A stretch of 64,000 bases of DNA, taken from contig JAQBRY010000002.1 of the NCBI GenBank assembly GCA_028286245.1, positions 330,779 through 394,778 of the forward strand, written 5' to 3'. Origin of the DNA: Candidatus Saccharimonadota bacterium (GTDB lineage: Bacteria; Patescibacteriota; Saccharimonadia; Saccharimonadales; UBA4665). The notes below the pieces were generated by a model that worked only from the letters and a program-made list of their open reading frames with translations, ran no database searches and was not told the DNA's origin. A program made the translations under genes and the position numbers. Each line of letters opens with the position of its first letter. Within the stretch, counting starts at the first letter, position 1. Of the stretch, positions 1-64,000 are shown piece by piece.

Positions 1-809
1 CCGGGCCAAACACCACCCATATTTGTTACTGCCACTCGCCAACTCACTACTATTGGATCCGCTACGACGAATACATCAAAAATCCGGGTTTTCCACGCGG
101 TACCAACTGGTTGGCTCGCTTGGGACTGCGCTTATTAATTGAGCCGCTCAAGCGCATGGATCGCCAAGCCGCTAGGCGCCCGGATGTTATGATCGCCAAC
201 TCAACCCACACGCAGGCCATGATTAAGCGCTATTACAAGCGAGATTCAGTCGTTATATTCCCTCCAGTTGATACCGATCGTTTTCGTCTGCCGACTAATC
301 CGGCCCCTAGGCACGGTTTTGTGGTTGCCGGCCGGCAAACGCCCTACAAACGCATTGACCTGGCCGTAGCGGCCTGTACGGAGCTCAAAATACCGCTTGT
401 AGTCATTGGCACGGGCCCGGATCACAAACGACTCGAGAAAATGGCTGGCCGCAACGTCACCTTTTTGACGAACGTCAGCGACTATGACATGGCCGGCCAC
501 TTCCAAACTGCCCTCGGCTTTATCTTTCCAGGCAAAGAAGACTTTGGGATTGTGGCCGTAGAAGCCATGAGCGCCGGCACGCCGTTAATCGCCTACCAGC
601 AGGGTGGTTCACTCGACTTTGTAATTCCGGGTAAAACGGGTGTATTCTTTGCTAAACAGACAGTCGACAGCCTTACCCAGGCACTAGAGACGGCAGCCGC
701 TAAGAATTTTAATTACCCGGCCATTGCCGAGCATGCCCAGCAGTTTTCGACCGCTGCTTTCCGTAAAAATATTAAGGCTCTCATCAAAGACCGTTTTCAA
801 GAAAAGTAG
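1..809 (+). CDS. Glycosyltransferase family 4, 5'-truncated by the window edge
   Basis: The reading frame is open from base 3, so the gene starts before the window; a TTG at 111 is internal. The first visible residues (around HICYCHSPTHYYW) are the acceptor-side motif common in GT4 mannosyltransferase-like enzymes. The C-terminal half has the GT-B donor site: GRQTPYKRIDLAV, then EDFGIVAVEAMSAGTPLIA with the E-x7-E pattern that binds the nucleotide sugar. It probably transfers a sugar from a nucleotide donor to a growing surface glycan at the inner face of the membrane. It ends five bases before galE and opens the glycan locus. The family is clear; donor and acceptor are not. Confidence 0.85.
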   Translation, partial: GPNTTHICYCHSPTHYYWIRYDEYIKNPGFPRGTNWLARLGLRLLIEPLKRMDRQAARRPDVMIANSTHTQAMIKRYYKRDSVVIFPPVDTDRFRLPTNPAPRHGFVVAGRQTPYKRIDLAVAACTELKIPLVVIGTGPDHKRLEKMAGRNVTFLTNVSDYDMAGHFQTALGFIFPGKEDFGIVAVEAMSAGTPLIAYQQGGSLDFVIPGKTGVFFAKQTVDSLTQALETAAAKNFNYPAIAEHAQQFSTAAFRKNIKALIKDRFQEK

Positions 810-813
810 GGCA

Positions 814-1829
814 ATGAAGCGTATTTTAGTTACCGGCGGAGCTGGTTACATTGGCTCCCATACCGTTCTTGAGCCCTCATGAGCGGTTACTCGGTTGTAG
901 TAGCAGACAACCTCTGCAATAGCTCTGTGGAACCGCTACGACGGATCGAGAAGCTCACCGGCCAGCCAGTTACCTTCTACAATATCGACCTGCGGGACGA
1001 GCCCGCCTTAGAAAACGTTTTTGCCCAAGAAAACTTTGACGGAGTGATTCACTTTGCTGGCTTAAAAGCCGTGGGGGATTCGGTTACCAATCCGCTGGGT
1101 TACTACGACAATAACCTGCTTTCCACCATAGTTCTCTGCCGTGTTATGGCACGGCATAACGTTAAGCAATTAGTCTTTAGCTCTTCGGCAACTGTCTATG
1201 GTATACAAGCCAGCCCAAAATACGTTGAGACAATGGCCATGGCACCGGTCAACCCGTACGGCCACACCAAGGCTATGATTGAACAAATATTGGCTGACCT
1301 CTGCATGAGCGATCCAACTTGGCGCATAACTGCACTGCGGTACTTTAATCCGATCGGGGCGCATCCTTCGGGTCTTATTGGCGAAGATCCAAATGGGATT
1401 CCTAACAACCTGTTCCCTTTTGTCATGCAAGTAGCCGTTGGCAAACGACCGGAACTCATTGTTTTTGGAAATGACTACGACACGGTAGACGGCACCGGCG
1501 TACGCGATTATATTCATGTTGTAGATCTGGCTCTAGGCCACATTGCAGCCCTCGAGCACGATCCGGAGCCCGGTTCCTATGCAACCTACAATCTAGGTTC
1601 GGGCAGTGGCAGCTCAGTGTTTGAGGTTGTTGACGCTTTTAAAACCGCCAGTGGCAGAGATATCCCCTACAAAGTAGCACCTCGCCGCAGCGGCGATTTA
1701 GCAATCTACTACGCTGACCCATCAAAAGCGAACCGCCTACTTAATTGGAAGACTGCAAAAACATTAGCCGATGCTTGTGCTGACGGCTGGAAGTGGCAGT
1801 CTCAAAACCCCAACGGGTATGCTAGCTAA
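814..1829 (+). CDS. galE: UDP-glucose 4-epimerase, interrupted by a frameshift
   Basis: GalE interconverts UDP-glucose and UDP-galactose with bound NAD. ATG 814 begins with the Rossmann motif TGGAGYIGS and reads to VLEPS, then hits TGA at 877-879. The rest of the protein ([15 protein letters not shown] onward) continues in another frame from ATG 879, which alone would lack the NAD-binding glycine motif. One missing base near 873-876 explains the break. The downstream part is intact: SSSATVYG with the catalytic Ser, YGHTK with the Tyr-x3-Lys pair, [12 protein letters not shown] and [11 protein letters not shown], about 335 residues in total if repaired. The 3' end overlaps the convergent methyltransferase by 8 bases. 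It is either a sequencing or assembly error or a very recent pseudogene. Confidence 0.85.
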
Positions 1830-2505
1830 TATCTTTGTTACGAACCAGGCGCTTTTCGGCTAGGACAATTGTCCACGGTAGTGGCTGCTTGTAGGTAAGT
1901 ATAGGGCCAAAGTGCTGCTTCATAAATTTAATAAGACCGGTGCTGCTCCAGTGATTTAAGTGTCCGATGGTATTTCCAAAATCTTTGAGGTACTTGCCGC
2001 GGGCCATGTTGAGTGCTCGCCAAATCGGTTCGCGGGGCACACCCAAAATTAATTTGCCACCGGGTTTAAGAATTTTTGTAATCTCTTCGAGCGCCTGCTC
2101 CGGATAGTCAAGGTGTTCGAGTACTTCCAGCAAAAATACCAGGTCATAGCTTTCCGGCTTGTGCTGGAGCTCATAAATACTTTCCTGCGTGATCGTAACG
2201 GTTGGGTTTTTAGCTTGGGCTAGGGGCACCAGCTGTTCAACAAATTCAGAGGCATCGAGTGTAATGCCTTCTGGTAAAATTTTGCGCAGCCGCTCAGTGG
2301 AAAAACCTTCGCCGCAGCCCAGCTCAATGGCTCGACCCTTGGTAATTCCAGAAACTTTAAATAGTTTTTCGACGTTCTTAAAGTAGCCGTCAAGCAGCAT
2401 GCCGCCTACTTTTCCGCTGCCCTCTTCGGTGTATTTGTGAGCAAAGTCTTCTTGCTCGGGTGTGGCTTTTAATTTTTTTGCTGGTGGTTTAGATGTAGTA
2501 GTCAT
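1822..2505 (-). CDS. Class I SAM-dependent methyltransferase
   Basis: A 227-residue Rossmann-fold methyltransferase. Motif I is [14 protein letters not shown], the SAM ribose contact is the acidic LDAS, motif II/III is [24 protein letters not shown], and the later strand is [14 protein letters not shown]. The family methylates sugars, lipids or small molecules; the glycan setting suggests a sugar or polyprenyl-linked acceptor, which is inference. A TATAAT preceded by TG at n-2 lies 6 bases before ATG 2505, so the message is probably leaderless. It converges on galE with an 8-base overlap. Confidence 0.8.
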
Positions 2506-2511
2506 CGCAAG

Positions 2512-2520
2512 ATTATAGCA
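2512..2520 (-). promoter_or_regulatory. Extended -10 promoter of the methyltransferase
   Basis: Minus strand TGcTATAAT, with the hexamer at 2512-2517 and 6 bases before ATG 2505. Initiation would fall on or next to the start codon; no ribosome-binding site fits. Confidence 0.6.
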
Positions 2521-2533
2521 TCATCTTGTTAGT

Positions 2534-3559
2534 TTACTGAGGCTTACGGCTAATAAGCCCCACTTTTTGTGACAAATCTTTACGCGTTACCAGTAAACCG
2601 TGCGGAGTGTTTATAACTACGCAGTTGTCGATGCCAATAATGGCGATCTGTTTATCTTCGTAATTTTGCACCAGCGAGTTGCTAACGTCAAAGAGTTCTA
2701 TATTTGGGCCATGTATGTAATTACCTTCAATATCGCCGCCAATTGCTTTGGAAAAGTCTGCAAATGATCCCAGGTCAACCCAGTCAAAAGCTGCCGGTAC
2801 TACCTGCAAATGCGGTACCTTTTCTATGAGTGCATAGTCTATGGATTCATTACCAAAACTTTGGTAGGTAGCCGAAAAATCATCGGCTGTCAGTAATTGT
2901 TGGTAGCTGGTATACAGCTCGGGAGCATTGCCAGCCATTTCGGACTCAAAAACGTTTAGTGAGCCCACAAAATAACTGGCGTTCCATAGGTATTCACCAC
3001 TCTCTAGATAGGCTTGGGCATCGTCGTAGGCCGGTTTTTCTTCAAAACATTCAACGTTATAAACTACCGTATGCTCACTGGATAGCGCACCTTTTTTTAT
3101 ATAACCAAAACCGGTCGCCGCGTAGTCCGGCTTGATGCCCACGAGCGTTATTTGATTATTGACAGTAGCCGTCTCGGCGGCAATGGTAAACGTTTGCACA
3201 AACCCTTTGGTATCCCGTATGTAGTGGTCGGCTGCCATAAACACAATTGGCTCACTGGCGTCTTCCCGGCTTTTGATGCGGGCCAGCGCCGCAATAATAC
3301 AGTGGGCAGTCCCGCGACGAGCGGGCTCAATAATAAGATGGTCCTCGTTAAGACCGGGCAGCTGTTCTTGAATGTGTGGTAGCTGGTTTATCTCTGAAAC
3401 CACGTAAATTTTCTTGCTCAACTTGCTAGCCCTATAATAGGTGTTCTGCAACATGGAGCGCGAGTCATTCCCCACCTTCAGTAGGTGTTTTGGGTATGCC
3501 GGAGTAGAAATCGGCCAGAGCCGAGTCCCGGATCCGCCCGCGATGACAACGATAATCAT
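2534..3559 (-). CDS. manC: Mannose-1-phosphate guanylyltransferase
   Basis: Makes GDP-mannose from mannose-1-phosphate and GTP. The N-terminus has the nucleotidyltransferase loop GGSGTRLWP (residues 8-16) followed by YPKHLL, where the family has the catalytic Lys. EKPAYDDA and the sugar-site strand WNASYFVG follow, and the C-terminal left-handed beta-helix region ends near residue 341. The length matches monofunctional ManC; the cupin isomerase domain of the 470-residue bifunctional enzymes is absent. It pairs with the divergent phosphomannomutase gene at 3643. The -10 TATTAT sits 6 bases before the start. Confidence 0.88.
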   Translation of the reverse strand: MIIVVIAGGSGTRLWPISTPAYPKHLLKVGNDSRSMLQNTYYRASKLSKKIYVVSEINQLPHIQEQLPGLNEDHLIIEPARRGTAHCIIAALARIKSREDASEPIVFMAADHYIRDTKGFVQTFTIAAETATVNNQITLVGIKPDYAATGFGYIKKGALSSEHTVVYNVECFEEKPAYDDAQAYLESGEYLWNASYFVGSLNVFESEMAGNAPELYTSYQQLLTADDFSATYQSFGNESIDYALIEKVPHLQVVPAAFDWVDLGSFADFSKAIGGDIEGNYIHGPNIELFDVSNSLVQNYEDKQIAIIGIDNCVVINTPHGLLVTRKDLSQKVGLISRKPQ

Positions 3560-3565
3560 AACCTG

Positions 3566-3574
3566 ATAATACCA
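3566..3574 (-). promoter_or_regulatory. Extended -10 promoter of manC, leaderless type
   Basis: Minus strand TGgTATTAT, hexamer 3566-3571, 6 bases from ATG 3559. No Shine-Dalgarno can fit between them. Confidence 0.55.
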
Positions 3575-3610
3575 AACCTGCTTCGTTTCGACGAAATATG
3601 GCTAAGAAGG

Positions 3611-3635
3611 TACAATAGATAGCATAACCGAGGAG
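3611..3635 (+). promoter_or_regulatory. Promoter and ribosome-binding site of manB
   Basis: TACAAT at 3611-3616 followed by GAGGAG at 3630-3635, eight bases before GTG 3643. This is a conventional leadered start and supports GTG as initiator. Confidence 0.55.
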
Positions 3636-3642
3636 ATGAGAC

Positions 3643-6016
<2,374 letters not shown>

Positions 6017-6017
<1 letters not shown>

Positions 6018-6574
6018 TGAGCGATCAATTAGCCGTTACAGAAACGGTAATTCCCGGCTTTTACATCATCAATTTAGTGGTCCACGGCGATAATCGCGGC
6101 TGGTTTAAAGAAAACTATCAAAAAGAAAAGATGGAAGCCCTCGGCCTACCGGCCTTTGAAGTAGTACAGAATAATTTCTCTTATAACAAGGAGGTCGGTG
6201 TTACCCGCGGGTTACACGCCGAACCATGGGAAAAATTTATCTCGGTAGCAAACGGCCGCGTATTCGGTGCCTGGGTTGATCTACGCCCCGGTGGCAGTTA
6301 CGGTCAAACCTTGTCGCTTGAAATCACCCCCGATATTGCTGTCTTTGTACCAAGAGGCGTAGCCAACGGCTATCAGACGCTCGAAGAGAACGTTACCTAT
6401 ACCTACCTCGTAAACGCTCACTGGTCTGCCGATGCTAAGTATACCTTTGTAAATTTGTTTGACCCAGCGCTTGGCATTGAGTGGCCAATCGGCCGCGAGC
6501 AGGCCATTATTTCCGAAAAAGACGCTGGCCAACCGCTGCTGGCAGACCTTGAATCCGAGCCCAATAATGGATAG
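6017..6574 (+). CDS. rmlC: dTDP-4-dehydrorhamnose 3,5-epimerase
   Basis: A cupin epimerase acting on the keto-sugar from RmlB. ATG 6017 overlaps the rmlB stop (TAATG) and gives 185 residues, the normal family length; an in-frame GTG at 5963 lies inside rmlB and is unlikely. Motifs are GDNRGWFKENY, GVTRGLHAEPWEKF with the catalytic His near 66, VPRGVANGYQTLE and YTYLV with the conserved Tyr region. The protein departs from E. coli RmlC in places, but its position between rmlB and rmlD fixes the role. Confidence 0.9.
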
Positions 6575-7421
6575 CAAAACTTTTGTAATTATCGGTGCCA
6601 GCGGCCAACTCGGCAAGGCGCTTCTGGAGCGGTATCCCGATGCCGTGGCGCTTACCAGCAGTGAGCTCGATATTACTAACCAGGCCCAAGTTGACGGCTA
6701 CGACTGGTCGGCTGTCTCGGTTATCTTTAATGCTGCCGCCTACACTAATGTTGATGGTGCCGAAACACCCGAAGGCCGGGTAGCCGCTTGGAGCATTAAT
6801 GCTGTCGGCACGGCTAACCTTGCCCGAGTAGCCCAGCGCCACAGCGTGACGCTGGTGCACGTTTCTACCGACTTTGTATTTGACGGCAGCCAAGAAACGC
6901 ACAGCGAGACCGAACCATTTTCACCACTCGGTGTCTATGCCCAAAGCAAGGCCGCTGGCGACATTGCCGCCAGCACTGCAGAACAATTCTACGTCCTACG
7001 TACCAGCTGGCTGATTGGCGCCGGCAAGAACTTTGTACAGATCATGCTGGGACTCGGCCAAAGGGGCATTGCGCCCAGCGTTATCGCTGACCATCGTGGC
7101 CGGCCAAGCTTCACGACCGAACTAGTACGCGCCATCGACCATCTTTTGACCAATCAGCTGCCATTTGGTACTTACAACGTTAGCAACAGTGGCGATGTTG
7201 TTAGCTGGGCTGAACTGACGCGGGCTATTTTCCAAGAAGCCGGCTATGACTTAGTAGTCACCGACACCACGAATGCCGCCTACTATGCCGACAAACCCGG
7301 CTCAGCCCCCCGGCCACTCAACAGCGCCCTCTCACTTGATAAACTAGCGGCCACTGGCTTTGTGCCCACCGACTGGCGCGAGGATCTGACACACTACATT
7401 GCTAAGGAGGCAACCACATGA
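6567..7421 (+). CDS. rmlD: dTDP-4-dehydrorhamnose reductase
   Basis: Final NAD(P)H-dependent step giving dTDP-L-rhamnose. ATG 6567 overlaps the rmlC stop by 8 bases and yields 284 residues. [12 protein letters not shown] is at the N-terminus, [12 protein letters not shown] is the characteristic RmlD strand, then [13 protein letters not shown] with Tyr 124 and Lys 128, and RTSWLIG. The overlaps on both sides indicate translational coupling. Confidence 0.92.
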
Positions 7422-8275
7422 AGGGCATAATACTAGCCGGCGGTTCAGGTACCCGCCTGTACCCCATTACCAAAGGCATTTCCAAGCAGCTAATGCCCAT
7501 TTACGACAAGCCTATGATCTATTACCCGCTCACCACGCTCATGCAGGCTGGGATCCAAGAAATACTGATCATCACCACTCCTGACGACCAAGCCCAGTTC
7601 CAGCGCTTACTGGGTGACGGCTCCGACCTTGGCATTAGCCTTAGCTATGCCGCACAACCATCGCCAGACGGACTGGCGCAAGCCTTTATTATTGGCGAAG
7701 AATTTATTGGCAACGATAAAGTTGCCCTCATTTTGGGCGATAATATCTTTTACGGCGAAGTGTTCGGTGAGAGCCTGCGGGCCTGCGCCGACCCCGATGG
7801 CGGCATTGTTTTTGCCTATGAGGTTTCGGACCCGGAGCGTTACGGTGTTGTTGAGTTTAATGACCAAAACCAGGCAGTTTCAATCGAAGAAAAGCCGGCC
7901 GTACCCAAATCTAACTTTGCAGTCGTTGGACTATACTTTTACGATAATGACGTGGTAGAAATTGCTAAAAATATTCAGCCCAGCGACCGCGGCGAACTCG
8001 AAATTACCACTGTTAACGAAGAGTATCTTACGCGTGGTAAACTGAGCGTTCAGACTATGAGCCGCGGCTCCGCCTGGCTGGACACCGGCACCTTTGAGTC
8101 AATGAACGACGCCTCGGAGTACATCCGAGTCATCGAAAAGCGAACCGGTATAAAAATCGGCTGCATAGAAGAAATTGCCTACCGGAATGGCTTTATTACA
8201 AAGGGCCAGCTGGAGGTCATAGCCGAACCGCTCAAGAAATCGGGCTACGGCAAGTATTTATCAAACTTGGGCTAG
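7418..8275 (+). CDS. rmlA: Glucose-1-phosphate thymidylyltransferase
   Basis: First enzyme of the dTDP-rhamnose path, joining glucose-1-phosphate and d[19 protein letters not shown] with the GGSGTR loop at residues 8-13, [27 protein letters not shown] with the metal Asp, [20 protein letters not shown] and the terminal [10 protein letters not shown] are all intact at 285 residues. ATG 7418 overlaps the rmlD stop by four bases (ATGA). It completes rmlBCDA. Confidence 0.94.
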
Positions 8276-8285
8276 GTCTTTCTGT

Positions 8286-8291
8286 TACAAT
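8286..8291 (+). promoter_or_regulatory. -10 element upstream of the GtrB-like gene
   Basis: TACAAT 11 bases after the rmlA stop, followed by AGAGG five bases before GTG 8323. No clear -35 is visible, so the strength is uncertain. Confidence 0.4.
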
Positions 8292-8322
8292 ATTCATAAA
8301 TTAGCGTAATTCAGAGGTGTCT

Positions 8323-9267
8323 GTGAAAAAGCTTATTAGTTACATCTTTCCCATTTACAACGAATCTGGGAATATCGCATTGCTGCACAAAACCATAAGC
8401 GACTTGCTCGCAACAAATAAGGCGTACAACTACGAGCTCATTTTTATTAACGACGGCAGCCGCGATGACTCGCTCGAACAACTTATTAATCTGCAGCACC
8501 AGGATGACCGGATGGCAGTTATTGACCTGTCCAGAAACTTTGGCCATCAGCTAGCCGTTACGGCCGGGCTTGATTACGCTAGTGGTGACGCCGTTATTAT
8601 TATGGATAGCGACATGCAAGACCCCCCTTCGGTAAGTTTTGAACTTATCAAACGTTGGGAAGAGGGTTACGAAGTAGTCTATGCCCAACGCCGCTCGCGC
8701 AAAGATACCTTTTTTAAAAAGCTGACTGCCAAGTGGTTTTATATATTGCTTGAACGGTTAGCTGACATTGATATCCCCCGCAACACTGGCGACTTCCGAC
8801 TGATGGACCGTAAAGTCGTGAATGAGCTTAACAAGTTTCGGGAACGAAACCGCTTCCTGCGGGGCCTGGTAAGTTACATCGGCTTTAAGCAGACTGCCGT
8901 GCTGTTTGATCGTGACGAACGGCACGCCGGCGAAACCGGCTATCCACTTAAAAAGATGCTCAAGTTTGCCGCAGACGGTATTATGGGCTTTTCTACCGTG
9001 CCGCTACGCCTGATCACACATGTTGGTTACCTTATTTCCGGGCTGAGCTTTGTGGGCATTGTCTACGCCGTGCTCCGCAAGATCATCGATCCAGCGGTCA
9101 CTGTACCGGGTTGGACCTTTATTGTTATTTCCATCCTATTTATCGGTGGTATTCAACTTATAATGCTCGGTATTATTGGCGAGTATATCGGGCGCATTTA
9201 TTCTGAGGCCCAGAATCGTCCGCTATACATGATTTCGTCAGTTTTTAGCAAGAAGTCCACTAACTAA
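8323..9267 (+). CDS. GtrB/DPM1-like polyprenyl-phosphate glycosyltransferase (GT2)
   Basis: Membrane-anchored GT2 enzyme expected to load a sugar onto polyprenyl phosphate. The start is taken at GTG 8323, because AGAGG sits five bases upstream; GTG 8317 in frame is the alternative. FPIYNESGNI opens the GT-A fold, INDGSRDDS and MDSDMQDPP hold the metal-binding acids, and RNTGDFRLMDRKV is the family's acceptor-loop signature. Two hydrophobic spans near residues 230-285 are the usual C-terminal anchor. It ends one base into the start of the GtrA fusion gene, which suggests a working pair. Confidence 0.87.
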   Translation: MKKLISYIFPIYNESGNIALLHKTISDLLATNKAYNYELIFINDGSRDDSLEQLINLQHQDDRMAVIDLSRNFGHQLAVTAGLDYASGDAVIIMDSDMQDPPSVSFELIKRWEEGYEVVYAQRRSRKDTFFKKLTAKWFYILLERLADIDIPRNTGDFRLMDRKVVNELNKFRERNRFLRGLVSYIGFKQTAVLFDRDERHAGETGYPLKKMLKFAADGIMGFSTVPLRLITHVGYLISGLSFVGIVYAVLRKIIDPAVTVPGWTFIVISILFIGGIQLIMLGIIGEYIGRIYSEAQNRPLYMISSVFSKKSTN

Positions 9268-11339
9268 TGGACAAAGCACAAAAAACCATCCAAAAACTCT
9301 TTAAAAAGCATCGTCAGCTAGTCCTTTACGGCCTAATTGGTGGCATGGGTGCTCTCATAGACCTAGTAGTATTCCTCTTCCTTTTTAACGTGCTGTCTGT
9401 AAATCCCATTTTGGCTAATATTATTTCGGTCAGTCTGGGCATTACCAATAACTTTTTCCTGAACGTAAAGTTCAACTTTAAAGTTAAAAATGATCTACTC
9501 CATCGCTTTTTATTATTCTACGGAGCCGGCATATTTGGGTTGCTGCTTAGTATTGCGCTACTCTACATATTTAGTAGTCAGTTAGGGGCAAGCGCCAATC
9601 TGGTAAAGGTGCTCTCGATTCCGGTTATTGTGCTGTTACAGTATATTTTTAATTCTAAAGTATCGCTTAACGACAGTAAAAATAAGCAGCTGCCAAAGCT
9701 GCGACTGCAAGCTAAGCATCTGCTTATTGGGGCGCTGCTCGTGCTGCTTTATCTGATCTTTGTTAAGCACGCTACCTACTTTGGCTTTAGTGATGAGTAC
9801 GACAATATTCTGGGCGGCTATCTGATTTCACATCATGGTACCGCGCTCTATAGCCAGCTCTTTTCGCACCACATGCCATTGCCCTATTTTGTGGGCGCCG
9901 TCATAACATTCTTTACCGACACCGATCTCAACCGCTTCCGAATTGTCTTTTTAACGGGGATGTTTATTTGGCTATTATTCATTACAAAGCGCCTTAACAA
10001 GACTGTTGGTACACCCCTCGCCCTGCTGTTTTTAGCGCTGGTGGGCCTTACACAGTACACCACCTGGACGCATATGCTGCTGGCCGAAACTTTTATTGCC
10101 TACGCCTTAGTGCACGCCACCCTATTGCTGATCTTTGATCTCTGGAGCAGTAAACGTCAGCCTACTATAAAAGATGCCGTTACTATTGGTATTCTAGGCG
10201 CCGTTATTACTCTTTCTTCCTTGAGCTATTTGTTTATGGCCTTACTGATATATCTAGTGTTTGCGGTGATTGCCGTGCGGGCAATTATGGGACAACGACG
10301 CGAGGCAATTGCCAAGCATCTTGCAGCCATGGCTGCAGTCCTGGCTGCGCCCTACGTCCTTTTACTAGGTTACCTGGTGGCCAACCACGCCCTATCGGCA
10401 TTCTTGCACGATGCCTACCGCTTTAACCAGCTCTACTACTCAAAGTTTACAAATGACGTCAGCGGTAGTGTAGTCCAGACGCTCCATAACAACTTTCTCG
10501 TCTGGCTAGCAGACGCTGCTCATGTTTTTGGCCTCGGCCCGGTTGGCCAGAGCGTCCCGCTGGTAACCGTTTTACTCTTTATATTCGCCATTGTTTTCAT
10601 TGCCAGCTTTTTTGCCCTACGCCAATATTTAGTGGGGAGCTTTTTACTGGGGGTCCTTTACTTTTCCAGCTCACGAAGCGGCACGCTCACCAGCTTCTTG
10701 CAGCCAAACGGCAACAATCGTATATCGGCCGTCTACATTACGCTGCTCTTACTATGGCTCGTCATAGCCATCCATCGTATGCTAAGAACTAAGACTGTTG
10801 GCGAACGGACTGCCGCCCAAAGCTTAATTGGTGTGGCTGGCATCCTAGCCATTATTATTACCGTTGCCCTTGGCCTGCAGTCTCAGGCACTCAACGACCA
10901 GATAGCAACCGCCGAGCGATCCCAAATTGAAACCGGTCTTACCCTCAATAAAAATGGCGGCCCGGAAGCGGCTGTCATTAATCAAGTAGCTTCACCAAGT
11001 GATTACTACTGGGTAGGGCCTTTTGATTTTTACACTCAGATATTCATACACGCTAAGCGTGCTAGTGACTTTACCTTTTTTGCCCCATGGCAAGGAATCT
11101 GCGGCGAGTGCCATCAGCAAATACTGGCGGACTTCAAAGCTGAGCAGCCTAAGGTTATTTACTACGAACCGCACCTTCATATTTTTGGGCTGGATACTAA
11201 CGACTACTTTAAATCTGAGCTAAAATATATCAATCAAAATTATTATCATTACAGTACTCCACGCCTCAAGAACTACTACTTTCTTAAGCAAGATAGGCCA
11301 GCGATTGATGCTAAGTTAAAGACAGGAGATTACTTATGA
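9267..11339 (+). CDS. GtrA-domain and GT-C membrane glycosyltransferase fusion
   Basis: A 690-residue polytopic protein. Residues 1-140 are a GtrA domain with four membrane spans and the hallmark ITNNFFLNVKFNFK; GtrA proteins are thought to help move polyprenyl-linked sugars across the membrane. From about 150 a second multi-span region starts, with an early acidic loop (FSDEYDNILGGYL, then HHMPLPYF) like the catalytic loop of GT39/GT83-type GT-C enzymes and about nine further spans. The last 150 residues look extracytoplasmic. The likely role is flipping a sugar lipid made by the adjacent GtrB-like enzyme and adding the sugar outside. The fusion is inferred from sequence pattern; sugar and acceptor are unknown. 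Confidence 0.75.
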   Translation: MDKAQKTIQKLFKKHRQLVLYGLIGGMGALIDLVVFLFLFNVLSVNPILANIISVSLGITNNFFLNVKFNFKVKNDLLHRFLLFYGAGIFGLLLSIALLYIFSSQLGASANLVKVLSIPVIVLLQYIFNSKVSLNDSKNKQLPKLRLQAKHLLIGALLVLLYLIFVKHATYFGFSDEYDNILGGYLISHHGTALYSQLFSHHMPLPYFVGAVITFFTDTDLNRFRIVFLTGMFIWLLFITKRLNKTVGTPLALLFLALVGLTQYTTWTHMLLAETFIAYALVHATLLLIFDLWSSKRQPTIKDAVTIGILGAVITLSSLSYLFMALLIYLVFAVIAVRAIMGQRREAIAKHLAAMAAVLAAPYVLLLGYLVANHALSAFLHDAYRFNQLYYSKFTNDVSGSVVQTLHNNFLVWLADAAHVFGLGPVGQSVPLVTVLLFIFAIVFIASFFALRQYLVGSFLLGVLYFSSSRSGTLTSFLQPNGNNRISAVYITLLLLWLVIAIHRMLRTKTVGERTAAQSLIGVAGILAIIITVALGLQSQALNDQIATAERSQIETGLTLNKNGGPEAAVINQVASPSDYYWVGPFDFYTQIFIHAKRASDFTFFAPWQGICGECHQQILADFKAEQPKVIYYEPHLHIFGLDTNDYFKSELKYINQNYYHYSTPRLKNYYFLKQDRPAIDAKLKTGDYL

Positions 11340-12637
11340 GTAAAAAGGTTGTAGTTATTGGTGCAGGCTATACGGGATTGGTAGCCGCCCTCCGACTCGC
11401 ACAAGCTGGCAATAGCGTTACCATTCTAGAACGCGGAATGATTGCCGGTGGGCTCGCCAGTGAGTTTACCGTCGAAGGTGCTTCGCTGGAGCGCGCCTAC
11501 CACCACTTATTTAAAACCGATACCTCCATTATTAACCTTGCGAACGAGCTCGGCATTGGTGACAAATTAACCTGGCACGATAGCTCGGTTGCCCTTTATT
11601 ACGGCAATAAGCTCTACCCCTTTAAGGGCCCTGTTGACCTGCTACGCTTTACGCCGTTGACGCTTATTAATCGTATCCGTGCCGGTCTAGTAGTGCTTTT
11701 CCTGCAACGCACCAACAATTGGAAATCACTACAAAAGGTGAGCGCCTACGACTGGATGCTGAAGGCCGCCGGCAAGCAGGTAACGGCAGTAATCTGGGAA
11801 CCGCTGCTACGAGGGAAATTCAACAAGTATTACAATAAAGTATCTATGGCTTGGCTATGGGCACGTGTTCACATTAGGGCCCAATCAAGAGAAGCCGGCG
11901 GCGAAAAGCTGGGCTACTTTGAGGGGGGTTTTCAGGTCTTTACCGACGCATTACTCAAAGAGCTCAAAGCCCTAAGCGTACCGATTAAAACTGGTATCGA
12001 GATTAGCGCCATCTCCTCGCTGCCCTCGGGTAAGGTTAAAATTATCCAATCTGCCAAAACGGAGACATTTGACGCCTGCGTGGCAACTACCCCTTCGCAC
12101 GTCTTTGCAAAGCTCGTGGAGAGCAATAAGACACTCAAGCCAGCGTACCTACAGCAACTGCAAAGCATTGATTACTTGGGGGCGCGCCTGTTGGTTTTTT
12201 CGTCCGATCAGGACTTAAGCCCGTACTACTGGCACAATATAAACGATATTGAGCTGCCCTTCCTAGTATTTATTAACCATACAAAACTTATTGATGCCGC
12301 AAACTATGGCGGCAAAAACATCTACTACATTGCCACCTACGTTCCTCACGATGATGAGTTATTCACATGTAGCGACGAGCAGCTCGAGGCAGCTTGGTTT
12401 AAAGGTATTAAGCAAATTTTCCCAGACTTTTCGGCCAAAAAAGTACACGAAAAGCATTACTTCCGCTTTGCCAACGCCCAGCATATCGTCGATACTAACT
12501 ATGTAAGTAAAATCCCCGCCCACAAAACTCCTCTCAGTAACGTATACTTAGCAAATTTTTCACAGATTTACCCCGAGGATCGAGGCACCAATTTTGCTGT
12601 TCGCGACGGCGAGGCAATTGCCAAACTCATAAAATAA
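11336..12637 (+). CDS. FAD/NAD(P)-dependent amine-oxidase-like oxidoreductase
   Basis: A 433-residue flavoprotein with the dinucleotide motif VIGAGYTGLVAALRLAQAG and an acidic end of the second strand (ILERG), then GGLASEF as in protoporphyrinogen-oxidase and UDP-galactopyranose-mutase relatives. VYLANFSQIYPEDRGTNFAVRDGEAIAKLI is the C-terminal flavin-contact region. ATG 11336 overlaps the preceding stop by four bases, so it shares the operon with the GtrB and GtrA genes. It may modify a lipid-linked sugar or polyprenyl group; that role is inference from the neighbours. Confidence 0.72.
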   Translation: MSKKVVVIGAGYTGLVAALRLAQAGNSVTILERGMIAGGLASEFTVEGASLERAYHHLFKTDTSIINLANELGIGDKLTWHDSSVALYYGNKLYPFKGPVDLLRFTPLTLINRIRAGLVVLFLQRTNNWKSLQKVSAYDWMLKAAGKQVTAVIWEPLLRGKFNKYYNKVSMAWLWARVHIRAQSREAGGEKLGYFEGGFQVFTDALLKELKALSVPIKTGIEISAISSLPSGKVKIIQSAKTETFDACVATTPSHVFAKLVESNKTLKPAYLQQLQSIDYLGARLLVFSSDQDLSPYYWHNINDIELPFLVFINHTKLIDAANYGGKNIYYIATYVPHDDELFTCSDEQLEAAWFKGIKQIFPDFSAKKVHEKHYFRFANAQHIVDTNYVSKIPAHKTPLSNVYLANFSQIYPEDRGTNFAVRDGEAIAKLIK

Positions 12638-12682
12638 CAACAATACTAGCGACTCAAGTTTTTAGCTCTTGCCAATACATTG

Positions 12683-12688
12683 TATAAT
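12683..12688 (+). promoter_or_regulatory. -10 promoter of the secreted-protein pair
   Basis: Perfect TATAAT ending seven bases before ATG 12696, with no ribosome-binding site between them. It starts a probably leaderless transcript for the genes at 12696 and 13242. Confidence 0.6.
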
Positions 12689-12695
12689 TAAGCTA

Positions 12696-13235
12696 ATGGT
12701 TACCAAAAAACATAGCTCAAATAAAAAAATAGTCATCCTCGTTGCCGTTATTGTTGTGGCGGCACTTGCCGGTACTGCCTTAGCGTACAAAAATTCAAGG
12801 CATGTCGACAGCGTTGTTCGCGCTCCCAATAGCGTTGACTACGGTGGTCCTACCAAGCAAGAGCAGGCGGCTGGTGACGCACAAAAGGACGCTAATAAAG
12901 CTCGCGAAAAAATCGACGCCCAGACGCCCGCTACTACTACCACACCCGCTTCTGTTATTCTCGTGGACTCAACGCAATACGATAGCACTGTCGAAATCCG
13001 GGCCTACGTTTCAAATGTATACGAAGACGGGGGAACTTGTACGGCTACACTAACCAGTGGTTCTGCAAAAGTTACCAAAACCAGCACCGCTTTTAAGGAC
13101 GCAACGACTACACAGTGTGGTGCCATTGATATTGCCCGTTCCGAGTTTAGTACCGCTGGGACCTGGAATCTCACCCTCGTCTACAGCTCCCCAACAAGTA
13201 CGGGCCAGGCAACTTCAGAGGTAAAAATTAACTAA
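12696..13235 (+). CDS. Membrane-anchored extracellular protein with Ig-like C-terminal domain
   Basis: A 179-residue protein with a basic start, one hydrophobic span at about residues 9-30, a Thr/Pro-rich linker (AQTPATTTTPAS) and a C-terminal beta-rich domain of about 95 residues with two cysteines and alternating Val/Thr strands. ATG 12696 is chosen because TATAAT lies seven bases upstream; a TTG at 12669 is upstream of that promoter. No function recognised. The following secreted protein starts seven bases after it. Confidence 0.65.
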   Translation: MVTKKHSSNKKIVILVAVIVVAALAGTALAYKNSRHVDSVVRAPNSVDYGGPTKQEQAAGDAQKDANKAREKIDAQTPATTTTPASVILVDSTQYDSTVEIRAYVSNVYEDGGTCTATLTSGSAKVTKTSTAFKDATTTQCGAIDIARSEFSTAGTWNLTLVYSSPTSTGQATSEVKIN

Positions 13236-13241
13236 AACCCT

Positions 13242-15548
13242 ATGACGTCTTTTCAAAGCTTACGCGCCAAAAGTCTGCTCACCTTCTTAACCGTTCTAAC
13301 GGTAGTGGGCCTTTCTACCGGCACTGGCCGGGCGCTTTCTGGCAATGAATTTAGCGCCGGAAATATTATTGACGATGCCATATTCTTTAATAGCTCTTCG
13401 ATGTCGGTTGATCAAATCCAGAATTTCCTAAATGCCAAAGTGCCCTCTTGTAGGAGTGGTTATACCTGCCTCAAAAATTATACGCAGGATACTCAAACGC
13501 GTGCCGCCGAGACCCAGCTGTGCGCCCAGTATGATGGTGGCACAAAATCATCGGCACAAATTATTTTTGACGTTAGTAAGGCTTGTGGCGTAAACCCGCA
13601 AGTACTATTGGTACTGCTACAAAAAGAGCAAAGCCTGGTTACCGACACCTGGCCGGAAGATATTCAGTACCGAAGCGCCACAGGCTTTGGCTGTCCCGAC
13701 ACGGCACCCTGTGACGCTGAGTATTACGGCTTTTTTAACCAGGTGTATAACGCTGCTCGAATTTATAAGCGTTACGCCCGTGATGCCAACCAATATAATT
13801 ACCGGTCCGGTAGAAATAATAATATACTCTACAATCCAAACTCCTCCTGTGGTAGTTCCTCTGTATACCTCCAAAATCAGGCCACGGCCGGGCTGTATAC
13901 CTACACACCATACCAGCCAAACCTGGCCGCGCTCAATAATCTTTACGGCACCGGTGACGGCTGTAGTGCCTATGGCAATCGTAACTTCTGGCGTATGTTT
14001 AATGACTGGTTCGGGTCCACGCATGGCTCGCTGATTCGCACCGTCACCTCTGGTGATCTGTACTATTCAGACGGCCAAGAACGGTTTATTATTCCCTCGA
14101 TGAATCTTGCTGCCCAGTACGGGCTCGGCAATGGTGATGTAAGGTTTGTTACGCAGCAGCAGCTTGATGCTACTCCGGTTGCCACTAGCCCCTATAGTGA
14201 TCGCTTAGGAACAGTTGTTAAGTCAAATGATGACAGCGATGCCGACGGTGGCGCCCTGTACTTAGTTGATAATGGTAGTCGTATTCCGATTGCCTCATTG
14301 CAGCAGTTTACGGACCTCGGCTTTAGCAGCTCAAGCATCACCTACTTACCACTTACGACTATTCAGCGGCTCTCGCTCAGCGCAGTCAACTTGTCAAATT
14401 TTGTGCAGGCACCAGATAATTCAATCTATAAGATTGGCAGCGGCCAAAAGCAAGCCATTTTTGAACTCAGCAAATTAAGCCAGCTCGACCCGTCGGGTGC
14501 CCTGACCCGATTATCTGATTACACGCTTTCGATATGGAATAATACTACGCCACTCGTCGATGGTGACTATGGCATTATTGGCACCGACGGTGGTGTTCGC
14601 GTTTACAATGGCGCTAACTACTACAGTGTGCCGTCAATGAATGTTTACGGTTGTTGGGGCTTATCGTCCCTCAAAACCTTTGTGGTGCCGTCGTATGACC
14701 TTACAAATGGCACAAAAGTGTCAGATCTACGCTGCGCCGCTCAAGATAGCACTAGTGCTATCTATCTGCTCGATAATGGCACGCGCTACCCTATTACCCA
14801 AAATGGGGCCGGTCTATCCCCAGTGAGCCCGCCCGATAGTCTTATTACCCGCTTGTCACAGGGGAACATTAAGAGCGTTATAAAAGGTAGCGGATCTGAG
14901 CTTTCCAGCTTTGAAGCCGGTAAAGCCCGCCCAATACTATCTATGGACGCCTTCTTTAAGTTTGGATTTACCGGCAGTGATATTCAAACCCTGGATGATG
15001 CCTCATATAACATTATTCCAAAAGGTGCCAAAAAGTTAACTACCGGCACGCTGCTGCTTGAGCCATCGGGTGCCGTTTCCATCGCTAACACCACAAGCAG
15101 CCGATTGCAGGTTACTTCAATTCAGCAATTTGCCGCCTACGGCTATGACTGGAACGGCCTGGTGCGAGTTAATAGTACCGATTTGGCCGCCTTCCCGAGC
15201 AGTGGTAACTTGAGCTCCTACATTAAAATTGGCACTGATGTGTATTTTGTAGATGGTCGTGTCCGCTACTTAGTACCCTCGGCAATTGACAGTAACCTTG
15301 GCCTGACTCGGTCGGCACTTACACCACAAGGTAGCGAGCTCCTTATGAATACTACTCTGCCTTGGACGATGACCAAGTTTATCAAGTCATCAAATAATCC
15401 GGCAGTTTACGAACTTATCGGTGGACTAAAGCACCCGCTGGCGAGCTGGGACGTATACATGCGCGAGAGTGGTAACCGTCCTCAAGATCTCGTGATATTA
15501 ACACCTGACGGTACAGCCAGCTTTAACACTGATACTACTATTTATTAG
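13242..15548 (+). CDS. Secreted wall protein with muramidase-like N-terminal domain and beta repeats
   Basis: A 768-residue exported protein. A signal peptide occupies about residues 1-30. Residues 40-260 form a helical domain with NPQVLLVLLQKEQSLVT, whose Glu near 130 matches the catalytic position of SLT-type transglycosylases, and several Cys pairs. From about 265 to the end there are repeats of 45-60 residues built on the pattern Tyr-Leu-x-Asp-x-Gly-x-Arg-x-Pro-Ile/Val (LYLVDNGSRIPIAS, IYLLDNGTRYPI, VYFVDGRVRYLVPS), as in actinobacterial wall-hydrolase tails. It may cleave or bind peptidoglycan of self or host; this is inference. The 3' end overlaps the convergent GT2 gene. Confidence 0.68.
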   Translation: MTSFQSLRAKSLLTFLTVLTVVGLSTGTGRALSGNEFSAGNIIDDAIFFNSSSMSVDQIQNFLNAKVPSCRSGYTCLKNYTQDTQTRAAETQLCAQYDGGTKSSAQIIFDVSKACGVNPQVLLVLLQKEQSLVTDTWPEDIQYRSATGFGCPDTAPCDAEYYGFFNQVYNAARIYKRYARDANQYNYRSGRNNNILYNPNSSCGSSSVYLQNQATAGLYTYTPYQPNLAALNNLYGTGDGCSAYGNRNFWRMFNDWFGSTHGSLIRTVTSGDLYYSDGQERFIIPSMNLAAQYGLGNGDVRFVTQQQLDATPVATSPYSDRLGTVVKSNDDSDADGGALYLVDNGSRIPIASLQQFTDLGFSSSSITYLPLTTIQRLSLSAVNLSNFVQAPDNSIYKIGSGQKQAIFELSKLSQLDPSGALTRLSDYTLSIWNNTTPLVDGDYGIIGTDGGVRVYNGANYYSVPSMNVYGCWGLSSLKTFVVPSYDLTNGTKVSDLRCAAQDSTSAIYLLDNGTRYPITQNGAGLSPVSPPDSLITRLSQGNIKSVIKGSGSELSSFEAGKARPILSMDAFFKFGFTGSDIQTLDDASYNIIPKGAKKLTTGTLLLEPSGAVSIANTTSSRLQVTSIQQFAAYGYDWNGLVRVNSTDLAAFPSSGNLSSYIKIGTDVYFVDGRVRYLVPSAIDSNLGLTRSALTPQGSELLMNTTLPWTMTKFIKSSNNPAVYELIGGLKHPLASWDVYMRESGNRPQDLVILTPDGTASFNTDTTIY

Positions 15549-16527
15549 CGCGCAGCTTTTCTAAAGAGTATTTTTGATGAGCGTCTTTGTCGGTGAGCTC
15601 GGCAGTAGCACCAAGTCGTATACCGCGCCACTTCTCAACATGAAACAACGGGTTGACAGCCAGCCAGTAGAGTTTTCGTTTAGTGGTGTAGTCATGGTCG
15701 CGAATAATATTCCTAGTATCGCGGAGAATACCGCGTACCAGCATCTTAGTGATAGTCTTGCGTGAGGGTACTCCCACGGGCAGCCCGATAGTACGCAGCG
15801 CCAAGGTTTCGTCGAACATTCGGTAGCGATATTCTTTGAGACGTAGGTCATTGGAGTGTACAACGCTGCCACGAGGCGCATAGACCTTGTATAGGCCTGC
15901 TTCTATGATGTCACGACCAAATAGTTGATCTTCGGCGTAGGCCACGTCCTGGTACGGTATTTGGCCTAGAAGATAAGATTTGCGGGCCGCGGAATTGGCG
16001 TCAGAATAAAAGCTAATGGCGTCGTACACACCCTGGCTCTGCACAAAGTCATCTTTATAAAAGATAGTCGTACCAAAATCCGGGCCAAAGCCGGCAAAAA
16101 CACCTCGTATTTCGCTCTTGAGCATTGGGATGCAATGCGTGCGCGGAATTTGCTTACCCATTACGCCTACTATTTTATCGTTGATTTCGAACGGACGGAC
16201 CATTTCGTGTAACCAGAGCTCATGGGACGGTGATGCATCATGGCTTAAATAAACGACAATGTCTCCATTAGCCATCTGGGCTGCGAGGTTTCGTGTCTTT
16301 CCATGCCCGTATTCTGTATTAGGGATGATGTGCAACCGTAGTTTCGGGTGTTTTTTCTTAAAAGTTTCGATAATTCCTAGTGTTCCATCTTTGGAACCGG
16401 AATCAATAATCAGCACTTCGTAGGCAAAGTCGGTTTTTTGTGTAAATACTTTTTCCAAAATTTCTTTAAGATACGGTTCACCGTTATAAGTAGGAATAAA
16501 GACGGTTGCCGTTATTGCAGCGCTCAC
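15538..16527 (-). CDS. GT2 glycosyltransferase, rhamnosyltransferase-like
   Basis: A 329-residue GT-A enzyme: VFIPTYNGEPYLKEIL, IIDSGSKDGTL, GHGKTRNLAAQMANGDIVVYLSHDASP (the acid-rich loop replacing DxD) and AYAEDQLFGRDIIEAG with the general-base ED motif. This GHGKTRN pattern is common in rhamnosyltransferase-annotated GT2 enzymes. Last gene of a minus-strand block, overlapping the epimerase gene by four bases, so probably translationally coupled. The dTDP-rhamnose route nearby supports a rhamnosyl donor, but this is not proven by sequence. Confidence 0.8.
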   Translation of the reverse strand: MSAAITATVFIPTYNGEPYLKEILEKVFTQKTDFAYEVLIIDSGSKDGTLGIIETFKKKHPKLRLHIIPNTEYGHGKTRNLAAQMANGDIVVYLSHDASPSHELWLHEMVRPFEINDKIVGVMGKQIPRTHCIPMLKSEIRGVFAGFGPDFGTTIFYKDDFVQSQGVYDAISFYSDANSAARKSYLLGQIPYQDVAYAEDQLFGRDIIEAGLYKVYAPRGSVVHSNDLRLKEYRYRMFDETLALRTIGLPVGVPSRKTITKMLVRGILRDTRNIIRDHDYTTKRKLYWLAVNPLFHVEKWRGIRLGATAELTDKDAHQKYSLEKLRANK

Positions 16528-17456
16528 GCTTGGCTCGTTTCAGATTCAATGTAGTAAAGGGTTTCTTTGAGCCCGTCATCCAAACTGGTGGTGGCTCGTA
16601 CACCAAACTCTTTACTAAACCTACTAGTATCAAGCACTACCTTGTTAATAAAAGTTGGTGGTGCTGGCTGGTAGGCCAGCTGGGCCGTTTTGCCACTAGC
16701 TTTCTCAACAGCCGAGACTAGTTCCAGCACTGAATGTCCGGCGCCCGAGCCGACGTTATAGACCTCGTGCTGGGCCGGCTTATCAAACATGGCCGCAATC
16801 ATGGTGGCGACGTCTTTGACGTACACATAGTCTCTAACCATGCTGCCGTCACCGTAAATGGTAAGCGGCTGATCGTTCAGGATGGTATCCAAGAAAATAG
16901 GCAGGACGCCTTGCTTACGGTGCAGCGGCTGGCGTTCGCCGTACGGGTTAGAAATACGCAGTGCTACCGAATCGAGGCCGTGCTTTACTTTAAAATAACG
17001 GAGGTACTGCTCAATCGACAGCTTGCCGATGGCATAGGGCGAGACGGGCTTTGGCAGATCGGTTTCCGAAAACGGCTTGTCACCGCCCTCGCCATAAATA
17101 GCACCGCCGGTTGAAGCAAAGATAACTCGTTTTACGCCGGCAGAAACACAGACTTGCAACAGCTCTACGCTCATGCGAATATTTGTTTCAATGTCTATGA
17201 GCGGGTCGTTTTCGGCGGTTGCGGGCGTAGTGGTAGATATAAAGTGAAAAACGTATTCCATACCGCGAACCGCTTCCGCCAAGTCACTAGCATTAAGAAA
17301 ATCGCCCGCAAAAACTTCTACTGCTTCATGATCATTAAATGAAGTTTTGCCTTTAAAGCGGCCAAAGGCACGGACGCTGTTGCCATTAGAGGCCAGGGCG
17401 TCAACTAAGTGACTGCCAATAAATCCATTAGCACCGAGGACGAGACATTTAGCCAT
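16524..17456 (-). CDS. NAD-dependent sugar epimerase/dehydratase (SDR)
   Basis: A 310-residue extended short-chain dehydrogenase: CLVLGANGFIGSHLVDAL, FASTGGAIYGE, SPYAIGKLSIE with the Tyr-x3-Lys pair, LRISNPYGERQ and VRDYVYVKDVA. These are the features of UDP-glucose 4-epimerase-like enzymes; the exact nucleotide sugar cannot be read off. It lies between two glycosyltransferases, with overlaps of 4 and 8 bases, and may supply a second sugar for the glycan. It could stand in for the frameshifted galE. Confidence 0.82.
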   Translation of the reverse strand: MAKCLVLGANGFIGSHLVDALASNGNSVRAFGRFKGKTSFNDHEAVEVFAGDFLNASDLAEAVRGMEYVFHFISTTTPATAENDPLIDIETNIRMSVELLQVCVSAGVKRVIFASTGGAIYGEGGDKPFSETDLPKPVSPYAIGKLSIEQYLRYFKVKHGLDSVALRISNPYGERQPLHRKQGVLPIFLDTILNDQPLTIYGDGSMVRDYVYVKDVATMIAAMFDKPAQHEVYNVGSGAGHSVLELVSAVEKASGKTAQLAYQPAPPTFINKVVLDTSRFSKEFGVRATTSLDDGLKETLYYIESETSQA

Positions 17457-18687
17457 TCGTAAGCTCTCTTACTAGTACGTCTTCAAATTTCTGACAGGAC
17501 GTACCCCAACCATCATTTTTAACGCTGGCCGATGCCAGGGCTGCTTTTTTAGTAATATCTTTGCTCCGGACCGTATCAACTAATGCCTTGGCAAGCGCGC
17601 TCGGTGATGGCTCAACATAAACGATATTTGGATTATTACTTACTAGGCGGTTGTTTTTGCCATCGTTTACTACCGGAATGGTGCCGCAGGCTAGTAATTC
17701 GAGCGGTAGCAGCGACATGTTAGTAAGCGAAATAACTAGAGCAGCAGCGGATTGATTGTAAAGGTTAGAAAGCTGTTCAAGCCTCATGGTTTTGTGGTTA
17801 ACGTATGGGAACGGCACGTCCCAGCCGGACACGTCCCAGCCAGCCAGATTGATGGTGTACTCGGGCATTTGCTTATGGAATATCTCCAGTGCCATAATGC
17901 CTAAGTCAAAGCCGCGACGCTCAGTAACTGGTCGGGCGTAAAAGAAAATCTCCTTACGCTCGCCATTGTTGGTGTGTTTGTACAGGTTTGTTTCGGCGCC
18001 AAAGTCATAGTGATCACAGCTCATGCCATAATCCTTACTGAGTTTGTCACTTAGGAAACCGCCGGCAGTGATGCCGTGAAAACCGAATTTATAGGTATTT
18101 TCGGCCAGCACGTAGTCGGTGCCAATAGGGTAGAAGTACGGCTCAAAATCCTGCACAAAGTACATTTTTTTGGCTGTAGTGCTGTCGTTAAATACCGGGT
18201 AAGCCGTTTCCCAGCCGGTAGCAAACACAACGTCAGCGTCGACCATTGAGCCCTTATAGCGCCTAAAGGTCAGGTTTTTTGCCTTGCAGTAAGCTTTTAC
18301 GTTATCCCGGGCCTGACCAATGGTCATATTATCGTAAGTACTGTAAATATAAACGTTATTCTTATAGCCCTTGCTGTCCAAGAACTCAATAAATCTAAAG
18401 ATATTCTGGTGGCCGCCACCACTACTGGGCGGAGACATTACCCAGTTTATTGTATAGGGCGCAGTGTGCTTGCCCTGCGGTGCAACATAGGGGGCATTCG
18501 ACCAATCTGCCTTAAGGACGTCTTCTCGAGCAACCAGCGAAACATACTGAATTTTATCGGCCGGACGAGGACTTTTAGCTTTTTTATTTTTTTCGAGCTT
18601 TTGTAGGCTCTGTATGGAGAGCTGCAAAACACCATCGCGCTTTAACACGCTGGCACCCTTCCGTATGTATTTTAGGTATCTGGCCAT
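17449..18687 (-). CDS. WsaF-like rhamnosyltransferase (GT-B)
   Basis: A 412-residue GT-B protein. INWVMSPPSSGGGHQNIFRFIEFL, the run MYFVQDFEPYFYPIG, FGAETNLY and FFYARPVTERRGFDLGI match the WsaF class, which adds beta-1,2-linked rhamnose to S-layer glycans. The donor site around LVISLTNMSLLPLELLACGTIPVV replaces the usual E-x7-E. About 60 basic residues lead the domain. TGcTATAAT lies 13 bases before ATG 18687, leaving a leader of only about six bases. Confidence 0.78.
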   Translation of the reverse strand: MARYLKYIRKGASVLKRDGVLQLSIQSLQKLEKNKKAKSPRPADKIQYVSLVAREDVLKADWSNAPYVAPQGKHTAPYTINWVMSPPSSGGGHQNIFRFIEFLDSKGYKNNVYIYSTYDNMTIGQARDNVKAYCKAKNLTFRRYKGSMVDADVVFATGWETAYPVFNDSTTAKKMYFVQDFEPYFYPIGTDYVLAENTYKFGFHGITAGGFLSDKLSKDYGMSCDHYDFGAETNLYKHTNNGERKEIFFYARPVTERRGFDLGIMALEIFHKQMPEYTINLAGWDVSGWDVPFPYVNHKTMRLEQLSNLYNQSAAALVISLTNMSLLPLELLACGTIPVVNDGKNNRLVSNNPNIVYVEPSPSALAKALVDTVRSKDITKKAALASASVKNDGWGTSCQKFEDVLVRELTNG

Positions 18688-18700
18688 AAGTTATTGGTTT

Positions 18701-18709
18701 ATTATAGCA
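18701..18709 (-). promoter_or_regulatory. Extended -10 promoter of the WsaF-like operon
   Basis: Minus strand TGcTATAAT, hexamer 18701-18706, 13 bases from ATG 18687. It would drive the three-gene block 15538-18687 from a very short leader. Confidence 0.5.
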
Positions 18710-18712
18710 CTG

Positions 18713-19825
18713 TTATCGTTGCGATTTTCTTGTTCCGCGCAGCTTTTGCTTGGCATCAACAAATTTAGTTTTAGTGCGCCAAATACGTGTGCCGACTACG
18801 GCATGAAGCTCTTTTGCCACCTCATTATAGGCAGTGGTTGCCTTATCCAGCTCTATCACCAGCTCACTTCGTTCATCGCCTACTTGAAGCAACTCTTTTG
18901 TGAGCTGCTCAACCCGTTCTGTTAATGTAACGACTTGCTGTCGTTCATACACCATGAAAGGCTGGGCGCGCTTAGGATACGCCGCCATAGCCTGCTCTAA
19001 TAGCGATTCACTGAACTTCTGATCTATATCAATCAAAGTACTCAATAAGACATTTATGGATTCGTCGATAATTGCCTGTTTTTTTTGGTCCTTGGTAAAT
19101 AACTTTGACATCTCTGTGTATAAGGCCATGTAGGCCAGCCCGAACTTCTTCCAGATCTGATCACGATTTTTATCGTAATCCCACCAAAGTCCGGCCTGAT
19201 GCTTGCGGTACACGGACATTTTCTTATCTAAAAATGCCAACGGCCCATCCTGAGAGTGATAGAGATGCAAAAACCAATCGAACGGCATTACATTTGCCGG
19301 TAATGCATCGTAATTACGACGACGGTAGACCACAGAGTTAGTGGGTACATAGTTAGTACGTAATAACTCTTCGGTTGTATACCAAGCAGGATCAGGCACA
19401 TCCGGGAATAAATAGCTCTTGTCTGCTGTATCCGAATACACAACTTCCACCACGTGGAAGCAGCCGCCAAACTCTTTATGACTGGCAAGGAAGTCGACCT
19501 GTGTCTGCAGCTTGTTTGGATCAGTCCAGTAATCATCCCCTTCACAGAGCGCAATGTATTCTCCAGTGGCCGCCTTGAGCGACGCGATACTATTTGCAAT
19601 GGCACCAAGGTTTTTTTTGCGTAGATTAGGTTTAAACAACGCCGGATATTTGTTGGCATATTCAGCAATAATTTCGGGCGTATTGTCACTAGAACAATCG
19701 TCAGAAATAATAATTTCTAGCGGAAAGTCTACGACTTGAGAGACAAAGCCATCCAGTGTCTGACGTATGTACTGTTCTTGATTGTACGTTATACATACAA
19801 TGCTTAGCTTAGGCGTTGTTTTCAC
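18713..19825 (-). CDS. GT2 glycosyltransferase with C-terminal coiled coil
   Basis: GT-A fold opening LSIVCITYNQEQYIRQTLDGFVSQ, then IISDDCSSDNTPEII, ALCEGDDYWTDPNKLQ with the metal-binding acids, and an acceptor region ending MPFDWFLHL. The last 60-70 residues (from VVTLTERVEQLTKELLQVG) are a Glu/Lys/Leu-rich coiled coil with a basic tail. The start is set at GTG 19825, preceded by AAGGA at five bases; an in-frame ATG at 19846 gives seven more residues. It overlaps the end of the upstream methyltransferase by 17 bases. Confidence 0.78.
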   Translation of the reverse strand: MKTTPKLSIVCITYNQEQYIRQTLDGFVSQVVDFPLEIIISDDCSSDNTPEIIAEYANKYPALFKPNLRKKNLGAIANSIASLKAATGEYIALCEGDDYWTDPNKLQTQVDFLASHKEFGGCFHVVEVVYSDTADKSYLFPDVPDPAWYTTEELLRTNYVPTNSVVYRRRNYDALPANVMPFDWFLHLYHSQDGPLAFLDKKMSVYRKHQAGLWWDYDKNRDQIWKKFGLAYMALYTEMSKLFTKDQKKQAIIDESINVLLSTLIDIDQKFSESLLEQAMAAYPKRAQPFMVYERQQVVTLTERVEQLTKELLQVGDERSELVIELDKATTAYNEVAKELHAVVGTRIWRTKTKFVDAKQKLRGTRKSQR

Positions 19826-20375
19826 CGGTTCCTTTTCGTACCACAAAGGTGTAGTGAATTGGCATCAGGAAACGGTCATCATCTTCAAGCGCATCTAAGG
19901 CGATGTGCTCAAAATCTTTAAAGAGTGCTCTCAGCCCGTGTTCTGTAAACCTCCAGCAGTCTGGCAATGGACCGTGGATTCTAAAGTTATAAGGAGTAGA
20001 GATCAGAGCGATACCGCCTGGCTTTAGGATACGCTTTATTTCGTCGACAGCTAAGAATGGATTGAGCGTGTGCTCAAGAACTTCTGTACAAACTACAATA
20101 TCAAAATGGTCAGCCGGGATAACACTAGCATTATTTTTGCAGAGGTCTGCGATGTAGGTGGCCCCAGATTCTGGGTCTATATCAAGTGTTTCTACACTGG
20201 CCAGCGGGAAGTATGGCTTGGCACCTTCATGATCCTGTGGTGCAATGTCGAGCACAACTGAGCCTGCTGCGTCATACTCGAGGCCGGAGTTCTTCATAAA
20301 GTTACTCACATCATCACGAAGCATTTGGAAGTATTTCTTGTCTAGCTCGGAAACTTCTCGTTTAGTATCAGTCAT
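19809..20375 (-). CDS. SAM-dependent methyltransferase
   Basis: About 188 residues. A methyltransferase core: SVVLDIAPQDHEG in the SAM-binding position, VETLDIDPESGATYIADLCK, FDIVVCTEVLEHTLNPFLAVDEIKRILKPGGIALISTPY. ATG 20375 is preferred over GTG 20381 because GGGAG lies five bases upstream. It has its own TATAAT at 20406-20411. The setting suggests methylation of a sugar in the glycan, possibly a terminal cap; the substrate is unknown. Confidence 0.78.
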   Translation of the reverse strand: MTDTKREVSELDKKYFQMLRDDVSNFMKNSGLEYDAAGSVVLDIAPQDHEGAKPYFPLASVETLDIDPESGATYIADLCKNNASVIPADHFDIVVCTEVLEHTLNPFLAVDEIKRILKPGGIALISTPYNFRIHGPLPDCWRFTEHGLRALFKDFEHIALDALEDDDRFLMPIHYTFVVRKGTGENNA

Positions 20376-20405
20376 ATTCACTCCCGTTACTTTTAATTAC
20401 TGTCC

Positions 20406-20411
20406 ATTATA
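20406..20411 (-). promoter_or_regulatory. -10 promoter of the methyltransferase-GT2 pair
   Basis: Minus strand TATAAT in the 44-base gap after the ATP-grasp gene, about 30 bases before ATG 20375, which has a GGGAG site. A normal leadered start. Confidence 0.5.
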
Positions 20412-20419
20412 TAGCGAAA

Positions 20420-21700
20420 CTAGCTCATAAGACATTCAATCATGTGTGCATCAAAAACTGGCACATGGCAATGTTCTTGGACTTTTTTACGTTCTGCGAA
20501 TGAATCATCAATAAAAATGGCATCGTCTTCTCGTATATAATTATATTTCTCATCGGCTTCATCCGTAAGCCAAATGTGAGAGGTGAAGCTGGACTCCAGA
20601 TGGTACTGCGCTAGTGTGATGGCCAAATCGTCTTTGTGCCGCGTAATAAGATGTACGGGAATATTTTGATTATGACACTGGTATACAAAGGCCATTACTT
20701 GTACGTTGACCTTACCCTCTCGAATTACCATATCGTCAAAGTCTAGGTATACATGCGAATAATCCAAGGCCAGCTTAAAGCGATTCTCTAGGGCCCTATC
20801 GATAATAACCTCATAATTGTTAGTGAGCACCTCAACGTCGTATCCCATAGCATCATAGACGCTCAGTAGGGGAAGGTTGGTGCCACGACCGCGACTCAAA
20901 CCCATAGTGCCAGCAATCCGTGTTGCAATCTCCATGAGTACCAGTTCGCCGTCATCGCGTGCCTTAACCTGAAAGAACCAACCGCCCCGAAACGGAAGTC
21001 GTCCGTTAATTGCGGCCGCTAGCTGAGCAAACCGCTCATCTTGGACAAACTCAGAATGAACACTAATTCCATTAGAAATTCTTTTTCGCTCACGACCAGC
21101 AGCATAGAGAAGCTCACCGTTTTTGTTGGTAAAACAGTCGATCGTATATTCTGCTCCCGGCAAGTAGTCCAAAATGAGGAGCGTTGGGTCTTTTTCTAGA
21201 TAAAATGCCATCTCGTTCAAATTGTGTACTAGCTGTGTACCCTTTGAACCCTGGCCAACGTCAGGCTTTAAGAAAAGTGGAAAATCAGCCTCCGCTACTT
21301 GATCAGCTTCGTACTGTCTGGCAGTTGGAACAAGATCACCAAGTGTTTGATAAGTTTGTTTTTTGGAGCGGGCGACTACGCAGGCTTCTAGTGGTGAAGT
21401 GATCACGTCGCAGTCGAGTGTCCCTGCAGCTTTTTCTTGGGCGAGCAGTAATACCACGCTGTCGTGAGCTGGGAATATATAATCAATGTTATTATCGCGC
21501 ACTACCTGATTAAGCTTTTCTACAAAGGACGGGTCGTCCACAAAAGGTAGGCCGCCAATATAATTTTCATAGACTAGTTTTCCATGATCATCGACCGCTG
21601 AGCCGCCAAATAGTTCGATATGGATCGAATGGGCCACCGATTTATATATTTCAAGCCCGATTTCGCTCCCGCAGGGATACACTAAAATCTTTTTTTTCAT
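20420..21700 (-). CDS. ATP-grasp ligase fused to a HAD-like domain
   Basis: A 426-residue protein. Residues 1-300 resemble carbamoyl-phosphate-synthase-type ATP-grasp enzymes: an N-terminal Rossmann-like region (VYPCGSEIGLEIYKSV), FPLFLKPDVGQGSKGTQLV as the nucleotide-binding loop, LDYLPGAEYTIDCF and VLMEIATRIAGTMGLSRGRGTN with the metal-binding residues. From about 315, HVYLDFDDMVI, HLITRHKDD and IFIDDSFAERKKVQ follow the order of HAD motifs 1, 2 and 4. ATP-grasp enzymes join a carboxylate to an amine or similar group; HAD domains hydrolyse phosphates. It sits in an overlapping set with a GT and an aminotransferase. The role is likely a glycan decoration. Confidence 0.72.
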   Translation of the reverse strand: MKKKILVYPCGSEIGLEIYKSVAHSIHIELFGGSAVDDHGKLVYENYIGGLPFVDDPSFVEKLNQVVRDNNIDYIFPAHDSVVLLLAQEKAAGTLDCDVITSPLEACVVARSKKQTYQTLGDLVPTARQYEADQVAEADFPLFLKPDVGQGSKGTQLVHNLNEMAFYLEKDPTLLILDYLPGAEYTIDCFTNKNGELLYAAGRERKRISNGISVHSEFVQDERFAQLAAAINGRLPFRGGWFFQVKARDDGELVLMEIATRIAGTMGLSRGRGTNLPLLSVYDAMGYDVEVLTNNYEVIIDRALENRFKLALDYSHVYLDFDDMVIREGKVNVQVMAFVYQCHNQNIPVHLITRHKDDLAITLAQYHLESSFTSHIWLTDEADEKYNYIREDDAIFIDDSFAERKKVQEHCHVPVFDAHMIECLMS

Positions 21701-22917
21701 TCTGACGCTCCGTTCTTATTACTCGACTGCGGTCTTCTCTTGATTGTAACGAATTCGCTAAAAACTTTTAGGCGTTCGTCTATCTGGTAGTCAAGGTCGA
21801 ATAGCTGCTGTGTTCTCGCCTGACCCTTCGCTGACAGATCATAAAGTTTCTGGGGGTCATTATAGTAGCCCGCAATTGTATCTGCTATCCAGTCTGCTTC
21901 CAACTTAAGAATAACAAGCTCTTTGTCCGGGGCATAGTGGTGATTCATTTTCAGCTCATCACCGACAAAAAGTGCTACCCCACAATAACCTGCGTCAATA
22001 CCGAGTGGAAAGCCATCAAAGTTCCCGCCAAAGAGTTGGCCGGGCCGATTGGGAGCCAAGAAGATATCCATTCTGCTATAAAACTCTTTTAGGAAGTCTG
22101 GCCCCCTAAAGCCATAGAACGTAATTCTTCCCTCTAGTTCAGTCACGTCTATTTCGGTTTCGTCAAAGCCCCCAACAATATGAAACATAACGTCATGTGT
22201 GCTCTTAGCTAGCTTTTTGGCCGTCTCAATAAATAAATCGTAGCCTTTGTCGACGCCTCGCTCAGAGTATTTTGCTGCCACAAAACATATGTCAAATGTT
22301 TGTTTGTCTCGGCCGTACTGCTGCTTGGCAAGTAGCTCCTTTTTCTTGAACTGGACCATCCCACCATAAATATAGTGCACGAGTTTAGAGTCACAGAAAT
22401 TATTCTCCGTTAAGTAATCCTTGGTAATCTGCTGTGTGACTATCACGCCGCGAAAACACGGGCTGGCCATGATTTTTTGGAGCATGGCATCTGAGGGATC
22501 AGAATTTAAACCAAATAGACCGCCCGGATAAAGCACAAAAACAAATGGGATTTTATGCTTTTCGTAGAACGGTAGCAAGACATACGTTTCCGCTAAAAAG
22601 AATGAGTAGGCGAGTTTAAAGTTATAATTTTGATTATCAAAAATGTAGTGCAGTTTAGCACTATTGGAAGGATAGTGCTTTAAGTAGCCCTTCTTGTTCT
22701 CTACAAACTCCGCATGTGTAAGCCCGTAACTATGGCTAAAGGGGGCATTGGCGTCAGGAAAGGTCGTTGGCATCGTATAGCTATCGAAGTTCTCGACTTT
22801 TTGTATATATTCATTAATTTCCGCATTCCTAAATGCAAAAGGATCTTTTTGCGGGAACTGCGAGTCAATAACTACCAGATCACCCTTTATCGTCTTCTGA
22901 CGGAACGGGAGCTTCAC
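21697..22917 (-). CDS. Glycosyltransferase, GT4-like
   Basis: A 406-residue GT-B type protein. The second half carries the donor domain: FDICFVAAKYSERGVDKGYDLFIETAKKL, FHIVGGFDE, RITFYGFRGPDFLKEFYSRMDIFLAP and GFPLGIDAGYCGVALFVGDE where the second Glu of the classic motif is missing. The first half has FVLYPGGLFGLN. It overlaps both neighbours by four bases (ATGA), so it is coupled with the aminotransferase and ATP-grasp genes. Donor and acceptor are unknown. Confidence 0.7.
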   Translation of the reverse strand: MKLPFRQKTIKGDLVVIDSQFPQKDPFAFRNAEINEYIQKVENFDSYTMPTTFPDANAPFSHSYGLTHAEFVENKKGYLKHYPSNSAKLHYIFDNQNYNFKLAYSFFLAETYVLLPFYEKHKIPFVFVLYPGGLFGLNSDPSDAMLQKIMASPCFRGVIVTQQITKDYLTENNFCDSKLVHYIYGGMVQFKKKELLAKQQYGRDKQTFDICFVAAKYSERGVDKGYDLFIETAKKLAKSTHDVMFHIVGGFDETEIDVTELEGRITFYGFRGPDFLKEFYSRMDIFLAPNRPGQLFGGNFDGFPLGIDAGYCGVALFVGDELKMNHHYAPDKELVILKLEADWIADTIAGYYNDPQKLYDLSAKGQARTQQLFDLDYQIDERLKVFSEFVTIKRRPQSSNKNGASE

Positions 22918-23996
22918 AAACTGTTGTTCATTACATTGGCAATGCGCTCAACCTGCTCAAGCTCTAAGCCGACGTATAGTGGCAGGCAGATTATCCGGCT
23001 GGAAATACTTTCTGATACTGGGCACGACTGGTTGCTATCAAGGTATGGTAGCTTGTTGAGCGAGGGGTAGAAATACCGGCGTGGGAATATATTCTGTTCG
23101 TTAAGCGCCGCAACAACTTTTAGCAGCGTGGGCTCATCCTTAAGCACTACCGGGTAGTACATGTAGTTATAGTCAACATTAGGGTCATTCAGCGCCAACT
23201 TTTGGAAACTGGCATTGAGCAGCTGGCTGTACTTTTCAAAGATCACTTTGCGCTTGGCGATATTGCCATCAATATACTTTAAATTACAGAGCCCCATGGC
23301 TGCCTGGAACTCCGAAGCCTTAGCATTAATCCCTAGCATAAAATGCTCATCGCCGTTGTGACCAAAGCGTTTAATCAGCTCAACTTTATCGCTCACAGCG
23401 TCGTCTGGGGCAACAATGCAACCACCCTCAATAGTATGGAAGAGCTTGGTGGCGTGAAAACTGCAGGTCGATATATCGCCGTAATCCAGGAGTGATTTTC
23501 CGTGGTACTTTACTCCGAAGGCATGCGCGGCGTCATAAATAACTTTTAGGCCGTGCTTCTTGGCGATGGCTTCGATCTTTTCTACCTCGCATGGAAAGCC
23601 AAAAACGTGTACCGGCATAATGGCTCGAGTTTTTTCGGTGATGGCGGCCTCAATTTTAGTAACATCCATGCAAAAATTGTCCGGGTTGATATCGACGAAT
23701 ACAGGGTCGCAGCGCTGCCATAGTATTGTCGAGGTGGTAGCGACATAAGAAAAGGGCGTGGTGATAACTTCGCCCTCAGTTATGTCTAGGGCCTGGAGAG
23801 CAACCTGGAGGGCAATCGTGCCATTTGATACAAAGTGAAAGTTATCCAGGCCTAGATAGTTCGAGGTTTTAGTTTCAAACTCTTGTAGCAACGGGCCCTG
23901 ATTGGTCAGTTGGTCGGCATCCCAAATCCTAGCAAGGTACGCTTGATATTCAGCCATGGGCGGCAGGAACGATTTGGTAACGTTGATTCTATCCAC
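22914..23996 (-). CDS. DegT/DnrJ/EryC1/StrS-family aminotransferase
   Basis: A PLP enzyme of 360 residues that usually aminates a keto-sugar nucleotide. It shows GPLLQEFETK, FVSNGTIALQVALQAL, VITTPFSYVATTSTI, MPVHVFGFPCEVEKIEAIAK, VIYDAAHAFG and the PLP-lysine region CSFHATKLFHTIEGG with Lys near residue 182. The start is GTG 23996. A TATAAT 34 bases upstream begins the operon 22914-21697-20420. With the rml path supplying dTDP-4-keto-6-deoxyglucose, a 4-amino-sugar product is plausible; this is inference. Confidence 0.85.
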   Translation of the reverse strand: MDRINVTKSFLPPMAEYQAYLARIWDADQLTNQGPLLQEFETKTSNYLGLDNFHFVSNGTIALQVALQALDITEGEVITTPFSYVATTSTILWQRCDPVFVDINPDNFCMDVTKIEAAITEKTRAIMPVHVFGFPCEVEKIEAIAKKHGLKVIYDAAHAFGVKYHGKSLLDYGDISTCSFHATKLFHTIEGGCIVAPDDAVSDKVELIKRFGHNGDEHFMLGINAKASEFQAAMGLCNLKYIDGNIAKRKVIFEKYSQLLNASFQKLALNDPNVDYNYMYYPVVLKDEPTLLKVVAALNEQNIFPRRYFYPSLNKLPYLDSNQSCPVSESISSRIICLPLYVGLELEQVERIANVMNNSL

Positions 23997-24029
23997 AATA
24001 ACTCGCTTGGTTAGGTTGTATTAGGCTCT

Positions 24030-24035
24030 ATTATA
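24030..24035 (-). promoter_or_regulatory. -10 promoter of the aminotransferase operon
   Basis: Minus strand TATAAT lying just beyond the stop of the ABC ATPase gene, about 34 bases before GTG 23996. Confidence 0.45.
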
Positions 24036-24040
24036 AATGG

Positions 24041-25219
24041 TTATGTCCCAATAGACCACTGACCCTGGCTAAAAATGGCACCGCCTTTTGTGGGGTCGTC
24101 GGAAGTAACAAAGAAACTACTAGCATCAACTTTATACCCGAGCGGCTGCTTATTCTTAAGGTCAAATATAGTGACGTTGAGTTTAAAAGCGTTTGTGTTA
24201 AACGTGTTGAGTGGCAAACTGTAGTGTACTACGTGCTTTTGCCCGGCGCTGTGTGGCAGGTTAACGCTTTTTGAGTTGTGTTCAAGCGCAGAGACGCCGT
24301 TATGCATCACCGAGAAGCCGAGGTACACTGGCAAATCCTGGTTGAGCTCGTACTCCACGTCAAAATCAAAGCTTTTATCATTCTTGAGTTTTAGAGGCGA
24401 TTTGGCAATTACTTGCAGTGACTTTATCTGCGGCTTGAGACTCTCGTTGGTAACCGGCTCATTAGTTTTTTCGGTGTTGAGGTTGTCAAAAAGATACTGA
24501 TCGGCGACTTCATCCGGTGAGCCGATAATCTTTATATCGCCTTTTTCGATAAGCAGCGCCCGGCTACAGAACCGTTTTACGGCTGACATGTCGTGCGTTA
24601 CCAGCACGATGGTTTTCTTTTCACGCTTAAGCGTTTCAAAGTAATCAAAACATTTTTGCTGGAAGGCAGCGTCACCAACCGCTAGCACTTCGTCTAGGAC
24701 CAGGATGTCGGTGTTGGCGCGAATGGCAATCGAAAAGGCTAGGCGCACCTGCATACCGGAAGAATAGTTTTTAAGCTTTTGATCCATGAATCGTTCTAGC
24801 TCTGCAAACGCAACGATGGAGCCATACAACGCTTGCATTTCCGAACGATTAAAGCCGAGTAGGGCACCATTCAAAAAGACATTCTCACGGCCCGTAAGCT
24901 CCGGGTTAAAACCGACACCAAGCTCAATAAAAGGTGTTAAATGCCCATTAACCTGGATCGAGCCTTCGTTCGGGGTATAGATACCGGCCAACAGCTTAAG
25001 CAAGGTACTTTTACCGCTGCCGTTGCGGCCTACAATGCCAAAGAATTCGCCTTTTTTAACTTCAAAGGAAACATCTTTTAGTACGACCTGGTTCTCGTAG
25101 CCGCGCTTTCCTTTAGTGATCCCCACGAGGGCGTTCTTAATTGAGCCGCTCTTTTGATGCGGCAACTTAAAGGCCTTGCTTACCTTATCAACTTTAATCG
25201 CAAAATCATCCGTCGTCAT
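24041..25219 (-). CDS. wzt: Polysaccharide ABC exporter ATPase with Wzt-type C-terminal domain
   Basis: Drives export of a lipid-linked glycan. ATG 25219, one base after the permease stop, gives 392 residues; a longer reading to 25300 would run into the permease gene. Walker A GRNGSGKST is near 65-73, ENVFLNGALLGFNR, signature YSSGMQVRLA near 153, Walker B ILVLDEVLAVGD near 170 and the H-loop VTHDMS. Residues 250-392 form an added beta-sandwich domain like that of Wzt proteins which recognise a capped glycan end. Confidence 0.9.
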   Translation of the reverse strand: MTTDDFAIKVDKVSKAFKLPHQKSGSIKNALVGITKGKRGYENQVVLKDVSFEVKKGEFFGIVGRNGSGKSTLLKLLAGIYTPNEGSIQVNGHLTPFIELGVGFNPELTGRENVFLNGALLGFNRSEMQALYGSIVAFAELERFMDQKLKNYSSGMQVRLAFSIAIRANTDILVLDEVLAVGDAAFQQKCFDYFETLKREKKTIVLVTHDMSAVKRFCSRALLIEKGDIKIIGSPDEVADQYLFDNLNTEKTNEPVTNESLKPQIKSLQVIAKSPLKLKNDKSFDFDVEYELNQDLPVYLGFSVMHNGVSALEHNSKSVNLPHSAGQKHVVHYSLPLNTFNTNAFKLNVTIFDLKNKQPLGYKVDASSFFVTSDDPTKGGAIFSQGQWSIGT

Positions 25220-25220
25220 A

Positions 25221-26021
25221 TTAAATGTTCTCCGCAAAATATTTAGATTCTTTACGGAAAAAGGCCAGTCCGCCGACCAAAAGAACCAGGATAATGGCAA
25301 AAGGAATAAGCGTATAAGGCCCGCCGTTAAACAGGCGGTGCGCCGTAATGGTTTGATCAGTCACGACTGCGTAACGGGCGTCTTGGATGGCTTGGCCCAT
25401 AGGGTTGATCATTATTAACTTCTGGAACGACAGGTTGGTAATACGAGCCAGTGGGTACAGGATTGGCGTGAGGTAAAAACCGGCTTGCAGGAATACTTCC
25501 CAAATGTAGCCGATGTCCCGGAATTTGACATATAGGGCGGATAAGAACAGCGATATGCCGAGCGCGAACAGGTACACCTCGATGAGGATGAGCGGTAGAA
25601 TCACGATGGTAAATCGAACGTCGACGTGGTTGATCACCATAAATACTGCCACTACTACTAGGTTTAGGAGCAGGTTAATAACAGCCGAAATGCTGCTGGA
25701 AAGCACAATTATCCAGCGCGGAATCCGAATTTTGCGTATCAAGTCTCCGCGGCCCACGATTGAGCCCAGGCTCTGCTGTGTCATTTCGGCAAAGAAGTTC
25801 CAGAGGACAATTCCCAGGAGCAGGTAAATCGGATAGTGGGGAACACCGTCACCCAGTTTAAGGAAGCGAACAAAAACGACGTACAGAATCACAAATATGA
25901 GGAGGGGCTTTAAGAGAGACCAGGCGTAGCCGAGTACCGAACCCTGGTAGCGAAGCTTAAAGTCGGTGCGCACCAGCTCACTCAGTAGCGCCTTGTTCTG
26001 TTTTGTCATAAGTCGATGCAT
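25221..26021 (-). CDS. wzm: Polysaccharide ABC exporter permease
   Basis: A 266-residue ABC-2 membrane protein with six spans. LVRTDFKLRYQGSVLGYAWSLLKPLLIF is the typical amphipathic start, VLWNFFAEMTQQSLGSIVGRGDLIRK the loop that meets the ATPase, and YLTPILYP with INPMGQAIQDARYAV the C-terminal part of the Wzm family. ATG 26021 or ATG 26009 may start it. With the Wzt gene it forms the exporter for the glycan built by this locus. It shares a symmetric promoter with the divergent GT2 gene at 26044. Confidence 0.9.
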   Translation of the reverse strand: MHRLMTKQNKALLSELVRTDFKLRYQGSVLGYAWSLLKPLLIFVILYVVFVRFLKLGDGVPHYPIYLLLGIVLWNFFAEMTQQSLGSIVGRGDLIRKIRIPRWIIVLSSSISAVINLLLNLVVVAVFMVINHVDVRFTIVILPLILIEVYLFALGISLFLSALYVKFRDIGYIWEVFLQAGFYLTPILYPLARITNLSFQKLIMINPMGQAIQDARYAVVTDQTITAHRLFNGGPYTLIPFAIILVLLVGGLAFFRKESKYFAENI

Positions 26022-26030
26022 GTTTTAGGG

Positions 26031-26037
26031 TATTATA
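26031..26037. promoter_or_regulatory. Bidirectional promoter with overlapping -10 elements
   Basis: The 22 bases between divergent starts 26021 and 26044 hold TATTATA: TATTAT on plus (26031-26036) and TATAAT on minus (26032-26037). The plus hexamer ends seven bases before ATG 26044; the minus hexamer is ten bases from ATG 26021. Confidence 0.55.
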
Positions 26038-26043
26038 GAGGAA

Positions 26044-27069
26044 ATGAATGCGTTCGTCGATGCCAAGCTAGCAGTTGTAGTGCCAAATTGGAACGGCAAA
26101 GCAGACCTGCCCGCCTGCCTGAATTCCTTACTTAAGCAAACTCAAGATTGCGAGATTGTGGTGGTAGAAAATGGCTCTACGGACGGCTCACTGGAGCTAT
26201 TAGCCGAAAGCTTTCCGACTGTGACGGTATTGCCGCAGCCGGTTAATTTAGGTTTTGCTGGCGGCGTAAACGCCGGCATTCGCTACGCTATCCAAAAGGG
26301 CTACGACTACGTAGCCCTTTTTAATAATGACGCTATTGCTGACGCCGATTGGCTGCGCAACTTGTGGCAAGGAATGGCAGACGAGTCCACGGGCATTACC
26401 ACCTGCACGCTGGCAAGCGCCGATGGCCAGCACCTTGATAGCACCGGTGAGGAATATTCGGTATGGGGTCTCCCGTACCCGCGCGGCCGAGGCGAAGCTA
26501 TAAAGGGACAGTACGATGGCCAGCCAGCCATTTTTGCAGCCAGCGGCGGTGCCAGTCTGTACCGCGTTGCCATGCTGAATGAAATCGGCCTCTTTGACGA
26601 AGACTTCTTTGCCTACTACGAAGACGTCGATATAAGTTTTCGGACGCAACTGGCAGGCTGGAAAGTGCGCTACGTTCCGGCCGCCATCGCCTACCACGAC
26701 GCCGGCACCACCAGTAGCAAAATAAAGGGTTTTGTGACCTATCAAACTATGAAGAACTTGCCGGTACTTCTTATGAAGAACGTGCCCCGCAAGTACTTAT
26801 TTCGGATCGGTTGGCGCTTTTTTCTGGCCCACACGCTTTTCTTTTTACGAGCCGTCAGCCGTGGACAGGGCTGGACCGCTCTCAAGGGTGACGCGGTTGG
26901 CACGCGTCTCCTCTTTAAAAATCTGCCGGTCCGCCGTGCTATTCAAAAAAGCCGTAAAGTGCCTGATGAGTACATATGGGGCATGCTGGTGCACGATCTT
27001 CCCCCTAATGCAACCTCCCTGCGTTCGCTTCGTAACAGATGGCAGCGCCTTATTTTTTGGCACCGCTAG
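26044..27069 (+). CDS. GT2 glycosyltransferase, rhamnosyltransferase-like
   Basis: A 341-residue GT-A enzyme: VVVPNWNGKADLPACLNSLL, IVVVENGSTDGSLELL, NLGFAGGVNAGI, YVALFNNDAIADADWL and FDEDFFAYYEDVDISFRTQLAGWKVRYVPAAIAYH. These are the motifs of the WbbL/RfbF-type rhamnosyl- and galactofuranosyltransferases. The C-terminus is basic, with a hydrophobic patch that may bind membrane. The start is fixed by a -10 seven bases upstream, divergent from the Wzm gene. Confidence 0.85.
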   Translation: MNAFVDAKLAVVVPNWNGKADLPACLNSLLKQTQDCEIVVVENGSTDGSLELLAESFPTVTVLPQPVNLGFAGGVNAGIRYAIQKGYDYVALFNNDAIADADWLRNLWQGMADESTGITTCTLASADGQHLDSTGEEYSVWGLPYPRGRGEAIKGQYDGQPAIFAASGGASLYRVAMLNEIGLFDEDFFAYYEDVDISFRTQLAGWKVRYVPAAIAYHDAGTTSSKIKGFVTYQTMKNLPVLLMKNVPRKYLFRIGWRFFLAHTLFFLRAVSRGQGWTALKGDAVGTRLLFKNLPVRRAIQKSRKVPDEYIWGMLVHDLPPNATSLRSLRNRWQRLIFWHR

Positions 27070-27157
27070 CCGCTGTCTGAAACCGTATCAAGATCAAATT
27101 TCTGTATGCTACACTCTGGTATAGCCTATCTATTATGACGAGCTGGTCCGGTGCGTT

Positions 27158-27166
27158 TGGTACAAT
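27158..27166 (+). promoter_or_regulatory. Extended -10 promoter of the GT4 gene
   Basis: TGgTACAAT with the hexamer at 27161-27166, nine bases before ATG 27176. The rest of the 106-base gap from 27070 shows no terminator hairpin. Confidence 0.5.
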
Positions 27167-27175
27167 AGCAGCAAC

Positions 27176-28270
27176 ATGAGCAAAATTGTTATCGACGCCA
27201 GGGAACTTAGAACTAGCAGCGGCCGCTACGTTGAACGCCTGCTGTATTACTTACAAGACATCGATACGGTGAACGACTACGTGGTACTGCTTAAATCAAA
27301 AGATATCCCGGGGTGGCGAACAAAAAGCGAACACTTCAGCGTGGTTGCTTGTGACCACAAAGAGTTTACCTTTGACGAGCAGCTCGGCTTTCTCAAGCAA
27401 ATCCGCGACCTAAAGCCCGACCTGGTGCACTTTGCCTATGTTAACCAGCCAATACTATACAAAGGGCGAACAATCACTACTGTTCACGACCTCACAACAT
27501 TACGATTTGATAATCCAGACAAACACCGGCTCGTGTTCAAGGTTAAGCAGCGCGTGTACGCCGAGGTTATCCGGCGCGCGGCCCACAAATCCCGGATTGT
27601 CATTACGCCGACGCAATTTGTTAAAGACGATCTGGTGGCGTTTGCGCATGTGCACCCGGCCAAGGTCGTGGTCACGCACGAGTCGGCCGATCCCATAGTC
27701 GCCTCCCCCGTCCCCCTGCTAAACTTGCAAAAAGCTAAATTTATTATGTATATAGGCAGGCCAACACCGCACAAAAATCTTGAAAGATTAATTGAAGCCT
27801 ATGCCCTGCTCCGCGCCCAGCACCCTGACCTCAAGCTTGTGCTAGCTGGCAAAAAAGATGCTAACTACGCGCGTATAGAAAAATCTATCCCCGAAAAGCT
27901 GCGTCGGAGTGTGATTTTTACTGATTTTGTGAGTGAGGGTGAGCTGCGCTGGCTCTATGAGCACTGTTCGGCCTACGTATTCCCGTCGCTCAGCGAAGGT
28001 TTTGGGCTGCCGCCGCTTGAGGCCATGCTTCACGGCGCACCGGTTGTGAGTAGTAATGCCACCTGCCTACCAGAGGTTTCCGGGAAAGCTGCCTACTATT
28101 TTGATCCGCTCAACGTAACCGAAATGGCCGATGCCATTAACGAAGTCCTCACTAACAAAGAGCTGCGTGAGCAACTCATACAGGCGGGGCACCAAAAAAC
28201 TGGCGAGTACTCCTGGCTGCGGATGGCTCAGAAAACCCTGGCTCTCTACGACGAAGCGCTTGCCAAGTAG
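27176..28270 (+). CDS. GT4 mannosyltransferase-like glycosyltransferase
   Basis: A 364-residue GT-B enzyme of the WbaZ/MtfB type. IDARELRTSSGRYVERLLYYL opens the acceptor domain, TTVHDLTTLRF and TPTQFVKDDL follow, and the donor domain has MYIGRPTPHKNLERLIEAY, FPSLSEGFGLPPLEAMLHGAPVVSS with the two glutamates near 274 and 282, and YFDPLNVTEMADAI. GDP-mannose from manC/manB is a fitting donor. It ends ten bases before the convergent khpB stop. Confidence 0.87.
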   Translation: MSKIVIDARELRTSSGRYVERLLYYLQDIDTVNDYVVLLKSKDIPGWRTKSEHFSVVACDHKEFTFDEQLGFLKQIRDLKPDLVHFAYVNQPILYKGRTITTVHDLTTLRFDNPDKHRLVFKVKQRVYAEVIRRAAHKSRIVITPTQFVKDDLVAFAHVHPAKVVVTHESADPIVASPVPLLNLQKAKFIMYIGRPTPHKNLERLIEAYALLRAQHPDLKLVLAGKKDANYARIEKSIPEKLRRSVIFTDFVSEGELRWLYEHCSAYVFPSLSEGFGLPPLEAMLHGAPVVSSNATCLPEVSGKAAYYFDPLNVTEMADAINEVLTNKELREQLIQAGHQKTGEYSWLRMAQKTLALYDEALAK

Positions 28271-28279
28271 CTGCTCTGC

Positions 28280-28741
28280 TTAGGCCTTTTTAAGGACGAT
28301 GTGCCGGTCGCGGCTTTCGCCCACAGATTCGCTGACAATGCCACGTTCAACGGCCAACTGGTGGACTACTCGGCGATCAGCGGCATTCATAGGCTCAAGT
28401 TCTTTGGTTTCGCCGGAGTCCTGTACTTGCTTAATCCATACCTCGGCTTTTTCTCGTAGACGGTCGGCTCGTTGCTTTTTATAGTCCGCAATGTCAACGT
28501 TTACGCGCGAGTGTTCAAAGTTGTTGTTTTTGAGGGCTGAGCTTACCAGGTGCTGCAGGGCGCGCATGTTTTCGCCGCGCTGACCGATTAAAAAGCCGTT
28601 AAATTGGGTGCTCGGTACCGACAGCTGGATCACCGCCTCGTCATTACTGGCCACCACTTCGCTGTTGAGTCCAAAGAATGACAATACGTCTTCCAGGTAT
28701 TTTTGGGCATAAGCGACAGCGTCGTCTATAGACCCGTTCAC
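28280..28741 (-). CDS. jag: KhpB/Jag RNA-binding protein (KH and R3H)
   Basis: A 153-residue RNA-binding protein, the SpoIIIJ-associated Jag family, which with KhpA binds many transcripts and affects cell division and elongation in Gram-positives. The KH domain has FLIGQRGENMRALQHLVSSAL (GxxG loop GQRG); the R3H domain ends the protein at RRVVHQLAVERGIVSESVG with the Arg-x3-His core. The long N-terminal Jag domain is absent, so this is the short form. GTG 28741 overlaps the yidC stop by one base. Confidence 0.88.
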   Translation of the reverse strand: MNGSIDDAVAYAQKYLEDVLSFFGLNSEVVASNDEAVIQLSVPSTQFNGFLIGQRGENMRALQHLVSSALKNNNFEHSRVNVDIADYKKQRADRLREKAEVWIKQVQDSGETKELEPMNAADRRVVHQLAVERGIVSESVGESRDRHIVLKKA

Positions 28742-29700
28742 TATCGCTTCCTTTTCTTGTGTGCCTTAGCTCCGCTTTTCTTAGGCTTAGGGGCCCTTAC
28801 GGTAGTGGTTACGGCAGGAGCCGGGGTGGCTACTACTTCTGCTTCGGGAATGTCCTTGACTGACTTGGTAGAGGGCTTATCGGCAATCGCTTCCATCTCT
28901 GTTTCATCGCGGCCCAGTACAATCTTTTGCTGGATAAAGGCAACTACTCCGCCCGTAAACCAGTACAGGCTGAGGGCTGAGGGCAAATTAATCGTAAACA
29001 AAAAGACGAGGCCCGGCAGCAAAAAGGTCATGTTACGACTCACGGCGGCGTTCAGCTCGGTTTGATCGGCCTGTTTGCCACCGGCTGCCTCTTTTAGAAT
29101 CAGGCGAATACTGCGCTTCTCTTGAGCCTTAGGCAACAGCTGTTTGGCCTGCAGATACTGCGCCACGGCGCTGCCAATCACCAGGAGAAGGCCGCCGAAG
29201 TAGAAGCTTCCGCTGGATAGTGCAGCTCGCTTAAGATTAATAATGCCAAAGAGCGTATCGTCAAAAAGACCCCTATTGCCATGAAGTTGCTGCAACCAGC
29301 CTAGTTTTTGCAGCGGTGCGTAAGCAAAGTTGTAGAGATTATCAGGATTCCTTAGGACTTTTTGCAGACCAATGTAGAGGCCGAGGAGCACCACCAGTTG
29401 TACAATCAGCGTTGGCAAGGTGCCAAACGGATTGATGTTGCGCTCTTTGTAGAGCTCCATCAGCATCTGAGATTCTTTTTGGCGATTACCCTTGGTGGCG
29501 GCCTTGATTTTCTTGATCTCGGGCTGCAGTTTCTGCATAGCCTTAGTTTGGTGCAGCTGCTTGCGAACGAGCGGCCACAGCAGCAAGCGCACAATAACGG
29601 TAAACAATATAAGCGCCAGACCAAAGTTGTGGCCAGGTATAAGGGCGTAGATGAGAACCAGCAGGTTAAAAATCGGTTGAACGATGAACGTCGTGAACAT
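28741..29700 (-). CDS. yidC: Membrane protein insertase YidC
   Basis: Inserts proteins into the membrane with or without SecYEG. A 319-residue protein of the Gram-positive OxaI type: five spans, with LFTVIVRLLLWPLVRKQ holding the conserved groove Arg near residue 37, NPFGTLPTLIVQLVVLLGLY, and FTINLPSALSLYWFTGGVVAFIQQ. The last 50 residues are Pro/Ala/Lys-rich and very basic, as expected for a ribosome-contacting tail. AAAGGGA precedes the ATG. Linked with rnpA-rpmH upstream and jag downstream as in many bacteria. Confidence 0.93.
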   Translation of the reverse strand: MFTTFIVQPIFNLLVLIYALIPGHNFGLALILFTVIVRLLLWPLVRKQLHQTKAMQKLQPEIKKIKAATKGNRQKESQMLMELYKERNINPFGTLPTLIVQLVVLLGLYIGLQKVLRNPDNLYNFAYAPLQKLGWLQQLHGNRGLFDDTLFGIINLKRAALSSGSFYFGGLLLVIGSAVAQYLQAKQLLPKAQEKRSIRLILKEAAGGKQADQTELNAAVSRNMTFLLPGLVFLFTINLPSALSLYWFTGGVVAFIQQKIVLGRDETEMEAIADKPSTKSVKDIPEAEVVATPAPAVTTTVRAPKPKKSGAKAHKKRKR

Positions 29701-29774
29701 TGACTGTCAATTCCCTTTCTTTCGTATTAACTATATAGGATTTAGGCGGTTTCCGATAGGGGTGCAGCCCGATT

Positions 29775-30113
29775 TTAGTGGGCTTTTTCCAGCAATCGGG
29801 CAACATCGGCTGTCAGTTGGTCGCTGGGCATAGCGGCGACCCGGTCATCAAAAACGGTAAAGACGAGGTCGGAGGCTAAGGTTTGGTCCTGCGCGTAGTG
29901 CCGGATCGCCTCAAAAATGCGCCGACGTATCCGGTTACGGACAACTGCCGACTTGTGCACCTTTTTGCTTACGACCACGGCAACCCTGTAGCCGGTGCCG
30001 GGCTTTCGCCCGCCGTACTTAAGGCTCAGGCTCCCGCCGCGGAGCGTTGCGCCAGAGCGATACACCTTGTTGAGGCTGCCATAGCCGTGAAAACGGTAAA
30101 GACGGCGTAGCAT
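29775..30113 (-). CDS. rnpA: Ribonuclease P protein component
   Basis: The protein subunit that helps the RNase P RNA cut tRNA leaders. A 112-residue basic protein with the family signature KSAVVRNRIRRRIFEAIR near residues 54-71 and VAVVVSKKVHKSA in the central cleft. It starts nine bases after the rpmH stop. Confidence 0.92.
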   Translation of the reverse strand: MLRRLYRFHGYGSLNKVYRSGATLRGGSLSLKYGGRKPGTGYRVAVVVSKKVHKSAVVRNRIRRRIFEAIRHYAQDQTLASDLVFTVFDDRVAAMPSDQLTADVARLLEKAH

Positions 30114-30122
30114 AGGCGCCTT

Positions 30123-30260
30123 TTAGGCTGAGAGCTTGGTGCGGCCCTTATTGCGACGGCGCTTGAGTACGGCTTGCCCAGTCCGGCTGGCCATACGCTT
30201 TAAAAAGCCGTGCTCACGTGAGCGGCTTCGCTTTTTAGGTTGGAAGGTTCGTTTTGGCAT
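30123..30260 (-). CDS. rpmH: 50S ribosomal protein L34
   Basis: A 45-residue basic protein: [19 protein letters not shown], then [20 protein letters not shown]. The pattern KRTFQP...HGF..RM.(T)..G..VL..RR.KGR is diagnostic of L34. First gene of rpmH-rnpA-yidC-jag, facing away from dnaA across the origin region. Confidence 0.95.
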
Positions 30261-30546
30261 GAATATGTCCTACTTGTTCTACTGAATTGATACATTATAA
30301 CGATTGTTAGCTGCAGTAGCCAGGTCGAGATGACGCTAGGCCGTAAAATTAACAATATTTAATCCCCTAAGTCTAACAAGTTTTCCACGGATATCCAAAT
30401 ACTTTCCACAGATCCACAGAGAGGGAGGAAGCCTGTGTATAACTCCACCACTGAAAATAACATTTGGGGGCTTTTTAGTAGCAACACCTGCAAAATTGTG
30501 GAAAACTTTGTCTAGTTTCGTTATATTAAGGCTACAAAGGAGCGGT
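30261..30546. other. rpmH-dnaA intergenic region with DnaA-box-like sites
   Basis: A 286-base gap between divergent rpmH and dnaA. It holds DnaA-box-like nonamers: TTTTCCACG (30381-30389), TTTCCACAG (30403-30411), TGTGTATAA (30434-30442, reverse of TTATACACA) and TGTGGAAAA (30497-30505, reverse of TTTTCCACA). The last lies just before the dnaA -10, so DnaA probably represses its own gene. This is one of two candidate parts of oriC. Confidence 0.6.
30522..30545 (+). promoter_or_regulatory. dnaA -10 and ribosome-binding site
   Basis: TATATT at 30522-30527, followed by AAAGGAG a few bases before ATG 30547. A TTGTGG at 30496 is 20 bases upstream and only a weak -35 candidate. Confidence 0.45.
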
Positions 30547-31977
30547 ATGCAGCAGGACAGCCTATGGCAGGCAGTATTAGGAGAAATTGAGCTAACGGTT
30601 TCCCGTGGCAATTTCATAACATGGTTTAAGCCATCCCTGCTTCTCGAATATGATGACGAGTTGATCACTATCGGCGTGCCTAATGTCTTTATAAAGCAAC
30701 AGCTTGAGCGTAAATACGCCGACCTGCTCCGCGAAACGTTGGCCAAGAACGGCATTATGGCTCCGTCAATTATTTTTAAGATTTCTAGCGCAGCGCCAAA
30801 ATCTAAGCGCCCGAGCGACGAATCGGTGCTCGTTGGCATGCCCACACCCAACCAACAGTCAGTTGTCACCGCCGGCGGTCAATCGGGCTCCGGCCAGAAC
30901 CAGCAGCAGATGGGCGGTAACACTAATAGCAACGGGGGTAACAGCCTGTCCCACTCCTATCGCCAAGGCATAAACGAGCGCTACACCTTTGATAACTTTA
31001 TCGTTGGGGCTGGCAACGAGCTGGCTTTTGCCGCCTGCCAGTCTATTGCCCAAATGCCGGGCACCAAATACAACCCGCTCTTTCTTTACGGTGGCGTCGG
31101 TATTGGTAAAACCCATTTAATTCAGGCTGCCGGGAATGCCGTACTAGCACAAAATCCCAAAGCTAAGGTGCTCTACATTTCTACCGAGCAATTTGTGCAA
31201 GAGTTCGTGGATGCCCTGCGCTTTCGTAAAACTGCTGATTTTGCGAGCTACTACCGCACAGCCGACATGCTTATCGTGGATGACGTCCAGTTTATTGCCG
31301 GCAAAGAAAAAATGCAGGAGGAGTTCTTTCACACCTTTAATGCCCTCCACCAAGCAAACCGGCAAATAATTATTAGCTCCGATAAGCCCCCTAAGGAAAT
31401 TCCAACCCTAGAAGAACGACTAAGAAGCCGTTTTGCTTGGGGCATGAGCATTGATATGCAGATCCCGGACTTTGAGACTCGCTGCGCCATCGTCCAAACA
31501 AAGGCCCACACCCATCAAGTGGAGCTGGCACCGGACGTAGTTGAATATTTGGCGACTAATATACAGACCAATATTCGTGAACTAGAGGGTGCCTTAAATC
31601 AGCTGCTGGCTTTTTGTGAAATGCGCAACCTCGTACCGGACCTTAGCATCGCCAGCAGTATACTCGGCGCTAGCAAGAGTCGGCCAAAGCATTTGAGCGC
31701 TAAGCAAATTATTGAGCGAACCGCCCGTCACTTCCAGATCCCCATGGAAGACATTTTGGGAGATAAGCGCGATAAGGACATCGTGGTTCCCCGCCAGATT
31801 GCCATGTACATGCTGCGCAGCGAACTGCACTTGAGCTTTCCAAAGATCGCCAAAGAACTTGGGCGCAAAGATCACACCACGGCCATGCACTCGGTAAACA
31901 AAATAGAGAAAGAGTCGCGGATTGATGCTGAACTGCGGACTATTCTTTCTGAGATCAAGGAGCGCCTCTATGCCTAG
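30547..31977 (+). CDS. dnaA: Chromosomal replication initiator DnaA
   Basis: Binds DnaA boxes and opens oriC. ATG 30547 follows an AAAGGAG site and gives 476 residues. Domain I spans about 1-80, then a Gln/Asn/Gly-rich linker of about 60 residues. The AAA+ domain has Walker A GGVGIGKTH near 181-189, Walker B LIVDDVQFI and sensor IISSDKPPKEIP. Domain IV has the DNA-binding signature RSELHLSFPKIAKELGRKDHTTAMHSV near 425-455. Domain order and length are normal. Confidence 0.96.
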   Translation: MQQDSLWQAVLGEIELTVSRGNFITWFKPSLLLEYDDELITIGVPNVFIKQQLERKYADLLRETLAKNGIMAPSIIFKISSAAPKSKRPSDESVLVGMPTPNQQSVVTAGGQSGSGQNQQQMGGNTNSNGGNSLSHSYRQGINERYTFDNFIVGAGNELAFAACQSIAQMPGTKYNPLFLYGGVGIGKTHLIQAAGNAVLAQNPKAKVLYISTEQFVQEFVDALRFRKTADFASYYRTADMLIVDDVQFIAGKEKMQEEFFHTFNALHQANRQIIISSDKPPKEIPTLEERLRSRFAWGMSIDMQIPDFETRCAIVQTKAHTHQVELAPDVVEYLATNIQTNIRELEGALNQLLAFCEMRNLVPDLSIASSILGASKSRPKHLSAKQIIERTARHFQIPMEDILGDKRDKDIVVPRQIAMYMLRSELHLSFPKIAKELGRKDHTTAMHSVNKIEKESRIDAELRTILSEIKERLYA

Positions 31978-32271
31978 TATTGCTACCACTTTTATGGCAA
32001 AGCCGTGGGGACAAGCTGTGCAATGGCTGCGGACTGCCTGGTTAAAGACGCCCGAGTTATACGCACCGGGCTGGTCCGGTCGCAACACGGCTGTGCACAT
32101 CACCCCTCATTTTCCCCACAATAGCACCCTACCCGTCCCCACGCCTATCCACCTAAAATTGTATGCAACTACCGCAGTAAAAACCTTACTTATCCCCACT
32201 ATCCACAGCGCCAATAAAGACCAGAACAAATTAAATATACTAAAAATACCTTTATATAGGAGCCACCCATC
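31978..32271. other. Probable oriC between dnaA and dnaN
   Basis: A 294-base non-coding stretch. Toward its end it carries CTATCCACC (32145-32153) and two abutting direct boxes TTATCCCCA (32190-32198) and CTATCCACA (32199-32207), next to an AT-rich run (about 32208-32256) that could be the unwinding element. TTTTCCCCA at 32110 and other near-matches add to the cluster. Reading frames here lack any recognisable protein. Confidence 0.6.
32236..32262 (+). promoter_or_regulatory. dnaN -10 and ribosome-binding site
   Basis: TATACT at 32236-32241 and TAGGAG at 32257-32262, nine bases before ATG 32272. The promoter lies inside the AT-rich part of the putative origin. Confidence 0.5.
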
Positions 32272-33363
32272 ATGAAGCTGCAAGTCACCCAGGAAAACCT
32301 AAATCGGGCACTCGGTTCAGTCGCCCGTGTTGCTAATACCCGCAACACCCTACCCATACTGGCAAACGTACTTGTTAAGACCAGTAATAACCGTTTAAGC
32401 TTGTCGGCAACCAACCTTGATATTGCCATTACGCACTACATTGGCGCCAAAGTAAGTACCGAAGGCTCTATTACTGTCCCCGCCCGCCTTATGCAGGATT
32501 TTATTAGTAGTTTGCCGAGCGGTGTCATTAATTTAGATCTAGAAGAAACTAAGTTAAAAATTAAAACTGACCAGTACCAGTCGACGGTTAATGGTATTGC
32601 AGCCGATGACTTCCCTGTTATGCCGGCAATTACCGGCGGCGAAAGCTGGACTGTCCCCGCCCAAGTTTTTAAAAAAGGTTTACAGCAAGTAGTTTTTGCA
32701 GCGTCGAGTGATGAAACGCGCCCAGTTCTCACAGCGGTACTGCTTCACTCCAGCGAAGGTAATCTGTACCTAGCTGCCACCGATAGTTATCGCTTAGCGG
32801 AACGGAAAATTGGTGCCAATAACTCACAAATAAAACTATTAATCCCGGCTACGGCTATGCAGGACCTACTGCGGATACTTGGTGATACGACCAGTGACGT
32901 ACAGGTAACACACGACGAACAACAGGTCCTTTTCCAAGTGGGCGATGTCGAATTAGTAACCCGGCTAGTTGACGGCAAGTATCCGGACTATCCAAAGCTC
33001 ATCCCGGCTAGTTTTGCAACCGAAGCCACACTCAAGCGGGCCGACCTTGTAAATGTTACGAAAGTTTCAAGCCTGTTTGCCCGCGAGAGTGCCGGCAGCG
33101 TCACGATTGAAGTAAACGAAGAATCACAAACGCTCAGTATCCGATCGATTGCTTCGCAGCTTGGGGAAAACACCGCCCAGGCCAGTGCAAAAGTAACCGG
33201 TAGCGGCAGTATTACGCTTAATTCCAAATATCTTTTAGACGGCCTAAATGCCCTTTCTGGTGATGAAGTGACCTTTGGTTTTAATGGCAAACTAGAAGCC
33301 ACCCTGCTCCGCGATCCAACCAGCGACGACTACAAGCACATTATTATGCCCCTCAAAGGCTAG
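32272..33363 (+). CDS. dnaN: DNA polymerase III sliding clamp (beta subunit)
   Basis: A 363-residue ring-forming clamp that holds the polymerase on DNA. It has three repeated clamp domains, with SVARVANTRNTLPILANVLV in the first, VVFAASSDETRPVLTAVLL and ATDSYRLAERKI in the second, and the family ending TSDDYKHIIMPL, close to the MPxR(L) C-terminus. Follows dnaA across the probable origin, in the classical order. Confidence 0.95.
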   Translation: MKLQVTQENLNRALGSVARVANTRNTLPILANVLVKTSNNRLSLSATNLDIAITHYIGAKVSTEGSITVPARLMQDFISSLPSGVINLDLEETKLKIKTDQYQSTVNGIAADDFPVMPAITGGESWTVPAQVFKKGLQQVVFAASSDETRPVLTAVLLHSSEGNLYLAATDSYRLAERKIGANNSQIKLLIPATAMQDLLRILGDTTSDVQVTHDEQQVLFQVGDVELVTRLVDGKYPDYPKLIPASFATEATLKRADLVNVTKVSSLFARESAGSVTIEVNEESQTLSIRSIASQLGENTAQASAKVTGSGSITLNSKYLLDGLNALSGDEVTFGFNGKLEATLLRDPTSDDYKHIIMPLKG

Positions 33364-33381
33364 AGACGGCTCGTGAGCGGT

Positions 33382-33387
33382 TATACT
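33382..33387 (+). promoter_or_regulatory. -10 promoter of recF, leaderless type
   Basis: TATACT in the 31-base dnaN-recF gap, seven bases before ATG 33395. No Shine-Dalgarno is present. Confidence 0.5.
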
Positions 33388-33394
33388 ACTGGTA

Positions 33395-34447
33395 ATGATC
33401 ACTAACTTGCACTTGCAAAACTTTCGTTCGTACGAGGACCGTGTGTTCAATTTTAGGTCCGGCGTTAATATTGTGGCCGGACCAAACGCCAGCGGCAAAA
33501 CCAACCTGCTGGAAGCAGTACTGGTAATTGCTACCGGCAGTTCGTACCGGGTAAAAGATGCCGACCTTATTGCCCGCGATCAGCCATGGGCTCGGCTCGA
33601 TAGCCGTGACCAAAAAGGGTTGCTCCGGACCGTCAAAATTATTACCGAACCGGCGGCCAAAAGTTATGAGCTGGCCGGCAAACCTACCAAGCGGCTGCTC
33701 CTTAAAGACACGCTGCCAGTTGTGTTATTTGAGCCAAACCATCTCCAACTGTTAACCGGGTCACCGGAACGTCGCCGCAATTACCTTGATGAGTTACTGG
33801 CACAAATAGAGCCTGGCTACGCAACTACCCTCAGGCAATACAAACGCACGCTGGCTCAGCGCAATAGCCTGTTAAAACAGCTCACTAGTAGTAGTAGTGA
33901 CGGCCAATTATTTGCATGGGATATTCGGCTCAGCGAACTCGGTGGCAAAATTGCCCGCTCCCGGGCGCAGCTCGTCGATACATTAAATAATGACGTGCCG
34001 CAGCTCTATGGTGAGCTATCTCACGCCAAGACGGCTGTTTTACTGCGCTATGAAACCGCGCTCTCCATGGATAGTTATGAAACGCAGATGCTTAAAAAGC
34101 TGGAAACCAGCCAGGCACTTGACCAAGTCCGAGGCTTTACCGGTGCCGGACCGCACCGCGAGGATTTAGCGGTGCTCTTTGACGACCAAATTGCCAGCGA
34201 AACTGCCTCGCGCGGCGAAACTCGCACGGCAGTATTAACGCTCAAAATTCTAGAGTTACGCCTGCTGCAGGCAGTCCGCGACGAGGCACCCCTGCTCCTG
34301 TTAGACGATGTGTTTAGTGAGCTTGATAGCGAGCGGCGAAAGGCGCTTACCAGCTACCTAAAGGACTACCAAACCTTTATAACGACCACCGATGCCGATG
34401 TGGCGGCCCAGCACTTTACGGCTAGCGCCAACATTATTAAACTTTAG
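33395..34447 (+). CDS. recF: DNA replication and repair protein RecF
   Basis: An SMC-like ATPase of 350 residues that helps load RecA at gaps. LHLQNFRSYEDRVFNF opens the fold; Walker A GPNASGKTNLLEAV is at about 29-42; FEPNHLQLLTGSPERRRNYLDELLAQ is the RecF-specific segment; GAGPHREDLAVLFDD, the signature region SRGETRTAVLTLKI and Walker B LLLLDDVFSELDSERRKAL complete it. gyrB, the usual next gene, is not here; the type IV secretion locus follows instead. Confidence 0.94.
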   Translation: MITNLHLQNFRSYEDRVFNFRSGVNIVAGPNASGKTNLLEAVLVIATGSSYRVKDADLIARDQPWARLDSRDQKGLLRTVKIITEPAAKSYELAGKPTKRLLLKDTLPVVLFEPNHLQLLTGSPERRRNYLDELLAQIEPGYATTLRQYKRTLAQRNSLLKQLTSSSSDGQLFAWDIRLSELGGKIARSRAQLVDTLNNDVPQLYGELSHAKTAVLLRYETALSMDSYETQMLKKLETSQALDQVRGFTGAGPHREDLAVLFDDQIASETASRGETRTAVLTLKILELRLLQAVRDEAPLLLLDDVFSELDSERRKALTSYLKDYQTFITTTDADVAAQHFTASANIIKL

Positions 34448-34452
34448 ACGAA

Positions 34453-35070
34453 TTAGTCACCAGTAGGGGTATTGCCGTCGGTGTAGACGATCTCGGCCGT
34501 CGCCGTATTTACACCTTTAAATTCCAGCCAATCATTTGCTTCCTGGCGGCCTTCATCGGAATAATAGGTAACGTACAACGTTGTGGCTGTATGATCCGAA
34601 GGGTTCTTAGTCGAAGGACCGTAGTTGACGGTGAAGAGCCGGTCATAATACGGCAGTGACCCAATAATCGGTGTCTTTTGGGCAGCCTTTTGTGTTCCCT
34701 GTGCGAACAGTTTGCCGCCGAGAGCTTCCCGGTTGTGCTGTTCTTCGGGATGCTGGTTCAGATAATCATAACCAACTACGCTATTAGGGTTTAAAAGGAC
34801 GGTCAGCGGGGCTATTTTCCCATCGGTGGCGGTGAATTTTTGGGTAATCGTGGTAAAGCCGTCAAAGCGCGCTTTTAAGGTGTGCTCGCCCGGTGTCACG
34901 TGTGAATCGCCGCGCTTAGCGGCTTTGCCGTCAATGGTGAGTACGGCCGTGCTGGGCGCAACGGTAATAGAAATATTAGCCGGCTTCTTAAACAGGCTAG
35001 TAACGGCAAAGCCAATTACGAGTGTCAGTACTACCATGGCAGCTAAGATTGTCTGTTGTTTTTTGGTCAT
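34453..35070 (-). CDS. PEGA-domain membrane-anchored protein
   Basis: A 205-residue protein: an N-terminal signal anchor at about residues 8-28, then a PEGA-like beta domain (SITVAPSTAVLTIDGKAAKRGDSHVTPGEHTLKARFDGF, cited here in outline) and a C-terminal alpha/beta domain of about 110 residues that is not recognised. PEGA modules are extracytoplasmic and often attach to wall or partner proteins. Last gene of the minus-strand secretion operon, 11 bases after the hydrolase gene, so probably an outer accessory part of the apparatus. Confidence 0.68.
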   Translation of the reverse strand: MTKKQQTILAAMVVLTLVIGFAVTSLFKKPANISITVAPSTAVLTIDGKAAKRGDSHVTPGEHTLKARFDGFTTITQKFTATDGKIAPLTVLLNPNSVVGYDYLNQHPEEQHNREALGGKLFAQGTQKAAQKTPIIGSLPYYDRLFTVNYGPSTKNPSDHTATTLYVTYYSDEGRQEANDWLEFKGVNTATAEIVYTDGNTPTGD

Positions 35071-35081
35071 GTGCGTAGCCC

Positions 35082-36389
35082 TCAGTCTTCCTCGGTCTTT
35101 AGTAATCTAAATATTCTAAACTGCTCGCCGGTGTTGCCATCCTGGTAAAAGTAAACGCCATTACCGGCTTCTGGAACGCGCTGGCCCAAGGACGCGGACA
35201 CTATGCTAAAACCTTTGGACTGGGGCCCGACGAATATGTAGGTGTGTACGCTGTTAATAAAGATGTCGCCCGGCTGCAAACCCAAATCCCCGGTGTTCAC
35301 GTTCTTGGCGTCTGGAGGAATTTTAATTTCGGTGTAATTCGGGCTACTGGCAAGGTACGCCATCTGTGTAGGAGTGTAGACCTTGGGGTAGTTAGGGTCG
35401 GCACCGCTGGCGATCATAACGGTGGCCACAAAGATGCCGCAGTCGCTAAACGGCGTAGCGCCGGTAGTCCCATTATATTGGGGCATGGCCTTCTGATAGG
35501 TTGGCTTGGCGTCTGACTCCAGCGGGCCGTGTCCGGGCGTATCCCAGGCCAGATTCAGGGCCGTTTCGACAATATTGCCAGCCACCACGCCGCTGGAGCA
35601 CCCCGTGCCCGCTGCGCTCACACCAGCGGCGGTTCCACCAACGGCTGTCTTACCACCGGTTTGATCAACCGGATCACCATTTTTAGGCGAACCCTTGGTA
35701 AATCCAGAGCTTATAAGCGTGTAGATGTTGGTCATATAATTTTCTGTTTCCGCTGGCGCTGCAGACAGTGGAGATGACGGTGTGGTTTTTGAGCCAACAT
35801 TGCCACCACCCCAGTTATAGGTGGCAGAAAAGAACACAAAGGTGCCCGGTTTAAAAGGTGTTTCGAGTGTGCCAAGCGGCGAGGTTGTAGTCATACCATT
35901 TCTGGCGAGCATGTTCGCAACCGCATAGGTAGCATCATATAGATTCTGAATATCCACCACCCCGTCATTATTACCATCTACCTTATAGCCGCTCCAGGTA
36001 CCAGGCATAAATTGGAATGGCCCAGAGGCTCCTACCGGTGAGCTCGCCCACTTGGTGTCTGCCGGTACCCAAACATTGCTGTGCTCGCTCATAAATAGGG
36101 CGGCAATAAACTGGGGGTTAGTGTGGTACTGGGCGGCTGCCTTGGTAAATATGTCGGCGTAGACGGCTGGAACACTTGGCGGCAAAGTGCCCGCGACGGC
36201 GCTCTCATCGGTGGTACAGCCAGTATTATCTTCGGTGTCGTAATAATCAATGCCTTGGTCGAAAGCTTTTTTTTGTGCCGCCGACAGCGCCGAGACCGGA
36301 CCCGAAAGCATCGACGACGACAATAGCACCAGCAGTGAAGCTACTAGTGCCACCCGCTCGCCTATTTTTTTGACAGTAAATTTTGCCAC
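35082..36389 (-). CDS. Two-domain peptidoglycan hydrolase: lytic transglycosylase plus NlpC/P60-like peptidase
   Basis: A 435-residue secreted protein. Signal peptide about 1-36. The transglycosylase domain spans 60-220: ALFMSEHSN with the likely catalytic Glu near 103, GASGPFQFMPGTWSGY near 118-133 and DGNNDGVVDIQNLYDATYAVANML, typical of T4SS VirB1-like enzymes. A Gly/Ala/Thr-rich linker leads to a C-terminal cysteine-peptidase domain with FSDCGIF (Cys near 317) and VHTYIFVG (His near 377). The pairing resembles the CwlT hydrolases of Gram-positive conjugation systems, which open the wall for the channel. GTG start at 36389, overlapping the upstream stop by one base. Confidence 0.8.
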   Translation of the reverse strand: MAKFTVKKIGERVALVASLLVLLSSSMLSGPVSALSAAQKKAFDQGIDYYDTEDNTGCTTDESAVAGTLPPSVPAVYADIFTKAAAQYHTNPQFIAALFMSEHSNVWVPADTKWASSPVGASGPFQFMPGTWSGYKVDGNNDGVVDIQNLYDATYAVANMLARNGMTTTSPLGTLETPFKPGTFVFFSATYNWGGGNVGSKTTPSSPLSAAPAETENYMTNIYTLISSGFTKGSPKNGDPVDQTGGKTAVGGTAAGVSAAGTGCSSGVVAGNIVETALNLAWDTPGHGPLESDAKPTYQKAMPQYNGTTGATPFSDCGIFVATVMIASGADPNYPKVYTPTQMAYLASSPNYTEIKIPPDAKNVNTGDLGLQPGDIFINSVHTYIFVGPQSKGFSIVSASLGQRVPEAGNGVYFYQDGNTGEQFRIFRLLKTEED

Positions 36390-39300
36390 TAGGTGCCGTC
36401 TCCGCCGCAGCGATTACTTTCCGCCGACGCATCCCAGTGCCAAGCTTCTGCACTATATTGCCTAAAGCCAAATGCTGCAGCATTATTGTTAAGCCACTGC
36501 CAAGATGGATTTTCAGGGGATCGCTCACGGGTAGCACAGGTTTGATGGTTCTCATTTATTTCTGTCGGCCCAGAAAAGTCAATAGCAACGCCTAGCTGGT
36601 GCATTGAGCCGCCCGGCTTTGCGCAACTCCTGCCATCACCATTACCTCCACAAGACGCGCCCAGGCGGAAGGAGCTGTTCGCAGCTAACGGAACGCCGGC
36701 CGCTTTGGCTTTTTCGCCCAGAGTCTCCCAGGCGCCTGATACGCGAGCGTTTACAATCGCACCACCATTTATTTCCGTTCCGGCAGCATTATTGCCCTGC
36801 CCACCGATGCTACTCAATTGGCAGAGGTGCACCATAATTGGCCCGGTTTCTTTCTTGGCTGAGCCGGTGTACTGGCTGGCTACAACGCCCATGTCTTTGG
36901 TATTGGCAGCACAGGCAACTTTGTCGGAACTGACGCCAATATCACCGTCGATAGCACCGCTGCCAGTGCTAGCAGCAGGCGCTGCTGGGCCACCGCCAAA
37001 GCCCATTTCGCCGCACAGCTCCTCGTCGTCTTCGTAGCATCCGGCCGCTTTTATTGTTTGGGTGTCGGAGATAAACATTCGAACTTTGAGCCAGGTAGTA
37101 CTGGGGTCGCCGCAATTGTTTTCGGCGTAGTTTTTATTGGCGGTGTCCCCGTAAAGCGAGCGAGTACCAGGACTAACCGTTGCGTCCCACTCCGGCCCGT
37201 CCGCTGTTGCCACTTTTGCAATGTCAACGTTAAAGCAGGCTTTTGCGCGCTGAATCAGACCGGCACCGTTAGCCGAATCGAGCATGTCGGCTACCTCATC
37301 GCCGTTCTGCCAAGGATTATCAACCGCCGGATTATCCATTTCGGCCACACTGTAACTATAGGTAGGAAGTCCGTAGTCAAGTGGAGTCTTATCGACCGGC
37401 GCGTCCGCCGAAGCCTTAGAAGTAAACAGGTTAGCAATTGAGCCAAACACTGAGCCAATGTTCATGGTAGAGCCCACCAGCGAAGCAACATTTTGCGAAG
37501 CCGAAGGCGAAACGTTCTGCATTACCTTGCCGGCGGCACTCCGAGGGTCGGAGGGGTTAAATAATTTGTAAGCAACGCTTTGATTGTCGAACTCAGACTG
37601 CTCCAGGTTATTCTGAATGGCGCTTCGCTCACTGAGGGCCGCCGCCGTTTGGATAATGGCACCACTGCTTACCTCCAGAGTATCGCCGGCCATTTTGGCC
37701 CCCACGTCAAGGTAGTTGCCGACGTCCGGCCCCCACTTGGTCGGATCGTTAAGATTAACCGCCTCGCCGGCCATGAATCCAACTATGGCGTGTACGATCT
37801 TAGGCACCGCCACTGCACTTACGGCCGTGCCCGCCGCAAAACTCACCGGTCCTCCCAAGAAACCGACCGCTCCCAGCACGACCATGCCGGCCGTGCTACA
37901 GGCGGGATCCAGGGCTTTGCCGAGCGCGCCGGTTGTAAAAATACCGTTAAAAAATGAACTCTTTGCGATGCCGCCGATAACATTGTCCGGTTGTGCGCCC
38001 TTGTCCACGCTACCGGTAGTAATCTTTTTGATGCCGGCGGAATCTGCGTATGACCTTCCGGTATCCGGGTTGGTGAGAATTTCGGATTCGTCCCCCATTT
38101 GCTGGAGCAAATGAACATTGCTGGGGCCAAACATGGCCTCGCTGCCAATAGATATTATTCTCATAGCAACGCGCATGAGCGGCAGGATTATCTGGGCTTC
38201 TTTAACGGAATCGTAGTTCGCGTCAATGCCTCTGGCCAGGCACATCACGCCTACCGCGGCCGCTGGTCCGGCCACCCATTTGGCGCTGACACTGTCCGAC
38301 AGTCCCTTGAGGGCGCCAGGCTTATTCTGGTTTAGCTTGGCCTGTTCGGAAACGCTATCAGCTACACCCTTGTCGCTGGCGGCCTGTCCGGGGGCTGTTC
38401 CGGCCTCCTCCGGATTCGTATTTAAATCGGGTCTGGATTCGGTAGTAACCGGCGGTCCGGTATCGCCTTGAATGGCTTTAGTGCGGTTTTCACGGATTTT
38501 ATCTATTAGTTTATCGCCTTGCCCCAAGAGCTTGGTGTCGATCGCTTTTATGGGGCTCAGCGACCAGCCATACTTTTCCGCAATCACACGCGTGACAGCG
38601 CGTGATGACATTTTACCCATGCCCGATTCACGTAAGCTTTGCCGGATAAAGCTTTTATTATCCATGTAGCCTCTAAAATCAAAAAGCTTGCCATTACTGG
38701 CCTTATCTATAATAAGCGCCCCGTCCTTACCAGGAGAGACCGTCAGGTCTATCCCGTACTTGGCACTGACCTTTTCCTTGATTTCTTCGGGGCTAAGATT
38801 CTTAAACTCCGGAGCATCTGGATTGATAGCCCAGCCCTCGTGTAGGCCAAGGTTAGTCGAATAGGCCGATTTAAGCCCAACCGAGTTTAAACGTGCCTCA
38901 AACTTGGTTGCATAGTGGTTACCGATACCCCCCATGCGCGTCTTTTCCGTCTCTCCTTTGCGGATATAATTCAAGTTACGCAGTGCCTTTGTCATGCGGA
39001 AGTCGGACTCATCACTCTGTGGTGCCAGTCGCGCCCCGGAGGCTATTTTAGCGGCTTGCACAAACTCGAATGGTCCCGCTAGGAAAGTGCCGGCAAAAAT
39101 GGCACCGGCTACTAGCACGCCGGCAATGCCGCCAGCCGCACCCTTCTTTTTATTACGAGCTAAAAACTGTAGAGCTTTGGCGCCGCCACCGGCCGCGCTG
39201 GCCACAGCCGCACTGCCGCCAGCCGCGTTTTCGGCCGAAGCTAGGCCCGTGGGGCTAAGAGATTTAGCACCGTCGCTGGCTTGCCCTTCGGCTCCAGCCC

Positions 39301-39502
39301 CGGCTTCGGCCCCGGCAAGACCACCGAGCACGCTATCAATATTACCGAGCGCAGCGTCGGCGTTACCGAGCACGCGCTTGGTGGTGTCCTTGGAGGCGGC
39401 GCTCCGGCCGTCGGCCGTCGGCTCTTTATCGTAACCGGCACCATTGCTGTTAGCGACGTCACTACTACGCCGCGGTGGCTGATAAAAAACTTGCTTTGCC
39501 AT
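36389..39502 (-). CDS. Large secretion-locus membrane protein with C-terminal VanY-like peptidase domain
   Basis: A 1037-residue protein. Residues 1-130 are Ala/Gly-rich and low complexity, with a basic RNKKKG stop before a membrane span at about 135-158. Two further hydrophobic clusters occur near 420-460 and 540-600. The last 130 residues match D-Ala-D-Ala carboxypeptidase (VanY) folds: GSMHQLGVAIDFSG and AEAWHWD supply the His, Asp, Glu and His of the zinc and catalytic site, and SFRLGASCGG precedes them. It probably trims stem peptides around the channel. The middle 700 residues match nothing I recognise. Confidence 0.72.
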   Translation of the reverse strand: MAKQVFYQPPRRSSDVANSNGAGYDKEPTADGRSAASKDTTKRVLGNADAALGNIDSVLGGLAGAEAGAGAEGQASDGAKSLSPTGLASAENAAGGSAAVASAAGGGAKALQFLARNKKKGAAGGIAGVLVAGAIFAGTFLAGPFEFVQAAKIASGARLAPQSDESDFRMTKALRNLNYIRKGETEKTRMGGIGNHYATKFEARLNSVGLKSAYSTNLGLHEGWAINPDAPEFKNLSPEEIKEKVSAKYGIDLTVSPGKDGALIIDKASNGKLFDFRGYMDNKSFIRQSLRESGMGKMSSRAVTRVIAEKYGWSLSPIKAIDTKLLGQGDKLIDKIRENRTKAIQGDTGPPVTTESRPDLNTNPEEAGTAPGQAASDKGVADSVSEQAKLNQNKPGALKGLSDSVSAKWVAGPAAAVGVMCLARGIDANYDSVKEAQIILPLMRVAMRIISIGSEAMFGPSNVHLLQQMGDESEILTNPDTGRSYADSAGIKKITTGSVDKGAQPDNVIGGIAKSSFFNGIFTTGALGKALDPACSTAGMVVLGAVGFLGGPVSFAAGTAVSAVAVPKIVHAIVGFMAGEAVNLNDPTKWGPDVGNYLDVGAKMAGDTLEVSSGAIIQTAAALSERSAIQNNLEQSEFDNQSVAYKLFNPSDPRSAAGKVMQNVSPSASQNVASLVGSTMNIGSVFGSIANLFTSKASADAPVDKTPLDYGLPTYSYSVAEMDNPAVDNPWQNGDEVADMLDSANGAGLIQRAKACFNVDIAKVATADGPEWDATVSPGTRSLYGDTANKNYAENNCGDPSTTWLKVRMFISDTQTIKAAGCYEDDEELCGEMGFGGGPAAPAASTGSGAIDGDIGVSSDKVACAANTKDMGVVASQYTGSAKKETGPIMVHLCQLSSIGGQGNNAAGTEINGGAIVNARVSGAWETLGEKAKAAGVPLAANSSFRLGASCGGNGDGRSCAKPGGSMHQLGVAIDFSGPTEINENHQTCATRERSPENPSWQWLNNNAAAFGFRQYSAEAWHWDASAESNRCGGDGT

Positions 39503-39545
39503 GTGTTAATTTTTACCTAAACTAAAGTGCCTCTAATGAGTATTA

Positions 39546-41471
39546 TTATACGCTACCAGGATAGAGCCGGTTACTCAGGTCAATGGTGCCCTGTCCGGCG
39601 CTAAAATCACCTTGCTCCGCGGCCTGTTCCATTTGGGCAATTTGGTCGGGGCTAGTGGTAATAAGTGACGTTTCAGTAGGGCTGGCGGCCACTTGAATGT
39701 GGACGTGATTTTGACCGGCAAAGAACAACCCCTGTCCTACCGGGAACTGGCTCAGACGCTTGCGCTCCTCACTCGTTAATTTAAAAGTATCGGCCAGCAC
39801 ATCGACTGCCGAAGCCGACTGTTTAAGCAGAATCTGCATGCTGGCGTTGGCCACGATGGCTCTACCCATGCGTGATCCCATAAAGTCCTCAACGTCCTGC
39901 GTAATAGTCGTAATGCCTAAGTTATATTTACGGGCCCGCTTGGCCAGGCTAAACAAAAAGTTTGCCGAGTCCTCGTACTTCATGAGCTGCCAAGCCTCGT
40001 CTACAATTAGGATACGCTTGCGCATATCGCTCTTGGTCTTGTTCCAGATGTAATTAAGCACAATATACATGGCAACTGGCCGTAACTCGTCTTCCAGGTC
40101 GCGAATGTTAAAGACCACCAACGGGTTATTAATATTGATGTTTGAAGGCTGGCTAAAGATGCCGGCAAAGGTACCCGTAGTGTACTTACGAAGGCGCTGA
40201 GCCAGTTGCGGACCGTTACCGCCCATGTGCAGTAGCGTGTCGTACAGGTCGGCGATAGTTGGCGGAATTGAGCTGTGCGTTAGCGGGTCATTGGTAATAC
40301 CTGCCTTGGCATAAGTCTCTATAAGAGCTGCGTCTAAGTCGGCTTCTTCGCTCGGTGTCAGCACTGGCATTACTGTGGTATTGCCGCCAATCATCTGGGC
40401 CTGGGCGCCGCCCATCATCAGGCGAATCAGGCCGTGCAAGGTAATAAGGTTGGAGCGCAGCGCGTTATCGGCTTCGTCGCTATCAACTACTTGTGGAAGA
40501 TCAAAGGGGTTAATGCGCGTCGTTGAGTTGAGGCTCAGGCGAACATAGGCCCCGCCAACGGCGTCACACATGCGCTGATATTCATTTTCCGGGTCGATAA
40601 TAAATATCTCGGTGCCAAACATCATACTGCGTAGCGCCTCAAGCTTAACGGTAAACGACTTACCGGCACCGGACTTTGCAAACACCACCGAATTGCCATT
40701 TTCTAGGCTAAAGCGGTCAAAAATAACCAATCCGGAGTTGTGCATGTTAATACCGTACAAAATGCCGTTTTCCTGCGTTAAATCAGCGCTAGTGAACGGA
40801 AAACTGGTGCTAAGCGCGCCGGTGCTCATGTTGCGGCGTATCTGCAGCTTGTCGGTCATTTGCGGCACCGTACTCATGAGCCCCTGCTCTTGCTGGCTGG
40901 AGGCAGGCTTGCTGTAAATAAGCTGCTGGCCCAGCATCGATTCTACCTTGTGCGAAACATACTCAAGCTCTTCGAGCGTGCTGCCGTAAATAGTAAAGTA
41001 CAGGCCAAAGCGGAAGAAGCGCTCTTCGCCCACCTGCAGCTTGTCGCGCATTTCTTCGGCATCCAGAATGGCTGCTTGCTTGCCCGGATCGCGGACGCGG
41101 CCCTTTTCGTTATCAATTTGGATTCCGGCTTCGAGCTGGGTAACTTTTTTGCGAAGGTTTTCGAGTACCACCTGGCTTTCGACCGGATAAATATACATGC
41201 TCATGTCCACAACTTCGTCGAGGTTAACCATACCGCTCAACCAGCCGGTATAGACCTGCCGCGGGTAACCGTATACATAGTAGGTGCGGGCAAAGCGCGT
41301 TCCTAACTGAAAGTGCGTGCTGGAAAACTCAATAGAACTTGGTGCGATAAAATCACGGAGCGCCGTGATGCCCTTCTGAAATGCCGCCTGAACTTCTTGA
41401 TCTTCGCGTTCGCGCTGCGCCTGGGCAATGGCTACTGGGTCGAGCTGCTGTTTCTTTTTGCCTAGTGCCAT
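39546..41471 (-). CDS. virB4: VirB4/TraC-type conjugation ATPase
   Basis: The motor ATPase of a type IV secretion system. 641 residues. An N-terminal helical part (EVQAAFQKGITALRDFIAPSSIEF, YVYGYPRQVYTGWLSGMVNLDEVVDMSMYIYP in outline) joins the ATPase core: Walker A FAKSGAGKSFTVKLE near 263-277, FIIDPENEYQRM, Walker B RILIVDEAWQLMKYED near 485, and the late ITQDVEDFMGS and LLKQSASAVD motifs. The extra N-terminal domain seems to lie in the upstream gene at 41471-42472, whose TAA overlaps this ATG (TAATG). Confidence 0.9.
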   Translation of the reverse strand: MALGKKKQQLDPVAIAQAQREREDQEVQAAFQKGITALRDFIAPSSIEFSSTHFQLGTRFARTYYVYGYPRQVYTGWLSGMVNLDEVVDMSMYIYPVESQVVLENLRKKVTQLEAGIQIDNEKGRVRDPGKQAAILDAEEMRDKLQVGEERFFRFGLYFTIYGSTLEELEYVSHKVESMLGQQLIYSKPASSQQEQGLMSTVPQMTDKLQIRRNMSTGALSTSFPFTSADLTQENGILYGINMHNSGLVIFDRFSLENGNSVVFAKSGAGKSFTVKLEALRSMMFGTEIFIIDPENEYQRMCDAVGGAYVRLSLNSTTRINPFDLPQVVDSDEADNALRSNLITLHGLIRLMMGGAQAQMIGGNTTVMPVLTPSEEADLDAALIETYAKAGITNDPLTHSSIPPTIADLYDTLLHMGGNGPQLAQRLRKYTTGTFAGIFSQPSNININNPLVVFNIRDLEDELRPVAMYIVLNYIWNKTKSDMRKRILIVDEAWQLMKYEDSANFLFSLAKRARKYNLGITTITQDVEDFMGSRMGRAIVANASMQILLKQSASAVDVLADTFKLTSEERKRLSQFPVGQGLFFAGQNHVHIQVAASPTETSLITTSPDQIAQMEQAAEQGDFSAGQGTIDLSNRLYPGSV

Positions 41472-42472
41472 TACTGTAGCTCCCTCTGTAAGTGTGCCTG
41501 GGCTACGGCTCCCTCGCCCTTAGTAATCACGTCGGCGGTCAGGTCATCAAAGTTCTTGAGCTGCTGCCTGGTGGCAGTATCGGGGTTGTACGTGTCGTAG
41601 TACACCTCAATTAACTCCTGCGTGTCGAGCGGCAAGCCCTTAATACCACACTGCAGTAGCCCGCTCATTACCGACTGCACCCGGTTACGTAATTCCGACT
41701 TAGCTTTTTCGAGGTCGGCTTCGTTAATAGTAACGTGCTGCTCTTTTGTCTTAAATACACTGGTGATGTTACTAATAAAGCTTTTACTCTGCGCCAACGT
41801 CTGCTTGAGATCCTCGGTAGGAAAGAATGGAATGACCACGTAAAACTTTTTATCCATGATGTTGGTTTGGCGGCTGACGTTATCAATGTAGGTAATGTAG
41901 TCTTCCATGAGCAGTGCCAGCAGCATGTTGTCGTGCTCGGTGCGAATTTTATCCAGCTTTTCGATGTAGGGTTGTAAATCGACTTTTTGCGAGCGCACAA
42001 AAATCTGAATTGGAAAGTACAGCGAGTTTAAAAAACCCTGGTAGCTATATTCAACTGCTTCTTGCTCCTGAATGCTCATCAGGTCAAAGTTGATGCTCTT
42101 TACCATCACCACCGAACGAAATGAGCCGTCATTCATAATGACGATGCCGTCGCGTATTTCAGCAATTTGTAGCGTGTTCTGGGTGCTGTTTGGGTTGGTT
42201 TTTGGCGCCGCTGAGGGCTGGGCGCCGGGGTTAGAAACCACGGGTGCGCTGGCATACACCGAGGGCTGCGGTGCTTGCGGGGGCTGCGGTGCTTGATACT
42301 GCTGCGGCGCAACGGGCTGTTGTGGCAATGGTTGCGCTATAGGCGCAGCCGGCTGCGGCGCATACGCTTGCTGTTGCGGCATTGCAACAGCCGGCTGTTC
42401 CGGTAACTGCGCATACGTCTCACCGGCACCCTGCACTTGGTACTCTGGCTGATTTGGTGTTTGAGGATTCAT
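41471..42472 (-). CDS. VirB4 N-terminal-domain-like protein with Pro/Gln-rich leader
   Basis: A 333-residue protein. The first 85 residues are Pro/Gln/Ala-rich with repeated PQQ/QPxAP units. From about 95, QIAEIRDGIVIMNDGSFRSVVMVKSINFDLMS and SYQGFLNSLYFPIQIFVRSQKVDL resemble the N-terminal domain of TraC/VirB4 proteins, which appears here as a separate gene. It is coupled to the ATPase gene by a one-base overlap. It probably docks the ATPase to the membrane part of the channel. The family link is by pattern; similar split forms occur in Gram-positive and patescibacterial systems. Confidence 0.7.
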   Translation of the reverse strand: MNPQTPNQPEYQVQGAGETYAQLPEQPAVAMPQQQAYAPQPAAPIAQPLPQQPVAPQQYQAPQPPQAPQPSVYASAPVVSNPGAQPSAAPKTNPNSTQNTLQIAEIRDGIVIMNDGSFRSVVMVKSINFDLMSIQEQEAVEYSYQGFLNSLYFPIQIFVRSQKVDLQPYIEKLDKIRTEHDNMLLALLMEDYITYIDNVSRQTNIMDKKFYVVIPFFPTEDLKQTLAQSKSFISNITSVFKTKEQHVTINEADLEKAKSELRNRVQSVMSGLLQCGIKGLPLDTQELIEVYYDTYNPDTATRQQLKNFDDLTADVITKGEGAVAQAHLQRELQ

Positions 42473-42521
42473 ACGATTGTTTACTGCCCACCCATTTTAT
42501 AACTCGTTATGACTCGCATGT

Positions 42522-43682
42522 TTAACGTAATGATATCACCACCTCATCGTCAGAGCCCGAAATGTTCTTTGCCTTTTGAGCTTCACGGGCTAGTGTCGAT
42601 ATGTTGAGATCATTGTTATTTGCTAGGTTAAGTATAGCAGCATCAGGCTGGGCTGTCACCGGTTGCGGGGTTGTAGGTGGCTGGGCTGTCGGAGCCGCAG
42701 TGCTGAGTGAAACAGGCTCTAAGCGCGCCGGCTCGGATTGTGCTGGCTGTGGCACTTGCTGGGAGATAGGTTGGAGTGTCCGCAGGTGGGAATTGCTTAC
42801 TTGTTTTGATGAATTCAGGGCCATGGCTCGTTCAACCACGGCCTGCTCCTCGGCGGTCGGGACCGGATCAACGGTTGGCGCTGCCGATGGCAGAAGCACG
42901 GCTGGCTGTGGCGCGGCCTGCACCTGATCGATGACGGCCTGCTGCTGTGCAAACTGGGGTTGCTGCGCCGGGCCGTTAAACCACTGCGTTGCAGCCGGTT
43001 CGGGGGCTACGGTTGCCTCCACGGCTCGAACTTCGTTCAGTTGGTCGATAAGTTGCTTGCGATGTGCTTGCTCGCTGGCGTTTATCATCTGTGTAAATTG
43101 CTGGGCAACCGGACTAGTCTGATCATCCATAATATCGGCCGATTCGGGAATTTGATAATCCGGTACGGCCTGCGGCATACTGCTCACCGATACTAATCGG
43201 TCTGAATCATTAGTAATGACCCCAAAATTAGGCTGATTATACACCGATGCGCCTACGTTCTTAACCGCCCAGCCCCTAGAGTCGATGGTATCGGCCAGCG
43301 CGTGTAAACGGCTTCGCACTTCCGTTTGGCTCAGGCCATCAGTGTAAACCCGCTCAATTTTCTTAGGAACCGTAATGGTTACTAATTCCTTAACGCCGCT
43401 CTGATCCCAAATACGCCGGCGGGGCCGGAATAAAAACTGAAACTTAGCTGCTGCCCAGATTTCTGTTGGCTGGTCTTTACCAAACGGAAAGGCCAAAAAC
43501 CCAAATAGCAGCGCCGGCGGCAAAAATAGCACCAACAAAAAGGCCACGCCCTTAGTAAGCACTACAAACGACAGGTACAGAAAAAAGGCGGTAACAATGC
43601 CAAAAATAAACTGCTTAAGTGTTAACGGCCCAAGGATCTTATCCTCTGCCTCAATGTCCTGAATTACTTTGTACGTCGACAT
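42522..43682 (-). CDS. prgI: PrgI-family membrane protein with long Gln/Pro-rich tail
   Basis: A 386-residue protein. Residues 1-110 are PrgI-like: YKVIQDIEAEDKILGPLTLKQFIFGIVTAFFLYL, two spans between about 25 and 70, and PTEIWAAAKFQFLFRPRRRIW after the second, the signature of PrgI proteins of Gram-positive type IV secretion (the VirB3 counterpart). The remaining 270 residues are cytoplasmic, rich in Ala, Gln, Pro and Val, and not conserved in the family; they could bind the ATPase. Seven bases separate it from the VirB6-like gene upstream. Confidence 0.85.
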   Translation of the reverse strand: MSTYKVIQDIEAEDKILGPLTLKQFIFGIVTAFFLYLSFVVLTKGVAFLLVLFLPPALLFGFLAFPFGKDQPTEIWAAAKFQFLFRPRRRIWDQSGVKELVTITVPKKIERVYTDGLSQTEVRSRLHALADTIDSRGWAVKNVGASVYNQPNFGVITNDSDRLVSVSSMPQAVPDYQIPESADIMDDQTSPVAQQFTQMINASEQAHRKQLIDQLNEVRAVEATVAPEPAATQWFNGPAQQPQFAQQQAVIDQVQAAPQPAVLLPSAAPTVDPVPTAEEQAVVERAMALNSSKQVSNSHLRTLQPISQQVPQPAQSEPARLEPVSLSTAAPTAQPPTTPQPVTAQPDAAILNLANNNDLNISTLAREAQKAKNISGSDDEVVISLR

Positions 43683-43689
43683 AATCTAC

Positions 43690-46600
43690 CTACATATACC
43701 TATTATTAGTATCGTTTTCTACTTGCCGGTCAATGTCTGATTGCGGAGGGGTATCGGGTGTTGGCTGTGGACCGCCGCTAGGTGCTCCTGGATCTTCTCC
43801 GGGAGGTCCGTTACCGCTGCGTGTAGTGTTCTGCTGGACGCCCGCGCCAGACGGGAAGCTGTGTGTTCCAAAGTTGCTTTCAACGGCAATGGCAAAGTTG
43901 TTCCATTCTTCTTGGGCTCGGGCTGGACCGCCGGCAGCGACTTCACGGGCAGCAGGTCGCCCACCGGTCACAAGTTCGCGGTCGTCAGGGTCGGCCGCGC
44001 GAGCGCGAGCTGCTGCCGCAGCCGCAAAGGCACCGGCATCATCACCGCTCATATCGCCCGAAGGTGCCGGTGACATGGCCGCTGATCGCATAGAGGCCAC
44101 CTGTAGTATGGCGTTTTCTCGGAACTTGAGTGCCTCTTGGTATCGTTCTTCGCTGATGTTGTTAGCCTGTCGCTGCTCTTCACTGTAATTGATTATAGTA
44201 TTGTTCTCTTCTACACCTTCAGTTAATGTCCGAGCCACCGAAGCGTTATGTTGCACTGCTGCGTAGCCGTTCTGGGTGTTGACCACTTCTTCTAGGGTGG
44301 CAGCGGCATTTGTCTGGAGGCCACCCCTACTATTGACATCAAGGTTGGTAATTTTTGCAGCCTTAAGATCTCGATTAGTACCCTGGTGAGTAAACGAGGC
44401 GCCCTTGAGTATGCCCGTGGCCTGTCCACCGGACATAACCGATGCGCCAGTCCTGGTTTTGCGCCCTTGAGTAAGCCGGCCAAAGTTTTCTTTGTAGTAG
44501 GCTATATCCTCTGGCGCGGTGGCCTTACTGAGCTCGAAGGTCATGGCGGCCTGAATTGCAGATTGGTTGGAGCCGTTTTCCTTGTGGCCTGCCACCACAT
44601 CAGACCTGTGGAGCCAGGCGCCGCCGGCTGAACGGTACATCTTTTCGCCCGTTTCTTCGTCGTACTTCCAGTCTCCGTTCTTGCCATCCGTAGACTGAAC
44701 AGCCTGATCACTGTCGGCAAAGCCGAGGTCAACTGTTAATCCGCGTAAGCGGCTATTATCACCAAAGTTATGTGTCGTTTCCTGGCGCTTTGCTTCTTTG
44801 GCTACGTACTCAGCTCGAACATCAGTGATGTCCCGGCCACCTATGGTACGGGTCTTGCTGGCCAATCTTCGTGCCGCAAAGCTCTTTACGCCTGTTGAAC
44901 CGTCTGCTGTCTTCGCTAAGCTTCTGTGCATTCGCTCCTGCGCCGTTGACTTGCCTTCCCGCCACTTATCCTGCTTGATCTCACGCCGGCTCTTAATTGC
45001 ACCCATGTTATTTACCTTGGCGCCGGCACTGAGCGCGGCTGCACCTACGCGGCCAATAATGCCACCGGCCAGCCGGAAGGCGAACGGAATCATAAACAGT
45101 GGCAGGAACTGCAACGCAAAACCAATAATGGCGGCAAGGATGGTGCTTGATTTGTTAGCAAAGGTATCCTTTTGGATGATGTTATCCGGAGTAATACCGC
45201 CGCTTTGCAAGAACAGAATACTCAGTAGACTCGAGACTGCAAATACTACCATCACAATCGGATAGACAAGCAGCGTTTTAGTGAGCGCTTCCCACCATTT
45301 CTTAAAGTACTGTTCGGTATTCGGTAAACAGTAGAGTGCAAAGGCCACCGGGCTAATAATCACCAGCAAGGCGATGATTCCCTGCCGAAGCACCAGGGTT
45401 GCAAAGACGGCAATGATAGCGAAGAGGATCGGCAGGATCGTAAAGAAGGCCATGCCAATAAAGGCGCCGGCCGTACCCGTAAAGATCGCAAATATTGCCG
45501 CCGCTATAGAAGTAGCGCCCATAAATGCCCCGATAATCCCCAATGACAATATACCGACTGTTTGAGTGCCATTAACAGTAAACTGCCAGCACGTATGACC
45601 GGCTACTGTTCCGGCGGCACACTGAGACACGGGACTGGTAATAAGGTCGCTCATGCCGAGGCCCAGGATGTTCGTGATATCTACCAGCATAGCCACGATA
45701 TATATCGAAAGGTTTATAAGAATTGCCGCTGTCAGCAGCCGGGGCAACACTTTTTTAGCGGTATAGGCATCGATTATGCCACCGCCAATACTTTGCCCAA
45801 AAACAACGACAATCAAGGCCAGCAGCAAAAAGATATCGCCGTAAATACGGAAGTTAGCCCATATCCTAAAGCGTTCGTCGGCAGGGTTAGTACTAATTGG
45901 GTCCGTTACCAGTAATGGCTGAATAAGCGTTTGGAAAATAAACTTTGATACGCCGCTCACCCCGTCAAAAATCGGGCAGAGTAACCAGCCAAAAGAGCCC
46001 GCCCCATTGTCACAGTCCGATCCCTCATCTTTGGCCTGGGTGCCAACGATGGCTTGGTAGTCGCCGCCCTCAATCAAAACAGGGCTAGGGTTAGCCAGTT
46101 TGCCGCTGTCTTTAGTAAAGGCCTTGCAGGTAGAGGTTTCAGCAACACATGCGAGATAGTGTCCCGGCACTATGCCAGAGAACGTTCCCTGGAATAATAC
46201 CGTCGCACTCGCTGAGCCACCGGTATCAGCTGGTGTCTTGCCGCCCGCAAAATCAGGCACAGGCAGATCTATTGTTTGTACTATCGTCGTAGCGTTAACA
46301 TCGCGAATATCGACAGAAATCGGCGAATACACCGTTTGCTGGCCGCCGGAAACGGGCGCATTAACTCTTACCTGTACCAGTACCTCATCCGGATAGTAGC
46401 TGTCGCTGCTGCCATACGCCTGTGTGAATGGCTCAAATTGTTTTTTAGTAAACGGATGCGGCGTAATGTCTACCGCCGTAAAAGTTAACGTATAATTGCC
46501 TGCTTCAAGCGGGAAGGCAGCAAACCTGTACGTAAACGAAGTCAGCACCGGTGTGGAGGTATCGGCCGGGCTTGTTCCGCCGCTAATATGAGCAGTCGGG

Positions 46601-47139
46601 TTTGCAACAAGCCTGCCTGATGCGTCGGTAATATTGGCCGTAACATTGTCGGGTGGAGGGTTTGAGCCTCTGTTTGGAACGCCCAAGCTAATATTCACTG
46701 ACTTCTCGGTATCAGTTTCTACACGCGGCCCACTCGTAGACGGCCGCCCGTTAGAAATCCCAACACTTGATGCCACCTGTAAATCTTCGTAATAACAAAA
46801 GACCGTGCCCTGAGGAGCGGCGTTGGCTGATTTTTTGCTGAGCAGGTTAACTTTATTACCGCTAAAGTTAACGGTTGCCCCTAAGGCATTACAGCCTTTG
46901 GGCCCCTTAACGCCACCACTCAAGGAAGCCTGATTGCCAGTTGCGGCGCGGTTAACGGCCAGCGTCCCTGTTACCACGCCCGAAACATTGATCGTGTACT
47001 GGTCTTGCCAGGTAAAGGTAATAGAGTTACCGGCTGAGGCGGAACCCATAAGCTGCGTCAAAGGAGATTGCTGCACGAGCAGCAATAAAACGACCCCAAT
47101 AGCAATAGAGGCTTTTCTAAACTTTTGTAGTAGTTTCAC
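43690..47139 (-). CDS. TrbL/VirB6-like channel protein with extracellular beta domains
   Basis: An 1149-residue protein. Signal peptide about 1-36; residues 40-390 are beta-rich and extracytoplasmic with Ig-like stretches (VQVRVNAPVSGG, LEAGNYTLTFTAVDI); 430-690 contain seven or eight membrane spans (IFLLLALIVVVFGQSIGG, AIIAVFATLVLRQGIIALLVIISPVAFALYCLP), the VirB6/TrbL core that forms the inner-membrane channel. Residues 700-1149 are hydrophilic and Ala/Gly/Gln-rich, ending in a Pro/Gly tail. The start is GTG 47139, overlapping the stop of a 15-codon leader frame. First structural gene of the minus-strand operon. Confidence 0.82.
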   Translation of the reverse strand: MKLLQKFRKASIAIGVVLLLLVQQSPLTQLMGSASAGNSITFTWQDQYTINVSGVVTGTLAVNRAATGNQASLSGGVKGPKGCNALGATVNFSGNKVNLLSKKSANAAPQGTVFCYYEDLQVASSVGISNGRPSTSGPRVETDTEKSVNISLGVPNRGSNPPPDNVTANITDASGRLVANPTAHISGGTSPADTSTPVLTSFTYRFAAFPLEAGNYTLTFTAVDITPHPFTKKQFEPFTQAYGSSDSYYPDEVLVQVRVNAPVSGGQQTVYSPISVDIRDVNATTIVQTIDLPVPDFAGGKTPADTGGSASATVLFQGTFSGIVPGHYLACVAETSTCKAFTKDSGKLANPSPVLIEGGDYQAIVGTQAKDEGSDCDNGAGSFGWLLCPIFDGVSGVSKFIFQTLIQPLLVTDPISTNPADERFRIWANFRIYGDIFLLLALIVVVFGQSIGGGIIDAYTAKKVLPRLLTAAILINLSIYIVAMLVDITNILGLGMSDLITSPVSQCAAGTVAGHTCWQFTVNGTQTVGILSLGIIGAFMGATSIAAAIFAIFTGTAGAFIGMAFFTILPILFAIIAVFATLVLRQGIIALLVIISPVAFALYCLPNTEQYFKKWWEALTKTLLVYPIVMVVFAVSSLLSILFLQSGGITPDNIIQKDTFANKSSTILAAIIGFALQFLPLFMIPFAFRLAGGIIGRVGAAALSAGAKVNNMGAIKSRREIKQDKWREGKSTAQERMHRSLAKTADGSTGVKSFAARRLASKTRTIGGRDITDVRAEYVAKEAKRQETTHNFGDNSRLRGLTVDLGFADSDQAVQSTDGKNGDWKYDEETGEKMYRSAGGAWLHRSDVVAGHKENGSNQSAIQAAMTFELSKATAPEDIAYYKENFGRLTQGRKTRTGASVMSGGQATGILKGASFTHQGTNRDLKAAKITNLDVNSRGGLQTNAAATLEEVVNTQNGYAAVQHNASVARTLTEGVEENNTIINYSEEQRQANNISEERYQEALKFRENAILQVASMRSAAMSPAPSGDMSGDDAGAFAAAAAARARAADPDDRELVTGGRPAAREVAAGGPARAQEEWNNFAIAVESNFGTHSFPSGAGVQQNTTRSGNGPPGEDPGAPSGGPQPTPDTPPQSDIDRQVENDTNNRYM

Positions 47140-47183
47140 TTTTTCGTCTCAACATTTTTATTCAAATGGTGGTTGGTTAGCAT
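47136..47183 (-). CDS. 15-codon upstream leader peptide coupled to the VirB6-like gene
   Basis: ATG 47183 is preceded by GAAAGGG at a good distance and encodes MLTNHHLNKNVETKK; its TGA overlaps the GTG start of the VirB6-like gene (GTGA). The big gene has no good ribosome-binding site of its own, so ribosomes finishing the leader could restart there. There is no homology support for such a short peptide. Confidence 0.45.
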   Translation of the reverse strand: MLTNHHLNKNVETKK

Positions 47184-47199
47184 GCACACCCTTTCAACT

Positions 47200-47208
47200 A
47201 ATATACCA
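47200..47208 (-). promoter_or_regulatory. Extended -10 promoter of the secretion operon
   Basis: Minus strand TGgTATATT, hexamer 47200-47205, 16 bases before the leader ATG 47183. It faces away from the pilin promoter at 47306. Confidence 0.5.
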
Positions 47209-47305
47209 TGGTTTGCAATAATACCGTTGTAAATAAAATGATGATATACGGCACTTAGGAGCACTACTTTGCTCCGTAAAGCTTGCAAAAAGGGCCAGTA
47301 TTTAC

Positions 47306-47311
47306 TATAAA
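47306..47311 (+). promoter_or_regulatory. -10 promoter of the pilin cluster
   Basis: TATAAA eight bases before ATG 47320; a second overlapping TGgTATAAA abuts the start codon. The message would be leaderless or nearly so. Confidence 0.45.
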
Positions 47312-47319
47312 TGGTATAA

Positions 47320-47775
47320 ATGACGCAAAAATACAAAAAACAGCTTGTCGCAATCTTCGCTCTTATAACACTCATTGCATCAGTTGGTGTGGGCGCTGCC
47401 AGTGCTTCGGCGCTGTCGCCTGTCGCAGTACCTATAAGCACCGTGGCGGCCACCGCCACGCCAGAAAAGCTTCCCTGTGGAGCGGGCGCAGTGCCCAAGT
47501 CGTACATGCCGGTTATAAACATTGGCTGTAAAAACAAAGGTAACCCTATTGTGGACGCCCTGTTTGCCATTATCCGCTTCTTGTCATACGGCGTTGGCCT
47601 TATCATTGTCGGGTCGCTAATTGTAGCTGGTATTCAGTACACCACCGCCAGGGACGATCCTCAGGCGGTTGCCGCCGCCCAAAAAAGGATTAAGTCTACC
47701 ATTGGTGCCCTAGCACTCTTCATTTTTGGATTTACGATACTTAACTACGTTATTCCAGCAGGAGTGCTCAAGTGA
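47320..47775 (+). CDS. VirB2/TrbC-like T4SS pilin, paralogue 1
   Basis: A 151-residue small membrane protein: signal peptide to about residue 32 (ASASA), a Cys-containing segment (KLPCGAGAVPKSY, NIGCKNKG), span 1 near 75-95 (LSYGVGLIIVGSLIVAGIQYT), a polar loop (ARDDPQAVAAAQKRIK) and span 2 near 118-140. Two spans linked by a basic loop is the VirB2/TrbC pilin layout. First of six paralogues; its TGA overlaps the next GTG by four bases. Confidence 0.78.
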   Translation: MTQKYKKQLVAIFALITLIASVGVGAASASALSPVAVPISTVAATATPEKLPCGAGAVPKSYMPVINIGCKNKGNPIVDALFAIIRFLSYGVGLIIVGSLIVAGIQYTTARDDPQAVAAAQKRIKSTIGALALFIFGFTILNYVIPAGVLK

Positions 47776-48131
47776 TCGGTCTCTTTACGCACGTGGCCGC
47801 TACCTGCGGTGGCGGTGGCGATTTACTCGGCTTTCCTAAGTGGTACAAATACCTTGATGGCGTGCAAGTTAACAATGCCTGTACGCCACAAATAAGTTCA
47901 CTTACCGATGTTTGGCTGATTGTGGCCGCTGTCATCGAAATTCTGCTCCGGGTAGCCGCGCTGCTAGCAATCTTTTATGTTATATACGGTGCAGTTACCT
48001 ACATGATAAGCCGAGGTGAGCCAGACAAAACAACCAACGCCCGGCACACCATAATTAACGCCGTCATAGGCCTCGCTATTGCCGTTATTTCTGCAGCAGT
48101 GGTGTCCTTTGTGGCAGGGAGTATTCATTAA
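47772..48131 (+). CDS. VirB2/TrbC-like T4SS pilin, paralogue 2
   Basis: 119 residues, GTG start with GGAG upstream and a four-base overlap (GTGA) with the gene before. No obvious cleavable signal; the N-terminus has THVAATCGGGGDLLGFPKWYKYL with Cys and Gly. Span 1 covers VWLIVAAVIEILLRVAALLAIFYVIYGAVTYMI, the polar loop is SRGEPDKTTNARHTI and span 2 is NAVIGLAIAVISAAVVSFV. It may be a minor or assembly subunit. Confidence 0.72.
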   Translation: MIGLFTHVAATCGGGGDLLGFPKWYKYLDGVQVNNACTPQISSLTDVWLIVAAVIEILLRVAALLAIFYVIYGAVTYMISRGEPDKTTNARHTIINAVIGLAIAVISAAVVSFVAGSIH

Positions 48132-48134
48132 AAT

Positions 48135-48473
48135 ATGACAGGCATCCTCATCACTAAATTGCTAGCAGTTGTTGAACCAACCGGGCAAGTCAACTGTCTA
48201 TCAGACGGTGCTCAGGGTGATCCCTGTGACTCAGGACTACCTGTCGTCGGCGCCGGCTCCACGCAGCTACATCAAATCCTTCAAATTACCTTCGGTATTT
48301 TAGCCGTTATAGCCGTCCTCATGATTGTTATAGCCGGCATCCAGTTTATTGTTGATTCCGATAATCCGCAAAAGGTCGGTCAGGCAAGAAATGCTATTAT
48401 TTACGCAGTGGTGGGGCTCGTCATCGCCATTAGTGCCGAGATCATCGTCTCGTTTGTACTGGATAAATTATAA
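48135..48473 (+). CDS. VirB2/TrbC-like T4SS pilin, paralogue 3
   Basis: 112 residues with the shared two-span layout: LHQILQITFGILAVIAVLMIVIAGIQFIV, loop DSDNPQKVGQARNAI, and YAVVGLVIAISAEIIVSFVL. An N-terminal segment with two Cys (NCLSDGAQGDPCDSG) precedes span 1, and no signal peptide is clear. It starts three bases after paralogue 2. Confidence 0.73.
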   Translation: MTGILITKLLAVVEPTGQVNCLSDGAQGDPCDSGLPVVGAGSTQLHQILQITFGILAVIAVLMIVIAGIQFIVDSDNPQKVGQARNAIIYAVVGLVIAISAEIIVSFVLDKL

Positions 48474-48474
48474 T

Positions 48475-48876
48475 ATGAAGAAATTACTACTCATCTTTAG
48501 TCTTTTTGTTGCCATTGCCGCACCGGCGCTCGTTGTTTCGGGCGGCCAGGCCTCGGCCTACGACATTTTTGAGCACACCTGCTCTTCCGGCGGCAAAATA
48601 TCCAGCACCAGTGTTTGTAGCGACGTTAACCAGCAGGCCGGCAGCTCAGAAAATCCCGTGATCAGGGCCCTTAAAATCGCACTCAATACGCTTTCACTAA
48701 TTGGTGGCATTATTGCAGTTATTATGGTGATTGTTTCAGGGCTCCGCTACATAACATCGGATGGTGATGCCACTGGGGCCAAAAATGCCAAGCACACGCT
48801 CATGTACAGCCTTATTGGCATTGCTATAATAGTTGCCGCCCAAACAATAGTCAGATTTACCCTGAGCAGGATTTAA
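48475..48876 (+). CDS. VirB2/TrbC-like T4SS pilin, paralogue 4
   Basis: 133 residues from ATG 48475, directly after the stop of paralogue 3. Signal peptide MKKLLLIFSLFVAIAAPALV up to about residue 25, a Cys pair in the mature N-terminus (HTCSSGG, STSVCSDV), span 1 LNTLSLIGGIIAVIMVIVSGLRYI, loop TSDGDATGAKNAKHTL and span 2 YSLIGIAIIVAAQTIVRFTL. A longer in-frame reading from 48349 would overlap paralogue 3 and is rejected. Confidence 0.78.
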   Translation: MKKLLLIFSLFVAIAAPALVVSGGQASAYDIFEHTCSSGGKISSTSVCSDVNQQAGSSENPVIRALKIALNTLSLIGGIIAVIMVIVSGLRYITSDGDATGAKNAKHTLMYSLIGIAIIVAAQTIVRFTLSRI

Positions 48877-48885
48877 AGGAGATAT

Positions 48886-49317
48886 ATGAAATATAGATTA
48901 AAAAATTTTATAGCCGCTTTCGCGCTCACGCTTATGACACTACTGTCGCCGATGTCGGTGGCCGCGCTGAGCGCACCCAACGGCACTATCGTTGCCAGCC
49001 TAAAGCAAGATGCCTGTGCCGGGCTTAGCTCCGTAGATGCTACGCAGGGCTGTGGTGATACGGCAGACAAGAGTGTTAACACCCTTGTGCAAACAGTAGT
49101 AAATCTTCTCTCTCTGGTAGTCGGCATTATTGCGGTCATTGCCATCATTCTGGCTGGACTCAAGTACGTTACTTCGGGTGGTGACGGCAATAAGGTGTCG
49201 TCGGCTAAAACTACCCTCATCTTTGCCCTGGTTGGCCTGGTGATCGTGGCGTTTGCCCAGTTCCTGGTACGCTATGTGTTTAATACTGCGGCCCAGGGGG
49301 TAACGCCTAGTCCATAA
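48886..49317 (+). CDS. VirB2/TrbC-like T4SS pilin, paralogue 5
   Basis: 143 residues, AAAGGAG before the ATG. Signal peptide to about residue 30 (VAALSA), mature part with DACAGLSSVDATQGCG, span 1 VVNLLSLVVGIIAVIAIILAGLKYVT, loop SGGDGNKVSSAKTTL and span 2 FALVGLVIVAFAQFLVRYVF, ending in a TAAQGVTPSP tail. Closely similar to paralogue 6, pointing to a recent duplication. Confidence 0.8.
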   Translation: MKYRLKNFIAAFALTLMTLLSPMSVAALSAPNGTIVASLKQDACAGLSSVDATQGCGDTADKSVNTLVQTVVNLLSLVVGIIAVIAIILAGLKYVTSGGDGNKVSSAKTTLIFALVGLVIVAFAQFLVRYVFNTAAQGVTPSP

Positions 49318-49409
49318 ATATTGGTTTTGACCCTACTCCGCAAGAGGTAAACCGCTTGCATTGAGGAGCGAGTAATAGTATAAGTAATATAAAGTAACGA
49401 AAGGTTAAT

Positions 49410-49841
49410 ATGCTCCAAAAAATTAAAAATCACCTAATAATCCTCGCCACTGTGGCTGGATTTAGTGTCTCGGTCCTCGCCCCTATCGGTGTGGCATCGG
49501 CAGCAAACAATATTCAGGATAGCCTGTGTCAGGGTACAAACATCGCAACTACCGGTGTTGCCTCTAACGGCTGTGCAGCTGAAGCTGATTCAAACGCCTT
49601 TAACAACGTTGCTAAACGAGTTGTTAACATCTTCTCTGTTATCGTTGGTATTATTGCCGTCATCTTCATCATCTACGGTGGTTTCAAATACATCACCTCT
49701 GGTGGTGACAGCAACAATGTCTCCGGTGCTAAGAACACGTTGATCTATGCCATTGTTGGTTTGATCATTGTCGCCATGGCACAATTTATTGTCCGCTACG
49801 TATTCAATACGGCAGCCGGTGCAGTTACCCCTTCCGCCTAA
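49410..49841 (+). CDS. VirB2/TrbC-like T4SS pilin, paralogue 6, probable major pilin
   Basis: 143 residues with the same plan as paralogue 5: signal peptide ending VASA, a Cys pair, span 1 IFSVIVGIIAVIFIIYGGFKYIT, loop SGGDSNNVSGAKNTL, span 2 YAIVGLIIVAMAQFIVRYVF. It has its own upstream region with TATAAG/TATAAA boxes and a GAAAGG site, and a strong terminator after it. Codon choice differs from its neighbours: GGT, AAC, ATC, GTT, TTC, TAC and CGT dominate, as in highly expressed genes. This suggests the abundant filament subunit. Confidence 0.8.
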   Translation: MLQKIKNHLIILATVAGFSVSVLAPIGVASAANNIQDSLCQGTNIATTGVASNGCAAEADSNAFNNVAKRVVNIFSVIVGIIAVIFIIYGGFKYITSGGDSNNVSGAKNTLIYAIVGLIIVAMAQFIVRYVFNTAAGAVTPSA

Positions 49842-49860
49842 GCGACTGGTCGGTAATAGT

Positions 49861-49890
49861 AAAAAACCTCCTGCATGCAGGAGGTTTTTT
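49861..49890. terminator. Bidirectional terminator between pilin 6 and hsp20
   Basis: A perfect 30-base palindrome, arms AAAAAACCTCCTGCA and its complement, giving a GC-rich stem with A/T tails on both strands. It separates convergent genes. Confidence 0.9.
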
Positions 49891-49908
49891 AATTATCCGA
49901 GTCGCTCT

Positions 49909-50388
49909 TTAGAGGACTTGGATTTTCTTGATAGTATCTTGTTTAACTTTACCAAAGCTGATGGTCAGGACGCCGTCCTTAAGCATAGCTTCGATCTCTT
50001 CTTCTTTAACGGGAACAGGCAGTGCAATAGTTCGAGAAAACTCTCCCCAGTAGCATTCCTGCAAAAAGTAGTTCTCTACCCCGTCGTCGCTACCGGCACT
50101 GAGCGTGCCACGAATAGTAAGCTGGTTGTCAGAAATGCTGACATCTAAATCGTGTTTATTAACACCGGCGGTGCGCGCTTTTACTACGAGTTTCTCACGA
50201 GTCTCGTAGACATCAACTGCCAGTTGGCCCGGTACGGCCTCGTCTTCTTCCCACTCGTCAGCAACAGGTGCTGCAGCTTGTGGTTGACCCTGGTCAACAG
50301 GAGCCATTAAATCATCATCACCTAAAAACGCTGCAGTTAGTTCGTCTTCTTCCAGCAAAAGATCGTCATCGCGGTTACGTCGCGCCAT
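49909..50388 (-). CDS. hsp20: Hsp20/alpha-crystallin small heat-shock protein
   Basis: A 159-residue chaperone that holds unfolding proteins. The first 55 residues are acidic and Ala/Gln/Pro-rich (LLLEEDELTAAFLGDDDL), unlike the short N-termini of many Hsp20. The alpha-crystallin domain starts near LAVDVYETREKLVVKART and includes VSISDNQLTIRG, GEFSRTIALP and DGVLTISFGKV, but the final IxI motif is weak (IKKIQVL). Good ribosome-binding site GGAGGG. The promoter and inverted repeat upstream are listed separately. Confidence 0.88.
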   Translation of the reverse strand: MARRNRDDDLLLEEDELTAAFLGDDDLMAPVDQGQPQAAAPVADEWEEDEAVPGQLAVDVYETREKLVVKARTAGVNKHDLDVSISDNQLTIRGTLSAGSDDGVENYFLQECYWGEFSRTIALPVPVKEEEIEAMLKDGVLTISFGKVKQDTIKKIQVL

Positions 50389-50449
50389 AGTTGTTACCCT
50401 CCATTGATTAACTCTTGATTTAAGAATCTTGCATTTTTGTCTTGCTAGC

Positions 50450-50502
50450 AGTATAGCTTAGGTTGTAAACAGAGTGCAATGAAGTTTACCCTTATTTACA
50501 AC
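50450..50502 (-). promoter_or_regulatory. hsp20 promoter with overlapping inverted repeat
   Basis: Minus strand -35 TTGCAC (50474-50479) and -10 TATACT (50450-50455) with an 18-base spacer. GTTGTAAA (50462-50469) and TTTACAAC (50495-50502) form an inverted repeat flanking the -35. It could be an operator for hsp20 and the divergent comFC. Confidence 0.5.
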
Positions 50503-50516
50503 ACAATAATGACAAC

Positions 50517-51179
50517 ATGAACATATTCGATCAAGTATTAGCGTTTTTTACCCCTTTTGACTGCGTGGGCTGCGGTACGGAAGGGTTGCTATTGTGCGCC
50601 CAGTGCCGCGAAGGGTTACCCGGCGCATCCTACCGCTGCTTCCTGTGCCTTCGGCCTACGCTGGCAGCCCGCACCTGCTCGGATTGTTTAAACACTTCCC
50701 CTGTTCACAGTGTCCGAGCGGCCACCGGCTATCAAGGAATTGCTAAACAGCTGGTCCGAAAGTTAAAGTTCAGTGGTGCCCGAGCGGCCAGCAAGGAAAT
50801 GGGGCAGCTACTCCCCCCGCCCTCCTCGGGCGCGAGGGCAATCATTATGCACGTGCCCACTGCCACTAGTCGTATCCGCAGTCGCGGCTATGACCAAGCC
50901 GCTTTGCTTGCCAAAGTCTACGCCCAGCGCGCCGGACTGCCCTTTGTCCCCTGTCTCGTTCGCCGCGGGCAGCAACACCAAGTCGGCGCCTCACGCGCGC
51001 AACGTATGGCCCAGCTCCAGTCGGCCTTTAGCGTCAACAAGCAGCACAAGGTCAAAGATGCTCACGTCATACTAGTTGACGACGTTGTGACTACGGGTGC
51101 TACCCTGCAAGCCGCTGCAGCGGCCCTTAAGGCGGCTGGAGCTCGACGCGTTGAGGCAGTGGTGTTTGCCCAAGCCTGA
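50517..51179 (+). CDS. comFC: ComFC-like phosphoribosyltransferase-fold protein
   Basis: A 220-residue competence protein, required in other bacteria for uptake of single-stranded DNA. The N-terminus has two Cys pairs of a zinc ribbon (CVGCG, CAQC, then CFLC, CSDC) at residues 17-60. The PRTase core follows: VRKLKFSGARAASKEMG, PTATSRIRSRGYDQAALLAK, and the PRPP-binding loop VILVDDVVTTGATLQ near 183-197. CPR bacteria often keep DNA-uptake genes, in line with nucleotide scavenging. The start codon has no clear ribosome-binding site. Confidence 0.9.
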   Translation: MNIFDQVLAFFTPFDCVGCGTEGLLLCAQCREGLPGASYRCFLCLRPTLAARTCSDCLNTSPVHSVRAATGYQGIAKQLVRKLKFSGARAASKEMGQLLPPPSSGARAIIMHVPTATSRIRSRGYDQAALLAKVYAQRAGLPFVPCLVRRGQQHQVGASRAQRMAQLQSAFSVNKQHKVKDAHVILVDDVVTTGATLQAAAAALKAAGARRVEAVVFAQA

Positions 51180-51185
51180 CAGGAG

Positions 51186-51215
51186 TTGAGTATTGCGGAC
51201 CGTATACGGTACAAT
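51186..51215 (+). promoter_or_regulatory. Promoter of tRNA-Ser(UGA)
   Basis: TTGAGT (51186-51191), an 18-base spacer, TACAAT (51210-51215), about 38 bases before the mature tRNA end. One of the few sites here with both hexamers. Confidence 0.6.
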
Positions 51216-51253
51216 GGGGCAAGCTTCGGCATGTGGATATTGTCAGGCCTCGT

Positions 51254-51343
<90 letters not shown>

Positions 51344-51380
51344 AATAAATACAACCAGCGCAAGCTGGTTGTATTTATTT
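51344..51380 (+). terminator. Terminator after tRNA-Ser(UGA)
   Basis: A 17-bp hairpin with arms 51343-51359 and 51364-51380 and a GCAA tetraloop, starting at the last base of CCA. The 3' arm is T-rich. Confidence 0.85.
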
Positions 51381-51385
51381 GATCA

Positions 51386-51480
51386 AGCGGAGGCCGAACC
51401 CTATAAGCCGACTGGTTCCCCGGGAACCCCTTTTTAAGGGCAGTCATTAATTAAGACAATCGGGGTACGCCATAGATGGC
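51386..51480. other. Hairpin-rich spacer between the two tRNA-Ser genes
   Basis: Contains GGTTCCC-C-GGGAACC (51414-51428) followed by CCCTTTTTAAGGG, a second terminator-like fold. GCGGAG at 51386 is complementary to CTCCGC at 51484. No coding or tRNA identity is recognised. Confidence 0.4.
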
Positions 51481-51482
51481 TT

Positions 51483-51536
51483 TCTCCGCCAAATAAAAAT
51501 ACCCTACGAAAGTAGGGTATTTTTATTTGGCGGAGA
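51483..51536. repeat. 25-bp perfect inverted repeat reaching into tRNA-Ser(GCU)
   Basis: Arms 51483-51507 and 51512-51536 around a GAAA loop. The inner 17 bp is the terminator of the minus-strand tRNA; the outer 8 bases copy, in inverse, the last bases of the tRNA acceptor with CCA. Confidence 0.85.
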
Positions 51537-51620
51537 GGGAGGGATTCGAACCCTCGCGGGAGATTGCTCCCCCCTAACGATTTAGCAAACCGTCCCCTTG
51601 AGCCACTTGGGTACCTCTCC
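51528..51620 (-). tRNA. tRNA-Ser (anticodon GCU)
   Basis: 93 bases including encoded CCA. Acceptor GGAGAGG/CCTCTCC, anticodon loop TT-GCT-AA closed by ACGGT/ATCGT with one G-U pair, long variable arm built on GGGGGGAGCAATCTCCC, T arm GGGTTCGAATCCC, discriminator G. It reads AGU and AGC. Confidence 0.96.
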
Positions 51621-51723
51621 ATGGCTGTTTGCTTGGATCAGTTTAACAGATTGTAGGGCCGTTGACTAGGCTTTTGGAGCGCCCATAATAGCACTCGCTT
51701 TGTATTCACCTATCAACCTGTTG

Positions 51724-51729
51724 TACAAT
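51724..51729 (+). promoter_or_regulatory. -10 promoter of the PH-like membrane protein gene
   Basis: TACAAT seven bases before ATG 51737; TTGTAT 18 bases upstream is a partial -35. Leaderless arrangement. Confidence 0.5.
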
Positions 51730-51736
51730 AACGCTT

Positions 51737-52300
51737 ATGCCAGAGAAGAGTGATGATAGGGCGAAAGTCGAAGATATAGGCGCTATTGCCGCCGGTAGTG
51801 CAATTAATTGGTCGGATGCAATTGGTCAAAAAGCCAACAGCCAAGACTCCGTTCGATGGACGGCTTCAGAGTTTATTGCTCATCAAAAAACTGTTAAATG
51901 GTATGCCATACTCGCAGGCTGTGCCCTCTTGGCGGCGCTTATCGTCTGGATATTAACCAAGGACATCACCGCCAGTATTGTAATACTCGTTGCAGCCCTC
52001 ACTCTGGGGTGGTACGGTGCCCGCCAACCCCGTGAGCTCGAGTATGTCTTAGACGAAGATGGTCTGACAATTGGGCCCAAGCACTATCCCTACGCCAGCT
52101 TTAGATCATTTACCGTCGACACCGACGCTGCGTTTACTAGCATTGACCTAATACCGCTCAGGCGTTTTGCCCCGTCTATCTCTATTTTTTACGCCCCAGA
52201 AGACGAAGATAAGATTGCCGACATACTCAGCGCCCACATCCCCTACGAAAATCGGCGCAAAGACCCGATCGACCGTTTTATGAAGCATATCCGCTTCTAA
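51737..52300 (+). CDS. Two-span membrane protein with PH-like C-terminal domain
   Basis: 187 residues. A hydrophilic start, two hydrophobic spans at about 54-74 and 78-95 (WYAILAGCALLAALIVWIL, ASIVILVAALTLGWYGA), then a cytoplasmic domain of 90 residues beginning RELEYVLDEDGLTIGPKHYPYASFRSF, which has the strand pattern of bacterial PH domains. The function is not recognised. It is followed at once by a strong terminator. Confidence 0.65.
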   Translation: MPEKSDDRAKVEDIGAIAAGSAINWSDAIGQKANSQDSVRWTASEFIAHQKTVKWYAILAGCALLAALIVWILTKDITASIVILVAALTLGWYGARQPRELEYVLDEDGLTIGPKHYPYASFRSFTVDTDAAFTSIDLIPLRRFAPSISIFYAPEDEDKIADILSAHIPYENRRKDPIDRFMKHIRF

Positions 52301-52338
52301 TAAAAAAGAACCGCTTACGAGGGCGGTTCTTTTTTATT
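52299..52338. terminator. Bidirectional terminator
   Basis: A 16-bp stem with arms AATAAAAAAGAACCGC (52299-52314) and its complement (52323-52338) and an 8-base loop. It lies between the convergent genes ending at 52300 and 52351. Confidence 0.88.
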
Positions 52339-52350
52339 GCAGATGTGTTT

Positions 52351-52479
52351 CTAGGCGCGGACGCTGTGTTCTTTGCGGTGTAACTTGTGCTCCATGCGGG
52401 CAATAAAGTTATGTTTAGCGTTTTTGCGATCCCATCGCTCAAAGTTGTCCATTAATTCTTCGGCTTCTTCGCTAGACAT
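52351..52479 (-). CDS. Small charged protein, 42 residues
   Basis: MSSEEAEELMDNFERWDRKN followed by a basic half AKHNFIARMEHKLHRKEHSV and RA. ATG 52479 has GGGGG/AAAGG upstream at a usable distance, and the gene ends right before a terminator. It is highly charged, with an acidic N-terminal and a basic His-rich C-terminal half, and probably one helix. No family recognised; the start signal, the terminator and the codon pattern support it as real. Confidence 0.6.
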   Translation of the reverse strand: MSSEEAEELMDNFERWDRKNAKHNFIARMEHKLHRKEHSVRA

Positions 52480-52614
52480 ACTGCCCCCTTTACGTGTGTT
52501 AGTGTGTTTTATTATTAAGCTTATGGCTTTGTATCAGCTGTAAATAATCTTACATAGTGGATAACTTTTTCCAAGTAGCCTAGAATCAAGTAAGAATATT
52601 TAGAAAGGACGTCT

Positions 52615-52839
52615 ATGACAGGTTTAGAAACAGCGTATTACATTATTGCTATAGTATTCATGAGTCTCTTACTGCTAATCGGAATTGGCGTTGCTATCGG
52701 TGTATTCGTTATTAGTAAAAAGATATCGGCTTTTCACGCTAGCATCGAAGAAAAAATTAGCAAGGTGACCGATATTGCACATAAGGGAACGGCCATGGTG
52801 GACGCCCTAAAAAAAGTAACGTCAAAACTACAAAAGTAG
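52615..52839 (+). CDS. Small membrane protein, 74 residues
   Basis: One N-terminal span (YYIIAIVFMSLLLLIGIGVAI, about 8-33) followed by an amphipathic helical region with Lys and Glu (ASIEEKISKVTDIAHKG). AGAAAGGA precedes the ATG, and TAGAAT lies upstream. The layout recalls DUF948-like or YtxH-like stress proteins, but no firm family match. It ends 11 bases before the YihY gene and is probably co-transcribed. Confidence 0.6.
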   Translation: MTGLETAYYIIAIVFMSLLLLIGIGVAIGVFVISKKISAFHASIEEKISKVTDIAHKGTAMVDALKKVTSKLQK

Positions 52840-52850
52840 CTGGAGTAACA

Positions 52851-53831
52851 GTGGCCACAACCCAAACAAAGAAGCCGAACATTTTATCTAGAATTCGTAA
52901 CGGCATCGATGCTCTGCAGCGCAAGCACCCGGCTCTCGGTTTCCCCTACGCCGTCATTAAAAAGTACGGCGAAGACGAGGCCGGCTATCAAGCTGCTCTG
53001 CTGACGTATTACGCCTTCTTGGCAATCTTCCCGCTTTTATTGGTACTCACGACCGTACTCGGCCTTGTAGCGGCCCACAATCAAGAACTGCAGAATACGG
53101 TGCTTAAAGGGCTCAATGAATATTTCCCGGCGCTCGGGGGCCAGTTAGCGGCCAAGATTGGCACCATTAACAAAAGCGGTATTGCCCTAGTCGTGGGAGT
53201 TATCTTTACGCTCTACGGTGCCCGCGGCGTTGCCGACGCCTTCCGCCACGGTGTTAACAAAATTTGGCACATCCCTCGGGTTAAGCGCGATGGCTTCCCC
53301 AAGTCCCTTTTTAAGAGTCTCAGCATTATACTGCTTGGTGGCTCGGGCTTCTTACTGGCGGCTATCAGCTCTACCTATGCCGGTTCGGCCGGAACTGGGG
53401 TAGTCTTTCATGTCCTAGCCTTGGCGGTTAACGTCATTATCCTCTTTGGACTCTTTACCTTTTTACTCAAAATCAGCTTGCCGGGACGGGTTACTTTTCG
53501 TGACACTAAGGCTGGTGCAGTCACGGCGGCCCTCGGTGTAGTACTGCTACAATTTGTCGGCGGTGCAATTGTGCGCAGCCAGTTACGCAACCTCGATGCT
53601 CTCTATAGCTCGTTCGCAGTACCCCTGGGCCTGCTCTTCTGGCTTTATCTCCAGGCACAGGTGTTGTACTACTCCATAGAAATTGCGGCCGTACGCTCAC
53701 AAAAGCTTTGGCCGCGGGCCATCGACAATAAAAAGCTCACCAGTGCCGACAAACGCGCCTATACGCGTATATCAGCCAGCGGACAGTATCTTTCGGTTCA
53801 AAAAATCACCACCAAATTTAGAAAAGACTAA
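52851..53831 (+). CDS. YihY/BrkB-family membrane protein
   Basis: 326 residues, six spans. DEAGYQAALLTYYAFLAIFPLLLVLTTVLGL is the N-terminal hallmark of YihY/BrkB (formerly misnamed RNase BN); TLYGARGVADAFRHGVNKIWHIPRVKR and ALYSSFAVPLGLLFWLYLQAQVLYYSIEIAAV are the other two conserved blocks. A transport role is suspected for the family but unproven. GTG start; the 3' end overlaps the convergent GlsB-like gene by four bases. Confidence 0.88.
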   Translation: MATTQTKKPNILSRIRNGIDALQRKHPALGFPYAVIKKYGEDEAGYQAALLTYYAFLAIFPLLLVLTTVLGLVAAHNQELQNTVLKGLNEYFPALGGQLAAKIGTINKSGIALVVGVIFTLYGARGVADAFRHGVNKIWHIPRVKRDGFPKSLFKSLSIILLGGSGFLLAAISSTYAGSAGTGVVFHVLALAVNVIILFGLFTFLLKISLPGRVTFRDTKAGAVTAALGVVLLQFVGGAIVRSQLRNLDALYSSFAVPLGLLFWLYLQAQVLYYSIEIAAVRSQKLWPRAIDNKKLTSADKRAYTRISASGQYLSVQKITTKFRKD

Positions 53832-54139
53832 GTATTGTCTGATTGATCGGGCTCATTATTGGGCTGTTTGCCTGAGGCATGCGGCATCGCTTTATGGAGC
53901 GCGTTAAAGAGTAGGGTGAGTATCAAAGCACCTATAACAGTAGTAAGCAGGCCCGGCACGCTAATAAGCTCATCTGCTGTGCTTGCTACACCCATTAATG
54001 TGTAGATCGCCAGCCCAATGATTGCCCCCACCAGCCCTGTCAGAGCACTTATAAGCAAAGTATCAATATCTTCTTGCAGTAAGTATCCGGTGATACTGCC
54101 GACAATAATTCCTACGATGATGGTGAACAAGAGGCTCAT
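53828..54139 (-). CDS. GlsB/YeaQ/YmgE-like membrane protein
   Basis: 103 residues with three hydrophobic spans: LLFTIIVGIIVGSITGYLL, LISALTGLVGAIIGLAIYTLMG and LLTTVIGALILTLLFNAL, with the Gly-rich turns of the transglycosylase-associated (GlsB/YeaQ) family. The tail is hydrophilic (ASGKQPNNEPDQSDN). The family is tied to stress responses; the biochemical role is unknown. Confidence 0.75.
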   Translation of the reverse strand: MSLLFTIIVGIIVGSITGYLLQEDIDTLLISALTGLVGAIIGLAIYTLMGVASTADELISVPGLLTTVIGALILTLLFNALHKAMPHASGKQPNNEPDQSDNT

Positions 54140-54153
54140 AAACTGGTGCTACA

Positions 54154-54228
54154 TTAATACACTATAAAGTTGCGCCACCAATTGTCGCGCTGGGTAGTCT
54201 GTCCTGAGTTTGTGCCTTTGCGGTGCAT
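54154..54228 (-). CDS. Very small protein, 24 residues
   Basis: ATG 54228 has a perfect AGGAGG five bases upstream, the strongest ribosome-binding site in the window, and encodes MHRKGTNSGQTTQRDNWWRN plus FIVY before TAA. Basic, Gln/Thr-rich, with a Trp pair. It lies 14 bases before the GlsB-like gene and could be its leader peptide or an independent small protein. No homologue is known to me. Confidence 0.5.
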   Translation of the reverse strand: MHRKGTNSGQTTQRDNWWRNFIVY

Positions 54229-54299
54229 ATCGCCTCCTAGTATTTGTTCCTATTACCGTTAAGCTTATCGGCACTATGCTTAAAGAACTATTAATTTTC

Positions 54300-55019
54300 T
54301 TACACAGAATACAGCTTGGAGTTAGCTCGCTTGTCTAACAGTGGTCGCCAAAAAGCATCTCGCCAGTTCCGATAACCCCTGTCGCTGGGGTGAAACCAGT
54401 CGGCCGCATAATTACGTACGGAATTATTAACTTTTGTTGCCGAGTAAACGTCGGCAAGGCGCAGGCCACCCTGCTCTTTCACTGCCCTAGCGATAATTTT
54501 GTTAGCTTGGGTAACCTCTGAGGAGCGTTTAATTCTCCCGCCAAAGTACGGTAGGTTCGAAACTATTGTGCCCCGCGGCAGGGCTGGCAGGAGCTGTCTA
54601 AACTCGCGCTCAAATTTTTGGGCATCAAACTGCGTCGCATCATTAGCGCCAATTTCGATAGTAACCACATCCGGTTTGTACTTGTGGAGCTGCGGTAGTT
54701 GTTTTTCAATTACGTCGTGTATTCGTGCTCCGGAAACGCTCAGATTAATAGTGTGCACGCTCTTGCAGGTAGCCCGAGCAATGTCGTTAGCCAGCAGCCC
54801 AACGTAGCCGTTACCGGGTTCGGATGCACCAATTCCCTGCGCCGTCGAATCACCAAGGGCCACATAGGTTATACTGCCATCTTTGGTGTTCTTGGCCACG
54901 CCTCGCCAGTAGGCGGCGTTATCGTTTATGCTGTGCTTGAGCCGCAGGAGCGCCACTGCCTCAATCGACACAAATAATAGCAATAAGGCACCCAGGATGT
55001 AGAGTATTCGCTGTAACAT
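54300..55019 (-). CDS. SGNH/GDSL hydrolase, membrane-anchored
   Basis: 239 residues. Signal anchor at residues 5-28, then the SGNH blocks: VALGDSTAQGIGA (Ser, block I), SVSGARIHDV (Gly, block II), IEIGANDATQFD (Asn, block III) and DWFHPSDRGY (Asp-x2-His, block V). The family holds esterases acting on lipids or on acetylated sugars and peptidoglycan. It starts right after the stop of the NAD(P)-binding gene (TAA-ATG). A role in removing acyl groups from the surface glycan is possible. Confidence 0.85.
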   Translation of the reverse strand: MLQRILYILGALLLLFVSIEAVALLRLKHSINDNAAYWRGVAKNTKDGSITYVALGDSTAQGIGASEPGNGYVGLLANDIARATCKSVHTINLSVSGARIHDVIEKQLPQLHKYKPDVVTIEIGANDATQFDAQKFEREFRQLLPALPRGTIVSNLPYFGGRIKRSSEVTQANKIIARAVKEQGGLRLADVYSATKVNNSVRNYAADWFHPSDRGYRNWRDAFWRPLLDKRANSKLYSV

Positions 55020-55652
55020 TTAGGCACGTCCCGGGTATATTACGGGGGCTTGACTCAAAAAAGTTTCATCGGTGAGCTGATCAACCATGCAGCGGGCCAC
55101 TGCCGTCCGCGGTACGAGGGCAAAGAGCGGCGGCAGCGCCGAACGCAGTCGATAGCCATCTTTTCCAAACTTTGTCATAACCGGTGAGCGCACGCAGGTC
55201 CAAGCCAGTTGACTGCTCTCTAGCGTTTTAAGATGCGTCTCGCCGTCTATGAGTATCGAACCGGCCACCAGGCGCAAAAGACTGTGTTGTAGCTTCTGGA
55301 GAGCTCCTGGCGTGTCGCCTGCGGCCAGGGCCCCTGCCCCGGTAACCGTTACTATTCGCCGTACGCCCCGTACAGTCATCGCCTTGGTGATTTGCTGAGT
55401 TCCGGTGCTGACAATATTTTTATTTTTTGTACCCCAGCTGCCGAGCGCGCTTATAACAGCGTCGCTTCCGGCTATGGCATCCTCTACGGCTGCAATATCA
55501 GTAATGCTTCCCTTTACTACCTTGACTCCCGCAGTAGCGGCGTAGGGGTTGTTCCGGTGCACAAAGGCAACGACCGCATGGCCATCGTGTAGTAGCAGGC
55601 TTACAATTTCGCTGCCTAATTTTCCTGCCGACCCAAAGACTGTCACTTTCAT
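55020..55652 (-). CDS. NAD(P)-binding atypical SDR (NmrA/YwnB-like)
   Basis: 210 residues: VTVFGSAGKLGSEIVSLLLHDGHAVVAFVH is a GxxGxxG Rossmann start, VVKGSITDIAAVEDAIAGSDAVISALG the second part, and RRIVTVTGAGALAAGDTPGAL and WTCVRSPVMT follow as in NmrA-like and flavin-reductase-like atypical SDRs, which lack the Tyr-x3-Lys pair. The substrate is unknown. A -10 TATACT lies six bases before ATG 55652. Confidence 0.78.
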   Translation of the reverse strand: MKVTVFGSAGKLGSEIVSLLLHDGHAVVAFVHRNNPYAATAGVKVVKGSITDIAAVEDAIAGSDAVISALGSWGTKNKNIVSTGTQQITKAMTVRGVRRIVTVTGAGALAAGDTPGALQKLQHSLLRLVAGSILIDGETHLKTLESSQLAWTCVRSPVMTKFGKDGYRLRSALPPLFALVPRTAVARCMVDQLTDETFLSQAPVIYPGRA

Positions 55653-55658
55653 GTAGCT

Positions 55659-55664
55659 AGTATA
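55659..55664 (-). promoter_or_regulatory. -10 promoter of the atypical SDR gene, leaderless type
   Basis: Minus strand TATACT, six bases before ATG 55652, with no ribosome-binding site. Confidence 0.5.
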
Positions 55665-55695
55665 GCCCTATAATCTGCCCAGTAGTGAAAAATAT

Positions 55696-55715
55696 GACTG
55701 TCACTTGACGACAGT
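55696..55715. repeat. Inverted repeat GACTGTC-N6-GACAGTC
   Basis: A 7-bp inverted repeat with a 6-base spacer in the gap before the 33-residue gene, overlapping a TTGACG (55705-55710) that could be a -35. A possible regulator site. Confidence 0.35.
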
Positions 55716-55796
55716 CTACGTACACTAACCCTGAGACTAATAACTCCTAACTAACATACGTAATTAACATAACGCCCTTGCAGGATAAGGATAGCC

Positions 55797-55898
55797 ATGA
55801 ACATGGAAGAGTACTTTGAAAAATTGCACCACTTAGCCGAGCTACAAAGGCTCCGCGCCGAAAAGCACTCCCGCGAAAACCCAGAAACCAAAGATTAA
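55797..55898 (+). CDS. Small charged protein, 33 residues
   Basis: ATG 55797 preceded by AAGGATAAGGAT; encodes MNMEEYFEKLHHLAELQRLR and a further 13 charged residues (AEKHSRENPETKD). Predicted as a single amphipathic helix rich in Glu, Lys and His. A short GC hairpin (ACCGCGC-TAAA-GCGCGG, 55900-55916) follows. No known family; similar in size and charge to the 42-residue protein at 52351. Confidence 0.5.
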   Translation: MNMEEYFEKLHHLAELQRLRAEKHSRENPETKD

Positions 55899-55928
55899 GA
55901 ACCGCGCTAAAGCGCGGCTCGTATCATC

Positions 55929-55934
55929 TATACT
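55929..55934 (+). promoter_or_regulatory. -10 promoter of the AAA ATPase gene, leaderless type
   Basis: TATACT six bases before ATG 55941. A GTG at 55935 directly abuts the hexamer and is therefore a poor start. Confidence 0.5.
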
Positions 55935-55940
55935 GTGAGT

Positions 55941-56696
55941 ATGAAAGCCATAGATGCCGAGCATTATCTTATCGAAGCGTTCCTCAATCGAGCGGATATT
56001 CCAGATGCCTCTATATATCCTTTTAATTTGCCCATAGTCCAGCACTTTACAACGCTGGAATTCCACCCCAAGATTACATTCATTGTTGGAGAAAACGGAT
56101 CGGGCAAGTCTACCCTGCTGGAAGCGCTGGCCATTGGCGTGGGGTTTAATGCCGAAGGTGGATCTAAAAATTTCCACTTCAGTACCATGGATAGCCATTC
56201 AGGGCTGCACGACTTCATGCGGCTTACAAAGGGCCTCCACCGGCCAAAAGACGGATACTTTCTTAGAGCAGAAACTTTTTATAATGTAGCTTCAGAGATA
56301 GAACGTCTCGATGAAGATCCCACGGCAGGACCCCCTATTAAAACGTACTACAATAACAAATCGCTACACGCGCAGTCACATGGAGAGTCATTCATGACGC
56401 TCATGGAGCATAGATTCGGCGGCAAAGGGCTCTATATTCTCGATGAGCCAGAAGCAGCCCTCTCGCCGTCACGCCAGCTCAAACTGCTCAGTTTGCTACA
56501 CAAGCACATTAAAAGCGGGTCACAATTTATTATTGCCACCCATTCACCAATAATTATGGGCTATCCGGACGCTTCAATCTTTTTGGTTACCAAGGGCGGG
56601 CTCCGGGCCACAACCTACGAAGACACTGAGCACTACCAGCTAACCAAGTACTTCCTAGATAACCGTCAAAAAGTTCTAAAAGAATTGCTGGACTAA
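55941..56696 (+). CDS. AAA-family ATPase, ABC-like
   Basis: 251 residues: FIVGENGSGKSTLLEALAIGVGF (Walker A), a Q-loop-less middle, SHGESFMTLMEHRF (signature-like), YILDEPEAALSPSRQLKLL (Walker B) and SQFIIATHSPIIMGYPDASIFLV (H-loop). This is the stand-alone AAA_15/AAA_21 class near RecF/SMC-like and OLD-type ATPases, without a membrane partner. Such proteins occur in repair and in defence pairs. The following gene starts eight bases later and may be a partner. Confidence 0.82.
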   Translation: MKAIDAEHYLIEAFLNRADIPDASIYPFNLPIVQHFTTLEFHPKITFIVGENGSGKSTLLEALAIGVGFNAEGGSKNFHFSTMDSHSGLHDFMRLTKGLHRPKDGYFLRAETFYNVASEIERLDEDPTAGPPIKTYYNNKSLHAQSHGESFMTLMEHRFGGKGLYILDEPEAALSPSRQLKLLSLLHKHIKSGSQFIIATHSPIIMGYPDASIFLVTKGGLRATTYEDTEHYQLTKYFLDNRQKVLKELLD

Positions 56697-56703
56697 TTAC
56701 CCA

Positions 56704-57351
56704 ATGCCAGCAATGAAATTCGTAATTAAACCAGCCGATAGCTCTTTCGAAATGATGCTCGAGGCTAATCAGTATCGACGCATATGGGAACAGCACCAGA
56801 CTGCCATCCTGGAAGCGTTCCGTGCGTTGACTGGCTTAGAATTTCAACAACATCTTATCACCGCTCGTGTTACGCGAGGCAGTTATGGGCATGCCGGGCT
56901 TCCCGGCAGGGCAATGATCCTTCCGGGCGATTTCTCTTCGGTAGAACTTAAGACCTGCACGCTTGTTCACGAGCTTGCACACCGTTTGCTGGGGGGCAAT
57001 GCCCTTGGTATAGTTGCGCTCGGCTTAGTCCCAAATGAAGACATTCCGGATCCACGCTACCAAAAGTTTGAGCACAGACACTCGTATTTGTTTCAAAAAG
57101 ATGTTATTGAACGAGCTTTCGGTGCTGAACTTGCTCAAATCTGCGTCAGGTCCGAGCAGAGTACTAATAGTGCCGACTACAAGGACGCATGGGATTGGGC
57201 CATGAGTATGGATTTTAGCCAGCGGCAGCGGGCCGTAGAAAGGCTCACCGCGCTGGCCATCCCCCGAGAAAAATGGCAGGATATGGACGACAACCATGAC
57301 CCCGCTCCCAGGGACCCCGACGAATGGTACGCCTCTCTGGCCCAGAACTGA
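56704..57351 (+). CDS. Putative zinc metalloprotease (HELAH)
   Basis: 215 residues, function not recognised. CTLVHELAHRLLGG holds an HExxH zinc motif, with a His-Arg-His (FEHRHSYLF) 40 residues later that could complete the site. The N-terminal 80 residues are helical (EANQYRRIWEQHQTAILEAF); the end is Asp/Pro-rich (NHDPAPRDPDEWYASLAQN). It follows the AAA ATPase by eight bases and is likely co-transcribed. ATG 56713 is an alternative start. Confidence 0.6.
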   Translation: MPAMKFVIKPADSSFEMMLEANQYRRIWEQHQTAILEAFRALTGLEFQQHLITARVTRGSYGHAGLPGRAMILPGDFSSVELKTCTLVHELAHRLLGGNALGIVALGLVPNEDIPDPRYQKFEHRHSYLFQKDVIERAFGAELAQICVRSEQSTNSADYKDAWDWAMSMDFSQRQRAVERLTALAIPREKWQDMDDNHDPAPRDPDEWYASLAQN

Positions 57352-57356
57352 TAAGC

Positions 57357-57878
57357 CTAGGCAGTAATCACGGCTACGCCAGCAATATTTAGCTCTCCAC
57401 GGTACAGAATGTGCGGCACAAACTGATAGTTAAACGGCAGCTCGCCCGTCCCCACTAAGGATTTATAATACTCAACCGTGGCCTGCGGTACCTCCTGAAG
57501 AGCATCAAAGTCGATGTCACGCAGCCATTGTACAGATACATTCTCTTCCCCAGGAGCGGTTTTGAAATATACCACCGTCTGGGCGGGGTCCAGACTGCTA
57601 AGATCAATTTGAAAAAACTTATAGGGCGGCACTTCGCTTATAAGGCCAAACTCTTTTTGCAGTTCAAATATTTTCCCAGGATGCAGTGGCAAAAACTGAA
57701 CCACGTCATTCCAAAGGCAATCAAGCAAAGGAATCCTCTTCTGCAGGATTGCTTCCCGGCCCTCATATTTCTGCACATATTTTTCGTACAGTTCCGGATA
57801 AGCCGATTCCATCTGGTTAAGCGGCATAAGGCTGTCTCCTACCATTTGTTCCGGAACCCCGTGGTATATGTACTGCAT
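57357..57878 (-). CDS. Unrecognised soluble protein
   Basis: 173 residues. No domain recognised. Visible features are an acidic, aromatic-rich composition, QKRIPLLDCLWNDVVQFLPLHPGKIF and a hydrophobic C-terminus (RGELNIAGVAVITA). No signal peptide or membrane span. ATG 57878 is chosen because TGaTATAGT lies six bases upstream; GTG 57884 sits against the hexamer. It converges on the HELAH gene five bases away. Confidence 0.55.
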   Translation of the reverse strand: MQYIYHGVPEQMVGDSLMPLNQMESAYPELYEKYVQKYEGREAILQKRIPLLDCLWNDVVQFLPLHPGKIFELQKEFGLISEVPPYKFFQIDLSSLDPAQTVVYFKTAPGEENVSVQWLRDIDFDALQEVPQATVEYYKSLVGTGELPFNYQFVPHILYRGELNIAGVAVITA

Positions 57879-57884
57879 AACCAC

Positions 57885-57893
57885 ACTATATCA
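57885..57893 (-). promoter_or_regulatory. Extended -10 promoter, leaderless type
   Basis: Minus strand TGaTATAGT, hexamer 57885-57890, six bases before ATG 57878. Confidence 0.45.
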
Positions 57894-57912
57894 AAAGAAG
57901 CCTATTACAGTT

Positions 57913-58521
57913 CTACTCGCGATTAAAGTACCAGATTCCACCAGAGTTAGCGTCACCATGCTGCTGAATCGCATCAAAAAGTACACTTAGCTCGATGGAT
58001 CGCCACTTTGGCTGTCGCGGGCTGGCATCCACCACCCGTACTTGCCCGTTAACAATCTTGTCAAACACCACTACATGTCCTGAATGTGGCTCATACTGGC
58101 CGCGTATTACTCCATGGTTAAAGCAAAGGAGCGCATCCCCGTCGTTAGTTTCGACATCCAAGAGTAACGATAGTAGCGCCTCTTCGTTTGCAATCTCAGT
58201 CGCTAGCTTTTTACTGAACCTTAAAGGTATGTTCAGAGCCCTAAACGCCTTATTAGGCTCATAATCTGGCGACGATATATCCGTTCCATACCCTGACGCT
58301 ACCGGAGGCTTATCGGCCACTCGCACTCTGTTGAATAAATGCCCATCTTCGGGTGGGACGGTAAGCCCAAGATGATAGCCAATCTCCTCGGCAGGTACCA
58401 GAGGTATGTTATGCCGATACATAATCATCTGAATACACGTAGGCACGCAGCAATAGCTCTGCTGGGTAAATGGCACATATCTTGATCCGCTTACGACGGC
58501 AGAATAGGTTATCTCTTCCAT
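57913..58521 (-). CDS. Peptidase C39-like (papain-fold) protein
   Basis: 202 residues. VPFTQQSYCCVPTCIQMIMYRH has the Gln-x5-Cys arrangement of C39-type cysteine peptidases, and HSGHVVVFDKIVNGQVRVVDAS gives the His and Asp. No signal peptide and no transporter domain, so it is a free peptidase or an inactive relative. TGcTATAGT lies six bases before ATG 58521. It may process a peptide made by a neighbour; that is speculation. Confidence 0.62.
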   Translation of the reverse strand: MEEITYSAVVSGSRYVPFTQQSYCCVPTCIQMIMYRHNIPLVPAEEIGYHLGLTVPPEDGHLFNRVRVADKPPVASGYGTDISSPDYEPNKAFRALNIPLRFSKKLATEIANEEALLSLLLDVETNDGDALLCFNHGVIRGQYEPHSGHVVVFDKIVNGQVRVVDASPRQPKWRSIELSVLFDAIQQHGDANSGGIWYFNRE

Positions 58522-58527
58522 GAACTA

Positions 58528-58536
58528 ACTATAGCA
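58528..58536 (-). promoter_or_regulatory. Extended -10 promoter, leaderless type
   Basis: Minus strand TGcTATAGT, hexamer 58528-58533, six bases before ATG 58521. Confidence 0.5.
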
Positions 58537-58560
58537 AACAGCTTTCCCTAGCAGAGAAGA

Positions 58561-59070
58561 TTAGCCTACTGGATTCGCTAGTATTGCCTCGCCGAGGGGG
58601 CCACCGGTAATACAGGCTATAGAGAAATGCTTGGAGTCTAAGTAGCTGTCCGAGGGCTCAAAGTCCGGGGCGGTGCCACTGGTGATGGTTCCTATCTGCG
58701 GCCCAACCAAATACCATGTCGGCGGTTGTCCTTTATGGGCGCTGTGTTCACCGTAGCCTATCCCTTCGAAAATAATAAGACGTTCAGTGGTCTCCGGCTG
58801 CCCATCGCTACTAAGCTTATGATACAAAAAGGAGATAACGGGTTCTTTTTTAGCGGCACTGGCAGCGTAAACGCCATGGTGATGGATGCCGGGCATGGAG
58901 GCAAGCACTCGATTTTCAGCCGGTCGATCGAGTAGGTTACGCGCGTCAAAACGTATAGTGGGCGCAGCCCCATCAACTAGCAAGTACTTTCCTGGTGGAA
59001 CTTGTCGCTCGACGCCTCTTAACCACGGAAACGGATTGGGTGAGTCAGCTTGCAGATGTTCATGAGTCAT
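58561..59070 (-). CDS. Unrecognised protein, possibly cupin-like
   Basis: 169 residues, no family recognised. VPPGKYLLVDGAAPTIRF, MPGIHHHGVYA and a run of short beta-like segments suggest a small beta-barrel; the His triplet could bind metal. ATG 59070 is preferred because TATATT lies seven bases upstream, while ATG 59076 is only one base from the hexamer. No signal peptide. Confidence 0.5.
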   Translation of the reverse strand: MTHEHLQADSPNPFPWLRGVERQVPPGKYLLVDGAAPTIRFDARNLLDRPAENRVLASMPGIHHHGVYAASAAKKEPVISFLYHKLSSDGQPETTERLIIFEGIGYGEHSAHKGQPPTWYLVGPQIGTITSGTAPDFEPSDSYLDSKHFSIACITGGPLGEAILANPVG

Positions 59071-59077
59071 ACGCATT

Positions 59078-59083
59078 AATATA
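59078..59083 (-). promoter_or_regulatory. -10 promoter, leaderless type
   Basis: Minus strand TATATT, seven bases before ATG 59070; the spacing decides between the two ATG codons. Confidence 0.45.
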
Positions 59084-59088
59084 CACGC

Positions 59089-59778
59089 TTAAAATAAGAC
59101 TTTCTTGAGTTTTTGTACATGCGGTACAGCATGTTTACGAACAGATCCGGGAACATACTTCCGGTAAATATTCTGCGCACGAATATAAGCATCGGTAGTA
59201 TTTAACTGACGTAAACGTACAAAGGGATTCAAGAAGTCTTCATCAAAGTCGTCTCGCCTGTCGCTGTCAGCTATGGCGGCGGTGAGCATGCCACGCGTCG
59301 CTATATCTTTTGGACGCAAACTTTCTTTAAGGCCATATAATTCTACTAGTGTTTGCGCGGGAACAGTAACGGCGGATATTCCCAGTACTGCGGTACCGCT
59401 CTGAGGTTCCATGACGGCCGGATGTAGTTCCTCTGCAAAACCGTGACGATCAGCAATCAGAAACCAAGTATCACCTTCGGCTTGAATGTTTAGAAACGGA
59501 CCGGCAAAGCCTGTAGTATCTATCTCAAAAGGACGATATGCCTGCCCTGTATTCGCAGGAATACCGGCAACGTCTATATCGCGTGGGGTAGCTACGGATC
59601 CTATCGGATCCTGACAGCGAAGATTAAATTCGTATTCAGGATCTCCATAAATCCTTCCGTAGATAATAGACCGGCCGAGAGAGCCAACAAGCCGTGCATT
59701 AGGCATAGTAGTATGTAATTGACTAAGTTCGTGGTCTAAGGCTGCCGGGCTGAAAACTCCCTGACTAACGGTATTCAT
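59089..59778 (-). CDS. Nucleotidyltransferase-like protein
   Basis: 229 residues. RLVGSLGRSIIYG and, 25 residues on, TPRDIDVAGIP fit the GS-x-(R/S)...D-x-D pattern of the polymerase-beta-type nucleotidyltransferase fold (MNT and aminoglycoside-adenylyl types). The second half is helical and basic (YRKYVPGSVRKHAVPHVQKLKKVLF). No partner HEPN gene is seen next to it. TGtTATAAT lies seven bases before ATG 59778. The biochemical target is unknown. Confidence 0.6.
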   Translation of the reverse strand: MNTVSQGVFSPAALDHELSQLHTTMPNARLVGSLGRSIIYGRIYGDPEYEFNLRCQDPIGSVATPRDIDVAGIPANTGQAYRPFEIDTTGFAGPFLNIQAEGDTWFLIADRHGFAEELHPAVMEPQSGTAVLGISAVTVPAQTLVELYGLKESLRPKDIATRGMLTAAIADSDRRDDFDEDFLNPFVRLRQLNTTDAYIRAQNIYRKYVPGSVRKHAVPHVQKLKKVLF

Positions 59779-59785
59779 AATATAA

Positions 59786-59794
59786 ATTATAACA
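59786..59794 (-). promoter_or_regulatory. Extended -10 promoter of the nucleotidyltransferase-like gene
   Basis: Minus strand TGtTATAAT, hexamer 59786-59791, seven bases before ATG 59778. Confidence 0.6.
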
Positions 59795-59804
59795 TAAGTA
59801 TAAT

Positions 59805-59996
59805 TAAAAGTCTATAGAAGTTCTGTGTCCTGACGGGATAGCGCACATTAATCTGTGCGCCGAGCATAGCTCGGGCAGCAGACTAATGACCGAACCTACG
59901 ACCTCGCCACCTAAAGCTGTCGAGTCGCAGAACCGTCCCCTATCGAGCACCAATATAAAAACGCAGCTTCCGCCAAGGTTCTTATATTGGTGTAGC
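59805..59996 (-). ncRNA. Candidate structured non-coding RNA
   Basis: A non-coding minus-strand stretch of about 190 bases with four nested or tandem stems: CACCAATATAA/TTATATTGGTG (59984-59994 with 59949-59959), GTTCTG/CAGAAC closing the rest, CCGAGC-TAT-GCTCGG, and GCGCACA-GATTAA-TGTGCGC. TATGCT at about 59994-59999 upstream could be its -10. It does not match tmRNA, SRP RNA, 6S or RNase P RNA as I know them. Confidence 0.4.
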
Positions 59997-60040
59997 ATAC
60001 TTCACGAGGTTAGAACCATCCTAGCCAATCCACAGGCCGT

Positions 60041-60685
60041 CTAAGCAAGCAGTCGCTGAAGCTCATGTGTATCTTTAACGATATGAGTTGCGCCTTCCTC
60101 TTGGAGCTCCTCGAGAGATCCATAGCCCCAAAGCACACCGATAGAGTCAATCCCGTACTCCTTAGCAGCTTCGATATCATGCATTCGGTCACCTATCATA
60201 ACAACAGATGATTTGTCGGTTACGCCAAGCTCACTGAGCACTCTCGATAGGACGACTTCCTTTTTTACGACCTCATCTGGCTGCTGAGAGCCAACAACCT
60301 CAAAATATTTAGCTATCCCTGTACTCTCTAGGGCAGCTCTGGCAATATGATTAATCTTCGAGGTGACAACAGCTACCGTCTTCCCTGCGCGCAACAGTTC
60401 GTCTAAAAGCTCTGTTACTCCATCATATGCTTTATAAAGTTTTATCCCGTCACTCTGAAGTTTCTCCCTGAAGAGTGTCACCGCTTTTTTAGTGGTATCT
60501 TCATCAAAATCATAATAATCCTTAAAGGCATACTCCAGTGGTGGACCTACGAAACGGCGCAGTGCTTGTTCGTCTGTTTCTTCAATTCCAAGTTTAGCAA
60601 GAGCGAAACGGGCAGATTCAATAATTGAATCCCCTGGGTCACAGAGTGTGCCGTCAATGTCGAATAGTATAGTCCCATATGCCAT
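60041..60685 (-). CDS. HAD-family phosphatase, phosphoglycolate-phosphatase-like
   Basis: 214 residues, HAD subfamily IA. Motif I ILFDIDGTLCDPGDSI (nucleophile Asp 9, acid Asp 11), a helical cap with RRFVGPPLEYAFKDYY, motif II VAVVTSKINHI, motif III Lys in VVKKEVVLSRVL and motif IV VVMIGDRMHDIEAAKEYG. The likely activity is hydrolysis of small phosphates such as phosphoglycolate or a nucleotide. Confidence 0.9.
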   Translation of the reverse strand: MAYGTILFDIDGTLCDPGDSIIESARFALAKLGIEETDEQALRRFVGPPLEYAFKDYYDFDEDTTKKAVTLFREKLQSDGIKLYKAYDGVTELLDELLRAGKTVAVVTSKINHIARAALESTGIAKYFEVVGSQQPDEVVKKEVVLSRVLSELGVTDKSSVVMIGDRMHDIEAAKEYGIDSIGVLWGYGSLEELQEEGATHIVKDTHELQRLLA

Positions 60686-60716
60686 GGGTCTACATTACTC
60701 CAGTTAGGCTGCTCTA

Positions 60717-60744
60717 CAAAAATAGACCTCCGAAGAAGTCTATT
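60717..60744 (-). terminator. Terminator of tRNA-Arg
   Basis: Minus strand hairpin AATAGACTTC-TTCG-GAGGTCTATT followed by TTTT, with a stable TTCG loop. It lies 13 bases after the tRNA CCA. Confidence 0.8.
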
Positions 60745-60757
60745 GTGCTAATGCTTA

Positions 60758-60834
60758 TGGTGTACCTGACAGGATTCGAACCTACGACCTTCGGCTCCGC
60801 AAGCCGACGCTCTATCCAGCTGAGCTACAGGTAC
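60758..60834 (-). tRNA. tRNA-Arg (anticodon GCG)
   Basis: 77 bases including encoded CCA. Acceptor GTACCTG/CAGGTAC, D arm GCTC-AGCTGGATA-GAGC, anticodon stem TCGGC/GCCGA around TT-GCG-GA, T arm TAGGTTCGAATCC, discriminator A. It reads CGC and CGU. Most bacteria have ACG here. Confidence 0.93.
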
Positions 60835-60972
60835 ATGTGTTTCTATTCAAAAATAAAAAGCGACAGGGGTAATTCTATCATATTGAGCACTCGATTGCTA
60901 GTGTAACCTGCCCGCGGCTATTTGCGCCCGAATCTGTTAAAATAGGGCGCACGGAGGCATCCGTATCTTATT

Positions 60973-61062
<90 letters not shown>

Positions 61063-61064
61063 AG

Positions 61065-61097
61065 TTAAAATAACCCGCTGTAGGCGGGTTATTTTAA
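61065..61097. terminator. Bidirectional terminator of tRNA-Ser(CGA) and the SGNH gene
   Basis: A 14-bp stem TTAAAATAACCCGC (61065-61078) with its complement at 61084-61097 and a 5-base loop. It contains the stop codon of the convergent gene. Confidence 0.85.
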
Positions 61098-64000
61098 TTG
61101 AGAAAACACCACCGTCTTTGGCCGAGCACCATAGCGCCGGGTAAACAGCCGCAGTAAGAGCAACAGTAGCAGCCAAAACACCAGCAAAATTCCCCAGGGT
61201 AACCAGTTGATTACGCGGAGGGCCGGCCAGTGGCCGGAGTGGGGCGCCAGCCAGCTTCCCTGTAGTGTACTTCCGGAAGCCTGAGGATTTTTGGTTGCTG
61301 CAATAAGATTTCGCCCAGTGCTTACTGGACTCGCGGTCAGTTGCTCAAAATTAGTCCTAATAGCTTTCTGGGTCACACTCAGATTGCTCGGCCCTGCGCT
61401 AAACCGCAGTACTGGCTCTGCAACCGACAGTAACCCGCTCGCGCTACTTACTGTCGGGTCGCTGGAATCGGCTCCTTGAGCACCTTGGCTAGGCGGACCT
61501 GGCGCTGAAGCGCCGCCATCACCTGGGCTCGTTGGTCCGGCAGGAGTAACGGAAGGGTTTGGGCCCGGGTTATCCCCAGATGGAGTACTGATAGTGATTT
61601 GGTTGTCGCAGGCATCGTCTACGCCATCATTATCACTATCAACGTTGCTATTAATGATGGTTGGACAGGAATCCAGGCTGTTCGATATGCCGTCGCCATC
61701 ATAGTCATCACTGGCCACGATAATGTAAACAACGTCTATTACCCGGACTGGCTCACCCACCTGGTCCTCGCCGGATACAACTACTGGCTGCGGACCCGAC
61801 GGCGCTCCGGGCGGCACCCAAATGGGGTCGTTAATTAAGCCATTCTCATCTGTGCGGATGGCTCCGGCACTCACGGTGTTACTGCCCTGCCCTATGGAAA
61901 CGTCATAGTCATGGTCAGGCAGTAGTCCAGCCTGCTTGCCGTCAAAGGTAAGCGTTATTTCAGTATCTTTACCGGCTTTGCGTGTTTTTACAGTCTTAGT
62001 GTAAACAGCTTCGCCCGTGGTCCGCCCGCTCTCGGGCTTATTTAGAAAGGCATTGTTATCCACGGCCAGCGCAGTATCCTGAACGGGGACAGTAAACTTA
62101 TTGGTCTTTTGCAATATCGCTTCAGCAATGAGCTGCTGGCCGTACGAGTTTGGATGGTAGCTCTCCCCCGCCAAGAAATCGGTTTCAAAGGAGAGCTGAC
62201 CGATGTTAATATTTACGCCGGCGTCATTACCGTAGGTCATCCCATTTACTGCTAGCGACGAGCTTTCGCAGAGCCGGTGCCCTTTGAGTGCCTGGCTTAT
62301 ATCCACGTAGCTTACGCCCGACTCTTGTGCTGCCTGGCTCATTACAGCATTCAAATGAGTAATAATATCAATCGACAGCGCTAGCTCACCGGTACTCAGC
62401 AGGACGTTAAGCCCACAGCTACCCGTATCAACGGCAATTTGCGGATAGCCAATCACATAAATCCGGCTCGCCGGCGCCATCTCCTGCATATGTTTTAGTA
62501 GCTTTTTGAGCGTATCCTTCTGTTTATCGATAGCCTTACTTAATTCCAAGCGGTCTTCGTAGGTGTCGTAGCAGATGTTCTGACTATTCACGTGGCGCGC
62601 CACGTGTGGACTGGCGCAGGCCTCAAGGATTTTGCCAAAGCCAATGTCATTACCCCCTATTGATACAGTGGTGACTGCTGGCTGATATTTGCTTATAAAC
62701 TGGCTTTGCGGTAGGTAGCCGGGCAAAAAGGACGACAGTAGCTGCTCTATATTCTGGTCCGACCTCGCCTTATACGCCAAACCATTCTTGGCTTGACCGG
62801 AGTATTCATTGGGTGACGCGGGCAAAATATCATTCATTCGGGCCCCGGCGCAGGCAACGCTCTGGTTGCCGGCACTCGAGTAGAGGCGATTGCCCACTAA
62901 GCGAGGATAAGCCACGGTAGATTGATGGCAATCATTGCTGGCAGTGTCGGTGCCCTCTCGGTAGGCGTAGGCTCCCTGGCCAGAGGTGTATGAGTCGCCC
63001 AATGCCAGGTAATCCAAGAGCGAACTAATGTTCTCGGCTGGTGCCAGACGGTAATTATTTTCGCCTGCCGCCGTACGTCCCACAAAGCTGACCTGGCCGT
63101 TGTTTATGAACCGTATTTTGGTGGCAAGTGATAGGTCGGGAATGCGATTTTTAATAAAGGGCCAATAATTATACGAGGGGCACTCCTGCTGGCTGCCAGC
63201 AGTAAACGTGCAGCTTTGCAGATCGTATATCCGGAATTTTTCTAGTGTGGTGTTTACCACCGCTACGTACCGCCCGTCATCACTAATAGCCATCTGCGAA
63301 TCGTTTAGGCCCGGTACACCCGTTCCCTCGGCGTAGGCGCTCCTAGCAAAGTAGGCTACGTCAAGCGTCGCCGCATTAACCCGGGCAAAACCCGCACCCG
63401 GCACCTCAATAACTAGCCAAGCGCCGCTTCCCGAAAACGTCAGCACACCGGGATTCACGGTAATTACAGCTCCGTTAGTGTCGCGTACCGAGTAGCCTGG
63501 CTGATCTGTTACCTGCTTGGCAACCAGGGTGCCGAGCGCATTGTACTGACTTTTCAGAAAAGGCAGGATATCACGGTACAGTTGCAAGTAGGCTCCGCCC
63601 GTTGGATTGCTCTCAAGCGACAATACGCTGCTAGAACCTGGCCATGGGAGCAGTATTTGATTAGGCGAAAAGGGCACCAGTTTAAGCTGCCTATCTTCGG
63701 CACCATTAAAACCAATACTATTATTACGAACGTCAACCGAGCCAAAGGCAGTATCCAAAAAGCAGCCATGCAGCACCTGCAAATTACTATTCGTATCTGG
63801 TGCAAGGTAGCTATACAGAGCACAATCCAGATTATCTATGCGGCCCAGGCGTGCCGGATCGTCACTAATATAAGGGCCAGTTTTTTCGACGGTCATCGCC
63901 TTGGGCGCGGTCCAGTCATCCGCCGACAGCGCAGTGGAATGGTGCCCTGCGAGCGCCACCGCCCCTAAGCTAATCAAAGCACTGGTTACAACAAGTAGCA
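61089..64000 (-). CDS. Large exported SGNH hydrolase with calcium-type repeats, 5'-truncated by the window edge
   Basis: At least 970 residues; the frame is open to the window edge and the visible start (LLVVTSALISLGAVALAG) is part of a signal peptide. Residues 30-320 resemble a beta-propeller-like sensor region. The SGNH hydrolase follows with YLALGDSYTSGQG, VSIGGNDIGFG and YHPNSYGQQLIAEAI supplying Ser, Gly/Asn and Asp-less His blocks. A beta domain and two thrombospondin-type-3-like Ca sites (DDYDGDGISNSLDSCP, DSDNDGVDDACD) come next, then a Pro/Gly/Ser linker and a C-terminal membrane span (WGILLVFWLLLLLLLRLF). It is a cell-surface esterase, perhaps acting on host or self glycans or lipids. 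Confidence 0.8.
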   Translation of the reverse strand, partial: LLVVTSALISLGAVALAGHHSTALSADDWTAPKAMTVEKTGPYISDDPARLGRIDNLDCALYSYLAPDTNSNLQVLHGCFLDTAFGSVDVRNNSIGFNGAEDRQLKLVPFSPNQILLPWPGSSSVLSLESNPTGGAYLQLYRDILPFLKSQYNALGTLVAKQVTDQPGYSVRDTNGAVITVNPGVLTFSGSGAWLVIEVPGAGFARVNAATLDVAYFARSAYAEGTGVPGLNDSQMAISDDGRYVAVVNTTLEKFRIYDLQSCTFTAGSQQECPSYNYWPFIKNRIPDLSLATKIRFINNGQVSFVGRTAAGENNYRLAPAENISSLLDYLALGDSYTSGQGAYAYREGTDTASNDCHQSTVAYPRLVGNRLYSSAGNQSVACAGARMNDILPASPNEYSGQAKNGLAYKARSDQNIEQLLSSFLPGYLPQSQFISKYQPAVTTVSIGGNDIGFGKILEACASPHVARHVNSQNICYDTYEDRLELSKAIDKQKDTLKKLLKHMQEMAPASRIYVIGYPQIAVDTGSCGLNVLLSTGELALSIDIITHLNAVMSQAAQESGVSYVDISQALKGHRLCESSSLAVNGMTYGNDAGVNINIGQLSFETDFLAGESYHPNSYGQQLIAEAILQKTNKFTVPVQDTALAVDNNAFLNKPESGRTTGEAVYTKTVKTRKAGKDTEITLTFDGKQAGLLPDHDYDVSIGQGSNTVSAGAIRTDENGLINDPIWVPPGAPSGPQPVVVSGEDQVGEPVRVIDVVYIIVASDDYDGDGISNSLDSCPTIINSNVDSDNDGVDDACDNQITISTPSGDNPGPNPSVTPAGPTSPGDGGASAPGPPSQGAQGADSSDPTVSSASGLLSVAEPVLRFSAGPSNLSVTQKAIRTNFEQLTASPVSTGRNLIAATKNPQASGSTLQGSWLAPHSGHWPALRVINWLPWGILLVFWLLLLLLLRLFTRRYGARPKTVVFSQLK

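Follow-up and report, generated by a model that had tools for sequence, protein, structure and literature searches.

The window analysed here, a stretch of 64,000 nucleotides from a Candidatus Saccharimonadota bacterium, carries a type IV secretion system (T4SS) block flanked by recF, dnaN and dnaA on one side and by hsp20 and comF on the other. Seven minus-strand genes (34453-47139) face six plus-strand pilin genes (47320-49841), as had been described in an earlier note made from the sequence alone; all the open reading frames are present and the coordinates given for them are exact (Table 1). Comparison with relatives places the start of pilin 4 at about 48475, versus 48349 for the mechanical open reading frame. 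The same note called the locus divergent, which is correct against textbook systems but not within its class, where the arrangement is ordinary. Two tRNA-Ser genes are located about 1.4-1.8 kb downstream of the locus. Beside them, a 47-nt repeat is found in two copies that are 77% alike (51335-51381 and 51483-51529), each of them containing a terminator-like inverted repeat.

Table 1. Genes of the T4SS block and its flanks (positions in the window), followed by the pilin 1-2 fusions of relatives (positions in the loci named).
Feature	Position	Strand	Remarks
dnaA	30496..31977	+	Origin side of locus; flank kept in relatives
dnaN	32272..33363	+	Protein search across the class
recF	33395..34447	+	Last gene of the origin block; converges on the T4SS operon
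PEGA-like protein, membrane-anchored	34453..35070	-	One TM, PEGA-like domain, conserved C-terminal domain (Pfam and family alignment)
Two-domain wall hydrolase	35082..36389	-	SLT transglycosylase and C-terminal Cys/His module; putative VirB1-like role
Scaffold protein, 1037 aa	36389..39502	-	Exchangeable C-terminal enzyme, VanY (M15) in this genome
VirB4 ATPase, P-loop half	39546..41471	-	TraG P-loop, 4ag5, Walker A
TrsD-like protein, N-terminal VirB4-like half	41471..42472	-	Weak TraC_F_IV match; directly upstream of virB4 in relatives
PrgI/VirB3-like membrane protein, long tail	42522..43682	-	PF12666, 9e-10
Extended VirB6-like polytopic membrane protein, 1149 aa	43690..47139	-	Structure match and conserved order
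Pilin 1	47320..47775	+	PF18895, 5e-6; adjoins virB6; ortholog class p1
Pilin 2	47772..48131	+	PF18895, 4e-7; 4-nt overlap with pilin 1
Pilin 3	48135..48473	+	PF18895, 2e-14
Pilin 4	48475..48876	+	PF18895, 2e-10
Pilin 5	48886..49317	+	PF18895, 3e-11
Pilin 6	49410..49841	+	PF18895, 2e-14
Hsp20	49909..50388	-	PF00011, 1e-16; neighbour kept across the class
ComF-like phosphoribosyltransferase	50517..51179	+	PF00156, 3e-13; neighbour kept across the class
Pilin 1-2 fusion, L019	1542..2381	-	
Pilin 1-2 fusion, L023	2387..3319	-	
Pilin 1-2 fusion, L031	3855..4661	-	
Pilin 1-2 fusion, L040	2550..3377	-	
Pilin 1-2 fusion, L051	2222..3385	-	

The P-loop half of VirB4 is recognized by the TraG P-loop family of Pfam (9e-27) and by the Thermoanaerobacter-type VirB4 structure 4ag5 (1e-48), with a shorter aligned stretch in the case of TrwK from R388; its Walker A motif is AKSGAGKS. 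The near relatives found for this protein are Saccharibacteria or MAGs, and Quinonero-Coronel 2025 (PMC12102498) places the Patescibacteria clade of VirB4 inside MPF_FATA. The N-terminal VirB4-like half, named TrsD after the usage in that paper, shows a weak TraC-like match in Pfam (0.05). Its gene and that of PrgI, which matches PF12666, are neighbours of virB4 both here and in relatives. Among the gene names proposed earlier, PrgI, VirB4 and VanY are supported by Pfam, as is the wall hydrolase by its SLT match, while those of the PEGA protein (0.07) and of the N-terminal VirB4 half are weakly matched. The median identity is 85% for VirB4 versus 21-27% for the VirB6, scaffold, hydrolase, and PEGA proteins.

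Pfam recognizes no family in the 1149-aa protein. An AlphaFold (AF2) model obtained with 64 relatives as input reached a pLDDT of 62 overall, with much of the membrane core at 90 or above, and when 350,542 PDB chains were compared its two best matches were the stalk chains 8rtd_L and 8rt9_F of the R388 VirB5-VirB6 structure (TrwJ/VirB5-TrwI/VirB6 complex). The match is modest (probability 0.89, E 0.06-0.07), and the length of the matched chains (268-272 aa) suggests TrwI/VirB6. On the basis of this modest structural match and the conserved position of the gene, the protein is probably a VirB6 homologue. A VirB6 profile was also run against the sequences of the PDB and returned chance helical matches only (best E 0.08). 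At least two VirB6-like frames are arranged in tandem in several relatives, namely L120, L124, L131, L134, L137, L138, L141-L143, L149, L150, and L156.

The genome of the window contains one copy of the virB4 locus. A second divergent VirB4 (37-39% identical), absent from this genome, occurs in the relatives G043, G049, G072, G073, G076, G081, and G097, and one TGA is found within the matched virB4 frame of G073 and also in the sole copy of G068. Regarding other T4SS components, Pfam gave no family match to VirB7, VirB9 or VirB10 among the genes of the locus, and no VirB8-like protein was recognized there. A VirB8 hidden in the scaffold protein was considered and discarded, its AF2 model (pLDDT 72) matching only VanY-type enzymes in the PDB. 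The search of the genome for VirB11 that the earlier note had proposed identified none: the PF00437 matches are all outside the locus, four of them resembling type IV pilus ATPases in their size and pairing (551-602 aa in three cases, and 362 aa in a fourth that adjoins one of those) and a fifth falling below the cut-off.

The six pilins, whose identity had already been proposed, all score above the cut-off of PF18895 (T4SS_pilin), and they are the only genes of this family in the genome. The identity among the six paralogues ranges from 21 to 53%. Across the 35 genomes that have exactly six pilins, the window among them, 207 of the 210 pilins have their nearest neighbour from another genome at the matching place in the array. 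The clades are nearly pure for positions 1-4 and 6, and with a profile for each position the arrangement 1-2-3-4-5-6 is also found in other families of the order. In the large sister family within this order pilins 1-3 alone are clearly matched, and further out only pilin 1. Pilin 6 is doubled in L050, L064, L071, and L074. Pilins 1 and 2 are contained in one open frame in five genomes, each half matching its own profile, and these five genomes group as a single clade in the VirB4 phylogeny, which points to a single origin of the fusion. A cysteine pair common to all pilins seemed likely in the window and was discarded, as it is not constant across orthologues. From these sequences we infer that the six pilins are positional orthologues, that is, old and non-equivalent subunits rather than recent copies, and that pilins 1 and 2 may work as a pair. 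The fixed positions fit poorly with antigenic variation or host-strain diversification, at least in this order.

The protein encoded after virB4 combines a conserved membrane scaffold (approximately residues 120-830) with a variable C-terminus. In this genome the C-terminal end is a VanY domain (residues 960-1023, Pfam 3e-9), and Foldseek related the model to the VanY-like L,D-carboxypeptidases 4jid and 4mph; no PDB match was obtained beyond this end. A scan of the last 400 residues of 91 scaffold orthologues gave the following classes: VanY (18), M23 (16), M74 (4), GDSL (4), M14 (2), Amidase_2 (2), and Exo_endo_phos (2), with single phosphoesterase, beta-lactamase-type, and NlpC members and many orthologues without any match. 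One scaffold is accompanied, in this way, by about ten catalytic families. For instance, the scaffolds of L029 (phosphoesterase) and L014 (no match) are 48% identical, and those of L011 (amidase) and L035 (no match) 53%. On the VirB4 tree, the 63 genomes with an assigned class show 23 class changes versus a mean of 22.8 (range 18-25) for shuffled labels, some of these classes having been derived from linkage in BLAST or from low scores in Pfam and a C-terminal cluster of 15 members being read as M15-like on weak matches. Scaffold pairs at 30-40% identity belong to the same class in 48% of cases, versus 43% at random. The enzyme class thus appears to change randomly with respect to VirB4, with no detectable phylogenetic signal. 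The scaffold tracks VirB4 weakly (rho 0.22), so that the gene may also be exchanged in its entirety. As for the two-domain hydrolase, it matches SLT_2 in Pfam (5e-12), and residues C317 and H382 are near-invariant in the family alignment; its orthologues carry a phage tail lysozyme in 26 of 42 cases, and SLT, glucosaminidase, NlpC/P60, C39, Amidase_3, M23, CHAP, and GDSL domains are also found.

Among 99 evenly drawn Saccharimonadia genomes, virB4 and dnaN are each present in 93; both occur in 89 genomes, in 77 of them on the same contig. The two genes are less than 15 kb apart in 71 of these 77 (median gap 7.1 kb) and lie on opposite strands in all 71 close pairs, which bears out the synteny at oriC on which the earlier note had asked sister genomes to be compared. 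The order dnaA-dnaN-recF, hydrolases-virB4-trsD-prgI-virB6, pilins, hsp20, and comF is kept in 80 relatives wherever the contig is long enough, with a few local rearrangements, and most of 40 class-wide loci examined have the same gene order. Conservation in more than 100 genomes excludes chance, and the conserved place and order across the class make the T4SS block an inherited class feature. Four genomes (G065, G068, G074, and G089) are without the main virB4 and without dnaN; the origin segment is probably absent from these assemblies rather than lost. Degenerate DnaA boxes are found at 30434, 30497, 32057, 32190, and 32199, bunched near the origin block; over the whole window they are no more frequent than expected by chance. 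The three between dnaA and dnaN (32057-32207) constitute a candidate origin, and the GC skew of the window is uninformative. High gene dosage due to the origin-side place, also put forward earlier, is suggested by position only and is already in print.

The relaxase search, which comprised the families PF03432 and PF13814, gave no match in the whole genome, in line with the earlier claim; the silence of PF13814 says less, as this model passed its cut-off in none of 14 control genomes. No long direct repeats flank the T4SS block. Pfam recognized no coupling protein among the genes of the locus, and to this extent the reported lack of a coupling ATPase holds; nonetheless, one distant ATPase resembling VirD4/HerA/TraG is encoded on contig C3, outside the locus, with a borderline PF12696 match (TraG-D_C score of 22.2 bits against a cut-off of 22 in one search and 19.4 in another). 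Distant T4CP homologues of this kind are present in most Patescibacteria according to the 2025 survey (PMC12102498), and such an ATPase elsewhere in the genome leaves DNA handling by the T4SS possible. A PF02534 (VirD4-type) match on contig C4 proved to be a PilB-type ATPase and not VirD4.

The locus itself is already described, and this genome adds another case of a published kind of T4SS. Essentiality has been demonstrated in one cultured species, Southlakia, whose epibiotic growth requires the T4SS locus SEML1_0006-0019 with its pilins; this T4SS is devoid of coupling protein and relaxase (Wang 2023, PMC10633639). The genes for the peptidase and lysozyme, which lie downstream of virB4, are among those required, as stated in PMC12102498, which also presents the family as a whole: its MPF_FATA ancestry, TrsD, PrgI, VirB6, arrays of 2-11 pilins, no relaxase, and a place close to dnaA. 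A FEMS review (PMC12857230) repeats the family description and gives six pilins. A dedicated host-contact machine, one of the options given in the earlier note, agrees with this published view (PMC10633639, PMC12102498).

We consider it reasonably probable that the block is a Saccharimonadia-specific, vertically inherited, non-conjugative T4SS of the monoderm (MPF_FATA) lineage, acting as a translocation machine at the contact with the host and equipped with a wall-breaching tip that can be exchanged. A membrane channel of PrgI and VirB6 would be powered by VirB4 together with the TrsD-like protein, and pilins 1-6 would be the non-interchangeable subunits of one mixed-subunit surface structure, in which pilins 1 and 2 would pair at 1:1. 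The scaffold and transglycosylase proteins would cut an opening in the cell envelope, most likely that of the bacterial host, and material would then pass between epibiont and host. The host envelope is the likelier target because the enzyme types switch among close relatives while the own machinery stays constant, and a constant own wall would not explain the exchange. This fast switching is circumstantial evidence, and the enzymes could instead act on the own wall during assembly, in a VirB1-like manner. Transport may run in either direction, although we favour export of protein or of other factors to the host over uptake. In a more specific and tentative form, which we hold to be conceivable, the system would be a modular host-breaching device formed by a constant VirB4-PrgI-VirB6 engine, six fixed non-equivalent pilins (two of them an obligate pair), and an exchangeable enzyme end matched to the chemistry of the host envelope, which would set the host range. 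The exchanged end of the scaffold may be likened to the ends of phage tails that bind receptors or act as lysins.

Import by ComB of Helicobacter provides a model for a different reading, in which the T4SS would import host DNA or nucleotides into a cell unable to make nucleotides. The conserved neighbourhood of comF is in its favour, and Patescibacteria, which lack nucleotide synthesis, would need another route, given that comEC is dispensable in Southlakia (PMC11665869, PMC10633639). Nevertheless, such uptake seems unlikely: comF and hsp20 are flanking genes, the latter on the other strand, and need not belong to either operon, the block includes no nuclease or DNA-binding component, and the enzyme ends are mostly wall peptidases. 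Transglycosylases commonly aid assembly, as is the case of VirB1, and this, together with the six conserved pilins and the lack of a recognized coupling protein in the locus, would suit the assembly of the own wall or surface, with pilins and hydrolases building an adhesive pilus without translocation. We judge this improbable because the full VirB4-PrgI-VirB6 channel set is retained and because the enzyme ends change more quickly than the other parts, which would not be expected of an enzyme acting on an own wall that stays constant. Finally, a conjugative element (ICE), remnant or active, settled at oriC is very improbable despite its ancestry within the monoderm conjugation lineage (PMC12102498), the distant TraG/HerA-like ATPase, and the nearby tRNA-Ser genes, since no relaxase (PF03432, PF13814) or flanking repeats were found and position and order are the same in most of the class, with one copy in the genome; a recent ICE is already refuted by synteny, and the mobile-element reading, doubted from the beginning, is rejected.

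How ultrasmall epibionts tap host bacteria is one of the major open questions concerning the candidate phyla radiation, with this machine as the foremost suspect. Three points were not found in the literature searched: the positional-orthologue pilins, the pilin 1-2 fusion, and the switching scaffold enzyme. Pilins that behave as six fixed parts, and an enzyme class apparently without memory of ancestry, make the question more testable; if the enzyme class matches the type of host wall, hosts might be predictable from genomes.

Among the known systems, the diderm VirB/D4-type T4SS has VirB11 and a VirB7-9-10 core that were not found at this locus. The monoderm MPF_FATA conjugation systems (pCF10 Prg and pGO1 Trs) share VirB4, the split TrsD/VirB4, PrgI, a VirB6-like protein, and a two-domain transglycosylase; they differ in that a relaxase and a coupling protein are present and VirB2 pilins are absent, according to PMC12102498. 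The Patescibacteria-clade T4SS presented in that paper has all the components, the pilin array, no relaxase, and the location near dnaA. Its authors propose that array diversity may aid adaptation to host strains, whereas in this order the six pilins are fixed positional orthologues; in the parts of its main text consulted, no mention was found of enzyme ends being exchanged on a single scaffold. Judging from published descriptions, the T4SS of Candidatus Southlakia epibionticum ML1 has the same VirB4, PrgI, VirB6, and TrsD homologues, and genes for a peptidase and a lysozyme that likewise lie downstream of virB4, and its locus is also devoid of relaxase and coupling protein; it also has six pilins (PMC12857230) and, by its locus-tag number, a place near the origin.
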